This document shows, one piece after another, positions 1 to 64,000 of a stretch of 64,000 nt of DNA. The stretch is from positions 30,102,698-30,166,697 of the forward strand of contig CAIIXF020000007.1 in the NCBI GenBank assembly GCA_903813345.2, in the 5' to 3' direction. Each line of letters begins with the position of its first letter. The stretch's first letter is position 1. Under the pieces are notes generated by a model, which saw nothing but the letters and a program-made list of their open reading frames with translations, did not search any database and was not told the origin of the DNA. The DNA is from Owenia fusiformis. Lineage: Eukaryota > Annelida > Polychaeta > Sabellida > Oweniidae. Both the position numbers and the translations under genes were made by a program.

Positions 1-3000
1 AAATGTTTTAAACAAGTTCAAAATATTGGCGAATTGTACAATATCAGATCTGAAATTAACAGATTTCAAGTATAACCTTTGTTGGCCCTTATGTTTTTAA
101 CATCCCTTTTTGATGATATATATGGTTTAGCAGTGTGGAACTAAAAGGTAAAACATATTTAAAATGGGTTTTAAGGAGGTTTAAGGTTTTAAACAAGTTC
201 AAAACTTGACAAATTGTACAATATGAGACCTGAAATAAACAAATTTCAGGTATAGCCTTAGATGAGCCTTATGTTTTTGCATATATCTCTCTATGATAAC
301 ATATGTGGTTTTGTAGTATGGAACTAAAGTGTAAATCATAATTTAGATGGGTTTTAAGGAAGTTTAGGTTCTAAAGAGGTTCAAAACTTGACAAATTGTA
401 CAATATCAGGTCTGAAATTAACAAATTTCAGGTATAGATTTGAATGATCCTCATGCTCTTTACATTCTAAACCTCTTTGATGATTTACATGGTTCTGTAG
501 TGTGGGACTAAAATGTAAAACATAATTTAGGAATTTTGGGTTTTAAGGAAGTTTAACCCTAATGTCTGCAGGGGAGGGGGGGGGTCAAATTGACCTACCC
601 CTCTGTTTTTAAATGGTACTTTTTGCAAGTTTTTCTTGTGCCATCATTATTATTTTTAGCTTGAGCCACAGATAAATAACACCTTTTGGTGTAAAGATCA
701 AGGTGATTGGGGGTTGAGGTGCAAAGTTATGATAGTCCGAAGTTGATCCCAATAAAAATGAAATTTATGAAATATTGATGGTTACCCTGTTTTTAATACT
801 ATAAAAAAAATGCAAAATGATGATAATTTCTAGATAATCATTTAGCAATAAGTAATAAATATAAACCTCCTTAAAACCCCAAATTCCTAAATTTTGTTTT
901 ACATTTTAGTTCCACACTACAAAACCATGTAAATCATCAAAGAGGTTAAGAATTTCAGACCTAATATTGTACAATTTGTTTTGAACTTCCTGAAAACCTC
1001 AAAGAGCGAATCAGATCCAGCAAGCAGCTAAACAAAAAATTGTTTAAATTTTTGAATATTTCTGGCTTATGTCATTTCTTTTCATGTCTATTTGCTAAAA
1101 ATCCCCAAAGTGCACACTTTAGTGTAGGAAAACTAAAGAATTCTACAATAATGTATCGTTTTTCCATAAGAATGGTTACCATTCTTATTATTTTGGGTGT
1201 ATTTAAACACTTTTCCCCCATTTTTGCACTTTGAATCCATTATAACTTCATCAGTTTTTAACACATCATGAATCTTTTTAAAGTTATTGTATTTTAGATT
1301 GTAAGGAATAGATTGGTAGGTGAATTGTACATGTTGCTTGTAATTTTATCACCCCTATAGATCTGATTCTGCCTTTTAACTTCCTTAAAACTGATCCATC
1401 TAAATTATGTTTTACAACTTAGTTCCATACTACTAAACCATATATATCGTCATAGAGATATCGTATACCTGAAATTCGTTAATGTCAGATATGATACTGT
1501 ACAATTTGTCAAATTTTGAACAGCTTTAAAACCTTAAACCTTCTCAAAACCAATCTAAATTATGTTTTCCCTCTTAGTTCCACACTACTATATATTACCA
1601 ACCATATATTATATAATCATTGAGTGATAGATGTAAAAAACGAATAAGGGCCATCCACAGCTATACCTAAAATTAATAAATTCCAGACCTGTTATTTGTA
1701 CAATTCTTCATATTTTTAAGACCTGTTTAAAACCCGTCTAACTTATGTTTAATATCTTAGTCCAACACTACTAAACCATATATGTCATCAAAAAGGGATA
1801 GGCTGATAGGTGTAAAAAACATAAGGCTCGTCCAAGGTAATACCAAAAATTTTCATTAATATCAGCTCTGATATTGTACAATTCGTAAAAATTTGAACTT
1901 GTTGAAATCTTTAAACTTCTTTAAAACCCATCTTAATTATGATTTACATATTGGCTCCACACTACTAAACAATATATACATATATCATCAAAAAGGGATA
2001 GATGTTAAAAATATAAGGGCCAAGCAAGATTATACTTTAAATTCGTTAATATCTGATATTGTACAATACGCCAAGATTTTGAACTTGTTTAAAACATTAA
2101 GCTTCTTTAAAACCTATCTAAATTATGTTTTACATATTTCCACACTACTAAACCAAATATATTATGAAAAGGGGATGGGTTTAAAAAACATATGGGCCAA
2201 CCAAGGTTATACTTGAAATTTGTTAATTGCAGACTTGATATTGTACAATTCTTCAAATTGTTTAAATCCTTAAACCTTCTTAAAATGCATCTAAATTATT
2301 CTTTACATTATAGTTCCACACTACAAAACCATATATCATCAAAGAGGGACAGATGTAGAAAATATAAGGCTCATCCAAGGTCTTACCTAAAATTTGGAAA
2401 TTCAGACCTGATATTGTACAATTCTTCGAAACGTGTTGGAATCCTAAAACCTTCTCAAAGTTAATCTAAATTATATTATACATCTTAGTTCCATACCATA
2501 AAACCAGGAATATCATCAAAGGGGGATATAGATGTAAAATATAGAATGTAAAAAACAAAAGGGTCGTCCACGGTCATACGTGAAATTCAAAAATACAGAT
2601 CTGATATTATACAATTCTTCAAATTTTGGACTCATTAAAATCCTTAAACACTCTTCAAAACCATCTTAATCATTTTTGCATCTTAGACCCACACTACAAA
2701 ACAATACATATCATCAAAGAGTGACAGATGTAAAAATATAAGGCCCATCCAAGTTCTTACCTGAAATTCGTAAATTAAGACCTGATATTGTACATTTCTT
2801 TAAATTTTGAACTCATTAAGATCCTTAAATCTTCTTAAAATTCATCTACATTATATTTTACATCTTATTTCTACACTATAAAACCATGAATATCATCAAA
2901 GAGGGAAGGATGTGAAAAAGGTAAGGCTCGTCCAAGGTCATACCGGAAATTCATAAATTCAGACCTGATATTGTACAATTCTTCAAATTTTGGGCTCATT

Positions 3001-3600
3001 TAAAATCCTTAAACCTTCAAATCCATCTAACTTATTTTTATTCATTAGTTTCACACTACAAACCATACATATCATCAAAGAGGGACAGATGTAAAAAATA
3101 TAAGGCTCATCCAAGGTCTTACCTGAAATTCATAAATTCTGACCTTATATTGTACAATTCTTCGAATTTTGAACTTGTTTAAAACTTTTAACTTCCTTAA
3201 AACCCCTTTTAATTATTTTTTACATCTTAGTTCCATACTTCAAAACCATATTTATTATCAAAGAGGGATAGATCTGGATTTGTTAAAATTCTTAAACCAC
3301 CTTAAAAACCATCTAAATTATTTTGTACATCTTAGTTCCATACTACAAAACCATAAATATCAGCAAAAGGAGACAGATGTAGAAAATCTAAGGCTCATCC
3401 AAGGTCTTACCTAAAATTCGTAAATTCAGACCTGATATTGTACAATTCTTCGAATTTTGAACTTGTTTAAAACTTTTAACTTCCTTAAAACCCCTTTTAA
3501 TTATTTTTTACATCTTAGTTCCATACTTCAAAACCATATTTATTATCAAAGAGGGATAGATCTAGAAACCATAGGCCTCAGCTATAGTCATACACAAAAT
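1..3600. repeat. Satellite array, monomer about 180 bp, with orientation switch
   Basis: Diverged tandem monomers of roughly 175-185 bp. Each carries the dyad ATTGTACAAT (for example at 33, 213, 395 and 965) and blocks such as GTTCAAAACTTGACAAATTG and TTAGTTCCACACTAC. Units at 1-550 are in one orientation; those from about 860 to 3600 are reverse complements, so the array flips across a spacer at 550-860. Short open frames run through several units because 180 is a multiple of 3; similar peptides recur in tandem and do not look like protein. The array continues off the left edge. Confidence 0.85.
3150..3562. repeat. Higher-order duplication inside the satellite (288-bp step)
   Basis: About 120 bp at 3150-3272 recur almost identically at 3438-3560, 288 bp apart, while ordinary neighbouring monomers differ at many positions. 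This suggests a recent local unit duplication at the array's right edge. Confidence 0.7.
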
Positions 3601-4713
3601 CACACCTCTCAAAAATGTCAAATTTTTCAAAAAATCAACAATTTTTTTCTCGGCTCATACCAATTCAATTAATTTAAACCTTTCAGGGCTTATAGGTCTG
3701 CTACTGGGCACTTCAGGTGAATTTTTCCAATGTCTTCCAGTGTCTGATTGAAAAGCGAGGCTCTAAATAGTAAGAAAATGGGTCACGAATTTGTTCCCTG
3801 GGGTACACAGTTTGTACTATTATTCAAATTCTGTAGGAGTGATTGGCATTATTTATTTTTCAAATGATTCATATATATAATGTCTATGTATGTAACATAC
3901 AAACATCAAGATATCTAAAGTTATTGAGAATGAAAAATTTATTTTACCGGGGTGGGGTTATTTTGGGGGGCGGGGGGCTAATCCCTGAAAAAAAGAATTA
4001 TGTACCACTCTGTGAAGCTATCACCTAGGTAGAATTTTCATCCAAGACTTCCCCCTAACTGAAAATGCTGCCAAACCAACTATACTCCATTTATTAAGAA
4101 TTTTCCTCCTCGCTCTTAGAGTATACGTAAGTGGGGAGAAATTTGACGCTGTTAACAAAATATAAATATGAAAAATATTCATTTATCTGGCTTAATCGAG
4201 AAAACCGTACAGCTTGTTCAGACACCATCAATTACGAAGGTCACGTGATGACAATCCCCACCGTGTTTAGTTATAAGCATTTGTCATAGTACCCCCAAGA
4301 ACTTGTCGTCAAGGGGGGTATAACTCAAAAATGACATCTTTCGCACCAGAACTTGATGTTAGACTGAGTCGATTCTAATGTAGGATGATGATATGGTTAT
4401 ATTTAACCAATAAAATTATCCCCAGCTCCAGACCCCGACCAACCTTGCTTTACAGCCCACTAATAATCCGAAGTTAAGCAGCCAAGTTTATTACTTCAAC
4501 ATCTTTAAAATAGGATTTGGTTTTAATAAAATATGTCAAGGCAGCAGAGCATAAAAATTATCTTTTGGATGATACAATTAATATCACCAGTTGTTCAATG
4601 ACATAAATCATCAATCACTATTTGGTCGTCGCCTTTAAAGTAACGCGAATAAAATGGGGCAATCAAAAATCTATGAATAAGAATAAACACTTACTTATTT
4701 CAACCCGTTGCAG
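3600..4713. other. Array edge and unassigned AT-rich DNA
   Basis: No gene recognised. A G-rich tract lies at about 3949-3980 (runs of 4-6 G). The remainder is unique-looking AT-rich sequence. Confidence 0.5.
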
Positions 4714-4803
4714 ATTGTAGGAAAGTCCGCTGTCCAAAGATTAACTGTCGTCACGGGTCACGCCATCGTCAAGGAGAATGCTGTCAGACCTGTAACGAAC
4801 CGA
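4714..4803 (+). CDS. Orphan exon, second half of a von Willebrand C domain
   Basis: A 90-nt open exon bounded by an acceptor (GTTGCAG) and a donor (GTAAGT), phase 1 at both ends. It reads CRKVRCPKINC, then GECCQTCNEP: the C-x-C, CP, CC-x2-C arrangement of the C-terminal half of a VWC domain, as in chordin/kielin-like extracellular proteins. No partner exon is seen nearby. Its phase would allow splicing into the exon at 26397, making it a possible upstream exon of gene A across a 21-kb transposon-filled intron, or it may belong to a gene running off the left edge or be a relic. The domain call is fairly sure; gene membership is not. Confidence 0.6.
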
Positions 4804-5130
4804 GTAAGTTTCTTCATCTCTTATAGATACACAGGTATTTCACTATTATGTCCAATTCAATAAAAGGAGCAAATACATACATCAAACCAATAGAGAATAA
4901 CTTGCCTGTGAACAAGATTTAACTGTTCCCGGGAAGGGATATGGCGAGGATCTGGAGGCTCCTTCTTTGTCGGCCCTTACTCTACCGTAAATATAACCTA
5001 AAGGAGAAGTTGTATGTAGGCCAATGCCAATGCATTAACAAAAAAGAGATTCGAACACGTGGAACACTCAGCCTTGCCACAACGAGAGTGTCCAAAATTT
5101 CTAAGAATTAAAAAGGAAGTGGGGATTTAA

Positions 5131-5522
5131 GACCAATGACTAGGTCACATTTGCGTTGCGCGCCGAATGATAACTAGGACTCGGCCAATTTCCCGATGTT
5201 CCGAGGACTTTTCACCGATGTCATGGATTTGCCATAAGAATATGCTCAGGTTAGATACGGGCACTGTTCGACACCTGGAAAGAATTTGCCAGATTTGCAA
5301 GATTGTCGTGGGGATACTTTACGATTGCCGTACGGTCACTCGTCAGGACATCGGGTAAGTTCCGATGAGTTCGAGTGAGAAAAAATCGAGAGGGAATGGC
5401 AACTTTTATCTCCGCGAGAAAAATCTCCAGGCGACCGAGCGTAAGTGCCCGATAATCGCCCGACGGTCGTACGGTTCTCCGCAAGCCAATTTTGGTAAAA
5501 AAAACAACTCATCAATCGGGTG
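5131..5522. mobile_element. MITE, short member of the CCTAGGTCACAT family
   Basis: About 390 bp beginning with ACTAGGTCACAT. Blocks such as CTTTTCACCGATGTC, TCAGGACATCGG and GGCAACTTTTATC are shared in the same order with the element at 13025-14493. Its GC-rich CG-containing ends contrast with the AT-rich surroundings. The right end abuts a second MITE at 5523. It looks like an internal-deletion derivative of the longer element. Confidence 0.65.
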
Positions 5523-5695
5523 CCGGTGTAAAAGGGTAGAAGGTCCTATCAAATTATGGTCCTACTCTCCATTGATTTATATGGCGACCTAAATACAACT
5601 CCTTCCCTTATTATCTTATACGCAATCAGGGCCAGTAAGGGCCGTTAAGAAAGGGGACCATAATCCCTGGGGGACCATCATTTCTTTCACACCGG
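5523..5695. mobile_element. MITE with CCGGTGTAAAAG inverted ends
   Basis: A 173-bp element with CCGGTGTAAAAG at the left and the near inverted copy CTTTCACACCGG at the right. Internally it has GGTCC/GGACC blocks (GGACCATAATCCCTGG). A second copy with the same ends lies at 23347-23549. No coding capacity. Confidence 0.65.
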
Positions 5696-6690
5696 ATCGA
5701 AAATCGGAGAAAATGTGACCAAGGCATAACATATTGAACACAAATTCTATCTTTTTGTAATTTCTCTATTTTTTGCTTGTTAAAGGCCCCATATAAAGTT
5801 TAAACCACTTTGGCTTATATTGTAGTCTTACCCAATGTTATCAAAGTGTGATATGTGAAACTTTTTTTTTTAATTTCAAAAAGTGGTTTTTGATAGACTT
5901 TTTGTTCCAAAATTTGTGAATTTATTTAAAACCAACTATTAGAGGTCACTCATATCTTCTAATTAGCCACAATTCATACCAATATAGCATTCATCCTCCC
6001 ATGTTTTTTTGCCGAAACAATTAAGAAAATTGGTTCATAAATAAGCGAGAAATGAACTTATCAGTGCATGAAAATGGTTCTGAGAAAAATGCATTTCAAA
6101 ATTTAAGTTCTCATAGAAACCAATTTCAACTTTTTTTGAAAAATGGCGGGAAATTTGAATATTTGAGAAATGAAATGCTCACAACTTTTTTTTCAAAAAT
6201 TTTTTTTTTGTTCAAAAATCTCTAAAATCACTTTTTAAGTCCTGACAAATAGTAAATGAATGATAAAAAAATATTTTCAAACTTTAGACGGGGACTTTAA
6301 ATATCCAATTTACAATTGTTCGATTTAGGCCTACATGATTTCTAATCATATAGGTATTGCTGAACCATACCTGTATCAGTCTCAATTAAATGCTATAGGT
6401 TACTCATATATAGAAAGGACTCCATTTGATTAGAAAATAATCAAACATATTTTATTTTGTAATTTATGGATCGTAGTTACGTGTATTTTTATTGTAGTAC
6501 AAGTCATCTTGCATGCACATGTGACTTTTGAGAATGAAAGATGGCAATATATCGCATCAGACTAAGAGTGGCTGTATCTTGGTTATTCTGATGAGCACAT
6601 CCATTGTATCTATGTATTAAATGGTTTAAAGAAATACACCTAAGTTGTAGAATATTCAAATGATATAATAAATCAAATATTCCATTCTAT
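5696..6690. other. Unassigned AT-rich noncoding DNA
   Basis: Only short open frames, with T-rich and A-rich runs. No gene, RNA or clear element ends seen. Confidence 0.4.
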
Positions 6691-6699
6691 ACATTCATC

Positions 6700-7450
6700 T
6701 TTCCCTCAGAACACCTCCCAATCTGAATGTTTTTAACTGCACGGTGGCATTTGGATTAGACAGGTTTTACTGTATGAGTAATAGTAATACTGAAATTAAA
6801 AAAAATCTGAAGGCCTAGTCAATCTATTTTGGGAAATATTCTCAGCTATTTGAAATGAAGATCAACTTTGTAAGAAGTCTCTATAATTATTTTTTTAATT
6901 TATACAATAACATTATACTCAACTTTAGTTCAAATTCAAATGCTCTGGCCTTGGCTAATCAAAACAGTTCATTGCAATTGTTTCATCAATTATTATATTA
7001 TTATATTAATATATCATAATTATTTCACATGCAAATACTGTACTGCCACTAATATTTGATGCTGTTATCTTTCACAATTTTGCAATTTTGAAATTATGCG
7101 GATATCAATTTTCGCTAATTATAAATTTTTTATAATTTTGTATCTATTTCTTTCACCATCATATCATTTCTCAAAAAAATTTCCAGCTTATTTGATTAAA
7201 TGTTTTTAAAACCAAGAAATATGAATGAAACAGTACCTTCTTACCTTTAATTATTGCTATACCATGTACTTAAAGCCTTTACATGACACCTATCAGCTAT
7301 CACCTGCTTCAAAAGCATAGGTGAAACTAAACTATTGAAATCAAGTGCTCACTTTAAATTTTTTTTATATTTTCTGTTTGGGAAAATCTGTTAGTTATCA
7401 GCTGCATTTTTGTCAGTCAAGATTTCTCCTCATCAAACCAAATTAAATCC
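6700..7450. repeat. Dispersed noncoding repeat, copy 1
   Basis: Landmarks include GGTGGCATTTGGATTAGACA, ACATGCAAATACTGTACT, GCGGATATCAATTTTCG, CTATCAGCTATCACCTGCTT and CAGCTGCATTTTTGTCAG. They recur in the same order at 8655-9545, so this is a diverged duplicated block. No protein coding seen. Confidence 0.65.
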
Positions 7451-8409
7451 AAGGAATGTTTAGTCAAATATCCAGTTGTTCAGGAATCGAACTCAATTCA
7501 AAGAATGATTAGTTCCATAGTGTAAACATATACAACTTTGAACAATGTTGGTATCAGCCATTATGTTACATTAAAAAAAACAGAATGTAAAACTGTAAAA
7601 GACTTTCATGTAAGAAGGAGATTTCTTGAAAGAATACTAAAGGTTTCGCAACAGAATTTAGACGGTCATATGTTGAATTGCAGAAATTTTCTGAAAATGT
7701 AAGGTGTGTATGTTAGGCCAATGCATTATCTAAAGGAAAAGTACTCATACAGATGATAAAAAAATTGGAGATTGAGACAGGGAAGGTGCAAAGACCCCAT
7801 CAACATTTTTTTTCAAAAATGTTTTCCTGATTTTCAGTTCCTTCCATTTTTTTTATAATGTTTTAATATGTTGCATTTGTAGACAAAGTTAACATACTAA
7901 AGAGAAAATATTTTCCTTTTAAGAGTTTATTTGTGTCTCCAAATGCAACATACTGATGCATAAAACATTTATAAAAATTGAGTAGAAGGGGAAATTTTAA
8001 ATTCAACGAACATATAGGCCCACTGAGCATTTATTTTGCACAGGGCCTTTATTAGAAAGAACTCAAAATAAATGCCATTGGCTTTTATTAAGACTAAGAG
8101 GGAAATTGAAAACATTTTTCCAAGGGGACAGGCATTTATTAAGAGGGAAAATAGCTTTCCCAAGCCAGTGGGTGTTTATTTCGAGGCGTATTATCAATCA
8201 AAGAGTTGACACATGGTCTTCATATACTCATGCAATAGTATCTATCATCTCTGATTGCACACTTCTGTTTTACCTTTCAAGCATTCGATTTGGATTTTGG
8301 AATGTCATAAAGCTATGCGGTCAAAAGTAATCTTAATACTTTTTAGTGAAAATGCATTTATATTTTTAAAATGCAGAATCTTGCGAATGCAAAATCCTCG
8401 AAATCCGAT

Positions 8410-8560
8410 CACCTCCACATCTGAATGTTTTTTTTAACTGGTCATGGTGTTTTAACTGGTCATGGTGGCATTTGGAGTAGACAGATATTACTGTATAAGT
8501 ATTAGACAGATATAACTGTATAAGTATAATAGTATTACTGGAATTCCAAAAAATCATAAC
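8410..8560. repeat. Partial copy of the GGTGGCATTTGG repeat
   Basis: Contains the CTGAATGTTTT / GGTGGCATTTGGAGTAGACA / ACTGTATAAGTAT block of the repeat at 6700 and 8655, with two tandem copies of an AACTGGTCATGGTG motif. Confidence 0.55.
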
Positions 8561-8654
8561 GCCTACAATGCTAGTAATATTAAGTGAAAATGCATTAATA
8601 TTTTTTCAAAATCAAGAATCTTTCGGATGCAAAAACCTAGAAATCAGACGTTTA

Positions 8655-9545
8655 AATCTGAATGTTTTTAATTTGTAGCGGTGGCATTTGGATAAGACAG
8701 GTTTTACTGTATAAGTATAATAGACATTAATAGTATTACTGGAATTCCAAAAAATCATAAGGCCTATAGCAACAATCATGTGAACTTCAGGTCAAAATTC
8801 CAATGCTCCCTTGGCCAATCAAATCAGTTCATTGCATTTGTTTCATCAATGCTCTCAATATCATAATTATTCCACATGCAAATACTGTACTACCGGTTAA
8901 TTTGCGAGTTTAAATTTCATGAATTTTGAGAAATAACAATTTTGCGGCCATTAAATTTTGCGGATATCAAAGGTTTAACTTCCATTATTCTCTGAATCCT
9001 CAAAATTAATTTATCTTATCTACAGTAATTACACCTACCCAATATCATATACTTTGGATAAGATTTACAATCTCTAGATCTTAGTCAATGGCATGTTGCA
9101 CCTCAGCCTTTAATTGGCGATATTCGCGACTATTAATTTTCGTGATTTTTACACAATCGCGAAAAGCACGAAACTAAATTGCACGCGAAAAATATCGGGA
9201 GTACAGTACATTGAAACCATACACTCTTAAATTTCATAAGAATTTGCAATCAAGCCTAACAAATCTATTGGCAAAATATTAGAAGGCCAGCAAATGTACA
9301 CATGCTAAAGTGATGAAACTTTAATGAATTTTAATTTTGCCTATACTGAGATGTGTTAAACTCTATTTGGGTTAGATTTATTCGGCTACACCCTCTACTT
9401 ACAGCCTTAACATGCCCCCTATCGGCTATCACCCGCTTCAAAATCATAACAGGTTCCTTTATATCTTCCTTTATCTTCTGTTTAAGAAAAGCTGTTAGCT
9501 ATCAGCTGTATTTTTGTCAATCAAGATTTCTCTTCATCTGTGAAT
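8655..9545. repeat. Dispersed noncoding repeat, copy 2
   Basis: Second full copy of the block at 6700-7450 in the same orientation, separated by about 1.9 kb. Ends at the motif CAGCTGTATTTTTGTCAATC; a third, poorer copy of this end lies at about 9840-9960. Confidence 0.65.
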
Positions 9546-9559
9546 TACCCAGCGAGAAA

Positions 9560-11388
9560 CCAAAATGGCAATTTTGATGGAAAGACACAAAGTACCAGTC
9601 AAAATCTCTGAAGATTTCCGGGCAAACAATGGCAGCTCTCCCAGTTAGGTTTTAGACTGTCTTCTCATATTTTGTCAATTTTATTCAATTTCAAGTATTG
9701 TTTAGAGTTGTGCGTTCAACATATTCGAGAAGTCAATAGCTATAATAAATCTGCAGATTTTGCTCGCATTTATGTAAGCTTTTCTCTTTTGACGGATACT
9801 TTGTGTCTTTCCTTGACAGGTGTAACTGATCTACTGAAATCAACTTCAAGTGCTTACTACTATCTCCCAATGTGAGCTACATCAGTGCTTTTTGTTGAGA
9901 AAATATGTAAGTTATTAGCCGCTTTTTTGCCGATCAGGATTTAAATTCTCTTTATCTGTCATGTACCTAGCAAGATTCAGAGATTTTGACTTGTACGTCA
10001 TGTCTTTCCGTCAAAACTTCCATTTTTGGTTTCTTGGTAAAGAGTAGCTTCTCAATGTATAATGAGAATTTGCTGTTCGGCACAGAAGCACCTTTTAATT
10101 TTTTTCGATTTTCGCAAGGAGGACACTTACACAATTTTGAAGCGGTTGATAGGGGGCTCTAAAGGCTGTTCTAACATATCAGTCACAGCCTCTGAAAGAG
10201 CTAGATCTAAGGCTCTAGCTTTAGGCTAGTCTAAGTCCTATAGATCTAGTAGTCTAGGCCTAGAGTCATAGCCCGGCATAGGCCCGTAAAAATGTAAAGA
10301 AATAAAGCTTACAGCATGTTGTGAATTTGACTCATGTTATACATGTTCCGGGCCTATGCCTAGTATAGTCCCGCAGGACGAAGAAGATAGAATGTAAAAA
10401 TCAAATTGAAAATCAAAATAATCGAACGAAAAAAAATTGAAAAAGTTGAAAATTCGATTTCGATTCAATTTGATTTTCTGCCATTATAAATGAAATACTG
10501 TACTTACCAACATGTTTCTCGGATATATATGTTGTTCTTACTTTATCTTCGCCGAAGATCGATGTTTATTTATATATAACAATCGAATAATCGACATAAT
10601 TCAAACTCATCACTACGACACAAAAATATATCCCTTTCGAAACCATGTAAACTGCTAAGATGACGTCATTTATATCCGGGATTGCTTTGCAAACTCCACA
10701 CAACAGACTGTCCCATCTTTTCTCCTGCTTTCTCCCGATGCAATTCATACATTACTCGGAGATTACTGTCAAACGTTCCAAGTTTTACAATTTTAGCATG
10801 TTTATTACGATCTAATTCCTGCCAGTATCAATGAATAAATCTATTGACCAACAGATTGGAAATATGTATTCCAGCGATACCCTCATTTTGACGAAAGAAT
10901 GGTACAAATATGTCCACTATTTATCGAGATATCGTGTAGAAAAATTGAAGAAAGACATCGCTTAAGAAATTTCTATTTCTAGACTGAACTGTTCACGCTC
11001 GCAAGTGGCATCTCCAACTCCATATATGGGCAAAAAGGTGGAGTTAACAATAAGCAATGCAGGGACTGACACGATTGACACGAAGAAGTCTCGATGAATC
11101 TCGCTTAAACTCCGCCCCTTCTTCGTGAAAAATCACGTGAATTCCGGCTTTTGCTGGGACATATCCGGGCATCTCGGCTTCGAACCCAATCAGAAGTTTC
11201 AATTTTGACTGGCGCCGCATACATTATCTCAAGTCTCACCCAATATTTTTATGTATACGTTAACTATAACCTATGAGGGTGGCTAGTTTCCATGCATAGC
11301 ACCTGTCACAAAATGACGAACTTCGAATTCCCGCCGGTAGTGGCCGGTTTACCTCCTAGTTAATGCTCCCGCCTACCAATGCAACATA
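9560..11388. other. Unassigned DNA with a CTAG-rich patch
   Basis: No gene recognised. At 10195-10265 the tetramer CTAG recurs at least six times, with TAGATCTAG-type palindromes. Otherwise AT-rich with scattered repeat fragments. Confidence 0.4.
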
Positions 11389-12640
11389 CGAGGGGTGATC
11401 AATAAGTAATGGACGCTTTTTTACATTAATACTTTTTATAAACCAATCTCTTTAACTTTTTCATCAGTGATACATTATTCAATTTTCTATCAACTCTGAA
11501 GATTTGGAGACAAATTATGCTATATATTTTGATATATCTTTATTTCTGTGAAGGAGGTATAGGTACCCCAGGACCGACATAACGTCACACATTCTGAAGC
11601 TATTTAGCTCATTTAAAGTACAATGCAGTTTAATGCAAGTTGAACAAAACGAACCATGATGGTTATGAATTACACCATTTCGATACGCCATAATTGATTT
11701 TGAATATTATTTATTAACTTATCCTTGATAACGTGACGTCATAAATGGGTATGCGGGGCACTATTTTGACGTTAAAATTACACAATTTTCAATTTATTCA
11801 TCATATGTTCACATTTTTTGTATTTGTTTTATTTCAACTGAATAAACAGTCCTATTGCCATGGTAACTATGTGACATCATATAACTGCTGTACAAGATGC
11901 AAAAATTCTTGGAATTGATGACATCCTACATATTTGCATGACATCACACAACTAATGCATGACATCAGTCATTAGTCAGACACCAAAATGGCTACTGCAG
12001 GAGGGGATGCAGATTTGCTCAGAAAAGAACTCATTATGCAGATAAGAAGCTCTATCCGTTTCTGTGTCATGGACAATCTATCAAAAGAAGAAACTTTATT
12101 CACCCTATTCACCTGATACGGCAGTATTAGATTTCGCTGTTTTCAACAGATTGAAGGAAGCTCTGAGGGGGATTCGCTTTGGCTCAGTTGATGATCTTAA
12201 AGCAGGTGTTCAGAATGCACTAAAGGAGAAGTTTCCAGCTGGGTTCCGTGACCAATACAAGCAATGGGTTCAGAGACAGAGGCTATGAATTCAACACGAT
12301 GGTTCATATTTTGAGCATTTAATGTAGATGACAGTGGAGGACTATGTGAACATATAATCTAACAAGCATATTAAGACATCAAAGGGTGTTAAATATATCG
12401 TAAAATGTGACTAAAACGTTTAGATTTAATGATCCAAACCGTAATACTAAACAGTGCCCCGCATACCCTTTTGTGACGTCACATGATGTTGGATAACTTA
12501 AAAACTAGTTAGACATTTTCAAATTAATTTGATACAATGATTTGAAAATGAATTACACACATACTGTGAAAATTTCAATGAAAAATATTATAGACTAATA
12601 AAATGAGAGTGTTTTTCCGGGAACTTATTGAACGACCTGG
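11389..12640 (+). mobile_element. Internally deleted mariner-like element
   Basis: A 1252-bp element flanked by TA on both sides (11387-11388 and 12641-12642). The left end reads CGAGGGGTGATCAATAAGT; the right end, read inward, is CCAGGTCGTTCAATAAGT, an imperfect inverted repeat of the mariner type sharing TCAATAAGT. Inside is a fragment of a mariner transposase C-terminus. Total length is near the usual 1.3 kb, but only about 100 codons of recognisable transposase remain, so noncoding sequence has replaced much of the gene. Confidence 0.75.
11986..12288 (+). pseudogene. Mariner transposase remnant (N-terminal start plus C-terminal end)
   Basis: The frame from 12064 contains SPYSPDTAVLDF, then an LK-x2-L-x-G-x-RF segment, the familiar region around the third catalytic Asp of mariner transposases (HPPYSPDL-x-P-x-DF). 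Just upstream, an ATG at 11986 opens a frame with IRSSIRFCV, resembling the N-terminal helix-turn-helix start of mariner proteins, but it is out of frame with the C-terminal part. The first two catalytic aspartates are missing. Not functional. Confidence 0.65.
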
Positions 12641-12714
12641 TATATTGTATACAGGCATAGCCAAACATGAGGCTTTAACATATACACTAAGTACAGAATA
12701 AAATGTTTTCCTTA

Positions 12715-13020
12715 TTACATTTCATCAAATAACCTTTTTGGTTTTGTACTTACACGAGAAGAACGTCTCAAAACTACAGGTTCATGTGACTGATTTTCAG
12801 TTTGAGTATTTATACCTGTATTCTGGTTACTATGGTTACCATTTGAAGAACGTGAACTTGGTTCATTACATTGAACTACAGGTGTACTTTCAGGTGTTGA
12901 AATAGTTTGCCTTGCAGTGACTGGGGTAGTTACATTTCCAGGAATACTGACTTGTGAGTTTTCACTACTTGTGACTTGTGTTAATATGGTCTGAATGACA
13001 ATATCTAACTCTGTATCCAC
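12715..13020 (-). pseudogene. C-terminal tail of Ty3/Gypsy pol, severed by insertion
   Basis: A polar, Ser/Thr/Asn-rich frame ending VVLRRSSRVSTKPKRLFDEM. The R-R-S-x-R-x-S/T-x-P-x-R ending is typical of the extreme C-terminus of Gypsy-type pol polyproteins. It lies downstream on the minus strand of the integrase fragment at 14494-15020 and is separated from it by the CACTA-ended element. The roughly 100-150 residues expected between integrase core and tail are missing. Confidence 0.6.
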
Positions 13021-13024
13021 ACTT

Positions 13025-14493
13025 CACTAATGCCTAGGTCACATAGCCGCCGGGCGCCGGCCGATGAGTAGTCATCGGCCGATTTATAAATCGACCGGGC
13101 GCCGGTAACTTTTCACCGATGTCTTGATCTAATCGTGAGTATGGTCACATTAGTACAGGCATCGTACGGCGCCCGCAATCAATTGAATCTGAAAGACATC
13201 CCACGGGTATCGCAAGGCTATCTGCCGATGGCCGTACGGCACCCGCCAGGACATCGGTCGATCTACAGGCCTCTAGATTTATACTAAATTCTTGTATGAC
13301 CCAGTTTGACTGTTCCACATGGCATGAATGCAAGATTTGAAAACGAAATACTTCGATAGACTTCCAGGATAATAATGTTTTCATGCAATAAAAATCAGAA
13401 AAAGAAGATCCTCTAAATAGGTTCAATATTTAGAAAAAAATGCTGACATGGGATCCCAATTCATAATTTTTCAAATTGTTTGATTGATATTTTTGCTATC
13501 ATGGATACTTCAATTAAAAGAAAACATATTGTTTTAATAGAAACACTGTATTTATGCCCAGCAAGTACTCATGGTGAAAGATATGACCGTCTAAAATCAC
13601 TTGCCATACTGCACGTTGTCTTTTCATCAAAGTGCACCCTGACCTTAATTCATTTTTAGATCTTTCATATAAACAAATATTATGTCTACCTGTCCATCCG
13701 ATGCTATTAGCAAAATTCCCTATTTCTGCATCTTTCTTTTGTCTGTTCTCGTAAATTTGTTTGGTCATAAAAATATGGCCTATCATCAAAAATTGGCAAT
13801 TTTTTCTTTTATTTCAAATGGAAAATCCTCTTCCCCAGACACATCTAAATCTTCATCATCCACCAGTTCACTAGCATTGTTATTGTCTTTTTCCACCTGT
13901 CTTCCCAAGGCCCTCATCATATATGGTCCATTGGCCTTATCCCCTCTATCCTTAGCCTTTGACATATTAACTGTAATTGAGACAGTGAAGTTTCGTATTA
14001 AAATTGTGACCCTTGAAAATACTGTACTCACAAAAACATTCACCCACCCAGCCATTCAAATGTGTGTCATTGTTTTACAGTAAGCCTAATCGTTCCATTT
14101 ATGTTTTATAAAAAATCTCTGACAGTGTGTAGTAATTATAATTCCTTACCTCATTATTTCTAAAACCTTTATACCACTTTATAAGTAATCATTATTAAGA
14201 TTTATCAACAAATTAGCACGCAAAATCCCAAGATGACCGTGCGATGCCACCGGGCGCCGTAAGATAATCGTACGATGACCGGACGGGACACGGTCGGGTA
14301 GGTACCGATGAGTTTGGTTGAGAAAAAATCGCCAAGACATCGGCAACTTTTATCCCCGCGATAAAACTCTGCCGGCGCCCGTACGATGTCTAAAAATCGG
14401 CCGATGAGTGGCGATCATCGCCCGGCGCCCGTACGATGCCCTGGCTCGCCGGCCGATTTTGAACAAAATACTCATCGGCCGGGCGCCGTAGTG
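13025..14493. mobile_element. CACTA-ended DNA transposon, long member of the CCTAGGTCACAT family, inserted in a Gypsy element
   Basis: 1469 bp starting CACTAATGCCTAGGTCACAT and ending GGCCGGGCGCCGTAGTG, so the outer five bases form the inverted pair CACTA/TAGTG. Both ends (about 250 bp each) are rich in GGCGCCCG and CATCGGCCGATGAGT motifs. The AT-rich middle (13270-14220) carries broken coding sequence absent from the short copy at 5131. A matching right end at 40720-40776 ends ATGTGACCTAGGCATTAGTG, showing the right terminus here lost about 18 bases. I could not find a clean target-site duplication. Confidence 0.65.
13514..14055 (-). pseudogene. Broken ORF with a possible MADF/SANT-like domain
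   Basis: Two overlapping minus-strand frames (13786-14055, then 13514-13789), plus a third frame between them, together suggest one damaged gene: an acidic stretch (ELVDDEDLDVSGEED), a segment reading DDRPYFYDQTN, then KKDAEIGNFANSIGW and an LRSG-x-TLMKR-like end. Order and spacing resemble MADF domains (P-x-LYD, W-x-x-I, LR-x-x-Y), found in transposon-encoded DNA-binding proteins. Several frame breaks; no transposase catalytic domain was seen. Tentative. Confidence 0.35.
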
Positions 14494-15020
14494 AAAATCT
14501 TAAGTGCATTTTTCACAATTTGAACACTACGTTCTGCAGCACCATTTGACCTAGGACTGTAAATTGGTACAAGAGTATGCTTAATACCATTTGCATCACA
14601 AAACTTTTGAAACTCATCGGATACAAATTGAGGACCATTGTCCGTAACAATCTCTTTGCATAAACCATATGCAGAAAATATTGTTCTGAGAACTTCAATA
14701 GTTTTCATTGCTGTTGTACATTTCATGTATGGAATTTCTAACCATTTTGAATATGCATCAATTAGTATGAGAAAATTTCTCTGTTCAGACTCTGCGAAGG
14801 CTAAATGTAACCTTTGCCAAGGTCTGGTAGGGAATTTCCATGGCATGACTGGAGACATAGGAGTACTATTTGCTACATAGGAGTACGATTTACATATGTT
14901 ACATTGAGATATACAAGTTGATATGTCTTGGTCTAAATTAGGCCACCACAAATAACTCCTAGCTAAGGCTTTCGTTCTGCATATTCCCATGTGTTCATAA
15001 TGTAAATCACACAATATCAC
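14494..15020 (-). pseudogene. Ty3/Gypsy integrase fragment
   Basis: The open frame contains an H2C2 zinc finger (HYEHMG, WWPNLDQDI, CISQCNIC) and the rve core with all three catalytic acidic residues: D in LILIDAYSKW, D in TDNGPQF and E in NGAAERSVQ. It then runs into the CACTA-ended insertion after VKNALKIF, where APGR and a stop come from the insert. Upstream the frame ends at another insertion. Intact catalytic motifs suggest a fairly young element before disruption. Confidence 0.85.
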
Positions 15021-15495
15021 CCTTGGTATACGCAGCTAACGAAAATTGACCGGTACGGGTCAAAAGCTGGACCGGTACGGGTTAACGGTTTTATTTGAAT
15101 TTAAAATAGCCACAACTTGCTGAATAATGACTTCTTCGTGTTTAATTTGAAATATATGATGCCTCCCAATGCTTTTAAGTACCCCAATTTTTTACAGATT
15201 TTTAAACGGACCAAAACTCTCTAAATGCGCATTTATGCTCTTTTCTCTCGAGAACGACTGTCTCATTTTCACGATAACTTTTATTTAGTACTTCTAACAT
15301 ATAAGATCTATTTTTCCCCATCAAGGTATGATGTAAATGACATGCTATTTACATCTTGTGAGTTTCAATGACGCGCGTTTGATTTTATAAAAAATGCCAA
15401 ACTTTGTGACAAAGAATTTCATCCTGCTTGCAGCGAGAAGACGGACCGGTTCGGGGCAATCTGCTTGCAGCGAGAAGACGGACCGGTTCTTGAAT
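15021..15495. mobile_element. Insertion/deletion replacing the RT-RNase H region of the Gypsy element
   Basis: Between the protease frame and the integrase frame, where about 1.5 kb of reverse transcriptase and RNase H would be expected, lies about 0.47 kb of unrelated sequence. Its left part has two copies of GACCGGTACGGGT (about 15044 and 15069). Its right part has two copies of CTTGCAGCGAGAAGACGGAC about 40 bp apart, each followed by CGGTTC. The paired motifs at both ends suggest an element or a rearranged junction; no TSD was resolved. Confidence 0.5.
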
Positions 15496-16370
15496 GTCGC
15501 TTTGTGTCTTGAGTAATTACCAACGGCAGCTGAGTATACCTCTCTGTACATGAGGTACTTACTGGTAGCTGTAGAGCTCCTAGAACAGTCAACCTTTCCC
15601 CAGAATACGTTTTCAGTTTTACATCAGTGTCTAACAGGGGATATTGTGATAGATGTTTTCTATACAGATACTCAGGCATTACACTCACACTAGCACCAGT
15701 ATCTATATTCATATTCACTTTATGACCATCTATAATCACAGACGTTGATAATGCTGGAGACTTGTCCACAGATATTTTAAAAATACCCATACAATCATCG
15801 TCTTCTGTTGAGCACTCCTCTTCTTCACTAACATAGTGTGTACGCTGGTGACGTTTACTGCTAGGCTTACAGGCTCTGGCCAGGTGTCCTCGGGATTGAC
15901 ATCTATTACAGGTATATTGTCTATATCGACACTTATCTGGTGAGTGCCCATCAGTTCCCAAACAACGAAAACATGATTTCCTATTATTCATGTACTTTTG
16001 GGTTTTCTTACTACGTTGATTTGTAAACTTTCCAGATCTGTCATACACTTTGTTAATATCTGGAATAGTGCTGGGATCTACATGTAGTTCCTTCACATGT
16101 TTCAGTGCCAATTCTACCGATACTGCTATGTCCTGCTTATGTCCTTTGCTTTGAGTTTGTTTGGTACAATCAACCAACAACTTCTTTCGAACAGAATCAT
16201 CCTTAACTCCGCACACTAGCTTATCACGCAAAGCTTGATCCGCTAACTGTTTCATAGTCACTGAATAGACTTCAATATCCTGATCATCAGTTTGTTGAGA
16301 GTTATAAAATTTAAATCTCTCTGCAATAATGCTCTGCTTTGGCTGATAATAGAATTTCTTAGCAAGACTT
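15496..16370 (-). pseudogene. Ty3/Gypsy gag-protease fragment
   Basis: The minus-strand frame carries the end of gag (KFYNSQQTDDQDIEVYSVT, then LRDKLVCGVKDDSVRKKLL), two zinc knuckles (CFRCLGTDGHSPDKC and CNRCQSRGHLARAC, the second a classic C-x2-C-x4-H-x4-C), an acidic linker and a retropepsin active site (NIDTGASVSVM). It is cut on the 5' side near 16370 and on the 3' side by the insertion at 15495. No LTRs were identified. Confidence 0.8.
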
Positions 16371-16705
16371 CAGGAAATGGGCAAGAATGGGTTTGAAAGT
16401 GTGTTTAGAGAGTGGGTGAATAGGCATAAGAAGTGTATAGCTAGAGATTGACATCATGTTGAATAGCTTATTTTCATAACAATGGGACATAAGGACTGTT
16501 TTTGTATCATATTTGTGGTAGTAATAGACATGGGGGTATGAATAAAGCTATCAGAAAGAATAAATATGTTTTGGGAAGTTGTGACGTAAACAAACTTGCC
16601 CCGCATTTTTGTTGTTTTGGTTGCTATAGCAACCACAACTCTGGCCAATCAAATAGAAGACGCTTTAAATTCACAGAATAAAGGTAAAAAGGTTTGGGCT
16701 ACAAA
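16371..16705. other. Unassigned DNA between the Gypsy relic and the foldback arm
   Basis: No coding or repeat landmark recognised beyond AT-rich sequence. Confidence 0.35.
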
Positions 16706-17415
16706 TAGGTCAGCAGCTGAGCAAATTTAAAAAAATAAGTTTGTCCCCTAAGTTTCTCACTGGATTCATGTAGAGCAAGGTCTTGGGCTTATTTTGAGCT
16801 TGGGTTCTCTGTCCTAGCCCCGGCAACGAATGTGAAAACTGGTCGTATAGGTGGCGCCCCCTACAATTCACCCCCAAACCTAAAACTAATTATTATTTTC
16901 ATAATTTAAACATAAAGACATCTCAAATAGCTTAAATTGATCAATGGTACATTAAATTATGCATTAAAATTTTTTTCAATGTGTGAAAATCATAATTTAT
17001 GGAGAAATAGTTGATTAACCCCTTAAAACGCCCCTATTTTAAAGGGGGTACTTAAGTTAACTTCCGTAACTTTTGTGTTAATCAGGATTCTGGCTTAAAA
17101 ATATTCCTGAATATGTATAATTATGCTGTTGAAAGACTGCAGTAACTCTATGTTCATAGCTTTATAACCTTTTGAGAAAAAAAATAAAACGTATTTCCAT
17201 ATAATTTGGATTTGTATTATTTTCAGATAAACCATCATCTATACTTTTTAATTTACTTTCCACACCTTATACCCATGCATAGTATTGATAGTTTTCTTTC
17301 ATTTTAGACCAATATAGATGACTGGAGTTCATAATAGTTCATAATAATAAATAATAAAATAAAATTTAAGCAGAAATAATTAATTTACCCCTTAAGATGC
17401 CCCCTATTTTAAAGA
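16706..17415. repeat. Left arm of a large inverted repeat
   Basis: About 710 bp starting TAGGTCAGCAGCTGAGC, the diverged reverse complement of 21077-21771. Shared landmarks include GGCGCC-CCTACAATTCA-CCCCAAA, ATTAACCCCTTAAAAC and TTCCGTAACTTTTGTGTTA. The short frame at 21215-21463 is a shadow of this repeat. Confidence 0.8.
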
Positions 17416-17811
17416 GTGTGTGTGGGAGACTAAGGAAATATTTTTGAAATTCACATGCATTAAAAGCTTATGATGTTTGGCAATGGATGTTTTAATATGC
17501 TGGTATTCATAATGGTGAGTTTGATATTAATAGCAAATGTAAACCATCCAACATTTCTGAATAAAAGCAAAATTATAATCAATTTTACATCATGAGAAAA
17601 CCCCAAACCTGATATATCTCCTAGCGACCATTAAGTCCATGTTTTCACCAAGATCCACAATCCAATAACTGAGTTTTAAATACTCTAGCATGCATTCCAA
17701 GAGGATAAACCAATGTATGGGCTTATATAATTAAAGATTCAATCTCTCCTTGCAGGTTACTTACTAACATGTTAAGTAATCAAAACAATTACTACTTAAC
17801 ATATATTGTTT

Positions 17812-18675
17812 TTTGGATTGTGCTGTTACAATGACTGAATTGTGCTGGCACAATCACGTCAACACAATCAAGAGGTACATTTATTTCTCTTTGTTTGCTT
17901 CATCAAGTGATCTGAAAGATGAGAAGTAATAATGTACATGCAGGGTATTTCATATCTTTGCACCCCTCCCCCCATAAACTCATACATCTAGCATTGCTAC
18001 CCTATCATTTTATGTATCATATCGAAAGTTACATAGGATTGCAAAGTTTCAGAATCAAGGTGTATCACTGAAAAAAGATACATTGTATCAAAGATTGCGG
18101 GTACGGGGTCATTTAGAGGGCATTTCCTGGTGATTTTTCGACTCAGGTCGGTGATCTGTGCACTTTTTCTCATATCCATTTTTAATGATAGAGGTCGCAC
18201 CAGGGTCCCTGGCCTCTCCATAAGCCACTGCAAGAATCCCATCTATACATCTTTGCGCATAACTGTCACACTCATGTGCACTGAAATCTGCCATGATGAC
18301 AACTGTTTGAAATTTGCAATACAGAAACTCAATTTCCCCTTAAAAGTGCCTTCAAACTGACCAGAAATTCCCCTCGAATGACCCATACCCACATACTTTG
18401 ATACGGCATTTCTTTTTCCAGGGATACCGCTGGATTTTGAAACTTTGCAATCTTATGTAACTTTCCATAAGGAGCAAAATATATATAACATGATGGTGTG
18501 GCAATATGACATGTATGAGTTTATGGGGGATGTATACATATGAAACACCCTGTATGCATTTATTAGTTAAAGTGTACAGATATAAATATTTCTCCATACA
18601 AAGAAAGATATTTACTGGTTGTGTTGAAGTGATTGTGCCAACAAAACCGAGTATATTGTGTCAGCACAATACAAA
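17812..18675. repeat. Inner foldback element, arms about 320 bp
   Basis: The sequence at 17812-18133 is the reverse complement of 18359-18675, around a loop of about 225 bp. Landmarks are TGTGCTGGCACAATCACGTC against GATTGTGCCAACAAAAC, CATAAACTCATACAT against ATGTATGAGTTTATG, and AGTTACATAGGATTGCAAAG against CTTTGCAATCTTATGTAACT. It contains CAGGGT-x-TTTCAT motifs. Noncoding. Confidence 0.75.
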
Positions 18676-18689
18676 AATGATAAATAGAT

Positions 18690-19860
18690 AGCTCCAATTA
18701 GCTCTTCTATAGCCTTTGGTGATTCCCTAGAATGCCATGGAGGTGCTTTAATAGACCCCTTTTATTCCTTAATAGCTTTACTGATAACCAGTATGCCCTG
18801 GTTGTGCTTTAATAACCCCTATTGATTCCTTAGTAGCACTTGGGGACTACTAAGAATGCTTGGTGTTGTTTTATTAATCCTGATTGGTTCTTTCATAGCT
18901 TTAGTAATGGCCTTAGTGATAAGATCGCATGCCCTGGTTGTGCTTTAATAACCCTTATTGGTTCATCAATAGTCTAGGAAATAACCTAGTATATCCTGGT
19001 TGTGCTTTAAACATATGGTTCCTAATAGACCTTTGTGATTTCTCCGTATGCTTGGTTGTGCTTTGATTTCCCCCATTGGTTCATTAAATAGCCTTAGCAA
19101 TTACCTACATGTAGTATGGCTGGTTGTGGTTCAATATCCCGAATTGGTTCCTTTTAAAGTGATTAAACCTAGTATGGCCTGATTGGCTCTGACTGAACTT
19201 TGATACCCACAATTGGTTCCTTAATAACACTAAGTGATTCCTCAGTTTGCTTAGTGATGCTTTAATAATCCCTATTGGTTTCTAAATCTGCCCTTGTACT
19301 CCCTAATATGCCTTGCTGGTGCTTTGATAGCCACAATTGGTACTTTAATATCCATTAGTGATTCCCAAAGATGCCCTTGTTGTGCTTTTGTCACCCACAT
19401 TGGTTCCATGTAGCCTCTAGCCATTCCCTAGTATACCCAGGAAGTTTTTAAATTCATATCTATTGGAGACCCCTAGTATGCCTTGTGGTGCTGCAGTATT
19501 CCTTCATGGTTTCCTAGATACCCTGACTGGTTCAATGGGCTTTCTCTTGAAAGCTCATGATGGTTCCAAGTAGGTCATCATGGTGTTCTGTTCGCCCCTA
19601 AAGAGCACTACAAGGCATATAAGAAGCACTAATGGGTATTTTGAAACTAATTAAAGCTCTCTGGGTATACTAAGGAATTGATAAGGGATATAATGAAACA
19701 AATATGGGGTATTATGGCACAACCAGTGCATATTATGATAGCACTAAGGCTATAAAATAACCAAAGAACCAAAAAAGGATATTAAAGCACCTCTTTCAGT
19801 CTTTAGCTTACTAGGGGTTCAGTTAAGACTATTGAAAAACCAACTAGGGATATGGTATGT
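18690..19860. repeat. About 60-bp minisatellite arranged as a foldback
   Basis: Diverged tandem units of roughly 60 bp with TATGCCCTGGTTGTGCTTTA, AACCCCTATTGATTCC and TAGCCTTAGTGATTCCC-type blocks run through 18690-19560. From about 19590 to 19860 the same words appear in reverse complement (TATTAAAGCACC, GGCATATAAGAAGCAC). A further copy lies at 26790-27070. Confidence 0.7.
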
Positions 19861-19867
19861 GTAATAT

Positions 19868-20090
19868 TTTTGTATTGTGCTGACCTTATTGACTGGGTTG
19901 TGCTGGCACAATTCCTGCAACACAACCAATAAATACCTTTCTTTGTTTATGGAGAAATATTAATGCATGTACATGTACACTTTAACAAATATATATATTA
20001 TTTCTCGTCTTCCTGACCAATAGATACAAAGATACAACATACGAAGAAAAATACTTTCTGCTGGTTGTGTTATGATGATTCTTCGAAAAA
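19868..20090. repeat. Short foldback related to the inner foldback element
   Basis: TTGTATTGTGCTGACCTT through ACACAACCAATAAATACC repeats the outer part of the arms at 17812/18675. The reverse form (ACTTTCTGCTGGTTGTGTTA) follows at about 20044-20085, giving a palindrome with arms of about 90 bp. Confidence 0.6.
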
Positions 20091-20419
20091 ACATACATGC
20101 AGTATCACAGTGACATCAGATTAATAAGTTCATGCATTACTTACAACACTTTCTAAAAGCTTGATTAGATGGTAATTACAGTTACCACTTCCCTTGCACT
20201 TACAAAACATGCAACAATTAATTTTGTTCAGTTCACATAATCTGTTTTGTACCACACTTACTATAATAAATTAGATGGAAGTAGAAATAATCTTGATTTG
20301 CACCATTAAAAATTCAGTCAAAGTGATATCATATTTGAAATCTAAATGGAAAATTACATCTAGGAATGTGTTTTTGCAACTTTGAAAATTTAATTTTCTT
20401 TGAAAATGCAATTTCTAGG

Positions 20420-20735
20420 TTGAAGAGATTCTCCATAGACCCCATGTTAATAAAATCACAAGAAGTGAAATATCTTTGCTTGTATTGGACAGATAATATT
20501 TTCTTTTACTGGGCATATTTTTTAATTTGTACTGTATATAACTATCAGATACATAAGGTGATATGAAAATTGAAACACTAAAGCTGATGAATATTCAAGT
20601 TTAGGGGAACTTTCTAATACCCTGCCATGTTCGGCCCCGAAATTAGCCTCCTGGCGGTGAAACTGGTAACTGCCTATTCGCATCTGGTTTATTACATTAT
20701 AAAATCAGATCATCAGGTGATATACAGATCTAGAA
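20420..20735 (+). repeat. Dispersed repeat, copy inverse to 31495-31785
   Basis: About 310 bp reading GATTCTCCATAGACCCCAT, AAGTGAAATATCTTTGCTTG, then GGTGAAACTGGTAACTGCCT. The reverse complement of 31495-31785 matches throughout with scattered differences. Its interior carries no coding. Confidence 0.7.
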
Positions 20736-21076
20736 TATCCTTTGTATCAAGATTTTCAAAAACGAAGCCATATTTTAATGGGTCAAGCTGAGTATTTGAT
20801 AAAGTCAGATACCGTTGTCACAAATGGCGGACATAACTGTCGCTTCAACTCTTTAATCACTTGGTCCTCGTTTCTCATGGGATTTAATCATCACTAATTC
20901 TGTGCATGTATTAAGCTCATGTGATGATGTATTATATGAAATCCAAATTTCTATCAAATGGGGTCGTGAATCGCCACAATATATCGTCTTGGATATCGTC
21001 AATGACAACAGAATTTGAATTTGAGATAATTTACAAAGACAACAGCAAGTTATAGAAGCTATAGTATATGTATCCC

Positions 21077-21771
21077 TATATAAGGGGTGTTTTAAGAGGT
21101 AAATCAATAATTTCTGCTTAAATTTTTTATTATTATTTATTTTAAGTGAACTACAGTCATCTATATTGGTCTAAAATGAAAGAAAACTATCAATACTATG
21201 TATGGGTATAAGGTGTGGAAAGTAAATTAAAAAGTACAGATGATGGTTTATCTGAAAATAATACAAATCCTAATTATATGGAAATACGTTTAATTTTTTT
21301 CTCAAAAAGTTATAAAGCTATGAACATAGAGTTACTGCAGTCTCTCAACACCATAATTGTACATATTCAGGAATATTTTGAAGCCCAAATCCTGAATAAC
21401 ACAAAAGTTACGGAAGTTAACTTAAGTATCCCCTTTAAAATAGGGGGTGTTTTAAGGGGTTAATCAACTATTTCTCCATAAATTATGATTTTCACACATT
21501 GAAAAAATTTTTAATGAATAATTTAATGTACCATTGATCAATTTAAGCTATTTGAGATGTCTTTATGTTTCAATTATGAGAATAATAATTAGTTTTAAGT
21601 TTGGGGTGAATTGTAGGGGGCGCCACCTGTAGGACCATTTTTCACAATCGTTGCCGGGACTAGGACAGAGAACCGAAGCTCAAAATAAGCCCAAGACCTT
21701 GCTCTACATGAATCCAGTGAGAAACTTAGGGGACAAACTTATTTTTTTAAATTTGCTCAGCTGCTGACCTA
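21077..21771. repeat. Right arm of the large inverted repeat
   Basis: The reverse-complement partner of 16706-17415, ending GCTCAGCTGCTGACCTA. With the left arm it encloses about 3.7 kb of further foldbacks and minisatellite. Confidence 0.8.
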
Positions 21772-22335
21772 AAACCCTGAACATTTCATCAAGATTGGTG
21801 CGATATTAAGAAAGTTACAATATCTTTCACCTTATTTATTGGACACCCTGTATATGAGCATTTGAGTGTTGTAGTAATACGTTTGGTTTACTGTACTTGT
21901 TTTTGGGGTAAGATATTTATAGATTTGAAAAAATGCACATAAACAGCTTTTACGTTTTTTATAATTTATTTTATATCTCAAAGATGTCTATGTACAGAGT
22001 AGGCCAATGAAACGACCTCTATAAGTAATAACTTCAAATAGATAAGCTAAAATGTATATTCATCGGGAAACGAAAATCATTTTCCAAATTAAAGCAATGA
22101 TACGATATTCAATACTAAAAAAATATTATAAAACATCTTGATGGATATTGATAATGAATAGTAGCAATTTAGGCTGAATAACGTACTGATTTCAATGAAA
22201 AAACGAAAACTGCTGACTCAGCAAAATTTAGATCGCCGTCTCCAGAATTTTAGGGGTTAATTTGACCCTCTGGGAAAGAGTATTTAGAACATGTCGAGAG
22301 ACAGACTTAGACACGTCAAGGAATGAACTGTCGTA

Positions 22336-23215
22336 ATTTCCGCACAGTCTCTGCTAAAATGTTCCAAACAACTGGAGAACCAAATGATTCCAGATGCATC
22401 AAAGCATTGGAATGAACCATGCAGACGCGCCATTTAATTTTGGTATTAGAAGAATGAATTCTGTTGGTGCAGGACATTGTATTTCAAATGGGCAATGTGG
22501 CAGCACACTCTGGAGAAAATCATGAAAACTGTCTGTGAGAAAGGTAATCAATACTAATCATATGTTATATGCTTAATATAATACTATAAACACTTTCATA
22601 AACCATTAATATTTGCATTGCAGACTATTTACAGTATGTTTATCCGATAAACCAAAAATTGTTTATCATCCATCTCACACGTGACATACTGTTTATTCAT
22701 TAATTGATTAAATCTAAAATCATTATTGTTTTTCTACCAATTGTGTCCTTATATTATTTCATGCAAAAGTTGAATAACAAGATATAATTTTTTAATTGTA
22801 ATATCTTCGTGTTGCAGGAGGTATACAAGATGTTCCTAATAGGAAAATATCCAACCATTCCACGCGTTAAAGTATGGCTATGACATTGAGGAAAGCTAAA
22901 GTGCCAGATACCAACATTGCACAATTAGCAGGCTGGGCTAATCTGCAGTCTATAAATGACTATGATGAACTTGATTAATTTTGGAGGAAAATGAGACGAT
23001 AAGTAATGATATGAGTAATTTCAAGAAGCATAGTGATGATAACATGGAATGTGCCAAATCATGTGTATCTAGTAATGCATCATGCACAAATGAAGTTTGA
23101 TCTAAATCTAGTAATGTTAGGGACCCCCTAAAATACCCTTTCATGAATACCCATATCAGTGGTGGTACTATCAACATAGCAGTCAACAATCAATATTTGG
23201 GTGAAAGTAAATCAA
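22336..23215 (+). pseudogene. Probable Crypton/KIAA1958-type tyrosine recombinase relic
   Basis: Broken frames include MFQTTGEPNDSRCIKALE near 22360. Further on come DTNIAQLAGWANLQSINDYD (about 22909-22968), a shifted frame ENETISNDMSNF, then HISGGTINIAVNNQYL (about 23153-23200). The LAG-x-x-N-x-QS-x-x-Y box and the short C-terminal T/I-N-I-x-V-N tail recall Crypton/KIAA1958 proteins, where the box holds the end of the recombinase catalytic domain. The R-H-R-Y residues cannot be followed through the frameshifts. Tentative family call; certainly not intact. Confidence 0.45.
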
Positions 23216-23346
23216 AACAACTAGTCATTCACAGTGATACATCCCAGTCCTTTCAGTCTCAGTGAATATTTGGCGTATGTTTCTTCAAGCTCTCTGATTG
23301 GTGGAAGGTCAGCACGTAGGTCAAAAGTGATTTACCCAAACTGTAA

Positions 23347-23549
23347 CCGGTGTAAAAGAAATTATGGTCCCATGGGGATTTAGGTCTGTAGGACCATCTA
23401 CCCTAGGAACCACGGTCCGAAGGACCGGGGTTCCTAGGGTAGGTGGTCCTAGTCGGACCATAATTTAAGCTTGTTGTTGGACCACAATCCCTAGGGAAAA
23501 TAGTCCTAAAATATCATATAGAGGGTAGGATCATTTACTTTTACACCGG
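23347..23549. mobile_element. MITE with CCGGTGTAAAAG inverted ends, second copy
   Basis: About 203 bp from CCGGTGTAAAAGAAATTATG to CATTTACTTTTACACCGG. The middle is itself palindromic (CCTAGGAACC with GGTTCCTAGG and GGTCCGAAGGACC), so the whole element can fold. Same family as 5523-5695. Confidence 0.75.
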
Positions 23550-23667
23550 TACCCGTCGTGGGGGTGGGGCTACTAAACTGTAATATGGTCTCTAAACAAT
23601 CTAGGAATACAGACATGAAATATGTTTTTCAATGATATCATACATTCAGTACATTGAGTGTAGGATA

Positions 23668-23960
23668 ATAAGAACATCCTATAATTTTTCAGAATATCAT
23701 TTTAATCTACTCAGTGATATTGATATCTGCACGAGAGAGCGAAGCGAGCGAAGGAGTGCAGATATCAATTTCACCTAGTAGAAAAAAAATCCTCAAAATC
23801 ATAGGATATACTGTAACTATCATATGGTTTTGAAAATATATCATTTATATCCATGAGTGGATATTGTTCATGAGTGAGTGCAGTGAAGATATTTATATCC
23901 ATGAGTGGACATAATTGATATTTTTTCAAAACCATAGGATCGTCCGTTTATCCCATGGGA
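23668..23960. repeat. Two adjacent hairpin-forming inverted repeats
   Basis: At 23668-23811, a long imperfect inverted repeat closes on TTGATATCTGCAC / GTGCAGATATCAA around a GCGAAGCGAGCG loop. At 23820-23941, TATGGTTTTGAAAATAT pairs with ATATTTTTTCAAAACCATA around two copies of TTTATATCCATGAGTGGA. Both arms end near ATAGGAT-like sequence, so these may be two foldback MITEs. Confidence 0.6.
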
Positions 23961-26396
23961 AATCATCATCAGCAAATAGTTGAAAAAGAACATTTGAAAA
24001 AGGTGCAAAAATGAAAATAAATTTTTTAAAAAAGATTGAAATTTTGAGATTTTTTTTATATTTTTGAAAAAAATAAAAAATGTAACATTTTTTGTTGAAA
24101 AAATTCGAAACTATTGAATATCACTTTTCAAACAATTGAATATCACTTTTGAAGATATCGAATATCACCTTTTAAGACGTGATATTCGATAGTTAAAAAA
24201 TGACATTCGATGACAATGCATTCGGTCAAGCCAAGTAACTTCGTCAACATTCGATATTCGTATGTTCATCAGCATTTACGAAGAATGGTGCCACAATTCA
24301 AGTAAACCTCTGGTTAATTATTTTCAATAAACCTATCAGCAAATGTGTAAATGATAATTTTGATGTTCTGTTACATATTGGTGAAGCAATCTTTGGGATA
24401 TGACCTTTTCTGATTTTCCACTGTGTCCCTGTATACCCTTACTTCAAAAGATGTATGTTATTTGTCATTTTTCATTATGAACCAACCATCGATGTATTTT
24501 TTCTTGTTTACATACAGGATGAACTTTCTGTTTTTAAATATTGCAAGATGGTACATCATTTATTTGTTCATGATAAGGAACAAAGAAATGCGTGTCAATT
24601 TACACTGTAATATCCTACATACTTATATTTCAAGGGTAGTATTGAAGAATTATCAAGAAAAATCCATGTTTTCAAATGGATTCATCCTTGTCAAAGAAGG
24701 TAAATGAGGATATGCGGATTAAAAAACTAACAACATGTTTCAAGTTCTTACAATTCTTGGTTAAAACAAATAATTTGAAACTTGTGATTTCAAATGTAAT
24801 ATCCTACACAATGAAATGTGTTCATATTTGTGAATTTTTTCTTTCGGAATGTACATTGCTGGATCACAGAACCTTGCCTTGTTCGAGATGCACGAAAAGT
24901 GTATTGTTAACACTTGACGTCGTTCGGATATTTGGATGTGATTGACGTTTTCGTTAATCTCCTACCACTGTAACTTCCAACTTAATTTTTGGAAGTCAAA
25001 TGTGATAGTCACGAATTGATATTTAAGTCACACGTTTATGCATACATCATGTGTGTACATTAACTGTTGAATACATGCCGACTTACATTTTTATAAATAT
25101 CCATAATTAACTCAAACCATCAATTCTCGAAACGGTTTATCATATAACCTGGTGAGATTAATGTTTCATTTTAATTCATAATTATGGTATCAGATTTGAG
25201 TATGATATAAGTCGAGGCTTAAACAAAGCAACAGAATTACGTGAAACCTTTTGTGAAAATTCGAACGATTTTTCCAGAATCCTCCTTCAAAGTGTTACCA
25301 AAGTGCTCCCCGGGAGTGGAATTTTCGTCTTGTGTAATTAAAATTATAGCGGTTGGTTTGAATTTTTGTTTGAGTTTATTGCTTACATCTATAAATTTAA
25401 AACCATATCGCCTAATTGAGAGCTACATGCAGATTTTGGCGATCTATCTTTATAAAAGGCTAAATATTGTGAAAAAACAGGAGTTGACACGCTTTCATTT
25501 GGAAATGAAATTTCCTACATAATCGTCGACTCATGTTTAAAAGTCATGAAAACAAGGTTGAACACAAAACATTGACCCGGTTACTGTCTATTTAGCATGG
25601 GATCACTAATGGAAATATTATTAATGACTTAAATCGTTTACAGTAAAATTGTATTCCAAGAAACTTATCAATTTAGAAATGCAAAATGTTCAATTTTGTT
25701 TTTCAATTATAAAAAATGGCACCTGTAGAGAACAACGTTTTCAAAATTATTTAAAACAGAGATATTTACATATGTAACTTTGATTGGCATGTGTCAGGGA
25801 GTAAATAAGAAGAATATGCATTTGATTCTATATCTTGTTCCCAAAGGAGTTTGTTAAGGAACGGTATATCTTAACGTACTTTTATCATCCCGAGCTCATA
25901 CATTTGGAATACTTATTTCGAGAACGCTTTGTTGAGAATGGATTCGAGATGTATTCAAAATTAATACGTCAAAATGTGTATTATCATCTTAAAAACAACC
26001 TCACAAATTATTTTGGAAATCAAAGATGGGCGATTTTTGAGATTTTTATTTTCGAATGTTGAATTAGTTACTTGGCTTGACTGATTATCTCAAGGAAAAG
26101 TACTCTTAGAGATGATGGAATGCGCATTCACCGAACAAAATGCTTGTTCTATTTAAACCCTTGGCCCCACATGTTTGATACATAAATATAATGCGTTTCA
26201 AGACGTGATTAGCTTCTTAAAGATAAAAATATATTTAATAGAAACTCATTTTTTGAATATCTTATAAGTTTAATTCTTTATTGTCCATTTCGAATCGTAT
26301 GCCATGTATGCGTACAGTAACAGAAAAATGCAAATAATAAAAATTCATATCAGTCGTTTGTTAAAAACATGATTTTAATTCACTGCTTTATTTCAG
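23961..26396. other. AT-rich intergenic or intronic DNA
   Basis: Contains short GAATATCAC direct and inverted repeats at 24110-24200. Several open frames of 70-95 codons exist but lack domain signatures, splice-phase partners or compositional support. An upstream exon of gene A (signal peptide) may lie here but was not recognised. Confidence 0.35.
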
Positions 26397-26717
26397 CAAT
26401 TGAATCAGAATTCGCTGACTGCATAACCAAATGTGTAGGTGAGAGTATCGATGACATTGAGAGATGGTTGGAAAAAGCCAAATCTGCAACTAAATGTGTA
26501 GCGAAATGCGTAGTCGACACAATAGAGCAAATAGCACTAATGAGCGCAAAGTTAAAATATATCAATCTAAATGACCTTGGACAGTGCCTGAAAGATTGCG
26601 CCTTGCAAAATCTTATAAAGCTTCCTATCTGGATCGTTAGGTGCAAAACCAATTGGACCTGCTGGATTCTGAAAATATCACTCGTCGCATCGGAATGTCT
26701 CTCCCAATGTGTTCAAG
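26397..26717 (+). CDS. Gene A exon: helical CxxxC-repeat segment
   Basis: A 321-nt exon, acceptor TATTTCAG, donor GGTAGAC, phase 1 at both ends. Its 107 residues have cysteine pairs spaced C-x3-C four times (CITKC, CVAKC, CLKDC, CLSQC) plus C-x5-C (CKTNWTC), between predicted amphipathic helices (for example DDIERWLEKAKSATK). This recalls disulphide-linked helical hairpins. I do not recognise the family. Membership of gene A rests only on strand and matching phase; the next exon is 5.3 kb away. Confidence 0.55.
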
Positions 26718-29700
26718 GTAGACATCAATCCTTATCAAATCAAAAATTGAAAACGTATGGTCGAGTAGATGGAAAAGACGGCTAATACTAGGAATCACTT
26801 AAGCGATATTTAAAGATCAATAGGGACTATTAAAGTACCACAAAGGTTTATTAGGGAATCATTAGGGGGCTATTAAGGGCATACTAGGAAATCAGTAACG
26901 GCTATCAAGAAACCAATTTGGGCTATTAAAGCAACACCAAGGCTTAATAGGGAATCATTAAGGGCTATTAAGAAACCAATTGGGGCTATGCCGAGGCTAA
27001 CTAGGGGATAAGCACGACTAAGACATACTAGAGATTCACAGTGGGCTATTAATAAACCTATGGAATATCACTGAAAATGGTTTACCTTGAAACGCTTAGA
27101 CAAAGTTAATCAGAGCAACCGCCCACCTATTCACCTACCCAGAAATCCGATCACAATATAGCACCCATGGGTACACCTTTCTAAAGTTTGTCACCTGCCT
27201 CATGCATGGCACCTTTGTTCTAAAACAAATATGTACAATATGTAATATTATTATATGATATGTATTATGTCCAAACCCTCTATTCATGCTAAAAGATTAA
27301 ACACGGTATTAAAAAGATTGTTACGAAGGTGTCCGACTGTCCGTCGGTCCGTCCGCAAAAAAATAATATCATTTTTTTTTATTTTTAGCCATTTTACTTA
27401 ACATTGATTTGTCAAACTGTCTCGCGAAATCCACTTTTGGACCATTTGCCTTAAAACCTCTGTCGATAGGATTCCCGTTTTAAGTCATTTTTGTTTAACA
27501 TCAATACGGAAACTCCCCTATGACTCCTGGTTCAAAAACTTGCCTACATTCAAAATGGTCGCCATTTTTGTCTCGTAAAATTCACTGTTGGCCCATTTCC
27601 TAGCGTAACAAAAAATTCAGGCGTCCTGCATTGTAAAAAGCCAGGTCACTGTAAAGAGTAATTGTAGGAAATAATTTTATTACAAAAAATCGGCAAAAAA
27701 TAATATCCATTTTTTTTTATTTCAGCCATTTTAGTTAACATTGATTTGTCCATCTGTTTCGCGAAATCCACTTTTGGACCGTTTGCCTTAAAACCCCTGT
27801 CGATAGGATTCCCGTTTTAAGTCATTTTTGTTCAACAATAGAGAGATTTCGCACATAAGTGAAAGTACAACTTATACGTATACGTATAGTTTAAAGGGTC
27901 ATGTCGAACTATTATATTTACTAAAATCAATTTTAGATTGTACTTAATGGAACATAACTATTCCCGTTATAGAAAAGCTCCATGAACTAGAGACTGTGAA
28001 TGCACTGTCATCTGCACGTGTAGATTATGCACATTATGATTAAATGCTTGCTTCCGTGTCCTTGTAGTTGTAGCGTATTACAAACACGATCCTTTAAAGT
28101 GAGTCATGATTCTTTAAAGTGAGTCATTACATAAACAAGTTGATTATTTCAATGTTTTCATGATCAGTATAAGTTCAATGAACTTACAAAACGGTATATT
28201 TACGTAGATGATAACGTATACAGTTGGATCTCCGTATAAAGATTTGCCTACACGTGTGTGGAACAATTGACCGCAAGCATTTTTTGAAATTAATTGGCTG
28301 AGTGGGAACAGAATCCAATCAAATACTTTTACCATCAATTTGAAACACTAATCAAACCAGTAGGTTCTAGCAATTCCTGGAAACAGTAAATTCAGTAGCT
28401 CAGCATATGACATACAGGGTGTTTCATAACGAGCATCTCCAAAAAGTCAATTTGAGAAGAGATGGGTCTTTAACATATGTACTATATATGAGCATATTTT
28501 ATTCTAGACAAAGAAATTTGGATCAACTAAACATGCTACAATTCAAGAAAGTACAAATGGCATCCCTTTGACCTGTATTTATTACAGTCCGAGAAGATCT
28601 TTCCTGACGAAAAGCCCACATTATGAAACACCTTGTACGTTTACCTATAAGTATAAGTATACGTTATAAGTTGTACTTTCACTAGGTGCGAAATCTCTCT
28701 ACTGAGACGGAATGTAGCCTCTAGAACTGTTGATTCCCGGGTTTTGTCTCTTCATTCTCATATTATCAAGTTATCAAAAAATGATATTTTGATTCAAAAA
28801 GCTACATGTACACCGAAACATTGAAAAGTACACGAAGGCAACCGCATTTTCAATCTATAGTTCTCAAAAGCAGGGTTATTAAAAGCCAGTTTCAAACTGA
28901 AGTTAAAAAGCCGGCTTTTTGAAACCCAGTTCGTAAAATTCAATTTAGAATACTATCTTTCTTTTCTATCTAAACTTCAATCAATTTATGATAAACAAAC
29001 TATCCCGGGCAAACTAAGTGCACCGGGAATAAAATACTCCTGTAAATGAGCTTTATAAGACAATGAAATTAACACTGATTGAAACATAAACACTATAAAA
29101 TCTTCTTTCGATTCCATTACCTGTCATAAAGGTTTTTTAAATACCGACTTTACCGGGAGAAATTTAACATGGGCTTTAATTCAAAGGCAAGAATGTATTT
29201 TGATAACTTATTTAGCGGATTAAAAGCTGTTGGACGTTGCTCCAGTGATTTATATTTTATGATTCTGAATTGAAGTGTAGATTTTAAATGCAATCGAAAA
29301 CATGACCAAAAGAGTCTAGACTTCCAATTACTTTGATCATGAGGAATGGGAAACAATCAAAGCGGCCATATGAAAAAGTAAACGATTGAATTCCTATGCA
29401 TAGACTAATCCAAGATTTAATACGAACGGTGGTAACAGGTTGTTAAATTTATAATACATTCTCAGGAAGAATTAGGTTGCATTGACTCTGAACGTAGAGA
29501 TAACAAGTTCAGCGGTGTAGCCAGGTTTCCGTCAGGGGGAGGGTATCTGCATAAAAAACATGGGTTTGCACAGTTAAGCTTTTTTTATTAGCAACTTATT
29601 GATAACTACAAGGAAGATCTCTCTTCCGCCGGCTTCGGCGTATGAGAGACTCAAGAAAGCAATGTAAAAATATATCAAAAATATCCTCAGATGTAAAAGT

Positions 29701-32700
29701 TTTGAATATCATAATTCTCTTCTATTGCACATTATTTTATGTATAGTTTTTGCCAATGGTCTTTGTAAAATAGAGTTGTTCATAATTGAGCAGTATTTAG
29801 CAAGACTAGATAAAGTATTAAAGTCAGTGATTTTATCTTTGCAAAGTTCAATAAAATCCTTTCGTGTATCAGTATGAAGATCACAGTCAATGAGGATAAA
29901 GGTAAAAAGAACTGCGATACCTACATTCTTTAGTTGTTTAATATAGTCAAAAAGAAGCAATTATAATGTGTGAATATATTTCACACTTACAGAGTATTGC
30001 GTTTGCATATATTTGAGTATTCTTAACTCCACGTATAATCAGTGCTTATTTGTGCTGTTCTACAAATAAAGAGGAGCAATACCTGAATATACAGAGTGTT
30101 CCATATATCACGGTGCCCATGTCAAGCTGCGCGCCTACTTAGGCGCGCAGTTTGTTTCGATCACAAACTGCGTGCCTAAGAACATTGGATCATTTAAGTT
30201 GGAGTCTGTATTTTGAAACGTTATTTAAGGACATTTATCCTGCATTGTTTTCTTGTTCAATGCGTTCATTCTGTGGCGAATATACGAATCTTGCAAATAC
30301 TAGCAAAAACTGTGTGCAAATGAATCTTAGTTTTAAAACATAAGCAGATTAATGGCATTTTCGTCACTGATTTAATGGGAATTTATACGTAAATCGATCT
30401 ATCACTTTAAACATAAATGACAAATACTTTAGACTCGTTTTATATTTAATTCCTTACACATTTATCATGTTTAATTCAAAATATTTCGAAATAAAACAGA
30501 TAATCAGGAGATTAAAAAGAAATAAACCACAAACTGCGCGCCTATTTTAGCCAGAAATTACAATCTGTGCGCATACACTATTAAAACTACATATTATCAT
30601 TGGAATTTCTACAGAGGTACGTGTAGGTGTTTTCGGTGTAGCTTTGGAAATTTTGCTTTATCGTCAGATTTTATGAGATTTTCATATTGAAAGTCAAAAT
30701 GTATAATAGAAATGACAATTAAGTTGGGAACGAAAAAAAACATTTATTTTCAGATCACCATCTTGGTGGATGGACTCTCATAGTGTTTCAATTAGGGGGT
30801 TCTACTATTAGACACATATGTGCCTTGTATGGCGCTTATGTTTTCTAATAATACAAAACAAGCTTGGATAGGCAAGCAGTTTTGCAATATTAGGCACGCA
30901 GTTTGGGAAATAGATATGAATATAGGCGCGCAGTTTGACAAGAAAAATGTTTAAATCACGTTTATGGCGTATTATCGTTTTGAACACAAACTTTGCTGTT
31001 TTAATCAGATGGAGTGATCCTATATATTCTAGCATACACAGACACAATGGCTGAATAAACGGCAAATGACGATAAAAAGACATAGATATAACTTTACACT
31101 GTAAATTTTGAACACAGAAGTTACTTAAGACCCTTATATTGAGATAACTAGGTTTACATCGGGAAAAACATTAAGTACTATGAGTAAATTAAGTTCATCT
31201 TCACAGAATGGTACTATCTTTAGAACGAGACTAACCTTGTATTTTTCGTATTTTGGCTCTTTTTGGGAGTCGTGTCCTCCCCGTCTCACATTTTGAAATA
31301 TGCGCGCAGTTTGTCAGAGTTTCAAACTGCGTGCCCAGTAGGCACGCTGCTTGACATGGGCATCGTGTATATGCAGCGAGTGTTGTCTCTGTAATGTCTC
31401 TGTTTATATGCGCTGAGTATTTTTGCTGATAACTGCACATTACAAGAGATTCTTATTACAAATAGACACTTCTTATAACCAAGCAATATTCTCTATTTTA
31501 TCTAGTGATCTGTATATCTATTATAAAGCATATCGTAATTACGCAAATGCGAGTAGGTAGTTACCAGTTTCACCACCAGCATGGCGGGTATAGAAGAAAG
31601 TTCCCTTTAACTTAAATTACATCTGTTTTAGTGGTTCAATTTTCATGTAGCCCTAATGTATCGAATAGTTATGCAAATTAAAGTATGTCCAGTAAAAGAA
31701 AATGTTATATGTCCAATACAAGAAAAGATATTTCACTTTTTGTGATTTTGTAATATGGGGTCTATGGGGAATCAACCCGAACTAGAAGTCACATTTTCAA
31801 AAATATTAAATTTTCAAAGTTGATAAACAATTTTCGAAACCATAATTTTAGATGTATTTTTACATGTAGATTTCAAATATGACATCACTTTGGCTGATTT
31901 TTGAATATTTAATGATGTAAATCAAGATCATTTCTACTCGCATCTAGTTTATTGCGATAAGTTTATATTGTAACCAAGCCACCTCAAAATACACAAAATA
32001 TTCATATTTCACGTTATTCCATTTTATTAAGCTCTAGCTGTATTAGAGGAAATGTGCCCGCCAGAGACTTGCAAAATGTTTTGCCAATATGGATATAATA
32101 AAAACTCAAAGGGATGCGATATATGTTCGTGTAAGGAAAATCCATGTCGTGTGAGTAAGATGAATTATTTTCTGTTTATGTCGGGCTTTTATCAAAATAT
32201 TTAACACAAATATTAAAAATTGCAATTAAAACAACTCCCATCATTGTCATTGTTCTCATACATGTAACTTATCAAGATTCAAGATTTTATTGTGTTTCAA
32301 TGCAAGCCAAAACTGAAAATTGACTTCCTCACACAATGCAAATCATCACCAAAGTGTTAACCTTCAACTTATACCCAGGCCATTGTTGAGATGTGTTTGT
32401 GTTTCATTAATTTTCGCACGTATTAGTTTTTGCTGATATTATCCCATTGAACCAAATTTTATTAATTGCATTAATCAATACACTCTAGATCATAATTAAT
32501 CATTAGATACGAATAGTTATAATTAAAAATCTACTTTATGATAGACAGATGTTTTGCAAATCAAGTAATAAATCCCATGTGTTGTTTATTGTTCAAGACC
32601 TTGAACAATATGAATTCTATTCAAAAATGAATTATCTTATACTGTACTAGAAACTGTACATGTGCAATCTCGTATATTTTACCTATATATTTCCTTTAAA

Positions 32701-35700
32701 ACTATAGTTTAGGATTTTCGTGTTATATATAAACATTCTTTGTTATCATGCGAAATTGCTGTTAATGTTCTTTATTTTGACATTTCTGAATATGTAATGC
32801 ATAATGAATATGACTATTTCAGCTTACCGATTGTCCACCAGGTCGACCATTTTGTATTGTGAAGGGTAAAGAGGCGGTGTGTCAAAGTAAGTTACCATCT
32901 AGTTAAATTCAATATCGTTCAACAACTGAACTCATCTGATGCAGGTATTATAATAAGGTACAAAGCGTAGAATTAGTCAAGGTTAGAATTTACCGCTCAC
33001 GGCATCATGGCTTTGTGAGGCTCAGAGACATCTTTATATGATATTTTTATGTTCACGTTTTATAAGTGTTTCAAACGAATATACCCATGCCATTTAGCAA
33101 TGATAGACCAGGGCGTTGCTCTTTGCCCTTGTCTGAACTTAATTTATCTCATAGGTTCTTAGGATATGAGTCGTCTTTTTATCACCCTAGGAAAATACAT
33201 TTCATCCGCCGATCACCGGGCTTCAAAATCCAGAATATCTTCTTTCTTTTTACACCCTGCTATAAGCAGTTGCATTTTCCCGATTAAGAACTCGCAATTT
33301 GATTCGCTGTCCCAACACTGCGACAGCAATCATGTGTACGTCATCGGTGCATAATTAGATCACGTGACTCAGTTTAATCAGGCGCTTCAACAGGGGGAAG
33401 AAGGAGGTACGGATTCTGGACACCTGCGTCGGAGGATGCATACATTTAAGATATATCCAATATATTTCGGCTTCAGAATGTAGTAACATCATGTGTGCGA
33501 TGTTCTGTGAATTTGGCTTCAAGATTAGTGCGGATGGGTGTCCAATATGTGCGTGCAATCCGGATCCTTGTTCAGTAAGATACAAACATTTATATCAATA
33601 CCCCAAATTATAAGACATTATAAGACATTAGATAAAATGCAAACATATACGAAAACTTTTAAGTTTTTGACTTCTAACCAAAATAATGAGTATTACTGTT
33701 TCAAAGATTGTTGGTTTATCCATATGGAATATAATCATATATTTGACATCCACTCCCTGTTTTTGGTAAGAATTCAGGGACTGTGTAAACAGTAATTTTC
33801 GTTAATTTCGAGATATTTCTGCAGTATAGCTTTATTCCAAATGAAAGCCAAATTAATTTATAGTAGATTGCAAATATTGTAACGCTTTTCTGATTTGAGG
33901 CTCATGAAATTCAAAATGGCCGCCTTATGTGGGATTTCGCAATGAAATACTTTCCAGATTTTTTCAAAGTATGGCTATATTATACTCATATTGAAAAACA
34001 TTAAAGTATGATTATTCAAACATAGTATTGTCATCATGGTTTGTGCCTTTGATACTCCTGAATGGTCACCCAGATGTTTTTGTCGAAATTCTGACATATC
34101 TCACTGGCGGATCCAGAAGATAACAAGGGGATGGGGGAGGGGTGGGGCATATTTTAAATCTGAAAAAATTGGGCCCCGAAATCCCCAAAGGAGCACGTAG
34201 GTTATCGCAAACAATTTCACACAATTCTAACTTGAATTATAAATATTTTCTGATCATGTGCATGGGTGTATCTTTTGGAACCATTCATTATCTTCAACAA
34301 AAGTATATATAATCAATTTAAGTAAATCAGATATTGACATTGACATTGAGTGATATTGAAGGGGCAATGGACCAATCAACATACTTTTTCAAAAATATTG
34401 ACCTAATTTTCACCAAAAATGCAACCTTTTACTATATTGTTGAATGCATAATTAGAATTTGCTTTGAGACATGTTCTATTTCCTAAGAGGAAAAGTCGGT
34501 TGCTCCTGAATTTGGATGACCAAAATGAACTGAAACCAATGGATAGCATGATATTTTTCAATGGAGAAATAAAATGGGGAACATTTATCTTAAAGCAATT
34601 AAGTTTTTCTTTCGAGAAATATTTGATACATTAAAACAAAGAATAGTAATGCATTAAACAATGTAAAAATGATTGCATTTTATGTGGAAATGAGGTTAAC
34701 ATCTTTGAAAAGTGTGTTGATGGGTTGATTGCTAGTTAAATATCTTCGAGTTTGTTTGACTTTATTATTAGTGTATATAATTTTCTTTGAGATAATGAAT
34801 GGATCTTAGAGATAAACCTGTCTTCATTGTCAGAAAATAGTCATAAACCAAGATATAATCGTCTGACATTGTTTGCGATAACCTACGTGCTCCTTTTGAA
34901 AATGTAAGGCTCATTTTTAGATAATTTGGCCTTAAAAGCCCGAAAAAGCAAATGACCCAAAAGGCCCACTAATTGAGGCCCTACTAATGTTTTACAAGGC
35001 TACCCAAGGAGAGGGGGGGGGGCATGGGCCAGTGTATCTCTAATGTGTGTCTTTTATAATCTGCATATTTTGTTCGATTGGATTTGCCACTCCGTGGAGT
35101 TTTCTAGTTGTGGTTCTTACTTTACAGGTGAAAATCTGTCCGAAAAAGAAACCAGTGTGTGTGGTCAGTGACAAGAAAGCCGTTTGTCAAGGTAATTATT
35201 CGCTTATATTTGACTGTTCCCATATTTTCACTCCCAACAAATGAATCATTTGCTCATATTTATCTTGGAGTACTATTGATAAACACGTATTTAAAATAGT
35301 AATAGATGTTACCCATTTAATTGAAAATACAGTTATGTTTAATTGATTGGGATTATCAATCTCCAACTGAGGCATCTAATTCATATGATTTCAATAATTG
35401 TTACAAAACATTATTATTTTCAAAGAATGCAGTAATGTAATGTGCGACCTGTACTGTCCGTACGGATATAAGAGTGATGATAATGGATGTGCAACATGTT
35501 CCTGTAGCGACAACCCTTGCAAGGTATACATTAAAATTCTATTTTAAATGAGAACCAAATATATGGCCGTCCAAGTAATTAGTCAACAATACCATGTTGC
35601 AATATTAAAGGCAATTATTATTTATCACTGTCATATTTCTCACTCTCTGATTGTTCTTCATCCTACACGTGATGAGGAAATAAGAAAAGATATTATCACT

Positions 35701-38700
35701 TCTGAAAGATGCACAGGTATTTGCGTCCCTAGAGTGAAATATTTGCACAATATATATTTTAATTAGTTATGATCACTTTGAGAAGGGTATTCCTCAGGTA
35801 TTCGTGTACAGAAATGGTTTCGTACCTTTATGTTTTAGATGACTCTCTGTCCGACAGACAAGCCCTACTGTGTGGTGAAGGGAAACAAACCTGTTTGCCA
35901 AAGTATGTTCAATTTGTTTCTTCATATGTTTACATCGCGTGTTCATTTCTTGCAAAACAATAACACAATTTGTGTTTCAATACAGTTGAAGCAATTTTGC
36001 TCTAATTAAAATGAAACCGATGGAACCAATTTTAGACTTGATGAAACTCAAAACTAAGCTTTATTCGCGAATGCAACTAACGCCTGTCGGCTACCGGATT
36101 AACCTACTATTTTATGAGTACCTCGTGTCAAATATGACTTACTATTATCAATACGAAATATACAAAATACTGTAATATGTACACGAGTATAGATAAGTAC
36201 ACCAATAAAATATTTTCAGGTTTTCAATAATGCAATTTTTTCCATTTATAATCGATTGGTTTGTTAAAAAATATACCAAAATACTTAAATTGACTTCAGT
36301 TGTATTTTAATGGATATATTTAGAATGCAGTCCTGTTGAGTGTAGGATGTTCTGTCAATACGGATTCAAGAAGAATTCAGATGGTTGTTCGATTTGTTCA
36401 TGTGAAGAAAACCCTTGCAAGGTACGATAGCAATTATTGTTCAAACACTATGATAGGGTTTTCACGTAATGCTCATTTTTAGTTAACCAGAAGTGGTATA
36501 CGTGTCTTTGTGAATTCATATTAAGTATAATCAAACATACACTGTGCTCATATGATTTATGAGAAATTATACAAACATGTCGATGCAGGTCAAAATTATT
36601 ATATAATATGGCTAAATATAATTACCATTTTTAGAAAAAATCCTGCGGATGCGGAGAGGTTTGTGAAGTCCAAAAGGTGACGTGTGTCACGACCCCGTGC
36701 CTTCCAATAGCCGTATGTGTAGGTATGTAGGATTGACTGGTCACTGGCCAATGTATATATCTAGCAAGTGTTGTTTTTAAGACATAGAAACCATGATCAA
36801 TTCATTTTTTCTAAAAATGATGAAACTGTCAATGTCGCGTACGGCATCCCGTGCCCTATTGAGGCAATTTGTCCTGACATTGATATATTATCTTTGAAAC
36901 AATTGCAAGCATCATTACTATCTGAATTCAGTTGGAAATGCTCTTGATCTACATTTACTTACCGAATATGATAATATCCGGAAACAGTACATTTTGTAAC
37001 TTTAACTGTATTTTGTCATTTCTAGATGACCCCAACCAACTACCATGTGCAAGGCCTAAAAAATCTGCAAATGGTGCCCTGATTTACTGTAGGCTTGGAC
37101 TAAGCACAGATTGTGCTCCTGGATTCAATTGTGTAGGATCTTCAAATGGCAAATGTGGAGTATGTTGTCCATTAAAGCAATGTCAGTACAATGGCAAGGT
37201 GTATAACAATGGGGATCAGTTCCCCTCAGTTGACGGTTGTAATAAATGTAGCTGTCAGCTAGACGGTATAGTGCTGTGTACATTAAAGGCATGCCCTAAG
37301 AAAGACTGCTCCCATAATGGCAAAACATACAAACATGGGTCTAACTTCCCCCGTGGAGATGGATGTAATACATGTTTCTGCACTGATGGAGTTGTTGGCT
37401 GTACTGAGGCATTCTGTGCTCGTAAGTATATACTACTTTCAATTTTCAATCAGGATCACTGTTCCTCAACTAGTTACCTTGTCTTTAACGGAACGCCAAA
37501 ATTAAAGTAAAAAATGAAGGGCAGCCTGTCAGCATTTCACTCTAAGTCAGGTCGCTCTAAATACTCACGTTCGATACAATTTTCCCCATGCTAGTAATAA
37601 TTGAATATCTATTTTATTTTCAGACTGCAAGAAAGATGGCATTCTTTATCCTCTGGGAGCTTCAGTGCCCGGATCATGGCCTTGTGAACACTGTCGCTGT
37701 GTTAACGATCCCGACACCGACATATTGGATGCAAAGATCATATGTGCAATTAAAGGTTGTCCGCCACCGGCTTGTCAAAATCCCGTGACCATGCCTGGTC
37801 AATGCTGTCCTGTTTGTAAAGGTAAACGTCTACATTAGCTGCACTGTGTTTTAAATCTTTTAAGTTAGAATGCACAACGCCAAAAATGCATTAAATGTTT
37901 ATTAATTCCATGGTGATAACTGAAGATCTAATTTAAGCTATAATGTTTCAGGATGCAATCCGATTATGTGCACGATGTTCTGTGAATTTGGCTTCAAGAA
38001 GGATGCCAACGGTTGCGATATATGCTCGTGTGCAGATGACCCATGCAAGGTAAGAAGAAAAAATGATACATAATGATGCATAATTATAACGTTTATTCCA
38101 TACTTTGACGTGTTTCAGGTACATAAATGACTAAATCTATTATTCTATGCAATCAAATGGTCAAATCAATTGTATTCACAAGTCAACAGATATATAACTA
38201 AATTGTACACATCATATATCTAAATGTTTAATATTTGTATCACACATTATTTATTTATATCACATATTATTAAATTATTATTAGTTTAAGAACGTTTAAA
38301 TCCTAGTGATACCACGGGTATAAAAATGTATGATATTGAAAGAAACAGTTAGATAAAATGTGTGCCCTGTATATTTGTAGAGTAAAACGTGCCCAGCCGG
38401 TCAGATATGTAAGAATGTTCAGTGTGTCAAGGCCCCATGTGATCCCATTTGTGAAGGTATGTAGGAGTTTAGTTGTATTAAAATTCTATATAATGTGAAA
38501 CGTACAGATATCCAGTGCGACATACAGTGTACCGTGTAGGCAGGTGTACAAAGTTCTATTGTGTGAGATAATAAACGCCGTGTAGTTAGGTGATACGAAA
38601 TTCTGAAACCCCATTATGTATGAAAGACCGTTTGCATGGACAGTACGTCGCATGTGGCATTATAATAGTTCTATTGTGTGAGACAGAACTTCTGAATAGT

Positions 38701-41700
38701 AAATACCATGTAGACAGAGAATGTATAGTTCTATTGTATGAGACAGAGCTCTCATAAACAATGTACCGTATAGATATGTGATAAGTTATATTGTGTGAGA
38801 TAGAACTATTGTATAGTAAATTCCGTGTAGACAGGTGGTGTTTAGTGCTATTGTATGAGTTCTCATAAACAATGTACCGTATAGGCAGGTGATGTATGTA
38901 GGGTGTCCCGAAAGTATGCACCCCCTAGGCAGACATACACAAATGTTCCCATAGTATGTGTCATTTATCATGTTAAAGCTTATCCAAAGTACTACAAATG
39001 GGAAAAAGTTACAGGTATTTCAAAACTTAGTGTTTGGCCAAAATTAAAGTTAAAATCAGTATCCAGGAAACACCGCTAACCTGAATGTGACCAAAAATAC
39101 GGGTGCAATCGTCAAGAGAGGATGGATGTTGAGTTGTAAAAGAGGTAGGTAAAGGCAGATATTCCAAGGAAACTCTTCTAAAATGCCTGAAAAGGGTTTT
39201 ATGAGGATTATAATATTCCATACCCCTATTTGAAGTGCATTTTGGGTCATATCTGGAAAGAATTGCTGCTGTTAACATGACCAAGGGAGACACGCCAATT
39301 ATTAATTTTGTGTAAAACTAAACTTTAATTTTGGTAAAACACTACATTTTGAAATGCGTGTAATTTTTTCCCGTTTGTGAGTTGAACCATGATACTTGGC
39401 GAATCAATGTAACTTTGGACAAGCTTTGAAATGATATATGATACATACTATGGGGACATTGGTGTATGTCTGCCTAGGGGGGGGGGCATACTTTCGAGAC
39501 ACCCTGTATAGTTCTATTGTACGAGACAGAGTTTTCATAAACAATGTACCGTAAAGGTAGGTGATACAATGTTCTATTGTGAGAGGTAGAACTCCTGCAT
39601 GGTAATGCCGTGTAGGAAGGAGATATATAGTTCTATTTTATGAGACAGGACTCTCATAAGCAATGTACATGTACCGTATAGGCAGGTGACACGAAGTTCT
39701 ATTGTGTAACATAGAACTCCTGCATAGTAAATGCCGTGTAGGCAGGCGATGTATAGTTCTATTGTATGAGACAGAGCTCGTGTAAGCAGGGGGTGTATGG
39801 TTATATTATGTGATATAAGAATGTATAACGCCAAGAATGCATCGAATGCTTGACTAAGTCCCTTGTGACAAATAATGCTGTAACTTATGGTATATATTTC
39901 AGCATGCAGTCCGATTATGTGCACGATGTTCTGTGAATTTGGCTTCAAGAAGGATGCCAACGGTTGCGATATATGTTCGTGTGTAGATGACCCATGCAAG
40001 GTGGGAAGAAATAATTGATACAGTACATATGATTGATAATAATAATGCTTCCTTTACCCTTTATTTGGAAATGGCAATATCAATAACGATCCCAAAAATA
40101 TATGGGATGCAAAAACCTGGTTATGAGCAATATTACGAGATGGGAATGTCTTATTTTGGTAACACGCTTGATCATAACAGTTTGAATTGCATATTTTGAA
40201 AATTTAACTTTAGTTGCTTAGTATCAGACAAAATCAATATCACATATTATTTAAATTAAAGTTTTTCTCAGCTGTAATATACAAACATACAACAAATAAC
40301 TACGGTTATTTTCAAAGCAGATTTCAATTATGTTTCTGAACGTCACCAGGACTTATTTTCCTAGATTTGTAAGTCCCTAGACTTATTTTCCTAGATTTGT
40401 AGGTCCCTAGACTTATTTTCCGAGATTTGTAGGTCCCTAGACTTATTCTCCTACAATCCAAGGAAAATACCTCTATTGAACTTAATCTAACAGGGACGTA
40501 TACAACGGTCACATCGGGTATACCCTGTATATATTTGTAGAGTAAAACGTGCCCAGTTGGTCAAATATGTAAGAATGTACAATGTATCAAGGCCCCGTGT
40601 GATCCTATATGTGAAGGTATGTAGGAGTTTAGCTGTATTAAAGTTATATATTATGAGAGAGAGCTCCAGTATACTATGCCCCGTGTTGGTATGTGGCACA
40701 GTGGGCTTGTTTTAACTTCAATTTTGAACAAAATACTCAATCGGCCGGGCGCAAATGTGACCTAGGCATTAGTGAGAAAGTTCTCTCATTTACCTACTCG
40801 AGGTTTTCTTTAGATAATCTAATTTACATTTACGTGTTGACTTCTGCGTCGAAATATGACACATATTGTACATACGACACATGTGACACTTATTGTACAT
40901 ATATATTCGTGCGACATTGTACTTGATACTTTTATTCTGTAGATGATCCGAACAAGCTTCCTTGCTCTCCTGTGCAAACCGCTAACGGACAGCAAATATT
41001 TTGTGGACGTGGGCCAAGCAGACAAGACTGCCCCCTTGGATCCGAATGTGTGATATCACCCGTCGATGCATATGCAGTATGTTGTCCCAAGAAAGACTGT
41101 GTTCACAATAAAATAACTTACAAGCACGGGGCTAGCTTCCCTCGTGGCGACGGATGTAACACTTGTCGTTGTTCTGACGGAATTGTCCCTTGTACCAAAG
41201 TATATTGTCCAAGTGAGTTAGTGAGCTCTGCATACTCTATACATAGATCTGAGATCCGGCAAAACTACAAATGAAATATCACACAGTCTCCTTTAGATGA
41301 ATCTATCATTCGACCGTCGTTTCCAGCAGCTTCATTTACGTCTAGTATATGTGCAGATGTAGTCCATTATATACAGTATCACATTACATATGAATATATC
41401 AGCTGTATAGTAAGCGTCATCTTCTAATTAAGAATTTGACATATCTTACTCTTTGGCTCTAGAATTTTTGGCCTTTGAAGGGCTTGTTTTAAATGAAATC
41501 ATTGTCGATGGAAAAGGACAAGGTGCAATTATTGGCAAATATCCCTATGGTCAAAATGAATCATTCGTAGGTGTAACATGAAGAATAAAATGTCATATAA
41601 TACTTTGGAAAATATTAAAGTGCTTGGACACACATAAGCTGAGATAGGGATCATTTCGTTCAGTAAGGTTGTATTGACTTACATGGGGCTGTGAACCATT

Positions 41701-43142
41701 GACTTATCATGAGGATATCAGCAGATCCCAATAGAGGCCATTGGTTTCAATTGATTATCACAGAAATACCAAAAATACACTATGACCTGAATCGATTGCA
41801 AACTTAATAATTTCACAATACGACACAAATGGTTTATCTCATCAAATGTGCAAATATGAAGTTTGCAATCGATTCAGGTCATACTTAAAATTAAAAGATT
41901 GTACATTTTTTCATCATTTTTTCCCTACAAAATGGCTATAGAAAAATGCTCCAAAAACAACTTTTACACTTATCAAATATCATACAAGTTTGTAAAACCA
42001 AAGATTATACTATTATATTTCATTATGTAGTAACATATTTGGATAAGATGCAGGGATGCGTAGAATGTAAATGGATTTTGACAGACACAAATATACTTCC
42101 TGGTTTGGAATCTATGCCTCTACACTTCATGATTGAATTATGACCCTAATAAGTGGCCTATACATCAATACAGTGCTGAATATAGGTCAACAAGATACTA
42201 GTGTGCATATAAATGTAATAATTGAAGCAGAATACTCATTTTGAAAAATCAGATGAATTATTTTTTTCCCATAGGGAGATCCCAATGGCGGGTGTATAAG
42301 GTCCTTTGTACAACCTGAATTGAACACATACGTTAGCATCGATATTCCTCAACTAAACACACCTCGGAGTTCAGTATATTGGGGTTTGGTATTCACGAAC
42401 GGATCATTAACATTGGCATATTTCAATATTTGTTGCAACAGAAAATTGTGGACTCACATACTAGACATTATCATTATACTCTAGTATATCAATTAATATA
42501 ATTTTGCTTGTATTCAGATTGCTTTTATGACGGTGTTTATTATGCTGTTGGAGCATCGTACGACGCCACAGACGGCTGTAACAAATGTTCATGTGCATCG
42601 AATGGCAAAACTTTGTGTACATTAATGGCATGTCCACCTTGTGTCCACAATAAAATAACTTACAAGAGCGGGTCTAGCTTCCCTCGTGGTGACGGATGTA
42701 ACACCTGTACGTGTCGTGGTGGAAATGTCGGCTGTACCAAAGCCTATTGTCCTCGTGAGTGAAAAATATCAAACCCTTACACGTGACTCATTACCACCGG
42801 ATATAGTCAGCACATCTCCGTGTGTATCTCAATGGCCTACAAGTGTTCAGAAGGAAGTTATTATGCTATATTGTGTCATGGATAGTTTAATACATTTCAA
42901 TATACACATGGTATAATTTATATGGTAGCCCGGACAGAATTGTTCAAGGGTCACTTTTTCTTTAATAACTTTTTAAATTTCAGTATTATCAAAATCTGAA
43001 TATATGCATATGCTTACATGTAGATTGTTTCTATGACGGAGTCTACTATGCTGAAGGAGCAAACTTCGATGCCACCGACGGCTGCAATAAATGCTCTTGC
43101 TCGAATGGCAACGTAGCGTGTACCCTGAAGGCGTGTTATTAA
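26397..43142 (+). CDS. Gene A: modular cysteine-rich protein with antistasin-like, lustrin-like and VWC modules (20-exon model)
   Basis: Span of a gene reconstructed from exons listed separately; the joined length, 2837 nt, gives 944 residues plus stop. Every exon-exon border agrees in phase. Order: CxxxC exon; antistasin-like + partner module four times; lustrin-like repeat with two short VWC-like modules; full VWC domain; antistasin-like + partner twice; second lustrin-like repeat with one short module; two cysteine-poor exons; three short modules; stop. Such modules are extracellular and often act as protease inhibitors or growth-factor/matrix binders. No signal peptide or start was found, so the 5' end is missing. 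Not matched to a named protein. Alternative: exon 26397 and the two exons at 41463/42275 may not belong. Confidence 0.7.
26790..27075. repeat. About 60-bp minisatellite, second locus
   Basis: Units like GGGCTATTAAGAAACCAATT and AAGGCTTAATAGGGAATCAT in tandem. These are the reverse-complement words of the minisatellite at 18690-19560, so the same unit occurs at two sites 7 kb apart. Confidence 0.65.
27370..27836. repeat. 110-bp direct repeat
   Basis: The sequence at 27388-27498 (AGCCATTTTACTTAACATTG through CCCGTTTTAAGTCATTTTTG) recurs at 27723-27833 with a few changes, 335 bp apart. Noncoding, inside the putative first intron of gene A. Confidence 0.7.
27841..28699. mobile_element. TA-flanked TIR element, 859 bp
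   Basis: TA dinucleotides flank both ends. The left end GAGAGATTTCGCACATAAGT continues GAAAGTACAACTTATACG; the right end is its inverted copy (AAGTTGTACTTTCACTAGGT, then GCGAAATCTCTC), giving inverted ends of about 45 bp. No transposase, so a non-autonomous mariner/Tc1-type element. It contains a second nested MITE at 28415-28635. Confidence 0.75.
28415..28635. mobile_element. MITE nested in the 859-bp element
   Basis: 221 bp from CAGGGTGTTTCATAA to TTATGAAACACCTTG, flanked by TA on both sides (28413-28414, 28636-28637). A related CAGGGT-x-TTTCAT motif occurs in the foldback at 17940/18555. Confidence 0.75.
28700..29708. other. Unassigned intronic DNA
   Basis: No coding exon or RNA recognised. 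GGTGTAGCCAGG at about 29513 resembles the end of the GTAGCCAG-type MITEs seen at 57847 and 58030. Confidence 0.35.
29709..29960 (-). pseudogene. Possible LINE C-terminal fragment
   Basis: Minus-strand frame of 83 codons with ILIDCDLHTDTRKDF, then LSSLAKYC and RPLAKTIHKIMCNRREL. The DC-x-L-x-x-D-x-R segment followed by L-AK-x-I-x-x-x-x-x-R resembles the extreme C-terminus of aquatic-animal non-LTR retrotransposon polyproteins. No RT domain is attached. Tentative. Confidence 0.4.
30109..31367. mobile_element. Non-autonomous TIR element with GCGCGCAGTTTG repeats
   Basis: 1259 bp bounded by inverted ends of about 70 bp: CACGGTGCCCATGTCAAGCT at the left, and at the right the inverted GCTTGACATGGGCATCGTG. 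TATAT occurs on both flanks (30104-30108 and 31368-31372), a likely 5-bp target duplication. The word GCGCGCAGTTTG or close variants recurs in both orientations at the ends and inside (about 30155, 30535, 30893, 30926, 31303 and 31330). No transposase frame. It lies in the first intron of gene A. Confidence 0.75.
31495..31785 (-). repeat. Dispersed repeat, inverse copy of 20420-20735
   Basis: Reads CAAATGCGAGTAGGTAGTTA, then CCAGTTTCACCACCAGCATG to TGGGGTCTATGGGGAATC, the reverse complement of the copy at 20.4 kb. Confidence 0.7.
32038..32150 (+). CDS. Gene A exon: antistasin-like module 1
   Basis: 113 nt, acceptor GCTCTAG (a second acceptor at 32047 would also keep frame), donor GTGAGT; phase 1 in, phase 0 out. 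Reads MCPPETCKMFCQYGYNKNS, then GCDICSCKENPC. The C-x4-C-x3-C-x-YGY-x5-GC-x2-C-x-C pattern is antistasin-like; such domains inhibit serine proteases in leeches and cnidarians. Confidence 0.75.
32823..32886 (+). CDS. Gene A exon: partner module 1
   Basis: 64 nt, phase 0 to 1, acceptor TATTTCAG, donor GTAAGT. Reads LTDCPPGRPFCIVKGKEAVC. The DCPPG-x3-C-x9-C pattern with the preceding PC resembles the follistatin-N/EGF-like segment (PC-x4-CP-x-G-x2-C). Always follows an antistasin-like exon in this gene. Confidence 0.75.
33477..33574 (+). CDS. Gene A exon: antistasin-like module 2
   Basis: 98 nt, phase 1 to 0. Reads CSNIMCAMFCEFGFKISADG, then CPICACNPDPCS. Acceptor GCTTCAG, donor GTAAGA. Cysteine spacing is identical to the other antistasin-like exons. 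Confidence 0.8.
34080..35040. repeat. Foldback element in an intron with a perfect 29-bp inverted repeat
   Basis: The 29 bases at 34187-34215 (starting AAAGGAGCACGTAGG) are exactly inverted at 34868-34896. Outer parts have CACTGGC-type ends and GGGCC-rich, poorly matched arms (34095-34180; 34910-35035). A related GGGCC/AAATGGGCC stretch occurs at 54560-54680. Confidence 0.6.
35128..35191 (+). CDS. Gene A exon: partner module 2
   Basis: 64 nt, phase 0 to 1, acceptor TTTACAG, donor GTAATT. Reads VKICPKKKPVCVVSDKKAVC, matching partner modules 1 and 3 in length and cysteine positions. Confidence 0.8.
35426..35523 (+). CDS. Gene A exon: antistasin-like module 3
   Basis: 98 nt, phase 1 to 0. Reads CSNVMCDLYCPYGYKSDDNG, then CATCSCSDNPCK. 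Donor GTATAC. Confidence 0.8.
35839..35902 (+). CDS. Gene A exon: partner module 3
   Basis: 64 nt, phase 0 to 1, acceptor GTTTTAG, donor GTATGT. Reads MTLCPTDKPYCVVKGNKPVC. The ATG at its start is internal in this model. Confidence 0.8.
36324..36421 (+). CDS. Gene A exon: antistasin-like module 4
   Basis: 98 nt, phase 1 to 0. Reads CSPVECRMFCQYGFKKNSDG, then CSICSCEENPCK. Acceptor ATTTAG, donor GTACGA. Confidence 0.8.
36635..36722 (+). CDS. Gene A exon: partner module 4, longer variant
   Basis: 88 nt, phase 0 to 1, acceptor TTTTTAG, donor GTATGT. Reads KKSCGCGEVCEVQKVTC, then VTTPCLPIAVCV. It carries two cysteines more than partner modules 1-3, so it is an expanded variant preceding the first lustrin-like repeat. 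Confidence 0.75.
37026..37421 (+). CDS. Gene A exon: lustrin-like repeat plus two short VWC-like modules
   Basis: 396 nt, phase 1 to 1, acceptor TTTCTAG, donor GTAAGT. The first 48 residues read DPNQLPCARPKK through CAPGFNCVGSSNGKCGVCCP, matching lustrin-type cysteine-rich repeats (C-x-G-x2-C, then CCP). Two modules follow with C-x-NG-x-Y-x-x-G-x-x-FP, then DGCN-x-C-x-C and a CT-x3-C end (for example GDGCNTCFC, GCTEAFC). These are VWC-like and also resemble pacifastin inhibitors. Confidence 0.85.
37624..37821 (+). CDS. Gene A exon: full VWC domain
   Basis: 198 nt, phase 1 to 1, acceptor TTTTCAG, donor GTAAAC. Reads CKKDGILYPLGASVPGSWPC, then HCRCVN, CAIKGCPPPAC and QCCPVCK. Ten cysteines with the C-x-C and CC-x2-C signatures make this a complete von Willebrand type C domain, a fold often binding BMP/TGF-beta ligands or matrix. 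Confidence 0.85.
37952..38049 (+). CDS. Gene A exon: antistasin-like module 5
   Basis: 98 nt, phase 1 to 0. Reads CNPIMCTMFCEFGFKKDANG, then CDICSCADDPCK. Nearly identical to the exon at 39903, marking a recent two-exon duplication. Confidence 0.85.
38381..38456 (+). CDS. Gene A exon: partner module 5
   Basis: 76 nt, phase 0 to 1. Reads SKTCPAGQICKNVQC, then VKAPCDPICE. Acceptor TTTGTAG, donor GTATGT. Nearly identical to the exon at 40541. Confidence 0.85.
38500..39800. repeat. Intronic minisatellite (about 60 bp) interrupted by a MITE
   Basis: Units such as CCGTGTAGGCAGGTGATG-TATAGTTCTATTGTATGAGA and CATAAACAATGTACCGTATA recur through 38500-38898 and 39508-39800. The array is split by the element at 38901-39505. 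Confidence 0.75.
38901..39505. mobile_element. Mariner/Tc1-type MITE with long inverted ends
   Basis: 605 bp with TA at both borders. The left end GGGTGTCCCGAAAGTATGCA and right end TGCCTAGG-x9-GCATACTTTCGAGACACCC are inverted copies; similarity continues for about 160 bp (ACACAAATGTTCCCATAGTA against TACTATGGGGACATTGGTGT). No transposase motif in the centre. Confidence 0.8.
39903..40000 (+). CDS. Gene A exon: antistasin-like module 6
   Basis: 98 nt, phase 1 to 0. Reads CSPIMCTMFCEFGFKKDANG, then CDICSCVDDPCK. The donor is GTGGGA, weaker than its paralogue's GTAAGA. Confidence 0.85.
40345..40456. repeat. 30-bp tandem repeat in an intron
   Basis: About 3.5 copies of a 30-bp unit (ACTTATTTTCCTAGATTTGT, then AGGTCCCTAG). 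The minus-strand open frame across it is a by-product of a period divisible by 3. Confidence 0.8.
40541..40616 (+). CDS. Gene A exon: partner module 6
   Basis: 76 nt, phase 0 to 1. Reads SKTCPVGQICKNVQC, then IKAPCDPICE. The flanking intron (GTATGTAGGAGTTTAG) is also conserved with 38457, so the duplication included intron sequence. Confidence 0.85.
40720..40776. mobile_element. Right-end fragment of the CCTAGGTCACAT-family element
   Basis: Reads TTTTGAACAAAATACTCAAT, then CGGCCGGGCGCAAATGTG and ACCTAGGCATTAGTG. It matches the right end at 14457-14493 and gives the fuller terminal sequence. No left end is nearby. Confidence 0.65.
40943..41212 (+). CDS. Gene A exon: second lustrin-like repeat plus short VWC-like module
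   Basis: 270 nt, phase 1 to 1, acceptor TTCTGTAG, donor GTGAGT. Reads DPNKLPCSPVQTANGQQIFC, then DCPLGSECV, AVCCPKKDC and SFPRGDGCNTCRC ending CTKVYCP. Parallel to the exon at 37026 but with one short module instead of two. Confidence 0.85.
41463..41566 (+). CDS. Gene A candidate exon without cysteines, part 1
   Basis: 104 nt, acceptor GGCTCTAG, donor GTAGGT, phase 1 in and 0 out. Reads FLAFEGLVLNEIIVDGKGQG, then AIIGKYPYGQNESF. Phase fits between the exons at 40943 and 42275. No family recognised; could be a non-coding chance frame. Confidence 0.45.
42275..42431 (+). CDS. Gene A candidate exon, part 2
   Basis: 157 nt, strong acceptor (TTTTTTTCCCATAG), weak donor GTTGCA, phase 0 in and 1 out. 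Reads GDPNGGCIRSFVQPELN, then YVSIDIPQLNTPRSSVYWG and LVFTNGSLTLAYF. The alternating pattern suggests a small beta domain. The donor is the weak point; the frame stays open to about 42482. Confidence 0.45.
42518..42754 (+). CDS. Gene A exon: two short VWC-like modules
   Basis: 237 nt, phase 1 to 1, acceptor TATTCAG, donor GTGAGT. The first module has CFYDGVYYAVGASYDATDGC and CTLMACPPC. The second has CVHNKITYKSGSSFPRGDGC and CTKAYCP, closely matching the module in the 40943 exon. Confidence 0.85.
43024..43142 (+). CDS. Gene A last exon: final short VWC-like module and stop
   Basis: 119 nt, phase 1 in, acceptor CATGTAG. Reads CFYDGVYYAEGANFDATDGC, then NKCSCSNGNVACTLKACY and TAA. A paralogue of the first module at 42518. 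No membrane segment or GPI-like tail follows, so the product should be released. Confidence 0.85.
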
Positions 43143-44620
43143 TAATGGGTAAATACAAATAGCTACGAATTAATCTTGAGCCCCTTGAATAAGTTCACAT
43201 ATCCCAATTCCTCTTTCTTTTTTGTCCCCGTTTTTTTGATTCAGAGCCTCGTCATTACGGAGTGAAGTTAAATTCCAAAGCCTTTTGCTTGTAACTAAAA
43301 CGTATGTGATTTTCTCTTGATGCAATTTAAATACCAGCCTGTAGTGTAGTTAAATTTCTTTACAAAATGCCAATCGATGTAAACAATATATTAAAACTAT
43401 ATTTTTGTTCTAGAACTAAACGACAGTGTTCGCTGAATCTTGGACTGATGATTTTGTAGATCTACAGAAATACAAAAGGGAATAATTTAAATTAATCGAT
43501 TCATGTATAAAATAAAAATATAATATTTATCTTGCAATTCAACCTAGTTATATTGTGTTCTTTGTATTTTCATCATGAATTTGGTCTGGTTATGGCAGGA
43601 TCACAAAATGTACCGATGTAAACGCACGAAAGAGGGACGACATGTTCAGAATGAGTTTAATAGTATTCTCAGTTTAATAGTATACCCAGGAGAGACATTG
43701 TGTGATAAATTTAATTTATAAATTATTGTTTAACCTATGGATCCTAAGGCAATGGTAGAAAGCGCAGTGGATTTTGGATTGAGAGTATTTTCTGACCGTG
43801 ACGAAACCTAATTTTCAAACATTATCTAACTGCGTATGCGTTACGGCATGCGGATAAACTATTACTGATAAATAAAATCCTCCTGACTAGATCCATTTGT
43901 AAGCTAGGAAGAACTGCGACTTTGTAAATAATATCGAAAGAAGTAATAATCTTGAGATAATATGTTTGCACAAGTGCGAAAAGGAAATGACCACAAATTG
44001 TTACAGAACACAGCAAAAAAGAAAAGAAAACATCCAAGAGTATACCAGTCATAATGAAATCAAAGCCCAACATCATAACATAAAATCATAACAGCACTTT
44101 AAAAGAAACAAAGTCTAACAACCCCCTCCCCCCGCCCCCTCCTACCATTCAAGTATCATAATCACAATTTGAGAGACCATACGTGTAACACCAAGGGACG
44201 TTTCATTCATACCTAAGTCATATCAATATATGCTATGTTGAATTGCCCATGGACTTCAAGACTAGATTTCATCTATCCCACATCGTTTGAGACCGAATGC
44301 TCTATATCTAATGAGTACTAGTATCTATAACTATTTTTAATGTTGTTGGAGGATTGGCCTTCGATTCTTTCAAGTGTTTAACACGTATTGTAATTACTTC
44401 AGCATAAATGAAATGTCCCTTTGTTCTGATCCTTGATGCAAACATTAACACTCCCTAAAATTGACCTGACAACAAACTAACAAAAATGGTACGGTGGCAA
44501 TCCGTTGCACTGACTAGAAGAATAATTACTAATGAATTTGAACCAAAATATCTACCAAAAATATAGTAAAAAAACAAAATGAAGCCACCGTCGTCAAAAC
44601 ACTAAAAATGATAGCATATA
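43143..44620. other. Gene A 3' flank and intergenic DNA
   Basis: No further exon seen. AT-rich, with a C-rich run at about 44123-44140. Confidence 0.4.
43511..43516 (+). promoter_or_regulatory. Candidate poly(A) signal of gene A
   Basis: AATAAA about 370 bp after the stop codon, in an AT-rich 3' flank. The region is AT-rich, so chance occurrence is likely. Confidence 0.35.
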
Positions 44621-45591
44621 CAGGGTGACCCAAAAAAAATGCAACCCTCAATTTCTTCAATATTTTTCTTAAATGGAAGTTAATTGCTCTGAAATTTGGC
44701 ACACAAGGACTTCATTCAATGTGGGATCATCTGGCAAAGTTTCAATAATCATAGTCTTATATTGATAGAGTTATGGTCATTCCAAAATATGCTTCAAATG
44801 TCGTCCATTTCCAATGTTAGGTTTTCGGATGAATCACATTCCCTTCTTTCTGAACATGTAAACTCAAGAAATAATGTGTTCTTGGATCACAAATTCCAGA
44901 TGAAGTGCTTCAAAGGCCCCCTCACTCTGTTAAATGCACAGCTTGGGCTGCCAATTTTCAAACATGAAATCATCAGCCCCTTTTGGTTTGAGGTTGATAA
45001 TGGCAACACTGTTACTGTTAACACACACCGCAATATTGGCGTTCCCAGGAAGTTCTAGGCAGTTCTAGAGTGACATAGAGGCTTCAATAGACAAGAACAG
45101 TGGTTCTAGAAGGATGGAGCTACTCCTCACACTTCTAATGATAGCATAGCCTGGCTCACTAGTCATTTCTATGAGAAGATTATTTCTCCTAGGACGGAGA
45201 ACCCATGGTCATCCCACAGTCTTGATCTCAATGCCCCTGACTTCTATATAAGGGATTATTTAAATAAATGTGTATGAAAATAACCCTACCGCAATTGCAG
45301 AACTCCAACAAGCAATGGCTGCAAAAATTTGAGCCATACCCATGGGGAAGAATGCATCTGTGTTATGAACAGTTTTCCTTGAACATTGCAAGTTTGTTTT
45401 CAGCGAAATTGACGACATCTGGAGCATATTTTGAAACAACCATAACTCTATCAATATAAGACTATGATTATTAAAACTTTGCCAGAGGATCCCACATTGA
45501 ATGAAGTCCTTGTGTGCCAAATCTCAGAGCAATTAACCTCCACAAGAAAAATATTGAAGAAATAGAGGGTTGCATTTTTTGGGTCACCTTG
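44621..45591 (+). mobile_element. Mariner/Tc1-type element with about 210-bp inverted ends
   Basis: 971 bp flanked by TA. The left end CAGGGTGACCCAAAAAAAAT and right end TTTTTTGGGTCACCTTG are inverted copies, with near identity over about 210 bp (both read CAAGGACTTCATTCAATGTG internally). The paired similar short frames at 44696 (+) and 45520 (-) are these arms. The centre holds transposase remains. Confidence 0.85.
44810..45350 (+). pseudogene. Decayed mariner-type (DDE) transposase
   Basis: One frame has VRFSDESHSLLSEHVN (the D of the FSDE box) and later ISPFWFEVDNGNTVTVN. After a frameshift, another reads DGATPHTSNDSIAWL and then SHSLDLNAPDFYIRDYLNKC, the QDGATPH and SPDL-x-P-x-DF boxes of insect/invertebrate mariner-like transposases. 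Stops and frameshifts disrupt it, and the N-terminal DNA-binding part is replaced by the long inverted arm. Confidence 0.75.
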
Positions 45592-45984
45592 TACCTACGC
45601 TGAAGAATATGTTATATGTTTCCAAGCTATTTTCAAAAATGAATTTGAAGAACGCTTTAATCCGAATATACTTTTCTAGACTTTAATTACAAGTCTAATA
45701 TATACAGTACTAATTCAATAAATGAGAACATTGCATGTATTCAAAAGCAGAAAAATCCTGGAATACTATCCACATCGCAAGAAAAATCTCAATTGAAACA
45801 CGAACGTGCGCTGCGAGTCAGTTATCACCGACCAGGATGTAATCTTACAAATATGTTTATTCGTAATCGGTTGAACAATCCCATTCAATCCACTACAATT
45901 TTCAAAGTTTTTTATTGCTACCTTTTAAGTGTCTATCAGCATAAAACACTACATTTGGGTGGATCGGTGATGCAGTTCTAATAT

Positions 45985-45992
45985 TATAAAAT
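45985..45992 (+). promoter_or_regulatory. Candidate TATA box of gene B
   Basis: TATAAAAT lies 49 bp before the ATG at 46041, which would give a short 5' UTR. Unsupported by other promoter elements. Confidence 0.3.
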
Positions 45993-46040
45993 TCGAGCAT
46001 CGGTAGTCATATTGCAGTTATATTTACCTGAATAATCAAC

Positions 46041-46434
46041 ATGGATGTAGCAATCTGTGTGATGCTCATTAATTGTTTTTGTTGTAATATCAACGACATT
46101 CCACTAAGTAGTGTCCCGCCTGGATATAATACATGTACGCAGGACTGTTCAACTGTCAACATCGATGCAATCGCTGAACATTCAGACACACTATTGGTGC
46201 AGTTAGATGACCATGTGAATTGGTACTTCCCGAATACAAAGGCAACATTGGAAGAGTATCAACGCCAAGGAATTAATGATGAGGAGGCGATGGAGCTCAA
46301 TTTTTCTCCAAAGCTTCTTCGAGTTAACGAGGAAAGAAAATATTCCGATGTGGTTGAAATCAAGAGACTAGGATGTTACATGGACACGCTCGCGCACAAA
46401 CAACAGCTATCTCGAAAGAAGAGGCAAACATCCC
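46041..46434 (+). CDS. Gene B exon 1: leader and possible propeptide
   Basis: 394 nt, ends phase 1 at donor GTAAGT. The ATG starts a hydrophobic leader. The remaining 115 residues include CTQDC and LGCYMD cysteines, many acidic residues, and SRKKRQTS just before the splice, placing a possible furin cut between this region and the Ig domains. Confidence 0.75.
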
Positions 46435-49400
46435 GTAAGTTATGCTTTGTGTATAGCCGTATTTCAACAGGATTCGTCGCATTTAGGGTGAGACCGATAA
46501 TGATAACGAAAGTCCAAGGATACCCCTTATTTCCATTTCATTTGAACTTTTCAACGAGGAAGTAAAATAATATAATTTCATCGCATTCATTCAAAGTTTA
46601 TTACTTTCTTAAATATATTGTTTATAAACGTGAGTTTGAAACGGTCGCCCACTGAACGTCTATGCACAAACGTATATTTAACATTGACGATTTCATATAC
46701 TCTGTAGTAAAAACCGCACCCCCCCCCCCCCCCTTGGAGAAAAGTGTCTTACGGGCCTGCATCTTATAGACAATAATTTAGAAGTTTTTTGTAGCTGGAT
46801 CTAAAGACAAAGTTTTAGCTGATGTTCGTGATGTGACACTTCAATGTTCTACTGATAAAGAACCAATCAAGAGTTGGTACGTTTAACTTTTGTTAAGAAT
46901 GGGTAATAGTTATATATCAAAGTGGCAAAGAAGTCCATTTGACCGTCCGTTTGCGGGGTTTTGAAGATATGAGTACAATGGGTTGCATATAGTGTTCTAA
47001 ATCAATTGACTTATCAGTGCTCAATTGTATTTTTGATATTTTCCATACCTTTGAAATTAGCTCCGTATATTCACGATCGTGTGATATCGTGAGACAAATT
47101 AGATAGAAAGATGGCAGTAATATGCAACTATTCTGTTGAGTAATAATTTGCTGGGCTCATATATGTACATCTACCTGGCTAGTAATTATGAAGGCCATCT
47201 TATCGCTTATGTGCAGGTATGGTTATTCACAGAACGGGCGTTATGGTCGACTCAGCATGGGGACGGACATAGCGAACAATGTGATGACCTTCAAATATTC
47301 GGTGGATGCCGTTAGTGATGATCTTAGTGTTACTAATGCTGGTAAAGATGACGCGGGAAGATATCTCTGTTATTCTTGGAGTTCTAATGCAGTTACAGCT
47401 GATGTATACCTTACATGGGCAGGTGGGTGAACACGATTTGATAGTTCAAAAGTAAAATAAAAGTAGACAGGAAGGTTGAGGTACACGTTTTAAAAGAACT
47501 TGTCCGTGCATGAACTTTTAATAGTATGACCTCCCAGTTACCATGAGCGTAACATATACAGCTCCAAAAGTGCACAATACTCAAGGAAAATTTACCAGTT
47601 GTCTAGTTTTTATGGCTTAACCTGCAGAACCTCAGAGGTGCAGCGTAGCCGGCGTCCTTCTTTACAACGAAGGGGATGACATCGTACTACAGTGTGCAGT
47701 CGATTACTTTGGTGTAAAACCTGCAAATGAGGGCGCCTTACCCGTTATTGTTTGGTACCACGGTGACGATGTTATCTCCGAAGGGATCGTATCACAACAT
47801 ACCACAATCAATATCAGACCAGAGCCGATCCTGAGTGCAGATGTGACAGTGGTGTCAACAGTTACCCTTTCTGCAGATTTTGGGATAGACGGGACGCGTA
47901 TTGAGTGCAAGTACAGGTTGGAAGCTGAGTTGCCGGAAGTCCAAATTTGTGCTGCTTTGATAGACGTCACTCGTACGTAGCGAATTTGTTAACTCTATTT
48001 TAGTTTGTTGGAATTTTCTCGTGAAATCTTTTCTTGATTTATCCGTAGTAAAGATTAAACCAATAGATAAAGAAGAGATGCCTAAAACATAATTTATAAC
48101 TAAATATGATTTTAAAGATTTTTTGGGGGTTCTAGAGTTTGTTCTACAATAATTCTTTTCTTTAACATGGATAATAATATTATATTTGATTGTGTTCAAG
48201 ATGACACAAATGAGCACAAATAAGCCTGTTAAAATGTTCTCTTTTTGTTCAGCCACACCACCTACTCCACTTGAATACCCATCTGATCGTGTGATTTTCC
48301 CTCGGGATGAACCCTCCTCATCAGTCCTGCTAAACTGCACAGTCGACCCAAACGATGTGAGATACCACATGTGGCGAGGATACACTCCAAGACTAGAGTC
48401 GGTGAATAACAGTCGCATCTCTATCAATGACAGAATCACATCACTGGTACAAGACGCTTACTTCTTAACAGATTCGTATGGACTGCTGATCCCGGAAGCC
48501 TCAATTGAAGACGCTGGAAAATACATTTGTTCAGACTTCATCAAAGGGGACATAGCATCCGCTAATATAGTAGCTTTGGGTGAGGAGTTTGTTAAAAGGA
48601 TGGGTATCGATATGGTGAACCTTTTGAACACATGTTTCTCTTAAACCAGTCATCAGAAAACTTTACACATTGTCAATTTAATGGTCATCTTTTGAAGGGT
48701 AACAATATAATTTGAAATATATATACTTTTCTCTATATTGTTTTAGAAAACACATCGGACACTTCTGTTTTTCTTGGTATCATATGTTCGGAATGAAATG
48801 AAACATCTATCCGAACCTCATTGGAACAAAATAACATAAACACAACGTGCTTATGTCTCGTAATATACAAAGGAAAGTTTGGTTGATTCTTTGTTAATTT
48901 TATATATTTCGGGGTTTTTGTTTTTAATTTTTTGAATACTTTTTGTTAAATCAACCAAAATTTCATTTGTACAACTATAATAGTAGGAAGTCTAAGAAAA
49001 TGTTGTATATGCTATTTTGTTCAAACAAGCTTCGGAAATATATTTTATTTCATTCTCAAGAAATGGTAAAAAGGAACAAAAATCAATTGCATTAAAAACA
49101 AAAAAATGTTAACAAAAACTGTTATATAAAATATATATAAATTATTTTCGCATCAAATTGTTGTCAATCAGTCAACATTACTTAAAGGACCGTGTTTTTT
49201 TACAGAAAAAGAGAAAAACATTGTTGAATTCAGTTCTCCATAAGGATACTACTCCTTTGTTGCGTTACTTCGTATGAATTCTGGTTTTAACAATTGTAAT
49301 TCTTTTGCTTTGTCAGTATCTGGTCACGAAGCATTTTGAATTTGAGTGAATGCTGATTCGGATTTGCATTTGCATCTCACTATGCTGACCATTGACTCTG

Positions 49401-52278
49401 ATTTAATGTTTGGACGTTTTTGTCCCATTCCATATTAGGCCGACGACAGTTACAAACAACATAGAACGATAAAACAGTATTTTTCTCGTATATTTAGTTC
49501 CGGGAATATGCCAGCCCGATGCGACAATACGTGTGACTACAGGGACAAACTATGAAATCGGATGCTCCGCGGAAGTGTTTGGAACAATTGCATCTGATCT
49601 TCGACCTAAGCTAACCATTTTCCAAAATGGTGACATTTTAGCTGAAACTGACGACATCAGGTAATACAATCCAGTTTTGTCCCTTCCCTTTAGATAAAAT
49701 AACATGCCATTACCAATATAATAATATAGTAATGTACTCATTTCAAATTGATTTGTAGTTTAATGTCTCCAGTGTCTATTTTCGGTTCAGTATCCTCCGA
49801 GCACAGAGTTCCAGGATGGAGTATATTTTCTCTCTTTCCCGGAGGTGCGGATTCTGAACACCTGCCACCTTAGTGTCGGCCAAGTGGATGAATGAAATTC
49901 TACCTCTTGTTTTGACATCTTTGACAAACTTATAATTACAACAAACTGGTCGTATCTCGTTTGTCATTTTGCACTTACGTTAATTGAACATTCATTTTAG
50001 TGGAGTCATCGCTGGACAGATGAATATTGCAATTTCGAAAGAGGCAGAGGTTGCTTTCGATGGAGCAGTCCTCACATGCAGTATCTCAATAAATGGGCTG
50101 TTGGATTCGAAAGAACTGTGCAGATACACATTGGCAGTACAGGGTGGGTTATGATACTATCACTGATAGGCCATATCTAATTCATCATATTAATTCAGTT
50201 ATATAGCGATACGTTTTTAATTGAAAAATCGACATTTATATTTTAACAAAACTGAATAAAAAGACAAATCTTCGATTCTAAACGTTATAGCAAGAAAACT
50301 GTCTGAAATATCATTACACTAAATCTTCATCTTCAGATAACTGTGAAACGTTTCAACGAACTCACAAAAATTATTTTTTCTCTTTTCGCAACCTTTATTT
50401 TACTTAACAGGACGTTTCGGATCCTGATCCTTTTTCAACTGTATAAAAACTGAACTGAAGCGCTACAAAACAAATAAAAACAATATTACGTCATATTAAT
50501 TCACCAAAAATTCATTCCAAATTCCCGCCAATTTATAGTTCCCTAGATGAATAATTGCGTAATGGACTGGAACAATACTACGGTTTTGGACAATAACAAT
50601 GAGAGACTTGAGAGATGGATTAAAGAATCTATTTTTATAAAGAAAAATGATAATAATATATCTAGGGAACTATGAATTGGCGGGAATTTGGAATGAATTT
50701 TTGGTGAATTAATATGACGTATTTAATTGTTTTGTAGCGCTTCGGTTCAGTTTCTATACAGTTGAAAAAGGATCCCGACAGGATCCGAAACGTCCTGTTT
50801 AGTAAAATAAAGGTTGGGAAAAGAAAATAATCTAAACTGAAGAACATGTTTAAGAGTTTCAACGAATTGTATACGATTCATGGAACCACTTGCTATTATA
50901 ACTGTTGTGAGTGTAATTTAGATATTGCTCTATGCCGTTGTCGATAGCATGCATAGCGCAGATGTTGTCAAACAGTAAATGGCTTGTGTATTTTGTAATA
51001 TAGTAATAATAAGGAAAATGTATAAGTATTTCAATAATTTTTGTAGATGTTGATGATAAGAAACAGGATAATGACAGTTGCTTAGCAACACCAGGGCTGT
51101 GTTTGACGTCAGATGATATTAACCTCTGTGATTGTGCAGATGCCAGCGTACCAGGGACACCGGACACATGTTTACGTAAGGTGTATTTGAAATATTTTAC
51201 AGAAAAACAATATTGGGAAATTATTGGTACAAGAAATTCCCTGACATTCTTTTTGATAGTTTTTGACTAAAGTCTCAGTCACATTTGCTCTACGGCGGGC
51301 GTACGATGGCCGTAGCTTCACAAAATCGATATAGAAATTCTACATCATACTGCTTATCCCTATTATTTTGTGCTACAAGTTTCTCACGATTTTTTTGGAA
51401 GCTACGGTTGCTGTGCGATTGCCGTAGTTCAAATGGCATTATTTTCCCCAAAGACGTAAGGCCTGTTTATGATCTTTAGCCGTAGAACAGTGTGAAATGT
51501 TGGATGACTTAGCTTGGGAGGATGGACCAGATCCTCTGTGTACGTCTTTAGAGGACGTGGTTTATGGTGAATGTGAGGATGACGATGATTATTATCTCGA
51601 TGTTGGCGCTTACAACTGCACTGGTTTGTATCTTTCGTTCTGTCATTAAATAGGTAATAATGATTTATCAGAATAATAAGTCCATAATCAAAAACATGAT
51701 CCAGCCTGAGGTATGAGCGACGATCATCTAATGCATTGGCAGATATGTTGGAATTAATTTTGAGGTATTGGATCTTCACCTGAGTTTGATGTTGATGGCA
51801 TATATTTTGAGTTATGTATTAAATATGGTAAAACGATACCAATTAATAATAAAGATTCACTGTGTACTTGTATGAACATTACAGTAATTATAATCAAATA
51901 AAGATTCACTGTGTATGAACATTACAGTAATTATAATTTCTTTCTAGGTTTTGATACAGACGTTGATGATGAGCCATGTACAGATTCTTTGGAAACGGTG
52001 GAACTAGCCTGCGAATGCTTGCCGGGATATGTAGGGGATGGGATCAGTTGTCAAGGTAACGTATCCGTCATATATTTTATCTTTAGAATATGAAAATTGT
52101 AAATTAAAAAATTTCATTTTTTATCAGTAACATGATCAGTCATTGAATGTCATTCTATATTATGTTCAGTTATGTTCATTAACTTAACTGTATATTTTGG
52201 ACACCGAAAAATGTGTATCAAATGCTTTTTCAAATTCGTAGTTTGACGTGTTCTCTCTTTGCAGAACTGAGTGTATAA
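46041..52278 (+). CDS. Gene B: secreted multi-Ig protein with furin-like site and cysteine-rich/EGF-like tail (11-exon model)
   Basis: Eleven exons (listed separately) join in phase to 2055 nt: 684 residues plus stop. Residues 1 to about 16 (MDVAICVMLINCFCC) are a plausible short signal peptide. An acidic segment follows, ending in the dibasic furin-type site SRKKRQ at about residues 125-130. Four Ig-like domains follow, the first with V-set features (DAGRYLCYSW). The last four exons are cysteine-rich and end with an EGF-like C-x-C-LPGYVGDGISC segment. No transmembrane helix seen, so probably secreted. I do not recognise a named orthologue. It lies 2.9 kb downstream of gene A on the same strand. 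Confidence 0.75.
46795..46876 (+). CDS. Gene B exon 2: first half of Ig domain 1
   Basis: 82 nt, phase 1 to 2, acceptor TTTGTAG, donor GTACGT. Reads DVRDVTLQCSTDKEPIKSW: the B-strand cysteine, and the conserved Trp codon is split by the intron. Confidence 0.75.
47217..47422 (+). CDS. Gene B exon 3: second half of Ig domain 1 (V-set-like)
   Basis: 206 nt, phase 2 to 1, acceptor TGTGCAG, donor GTGGGT. Contains LSVTNAGKDDAGRYLCYSW, the D-x-G-x-Y-x-C signature before the F-strand cysteine. A phase-2 intron inside an Ig fold is less usual than phase-1 borders between domains. Confidence 0.8.
47628..47972 (+). CDS. Gene B exon 4: Ig-like domain 2
   Basis: 345 nt, phase 1 to 1, acceptor CCTGCAG, donor GTACGT. 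Contains DDIVLQCAVDYFG, PVIVWYHGDDVISEG (Trp core) and GTRIECKYRLEAE, a whole Ig-like domain on one exon. Confidence 0.8.
48253..48579 (+). CDS. Gene B exon 5: Ig-like domain 3
   Basis: 327 nt, phase 1 to 1, acceptor TTGTTCAG, donor GTGAGG. Contains SSSVLLNCTVDPND, YHMWRGYTPR and IPEASIEDAGKYICSDF, a clear D-x-G-x-Y-x-C signature. N-x-T/S sites are present (NCT, NNS). Confidence 0.8.
48580..49497. other. Gene B intron 5
   Basis: AT-rich, with no recognisable exon or element. Confidence 0.5.
49498..49660 (+). CDS. Gene B exon 6: first half of Ig-like domain 4
   Basis: 163 nt, phase 1 to 2, acceptor TATTTAG, donor GTAATA. Reads GTNYEIGCSAEVFG and KLTIFQNGDIL. The core Trp position is Phe (LTIFQNG), as in diverged Ig domains. 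Confidence 0.7.
50001..50143 (+). CDS. Gene B exon 7: second half of Ig-like domain 4
   Basis: 143 nt, phase 2 to 1, acceptor CATTTTAG, donor GTGGGT. Contains FDGAVLTCSISINGLLDSKE and LCRYTLAVQG. Split at the same phase as Ig domain 1. Confidence 0.7.
50333..50846. mobile_element. Foldback MITE in gene B intron
   Basis: Inverted arms of about 200 bp (50335-50550 and 50650-50845) around a 100-bp loop. Landmarks are AGGACGTTTCGGATCCTGAT against GGATCCGAAACGTCCTG, and TTCCAAATTCCCGCCAATT against AATTGGCGGGAATTTGGAA. Confidence 0.8.
51047..51175 (+). CDS. Gene B exon 8: cysteine-rich segment
   Basis: 129 nt, phase 1 to 1, acceptor TTTGTAG, donor GTAAGG. Reads DSCLATPGLCLTSDD and NLCDCADASVPG, ending DTCL. 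EGF-like in cysteine density but not a canonical EGF. Confidence 0.65.
51270..51460. mobile_element. MITE-like CG-rich insertion in gene B intron 8
   Basis: AGTCACATTTGCTCTACGGC, then GGGCGTACGATGGCCGTAG and a mirrored GCTACGG / GCCGTAG pair 100 bp later. Composition resembles the CCTAGGTCACAT family, but only the GTCACATTTG end is shared; possibly a related short element. Confidence 0.4.
51480..51623 (+). CDS. Gene B exon 9: acidic cysteine-containing segment
   Basis: 144 nt, phase 1 to 1, acceptor TCTTTAG, donor GTTTGT. Reads VEQCEMLDDLAWEDG, PLCTSLEDVVYGEC, then EDDDDYYLDVGAYNCTG. The strongly acidic run could bind calcium; no family recognised. Confidence 0.6.
51948..52055 (+). CDS. Gene B exon 10: EGF-like end
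   Basis: 108 nt, phase 1 to 1, acceptor TTTCTAG, donor GTAACG. Reads DVDDEPCTDSLETVEL, then ACECLPGYVGDGISCQ, the C-x-C-x2-G-Y/F-x-G-x-G-x2-C end typical of EGF domains. Confidence 0.7.
52265..52278 (+). CDS. Gene B last coding exon
   Basis: Acceptor CTTTGCAG followed by 14 nt completing a Glu codon, then Leu-Ser-Val and TAA. Phase fits exon 10; if it is not used, the stop after 52092 in the read-through frame would end the protein instead. Confidence 0.55.
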
Positions 52279-53156
52279 AAGGATGGACTACATTAAATTA
52301 ACCTAAATGACCTGTACATAAAGAAGGTACCCCTCTAATTGGAAATAATTGGTATCGTTGTTGACAAAATACAGTTGGAGAGCACATGGACGGTGAAAGA
52401 AGCTCCAATTCGAAGAATATTCAATGAACAATTAATCTTGAAATGATCTAGAATATGGTCAAATATAATCATGTGTACATGTATGTCTTTACTACAACTC
52501 AGCTAGCCCTCCTTTAAGGAGGGACTCGTGGTAAACAAAGTACAATATATAACATATAGACTGACACCTGCTTTTCTTTACATTTTTATTCATTTAGAGT
52601 GATATATCTAGATTGACACCGTTTTGCCATATTTGATATAGCCAAGAATTACAATGGCTGGGGTCACCAATTTTATAAGCTTCCAATGCAAAAAAATAAT
52701 GTGATAAGGTTTTTATGGTAATAAATTCATGATCATATACAACGCTATGGATGATTTTATATCTCAAAACAACGTTTGATTCGGCTTGTGGTGATTTCTA
52801 TATAGTGTATGATGATATTAGGGTCGTTCAAAAAGTCTTGCATGAAAGCTTCTCAAGAGAAGAGATTTTGTCCCTTTTACATGCATTTTGATACAGATAT
52901 AGTATCACCCTTCTAATATATAATATATTTGAAATTTCAGGACCATAAGCATTGCCCTTCCTGAGATACATTGACTTTAATATTTGAACCGATGGGCCCA
53001 TGGTCCATATGACGTCATTGAATTGAATAGATTTTGTGAATGTCTTGATAGGCTGAAATGGTTTGCAATTGGTCAATCTTTGTTCTTTCAGCTGTAAGAG
53101 GTTATGCTATAACTAATTTATGTTTAATCTAAATAAAGTTATTAATATGTAGTTTT
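52279..53156. other. Gene B 3' flank with a lone mariner-type end
   Basis: AATAAA at 52720-52725 is a possible poly(A) signal. At about 52816, TTAGGGTCGTTCAAAAAGTC looks like a single mariner inverted end; no matching right end was found. Confidence 0.4.
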
Positions 53157-53292
53157 CAGGGGTAATGTCGTCGAATACACCCCTTGGGGCGAGGCACAAA
53201 AGCTTTCGAACCCTTCATTCCCTTCTGTCGTTCGGGGTACAGAAAACGTTTGTGCCTAGCCCTGCGGGTTGTATTCGACGATATAACCCCTG
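53157..53292. mobile_element. Palindromic MITE
   Basis: 136 bp from CAGGGGTAATGTCGTCGAAT to GTATTCGACGATATAACCCCTG. Most of the element pairs with itself (GGCGAGGCACAAAAG against GTTTGTGCCTAGCC). Confidence 0.75.
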
Positions 53293-54960
53293 CTTTTCGG
53301 TCTATATTTCTTAATTAATGACCGCTTATATTCCAATGTACATTTAATTACATAATCCGGGTACATACTATATTGTAACTCTAAAGAAACACTCGATCAG
53401 ATCATTGAATTTCAAGTTCTAGACGGGTAGTTTGCTTTGTTTATGCAGGTCAACCTGGTAACGTTTTGATTGGTCAATCAGCCTGAAGATCAGCCTGATC
53501 AGCCGCAATATATAGTAGTATATATACATTATATATATTATATCCACGATAGATAAACGCTATCATCGGATTTAAAAGGAATGTAATGTTCATGTGTTGC
53601 TACATCATTCTCGTTGACACATTATGATTTGAGCATTTGTCTTCACTATTTATAATGACGACACGCGACGGTTAGCAGTGCAGCAAAAACGACATTTAAT
53701 TTGTAAAATTACAGCTATGATTAGAATATGTCGTTGAAATGAGTAGATCAAAACATAGACATTAAATTGCTCAATATTATTAAAATGCTTCCACAAAGTA
53801 ATTTGCCGCCGATTTCAAAAAGTGTCTTTAGACATTCTTTATTCGATTTTTTGGAACACAAAAAGTCGATGAATACCTATATACCAATACGCGATAACGT
53901 TTCGTTTTCGTTCAGTTTAGTTACCTCCCCTTTGAAGAGCTCTCATGTATGGTACAACTTCGTCTACATCCGGATTCTTTCCCATTGAATTACACAGTGG
54001 TGCTATTTTTAATGCCGCACTGCGATTCTATTAAACAATTATGTAGAGTTGCATTTGCACCAATGATAGGTATTTATGTAATTAAGATACAAAACAAGGC
54101 TTTTTGAACTGTAATCCCCAAATCCGAAGAAAACTGTAGTTGAAAATGCCGTCCAATTCCAGTGACGTCACTGATTCCCCAGAAATTGCTCAGACTTCAT
54201 CGAAGATCGAAAAAATATCAATAATGTTACTTTGAATCTCCGATTATCTTTCTGATTATTCAATAGATTGGATCATATAACTTTGCTTGATGATGAGGTC
54301 TGATGGAAGATCAGAAGCTGAGAAACGTTCAGAGTATTCAACTCGTTCGGCGGGCCAATGAAATTTTGTCCCTTCTAAAGCGATGCATCATGGGAGATAT
54401 TTATGTAAATTACCACCTGAACTCTTATCGCGAATAGGAGTATTGCAACGCTCTTGTTGTATTTCAGTTACAAATAAATAAACTAATTAACTAAACTATA
54501 AAAACAATACGCGGAAGAGTTGGATGTTCTAAAACCTGCCACCTTTGTTACATCATATTTTGGGCCCCAACATTTTGTAGGGCCTCCAAAAATGGGCCTT
54601 TTTGGACATAATTTGGCCTTTCTGGGCCAATTCACCAAAAATCGGTCTTAATTGGATTTAGGGGCCCAGTGGCACTTGGTTGTGCTATCTCACGCGTTCA
54701 GGTTACATGTGCAGTGTTCGGTAAGGTCTGTGACCCTTACCGATAGTCACATCACTAGTTACATGACAATTCATCAAGTAATGGGAAATCAATCCAGGTG
54801 AAGAATTTTACACTCGATACCTTTATAAGTGACAAGCAGTTGTAGGGAACCAATGACATAGAGAGATCGAAGATGAGAGCACAACTAATAGGCTGATATA
54901 TCACCTAGACGGTCTTGTTTCAAATTCGAAAGTGTGGCTCCTGAGCAATTTGCAGCACCA
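53293..54960. other. Intergenic DNA between genes B and C
   Basis: No exon recognised. A GGGCC-rich repeat stretch lies at 54560-54680 (related to 34150 and 34930), with a small palindrome near 54718-54745 (GGTAAGGTC / GACCCTTACC). Confidence 0.4.
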
Positions 54961-54963
54961 ATA

Positions 54964-54972
54964 TATATAAAA
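54964..54972 (+). promoter_or_regulatory. Candidate TATA box of gene C
   Basis: TATATAAAA about 40 bp before the candidate ATG codons at 55008 and 55011, implying a very short 5' UTR. Confidence 0.3.
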
Positions 54973-55007
54973 TCATCACCTCGCAATCATAAAAATCCAC
55001 TATTGTG

Positions 55008-55232
55008 ATGATGATTTCACAAAGATTGACGATATGTGTCATTGTAGTTTTTGGACTTTTGGAAGTACAATCTGTAACTGACTTGTACCTCCTGGGTCTT
55101 TTTCCTATGGAGGGAGCTTGGTATGGCGGAAGAAGCTTGTTGGCGTCAGTTCAGATGGGGCTCGATCATATTAATGGCCGATCTGATATCCTCCCTGGTT
55201 ATAGGCTCAACATTATGTGGAATGACACAAAA
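55008..55232 (+). CDS. Gene C first coding exon: GABA-B-receptor-like class C GPCR
   Basis: 225 nt, 75 codons, ending phase 0 at donor GTAAGT. Start at ATG 55008 or 55011; both give a signal peptide (RLTICVIVVFGLLEVQS). The mature start, LYLLGLFPMEGAWYGGRS, and then HINGRSDILPGYRLN-IMWNDTK match the beginning of the periplasmic-binding-like ligand domain of GABA-B receptors (LFPM-x-G-x-W-x-GG, N-x-R-x-DILP-x-Y). The rest of the receptor was not found in the remaining 8.7 kb, so intron 1 is very long or later exons lie beyond the window. Confidence 0.8.
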
Positions 55233-55349
55233 GTAAGTATTGTCATGTTCTTTGTAAAGTCAGGAATAGATAAAGTGTGTATCAAATTAAAGATAATTCA
55301 ATTCACAATAGTATGTAGGACAAGGCATTAACATGACAAAATGTCACCA

Positions 55350-56535
55350 CCTAAAACAATTTGGTCAATTTAAAGCAAGTTGGAAAATACCTTTTGACCT
55401 TAAGAAGAACTTCTGAGAACATGTAGATGATTTTGAAAAAGAAATTAGTCAATTTGAAGCAAGTTGAAAAAAGACCTTTTTGACCTTGAGAAGGTCATTG
55501 AAGGTCAAAGGTCAAATCTAAAGTCAGATTTGAATTTCTGAGAACATGTAGATGATTTTGAAAAAAAAAATTAGTCAATTTGAAGCAAGTTGAAAAAAAG
55601 AGCTTTTTTGACCTTTTTTGACCTTGAGAAGGTCATTAAAGGTCAAATGTCAAATCTAAAGTCAGATTTGAATTTCTGAGAACATGTAGATGATTTTGAA
55701 AAAAAAAATTAGTCAATTTGAAGCAAGTTGAAAAAAAGAGCTTTTTTGACCTTGAGAAGGTCATTGAAGGTCAAATGTCAAATCTTAAGTCAAATCTAAA
55801 GTCAGATTAGAATTTCTGAGAACACGTAGATGATTTTGAAATTTTTTTTAGTCAATTTGAAGCAAGTTGAAAACAGACCTTTTTGACCTTTTTTGACCTT
55901 GAGAAGGTCATTAAAGGTCAAATGTCAAATCTAAAGTCAGATTTGAATTTCTGAGAACATGTAGATGATTTTGAAAAAAAATTAGTCAATTTGAAGCAAG
56001 TTGAAAAAAGACCTTTTTGACCTTGAGAAGGTCATTGAAGGTCAAATGTCAAATGTAAAGTCAAATCTAAAGTCATATTTGAATTTCTGAGAACATGTAG
56101 ATGATTTTGAAAAAAAAATTTAGTCAATTTGAAGCAAGATGAAAAAATACCTTTTTTGACATTGAGAAGGTCATTGAGGGTCAAATGTCAAATCTAAAGT
56201 CAGATTTGAATTTCTGAGAACACGTAGATGATTTTGAAAAAAAAATTAGTCAATTTGAAGCAAGTTGAAAAAAGACCTTTTTGACCTTTTTTTGACTTTG
56301 AGAAGGTCATTGAAGGTCAAATGTCAAATCGTAAGTCAAATCTAAAGTCAGATTTGAATTTCTGAGAACACGTAGATGATTTTGAAAATTTTTTTTAGTC
56401 AATTTGAAGCAAGTTGAAAACAGACCTTTTTGACCTTTTTTGACCTTGAGAAGGTCATTGAAGGTCAAATGTCAGATCTTAAGTCAGATTTGAATTTCTG
56501 AGAACACGTAGATGATTTTGAAAAAAAATTATTTG
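55350..56535. repeat. Minisatellite (126-148 bp units) rich in AGGTCA/TGACCT
   Basis: About nine units sharing TTTCTGAGAACATGTAGATG, AGTCAATTTGAAGCAAGTTG and TGACCTTGAGAAGGTCATTG, then AAGGTCAAATGTCAAATC. Unit starts at about 55409, 55536, 55673, 55813, 55949, 56086, 56212, 56360 and 56498. It lies in intron 1 of gene C. Confidence 0.85.
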
Positions 56536-59150
56536 TGGAGTCATATTCAATTAAGACGGGATAGTGGATAGTGGATGCGTGTTTTTTTTTAAATTATGGT
56601 ATTCACCTAATCATAACACTGGATATTATATCGTGTAATAACATGTAGTAAAAAGCTATTCGTTTATAGTTATTATTTCTGTCTCGATATCTCGATGTTT
56701 TACACAATTTGCTGAATATAAAAATTAATTTATCTTATGTACAGCTAAATAGATATGGTAATCTAATTTGTTAAAAGGAATGTGTACCAGAATGATAAAC
56801 GAATACCACGTATATTTCTCGTAATTATACAAAATCACGTATGATTTAATGGTTTTGTCTAGCTTCTGGGCTTTATATGCTCATGAAATTGTATGTCATC
56901 TACGATCTAATTGATTTTTACAATATAAACGTTTCAGAACTTCGTCATATCAAAGAGGTTAAAGTGAAAGCATAAATGTGTTAAGCTACACTTGACAAGT
57001 GAATAGTTTAAAATGCTTAAACGGCCAGCGCATTGTCTTCAGTTACTCATTACTTACGACGCCGGCAACCGAACGCCAAACGCCGTCCACCAAACGAGTC
57101 CAAAGACTTTAACAATATCTCACCGCTTGTGATGGTGACATAATACATGACTTAATGACATAATGAAATAAAACCTTCAATCTATCTATCTGCCGATGTG
57201 GTGCTACACCGCTGGGAAGGTGAATGTATCACGTATATTCATATTGATACATACGACTTATTAGTAATTATATCATCAAGTTAATGAACTGGATTATTTA
57301 TTACTAAATTACATTAGAATATACCGGGTAACCCCGGGGATTGTAACTGACACAGAAAGTACAGTGCTATCTCTGATGATTCTATTAATTCTATTAATCC
57401 AGCGCGCATAGATATACAAAATTATCCCGTTTGAAGGTTAACAGTAAAAAGGTAAATTGCACTTTTATGTATCATCGTATCGTAAAAAGCCCCATGTAAC
57501 ACTGGTGATCCGCTCCACGCTGGTTACTGAAACGGAACCGTTTTGGTAACAAAATGTCGGAACGTCGAAGGTACGATTTCCCTTTTCCTTATTTCACGCG
57601 TTGTAGGGAGAATCCCCACGACATTTCTCGCTTATTAATTAAACAATATCCTTAATTCTTTAAACAAAATTACGACGTGATGATGTATGCTGCTTTGTGT
57701 TAATTATCGCGTATCAGAACATATGTGTTATCCCTAATTATTTTTCGCACAAAATTTCCCTCAAAAGCCATTTTTGAAACTAAAAAAGTGTTTCACATAC
57801 AAACATGTTGATAATAATGGGTAATACTACAATATAAGCCTAAGCAGGTGCGTAGCCAGCTTTCAGTCAGGAAGGTGCGATCGCCAAAAAATTTCGGTTA
57901 ACAGTCAGAGGGGCGCGACCGTGACATAAGCAACCCCTTTTGAGATTTGTTTTGCATTTTACAAAAATTGATGGAACTTCGCACCCATCGCACCCACAAC
58001 CCCCCCCCCCCCCCCCCCTGGCTACGCCTATACTATGTGGTTTAAACTTTGTTGGGCCTTTAAGAATTCCTTAGTCTATTGTTTCCTTTTTATGACTTCA
58101 TTATTGCCATAGTTACAACAATTGACATAAGCCTGTAATGTCTGATGTAGCTCAGTAATTGTTCGATGTCACGATTGATCATGAAGTTTGACATCTATGA
58201 GCTATTAATTAGATATTGCGAAGATAACTAGAAAAATTAAATTATCACGCCTGTTAGACAAGAGCATATTCGTGATTTTACCATATATGTCATTTCTTTG
58301 AAACAACTACAACTTACATAATAGTACTAAAGTTAGTTTTGATAATAAATCCGCCCGATCGTATTTATCAATTCTTCGGCGTTTCTCCTCATAATCTATC
58401 AATGCAATGCAGTTATTATCAACGCAGTTATTCGTGATTTTTGCCTCATTCAGCTAATCTTTGGGGAACGGCTTATTCTATCGCTCACGAAGCAATTTTC
58501 ATTGTAATTCACTTTCTCCTTCACCAGTATACTTTTGACTCATATCCCTAGGCCCAGAGATTAATTATCATACTATGTTGTGCAATCATGCATTTGCGTT
58601 GTCATTGCGTGACATTGTAATTTATAATTGTTATGTTTATGCCCGTGTGTTTATGTAATCGTTTCCTTTAGATAAGATTACGAATAAAGCTCTTCCGCGA
58701 TAGATAGCCGTCTCCCTATGTCAAACAATTTGTATACCTTGATGTTAGATTTTTTATTTTATATTACCTTACGTACACGTGTTCTTTGGATATAAAATTT
58801 TGATTTTACAAGATTTTAAATCTGGTTTATTAACAGAGAACATTGTCTGTCTCGGCAGAATCAATTAAAGGCTGTTGACAGCTAGCTCCAATGAGGCCCA
58901 GAGCAATAACACGGGTGTTAAAACACGAATATACCACGAGCACATGCTTTGAGGATCCGCGTTGTTTGAACCTACCGCCGAGCACACTTATACATTAAGA
59001 CCCGTTACACAGTCATGATACCGCCGAGCAAGCTCATTGCATCATTGGGTCTGCTTTACCCCCGTGAATAAGTTATCTTTAGCTGTCAATTTGTAACACT
59101 CAACGCGAGACCATCCCCTGATTCTATTTTGTCTGAAGTAGTTTGATAAT
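56536..59150. other. Gene C intron or intergenic DNA
   Basis: Mostly unique AT-rich sequence without a recognisable exon. It includes the probable MITE at 57846-58030. Confidence 0.4.
57846..58030. mobile_element. MITE with GTAGCCAG ends and poly-C tract
   Basis: Begins CAGGTGCGTAGCCAGC and ends with a long C run, then CTGGCTACGCCTA, an inverted pair. Noncoding. A lone related end lies near 29513. Confidence 0.55.
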
Positions 59151-59154
59151 TTGA

Positions 59155-60145
59155 TTTACATTTTATTTACTTTTTTTCATCAAATTTAAAAAGTATACAT
59201 CTTGGTGAAAAATTATACAAGTCACTCTATCACCCATTCATTCACATTCTCCACTCATACCAGCATACTGTTAAAATCCGTTTTCATTTTTAAACAATAA
59301 TCTAAATATGCCTTAAAGTTGTAATAATTTGGAGGCTCTTGTTGCATTTTCTTATTATATAAGTAGTACTTTCCTATAATAATTACCATATTTTCAAAAT
59401 CACTCCATTTTGGGTTACCAAATAAGCAGAGAAAATTTTTCGAGATCTTTTAATGTATTATCTATTATTGATTTCCAAAACTGTTTCGTATAATCACAAT
59501 TAAAGAAGATGTGGTCACAAGTTTCTATGTTCACATGGCAAAATTCACACATTGGTGAAGGTGTTATTTTGTATTGAAAGAGTTCACTGTTTGTATACAA
59601 AATATTGTTTAAGAGCTTATATTGAAATGCCTTATGTCTTGAATATGTCAGGGTTTTATGAAAGTGTTCATAGTAAAATGACCAATCTTCTTCTTTAATA
59701 TGATATTTATCTGATAAAGTGTGTTTTGCTGTTGGATATTCTGCAATAGCTTCCAGCAATATTTTATAAAATCCTCTAGATGTGCATTTTAAAAAGTTGA
59801 CTTCTGTATCGCTTTTTATTACCGTTATATTCTCTAGAGATACCTGCAGGTCATCCATGTTTCCATTCGGTACTCTTAACCAATCTGATGGTATTGCCTG
59901 ATTGAGAGGCCATACCATTTTAGCAGATAATTGTGTGAAAGTCCAGTTTGCATTTTCCATGATTTAATCATACCATTAAGTATAACATCTTTGATTCTGT
60001 ATATGTAAATATGTTTTGATTCTGAAAAAAAATCTTTGATTCTTAGAAAACCTTTAAATTCTTTCCAAAATATTGATTTATTTCTAATGACAATGTTCTC
60101 ATTATTCCAAATTATTTCATTGAAATCTTAGCTTTTTTATACATA
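59155..60145 (-). pseudogene. 5'-truncated LINE (non-LTR retrotransposon), 3' end of the RT ORF
   Basis: Minus-strand frames give the post-RT part of a LINE polyprotein: SIFWKEFKGFLRIKDF near 60070, then HKAFQYKLLNNILYTN, then the C-terminal zinc finger CEFCHVNIETCDHIFFNC (C-x2-C-x8-H-x4-C) followed by FWKSI. After a frameshift near 59415 the frame resumes as NPKWSDFENMVIIIGKYYLY and NFKAYLDYCLKMKTDFN. The catalytic RT and endonuclease are absent, typical of 5' truncation. Dead copy. Confidence 0.8.
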
Positions 60146-60222
60146 TTTGGCTTTTTGTCACACTTTGACACGTGGATTATACTGTCAGCCCAGACTTTGG
60201 CGTTATTTTTTTAGTTAAAAAC

Positions 60223-61467
60223 CATAGACACGTCGCAAAAAGTTCGCGCACGTGCTGTACACATTTTCGCTATTTAACACGGCAGAATGTGACGCTTTTT
60301 GAGAAAAATGTACACATATGGAAATCCTTTCGTCCTCCCCATTTGCCTCTATATCTCAAAATATTTAAGGCACATACAACAGAAAACACGTACGTTTGCG
60401 AACAAAATCAATTAATTATTGTAAACTAGAGTTTATGAGCAAAATAATCATGTATGATTTATCAAAAATTGGTCTCGTATTATTTGTTTTATGTATACCT
60501 GAAAAGTTGAAATCGGGATAACTTTTGAAATACTGATCAGAATTTTACTATGACGTGTCGCAAAAAGCTCGCGCACGCATTGTTACACATTTTGTGGCGT
60601 AATCCAGAGGATCCTCGCTTTTAACATAATAGAATGTGACGTTTTTGAGAAAAATGTACACACATGAAAATCCTTTCGTCCTCCACATTTACCTCTATAT
60701 CTCAAAACATTTTAGACAAATAACTCTGATATCATATATATATTGTTAATGGGCTAGGAGCATCATAAAACACGAATCAATTGATATTTTAGGTGAAATA
60801 AATATACGTGTTGCTGTGCTTGAAAATAGGCGAATGGCGTAAATTAGCCATATTTTAATGAATTTTGAAAACCTTTCGTCCTCCACTTTTCCACATACAA
60901 CAGAAAACACATACTTTTGTGAACAAAATCAACTATTTATTAATAAACTAGAGTTTAGGAGCAAAATAATCATGTATGATTTATTAAAAATTGATCTCGT
61001 ATTTTTTGTTTAATGTACACCTGAAAAGTTGAAGGTACCAAAAAATGAGCAAAAAAGGTCGCTGTCAACAGATTCTATTTTTCAGACTCTATGACGTCAC
61101 AATATGGGACGCTTACTAAAATTCATCCTTTGAAATAAAACTTCCATCTACCTTTATCAAGACGAAAAATAAGTATAATAGTCATATATTGTTTGAGTTA
61201 TGAGCGTTTAAAGACGAAAAATAATTCAAAATGTAACGTGTCGACATGGGATATTTGCCAGATGTTTTGGTAAAAAACTCTTTTTTAAAAACGAACGCGC
61301 AAAAAATGTGAACGGAGTGTAGTTGATCTAAAATCTTCATCGAAACAGCTTTAAAATGATATATAACTTTAATTAGAATATTATCTTATAATCCGGGGAA
61401 TCAAAGTTACATTCACGCGATACCCTTAAAAAACAAATGCGCCACCTTTTTGCGACACGTCTATAAT
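60223..61467. mobile_element. TIR element with GACACGTCGCAAAAAG ends
   Basis: About 1.24 kb between ATAGACACGTCGCAAAAAG at the left and CTTTTTGCGACACGTCTATA at the right. An internal copy of the end (GACGTGTCGCAAAAAGCTCG) at 60553 and repeated blocks (TCCTTTCGTCCTCC at about 60328, 60675 and 60868; CTAGAGTTTA at 60427 and 60950) show internal duplications. No transposase recognised. Confidence 0.6.
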
Positions 61468-63690
61468 TTCACATTTTATTCAAAAGAACATGTGCATTTA
61501 TGATGTCACAATTGCATAACGGCTACAGTTCAAATTGTCTTATATGAACGCTTTTGAAATTTTTGAAATTGTGTAAGGTTTTGAAGGCGAAAGAGACAAG
61601 CAATAAGGTTACCTTTATTTAACCTTCTAATTTAGGTCTGATTTCAAAAGAAAATTAACTGCACAATATTGTCATGGCGAAATTTACAAAACAATAACCG
61701 ATTTCTTTATTTTTCAAATAATATAAAAATAAGAGTTGCTTTTAGAGACCTTGAAAAATGTAACGCATCGATTTTTTACCACAAATCCCGAAATATTGTC
61801 TTCGAGATCTTGTTGCTCTGTGAATTTTACCAGGATTGAATAAGAATAAAGCATGTTATTTTTAGGTTGACTAAACTTGACAAAATGTATCACCTTTCCC
61901 TAAAGTCAGCTCATGGATATTATAATTAGCAAACCTGAAATCTCTGACAGTCAGAGTAGGGCAGATTTTCGCGGGAAAATCTTAACACATTAGAACCCAA
62001 TGTGAATCGTGACGGAAACAGGCTAATTTTATTGTCAAATTATGTTGAGTAGTAATAATATTTGTGATAAATGTCATGGGATTTAATAATTATACTCACG
62101 TCTATATTCCCCCTTCTTTATATTGTTCTGGGGAATCAAATGAATAGAGAAATATTAATGTGAAGAGTCCAATGTTTCCTGTACATTTTCAAAAATACGC
62201 CGACTGTACAAAAGCCCATGTTTAGTTCTTGACTGTCAAAATCCCATGGTAATCTTAGTTCGTGTAATATTTTCTCATGGGGTGAAGAAGGGATTAACCT
62301 TGAAGAAAAAGTATTCGACTCTCAAATCTAAGCCAACATGCGTTATTTTCACTTACGTTCAGCCACCTATTATACCACATGACAATGTTACTTTTATGTC
62401 TACTGCCGAAGAATTTGACAATGGTTACGTAAGTGATGACTAATTTCATTGAACAATGTTAAGGCCATTTATGTATGAGATAATGTACCAGAGTTGCTTG
62501 TTTTACCCACGATCGTCTATTTGAAGAGATTTATATCTCGAAAAGCCCAGGGGCGTTCTTTTCAAACTTTTTAGAGAACTTTCAGGATAATTTTGGACGT
62601 AGCTAGACCTACAAGAAGCTCCAGCATTTCAAGCCCGTAGTAAGGATTTACCTGGGGGAGGTTTTTGACTGTTTTGGCAAAAAATCATGCGAAAGGTGCT
62701 CAGAATGGTGAAAAACTGCATGATTTTGAAATAATGTCTGGCTAGGGCGGCCGCTTCTTCCGCTCACCCCCCCCCCCCCCCTTTGCTACGGGCTTGTAAT
62801 TAAGCTTAGAATTGCAATTAAGATGCAAACTACTACAGTATGATGAATATTAGTTTCTTCAATATATATAAATTGCAAATCATTATACATGCCCAATCGC
62901 GAATTATTTGGGCAATCCGGTGAGAAAAATGCAAATGCAAGTGGACTCTAACATTTAAGCATAATGAACTATTTAATTGAATAATCATGATAAATGTATA
63001 TTCTTAATCCATACAGTCTTATTGGTTGAATGATTGTCAATCTTTGGTTTGCGTAATTGGATTCACTTTGTTAACAGACTAGCACTCGTATCACAATTAT
63101 TTCTATGGTTTGATTTACCGGATGGTGTATTTAAGACACAGTTTAAGGCAAAATAGTCAGAAAAATATATTTCACTCATTCGACGATCTAATAGTAATTG
63201 AAGTTTTGGCGCGAAATGTGCCCTGCTTTGACGTCATTGATTTTCATCGACCAATCAGCGCAGAGGTCAAATGAGTACACTGATTACGCCCTATTGCCCA
63301 TTGTTTTTTGTTTTTGTATTTTGACGCCATAATGTGACGCTAATTGTCACCAGTTTCGTGCGACATGTATGTATAAAAATAGCTATCATTTCAAACAGCT
63401 GTGTCTTAATCATTTCATTTCAACACATGACGAACGCACGCACGTCTTAATATTGGTATACTGTTCCATACGACAAAAATGAAGAACTTTAAGGTGACAG
63501 ACACTACATTGACGCGGTTGGAGTCAAGACAAGTTAATCTTAAATGTGATCACGTTGAGAAAATTAGTATTTCCAGATTGCTTGTGGAAGTAATACTTTA
63601 CCCCAATAGAAAGAATAGCGTGTAAAAGTGTAGTTGGTGGCTCAATTTGTTTCTATAATCTTTAAAAATGATAGAATTGCACGTCATATA
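61468..63690. other. AT-rich DNA with one MITE
   Basis: No exon recognised. Includes the element at 62629-62798. Confidence 0.4.
62629..62798. mobile_element. MITE with AAGCCCGTAG ends and poly-C tract
   Basis: From AAGCCCGTAGTAAGGATT to CCCCTTTGCTACGGGCTT: inverted ends of about 15 bp with a C run before the right end, the same organisation as 57846-58030 but a different terminal sequence. Confidence 0.6.
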
Positions 63691-63691
63691 T

Positions 63692-64000
63692 ACACTCCCC
63701 TCCATAAGTTTGGCAACCTTTTTTCCCCATTGAACTACGTGTTAACGCCTCTTTACCTTTGCATTTTTATTTACTTAACCCGCGATGAAAATACTTATAC
63801 TATTGATGGAAACGTAATTTGACTTTAATTCCAATACCTCCAAATTTTCTCAATTTTTTTCCTCAATTACAATTGGTCGAAAATTGATGATGAATTTGAT
63901 GAATTTTTGAAAATCGAAATTCCCATGTTAACCAATGGGAAATGGTAGGTTTGCCACAAGTTATATGACAGAATATCCATCCATCCGAGTCCTTGCAAAA
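63692..64000. mobile_element. Possible left end of a Tc1-like element
   Basis: TACACTCCCCTCCATAAGTT followed by TGGCAACC resembles the terminal repeat of Tc1-type transposons (TACAGTCCCCTCC-like). The rest would lie beyond the window. Confidence 0.4.

What the first reader, a model, noticed from the sequence alone, without database searches (positions are those of the whole stretch)
26397..43142. Mosaic extracellular gene combining antistasin-like, lustrin-like and VWC modules
Six antistasin-like exons (98-113 nt) alternate strictly with partner exons (64-88 nt), followed by lustrin-like and VWC-like exons, all in matching phases over 17 kb. This order of protease-inhibitor-like and ligand/matrix-binding modules is one I do not know from a named protein. 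It could be a secreted inhibitor, a matrix or mucus protein, or a BMP modulator.
Basis: partly seen in the sequence, partly recalled or inferred. Interest (0 to 1): 0.75.

Follow-up and report, generated by a model that had tools for sequence, protein, structure and literature searches.

The report
Secreted many-headed protease inhibitor gene
This is one of a family of invertebrate genes for a secreted, cysteine-rich protein that strings together protease-inhibitor units of two types with matrix-type units; the parts are known, and I found no earlier description of this combination.

Summary
The exons are real and form one gene: 20 exons from a signal-peptide-like ATG to a stop, 854 codons, starting 25 kb upstream of the window. 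A tandem copy just upstream has the same 20 exons with equal lengths (dN/dS 0.25).

Corrections. The true 5' part is a signal exon and a split VWC (second half at 4714-4803). (2) Partner exons 1-3 are the N-terminal half of the 10-cysteine antistasin domain; 4-6 are a variant. (3) Six "VWC-like" modules fit the published "ancestral" pacifastin-like inhibitor domain, though they resemble VWC halves about as well.

Eight of ten loci read carry antistasin, a lustrin-like segment and two pacifastin-like modules in that order. The lustrin label is weak. The antistasin P1 site is the most variable column; P1' is nearly fixed. Best reading: a secreted, multi-headed serine-protease inhibitor, probably matrix- or mucus-bound; inhibition is inferred, not shown. 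New variant of a known kind.

The parts
4714..4803 (+). Exon 3 (phase 1-1): second half of the N-terminal VWC-type domain. Exon 1 (signal-like, C7:30077622-30077701) and exon 2 (first half, C7:30089903-30090042) lie upstream of the window
32038..32150 (+). Antistasin exon 1 (C5-C10; P1 Lys)
32823..32886 (+). Partner exon 1: N-half of antistasin domain 2
33477..33574 (+). Antistasin exon 2 (P1 Ala; Met in the tandem copy)
35128..35191 (+). Partner exon 2: N-half of antistasin domain 3
35426..35523 (+). Antistasin exon 3 (P1 Asp)
35839..35902 (+). Partner exon 3: N-half of antistasin domain 4
36324..36421 (+). Antistasin exon 4 (P1 Arg)
36635..36722 (+). Variant partner exon 4 with extra cysteines; no Pfam match
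37026..37421 (+). Lustrin-like segment (below Pfam cut-off) plus two pacifastin-like/half-VWC modules (P1-P1' Leu-Lys and Glu-Ala)
37624..37821 (+). Complete 10-cysteine VWC domain
   Evidence: (35.4 bits, profile 1-57 of 57)
37952..38049 (+). Antistasin exon 5 (P1 Thr)
38381..38456 (+). Variant partner exon 5 with extra cysteines
39903..40000 (+). Antistasin exon 6 (P1 Thr)
40541..40616 (+). Variant partner exon 6 with extra cysteines
40943..41212 (+). Lustrin-like segment (29.3 bits when cut out alone, cut-off 27) plus one pacifastin-like/half-VWC module (P1-P1' Lys-Val)
42518..42754 (+). Two pacifastin-like/half-VWC modules (Leu-Met, Lys-Ala)
43024..43142 (+). Last exon: pacifastin-like/half-VWC module (Leu-Lys) and TAA stop; AATAAA/ATTAAA-type signals at 43390 and 43511

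Best explanation
The gene encodes a secreted, multi-headed serine-protease inhibitor of a matrix-associated kind. Shown from sequence: a signal-peptide-like first exon, a split N-terminal VWC-type domain, six antistasin cores (three in complete canonical 10-cysteine domains), one further full VWC, six modules that fit the ancestral pacifastin-like definition, two weak lustrin-like segments; purifying selection between tandem copies; other loci with the same core order. Inferred: antistasin units, and perhaps pacifastin-like units, present P1-P1' loops that bind serine proteases substrate-like, each head with its own specificity (basic P1 for trypsin-like enzymes in antistasin units 1 and 4; Leu P1 in three pacifastin-like units for chymotrypsin-like enzymes). 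VWC and lustrin-like units would hold the protein in extracellular matrix, mucus, cuticle or tube. Other loci carry other P1 residues, giving a set of inhibitors with different targets.
For: One open frame over 20 exons in both tandem copies, all 20 exon lengths equal; dN 0.019, dS 0.076, ratio 0.249, 38 nonsynonymous and 38 synonymous differences. A signal-like exon of fitting phase at 4 of the 4 loci searched, chosen among several candidates in the two C7 regions because it alone occurs in both copies. Antistasin profile built across the partner/antistasin junction: the five PDB sequences listed at E<=1 are antistasin, two hirustasins, guamerin and bdellastasin, though only antistasin aligns over both halves. 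Half-module profile: best PDB hit is the trypsin inhibitor SGPI-1, then the VWF E' module (38 listed); in the model of exon 37026-37421 (mean pLDDT 72, pTM 0.39) SGPI-1 fits at 1.6 A over 31 columns, rank 36, E 0.63. Antistasin P1 is the most variable column (3.11 bits, next 2.37), P1' is Met in 26 of 29 (33 domains, 30 unique). Ancestral pacifastin-like domains are reported linked to lustrin and VWC, mainly in lophotrochozoans and basal metazoans (PMC13388995: abstract, three sections and passages).
Against: No activity or expression data. Four of six antistasin P1 residues in this copy are Ala, Asp, Thr, Thr, not basic. Antistasin units 1 and 5 lack the canonical N-half. P1 is also the top column in the unrelated poly-antistasin gene on C170, though barely (3.29 against 3.26), and not in the C9 poly-antistasin gene, so high P1 variability may be a general property of the domain. 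In hand-picked groups of close paralogues P1 ties with two other columns at 3 changes. The half-modules match VWC at or over its cut-off in 5 of 6 cases, align full-length with VWF E', and the best fold matches are VWF, NEL and fibronectin, none a protease inhibitor as far as I recall. Constraint is weaker at the two ends of the gene (dN/dS 0.44 and 0.54). Lustrin support fails genome-wide.
Confidence: 0.57

Rival explanations
1. A structural matrix, tube, mucus or biomineral protein in which the small disulfide-rich modules serve as a stiff scaffold and no longer inhibit proteases.
For: Lustrin-like segments, weakly supported; antistasin with WAP domains in Lottia shell matrix (PMC3374290, passages) and a separate Lottia shell protein listed with domains VWC/pacifastin (PMC4094399, table rows); 4 of 6 P1 residues not basic; half-modules fold like VWF/VWC/FnI modules; high P1 variability could be relaxed constraint.
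Against: P1' stays Met in 26 of 29 while the adjacent P1 is the most variable column, which is odd for a pure scaffold. Does not exclude inhibition within a matrix.
Confidence: 0.28
2. A CRIM1- or chordin-like BMP modulator: VWC domains bind TGF-beta/BMP ligands and the antistasin units are spacers.
For: Core order VWC, four antistasin, VWC-type modules recalls CRIM1, which has an IGFBP motif, six VWC, four antistasin-like domains and a transmembrane segment (PMC11922885, introduction passage; the order within CRIM1 is recalled).
Against: No IGFBP match in the protein, and none of the 5 IGFBP matches in the genome is on C7; the protein ends right after its last module; CRIM1_C has no match in the genome (but nothing rang in the controls either, so uninformative). 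Several paralogous loci is unlike CRIM1, single in zebrafish.
Confidence: 0.08
3. The 26397-26717 segment is a lineage-specific cassette exon added to this copy.
For: Open frame of 107 codons, AG/GT ends, symmetrical phase 1-1; still open although only 45 percent identical to its nearest relative.
Against: A genome-wide protein search finds only itself and three places in one C12 open frame, so nothing at the tandem copy or other family loci (9 candidates, all scored). DNA homology to C12:3368014-3368088 and 3368327-3368518 runs across both proposed splice sites, and on the right the C12 counterpart is open coding-like sequence. It sits in a repeat-rich stretch with no collinear counterpart in the tandem copy.
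Confidence: 0.05
4. Two adjacent genes: antistasin-lustrin-VWC (to 37821) and a second antistasin-lustrin block (from 37952).
For: Block 37952-43142 repeats the module order and is extra relative to the other loci in the stretches fetched.
Against: Only 130 nt separate the exons, with donor and acceptor in matching phase, in both tandem copies; by eye I see no signal-like frame in the 130 nt.
Confidence: 0.02

Closest known systems
Leech antistasin-type inhibitors (antistasin, hirustasin, guamerin, bdellastasin)
   Same: Same antistasin core cysteine order; partner plus antistasin exon aligns with antistasin 1skz over both halves, with the other leech inhibitors over the C-half only.
   Different: PDB chains of 48-119 residues, one or two domains (recalled), without lustrin-like, VWC or pacifastin-like modules.
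Ancestral pacifastin-like proteins (PMC13388995)
   Same: Six cysteines, Asn after C2, Gly in the C4-C5 loop, C5-x-P1-P1'-x-C6, C1-C2 loop of 18 within the paper's 13-20; linked there to lustrin and VWC modules.
   Different: 'Antistasin' has 0 occurrences in that paper's main text; classical pacifastins have a 9-12 loop.
CRIM1
   Same: VWC modules and four antistasin domains in one protein; VWC on both sides (recalled).
   Different: No IGFBP match, no membrane end seen; has pacifastin-like and lustrin-like modules.
Lottia gigantea shell proteins with WAP and antistasin, and Lotgi1|171918 (antistasin-like, also similar to lustrin A)
   Same: Cysteine-rich shell-matrix proteins with antistasin units (PMC3374290, passages).
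   Different: WAP in place of VWC/pacifastin-like units; [quoted passage not shown]

Membership tests
Antistasin-type inhibitor | Antistasin core above Pfam cut-off | tested here: met
   6 stretches, 131.9 bits, cut-off 21.2
Antistasin-type inhibitor | Complete 10-cysteine domain | tested here: met
   For part of the units: the pattern is found 4 times for 6 cores, 3 canonical and one with a variant partner; two domains in a row align with 1skz, E 0.00035; one alone E 0.025
Antistasin-type inhibitor | P1 suited to a serine protease (P1 position recalled) | tested here: inconclusive
   Lys, Ala, Asp, Arg, Thr, Thr in this copy
Antistasin-type inhibitor | Inhibits a protease | not testable with these tools
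   Needs protein
Classical pacifastin | C1-C2 loop of 9-12 residues | tested here: not met
   18 in 6 of 6 modules
Ancestral pacifastin-like domain (PMC13388995) | Six cysteines, C1-C2 loop 13-20, Asn after C2, Gly in C4-C5, four-residue C5-C6 loop | tested here: met
   6 of 6 modules; definition from sections 6, 9, 19. Pfam Pacifastin_I alone: 4 of 6 over 27.9 bits, one at 27.9, one at 26.1, aligned from residue 11-20 on only; VWC in the same modules: 5 of 6 at or over 27.6. The paper's own structure test per domain (TM-score 0.5) was not repeated module by module
VWC | Complete 10-cysteine domain above cut-off | tested here: met
   37624-37821: 35.4 bits, 1-57/57. The N-terminal exon pair: 39.2 bits in 2 stretches, with extra cysteines. 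The six half-modules are not complete VWC domains
Lustrin_cystein (PF14625) | Above Pfam cut-off of 27 bits | tested here: inconclusive
   29.3 and 20.5 bits cut out alone; 24.4 with flank; not listed for the whole protein; locus not among 9 genome places at E<=0.001
CRIM1 | IGFBP motif | tested here: not met
   None in the 854-aa protein at E<=1; 5 genome matches, none on C7
CRIM1 | Transmembrane segment and CRIM1 C-terminus | tested here: inconclusive
   Protein ends one residue after the last cysteine; no membrane predictor was run; CRIM1_C genome search empty but without a ringing control

The most novel reading that the evidence does not exclude
An expanded family of matrix-held inhibitors in which two warhead types (antistasin and ancestral pacifastin-like) sit in one chain, with the antistasin P1 site diversified from copy to copy and unit to unit on a nearly fixed P1' Met. 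It could derive from a CRIM1-like ancestor (VWC, four antistasin, VWC) that lost its membrane anchor and gained lustrin-like and pacifastin-like modules.
Probability: 0.25. Interest if true: 0.6.

Novelty: new variant of a known kind. Interest (0 to 1): 0.42.

Why it matters
It is a concrete case in which antistasin and pacifastin-like inhibitor modules share one secreted chain with VWC and lustrin-like modules, bearing on the recent proposal that pacifastins began as matrix-embedded modules (PMC13388995). The tandem pair, which differs at one of six P1 sites on a 96 percent identical background (34 of 854 residues differ), is a natural test of inhibitor specificity.

Tried and rejected
Rejected: the 26397-26717 exon as part of the gene. 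Rejected: partner exons 1-3 as a separate module type; the partner given to Pfam alone matched nothing, and in position they are the antistasin N-half. Rejected: filing as CRIM1, see membership test. A hydrophobicity scan for a phase-1 signal exon in front of the 26397 segment (window 4800-26400) listed none; the same scan on C12 listed one weak candidate.

Led nowhere: phmmer of the 26397 segment in PDB, 4 weak hits; NCBIfam, none; Pfam scan of the C12 relative, scattered weak hits and one just over cut-off to Methyltransf_9 over 29 residues, which I take as chance. CRIM1_C in the genome had no ringing control. Paper searches: 'antistasin'+'lustrin'+'VWC' 0 papers, 'antistasin-like'+'VWC domain' 0, 'antistasin'+'lustrin' 1, three of six terms 2. 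In (10 of 10 listed; 15 of 42; 6 of 6; 15 of 236; 10 of 16; 12 of 553) I saw titles and abstract starts only, and none names this architecture. The library lacks most subscription papers and holds no preprints.

Species: not established. Assembly size 498 Mb and contigs C7 and C9-C12 of 36.7-39.8 Mb resemble the 505.8 Mb, 12-scaffold annelid Owenia fusiformis (PMC9977687, passage), but nothing here shows identity.

The first P1 count was typed by hand: one row had a residue trimmed to keep spacing and odd rows were left out. I replaced it, which takes all 33 pattern hits from the ten loci unedited; it still misses the first antistasin units of C11a and C11d (Pfam hits at C11:4712340 and 4860052). 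The two C9 domains were joined by eye.

Full report
What was checked. Their sizes match the report. They lie in G000:C7:30102698-30166697.

True extent of the gene. A tandem copy lies upstream on C7. Similarity between the two begins at 30059789 and 30076848, and the first unit ends where the second begins, so this is a direct duplication. A signal-like first exon ending in phase 2 is found at 4 of 4 loci searched: C7:30060558, C7:30077622, C10:29583180, C11:3076986; other candidate frames were listed, but on C7 only this one occurs in both copies. The next exons form a VWC-type domain split in two; in the window copy they are C7:30089903-30090042 and window 4714-4803. With them the frame runs from ATG to TAA over 20 exons, 2565 nt. 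In the tandem copy all 20 exon lengths are equal and its frame runs one codon further to a stop. Divergence: 38 synonymous and 38 nonsynonymous differences, dS 0.076, dN 0.019, ratio 0.249; by block the ratio runs from 0.06 to 0.54, highest at the two ends. Of 19 introns, the 11 of similar length were compared and 10 differ in length. The window copy spans 68 kb against 13 kb because of insertions: window 11390-31950 has no collinear counterpart in the tandem copy.

The first exon of the finding. The 26397-26717 segment has four matches in the genome at E<=0.01: itself and three on C12 in one 358-aa open frame. DNA similarity to C12 includes window 26336-26410 and 26554-26742, crossing both proposed splice sites; on the right the C12 side is within the open frame and the window lacks 5 bases. 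I conclude that it is a fragment related to another gene inside a repeat-rich insertion. It is still an open frame, so a working exon of something is not excluded.

The partner exons. For domains 2-4, the end of one antistasin exon holds one cysteine, the partner exon three, and the next antistasin exon six. Together this is the antistasin 10-cysteine order. A pattern for it matched 4 times in the protein, three of them canonical. A single spliced domain hits antistasin 1skz weakly (E 0.025); a longer stretch reaches 0.00035 over two domains. A profile of 8 domains (3 from this gene, 3 from its copy, 2 from C9 joined by eye) lists five PDB sequences at E<=1, all leech antistasin-type inhibitors, but 4 of 5 align over the C-half only. 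Partners 4-6 carry extra cysteines; those given to Pfam had no antistasin match, and their nature is open.

The VWC-like modules. Six modules match both Pacifastin_I and VWC. Pacifastin_I scores higher in 5 of 6 but aligns from residue 11-20 on; VWC is at or over its cut-off in 5 of 6. A profile of 14 modules has SGPI-1 as best PDB hit, then the VWF E' module, which aligns over the full length; 38 sequences are listed, pacifastins, VWF, NELL/NEL, mucins and one CCN protein. The model of exon 37026-37421 (pLDDT 72, pTM 0.39; module part about 73-88) finds VWF, NEL and fibronectin F1 first, then VWC, with pacifastins at E 0.63 and weaker but close local fit. PMC13388995 (2026; abstract, sections 6, 9, 19 and passages seen) defines ancestral pacifastin-like domains with a C1-C2 loop of 13-20 residues, linked to lustrin and VWC. 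All six modules fit. Whether such domains and VWC halves differ in more than name is not settled here.

The family. A 260-aa piece gave 144 genome matches, most of them single modules. I read ten loci. Antistasin, lustrin-like pattern (a cysteine pattern, not a Pfam match) and two pacifastin-like modules follow in that order on one strand in 8 of 10 (C7 pair, C9, C10a, C11a-d); C10b shows one antistasin and two pacifastin-like modules, C9b one pacifastin-like module. The second block (37952-43142) is seen only in the C7 pair within the stretches fetched. PF14625 at E<=0.001 lists none of these loci.

The reactive site. In known inhibitors P1 follows the sixth cysteine (recalled). Over 33 domains (30 unique) it is the most variable column, 3.11 bits with ten residue types; the next is 2.37. 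P1' is Met in 26 of 29. Controls: the C170 poly-antistasin gene also puts P1 first but level with others (3.29, 3.26, 3.18); in the C9 poly-antistasin gene it ties for third. Between the tandem copies one of six P1 sites differs, Ala against Met. This is suggestive, not proof, of diversified specificity.

Verdict. The modules are known; the combination was not found in the papers searched (several with capped lists). All statements of function are inference.

Noticed in passing
window 26336-26742; G000:C12:3367978-3369051: A fragment related to a C12 open frame of repeated cysteine-containing units, with no convincing Pfam match; the C12 frame may be an undescribed secreted repeat protein.
   Followed up: partly
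window 46041 onward; C7:30076334-30076841: The next gene downstream starts with a hydrophobic N-terminus and seems to go on with immunoglobulin-like exons (my reading, no domain search); its first exon was co-duplicated and stands at the end of the first tandem unit.
   Followed up: partly
window 16706-17407 and 21080-21771: Large inverted repeat, arms 85-96 percent complementary, about 3.7-4.7 kb apart, perhaps the ends of a DNA transposon.
   Followed up: no
window 14500-16400, minus strand: Looks like retrotransposon gag/pol remnants; only looked at.
   Followed up: no
window 20265-20661 and 31578-31954: Inverted copies of one repeat that also occurs at C7:30070741-30071148.
   Followed up: no
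G000:C170:2894-9616 and G000:C9:36291843-36295983: Two other genes made of long rows of antistasin units (one open frame of 2285 residues on C170).
   Followed up: partly
G000:C6:31288727-31387573: A cluster, apparently duplicated, with many VWC, pacifastin-like and lustrin matches and one antistasin match; another possible branch of the same kind of protein.
   Followed up: no
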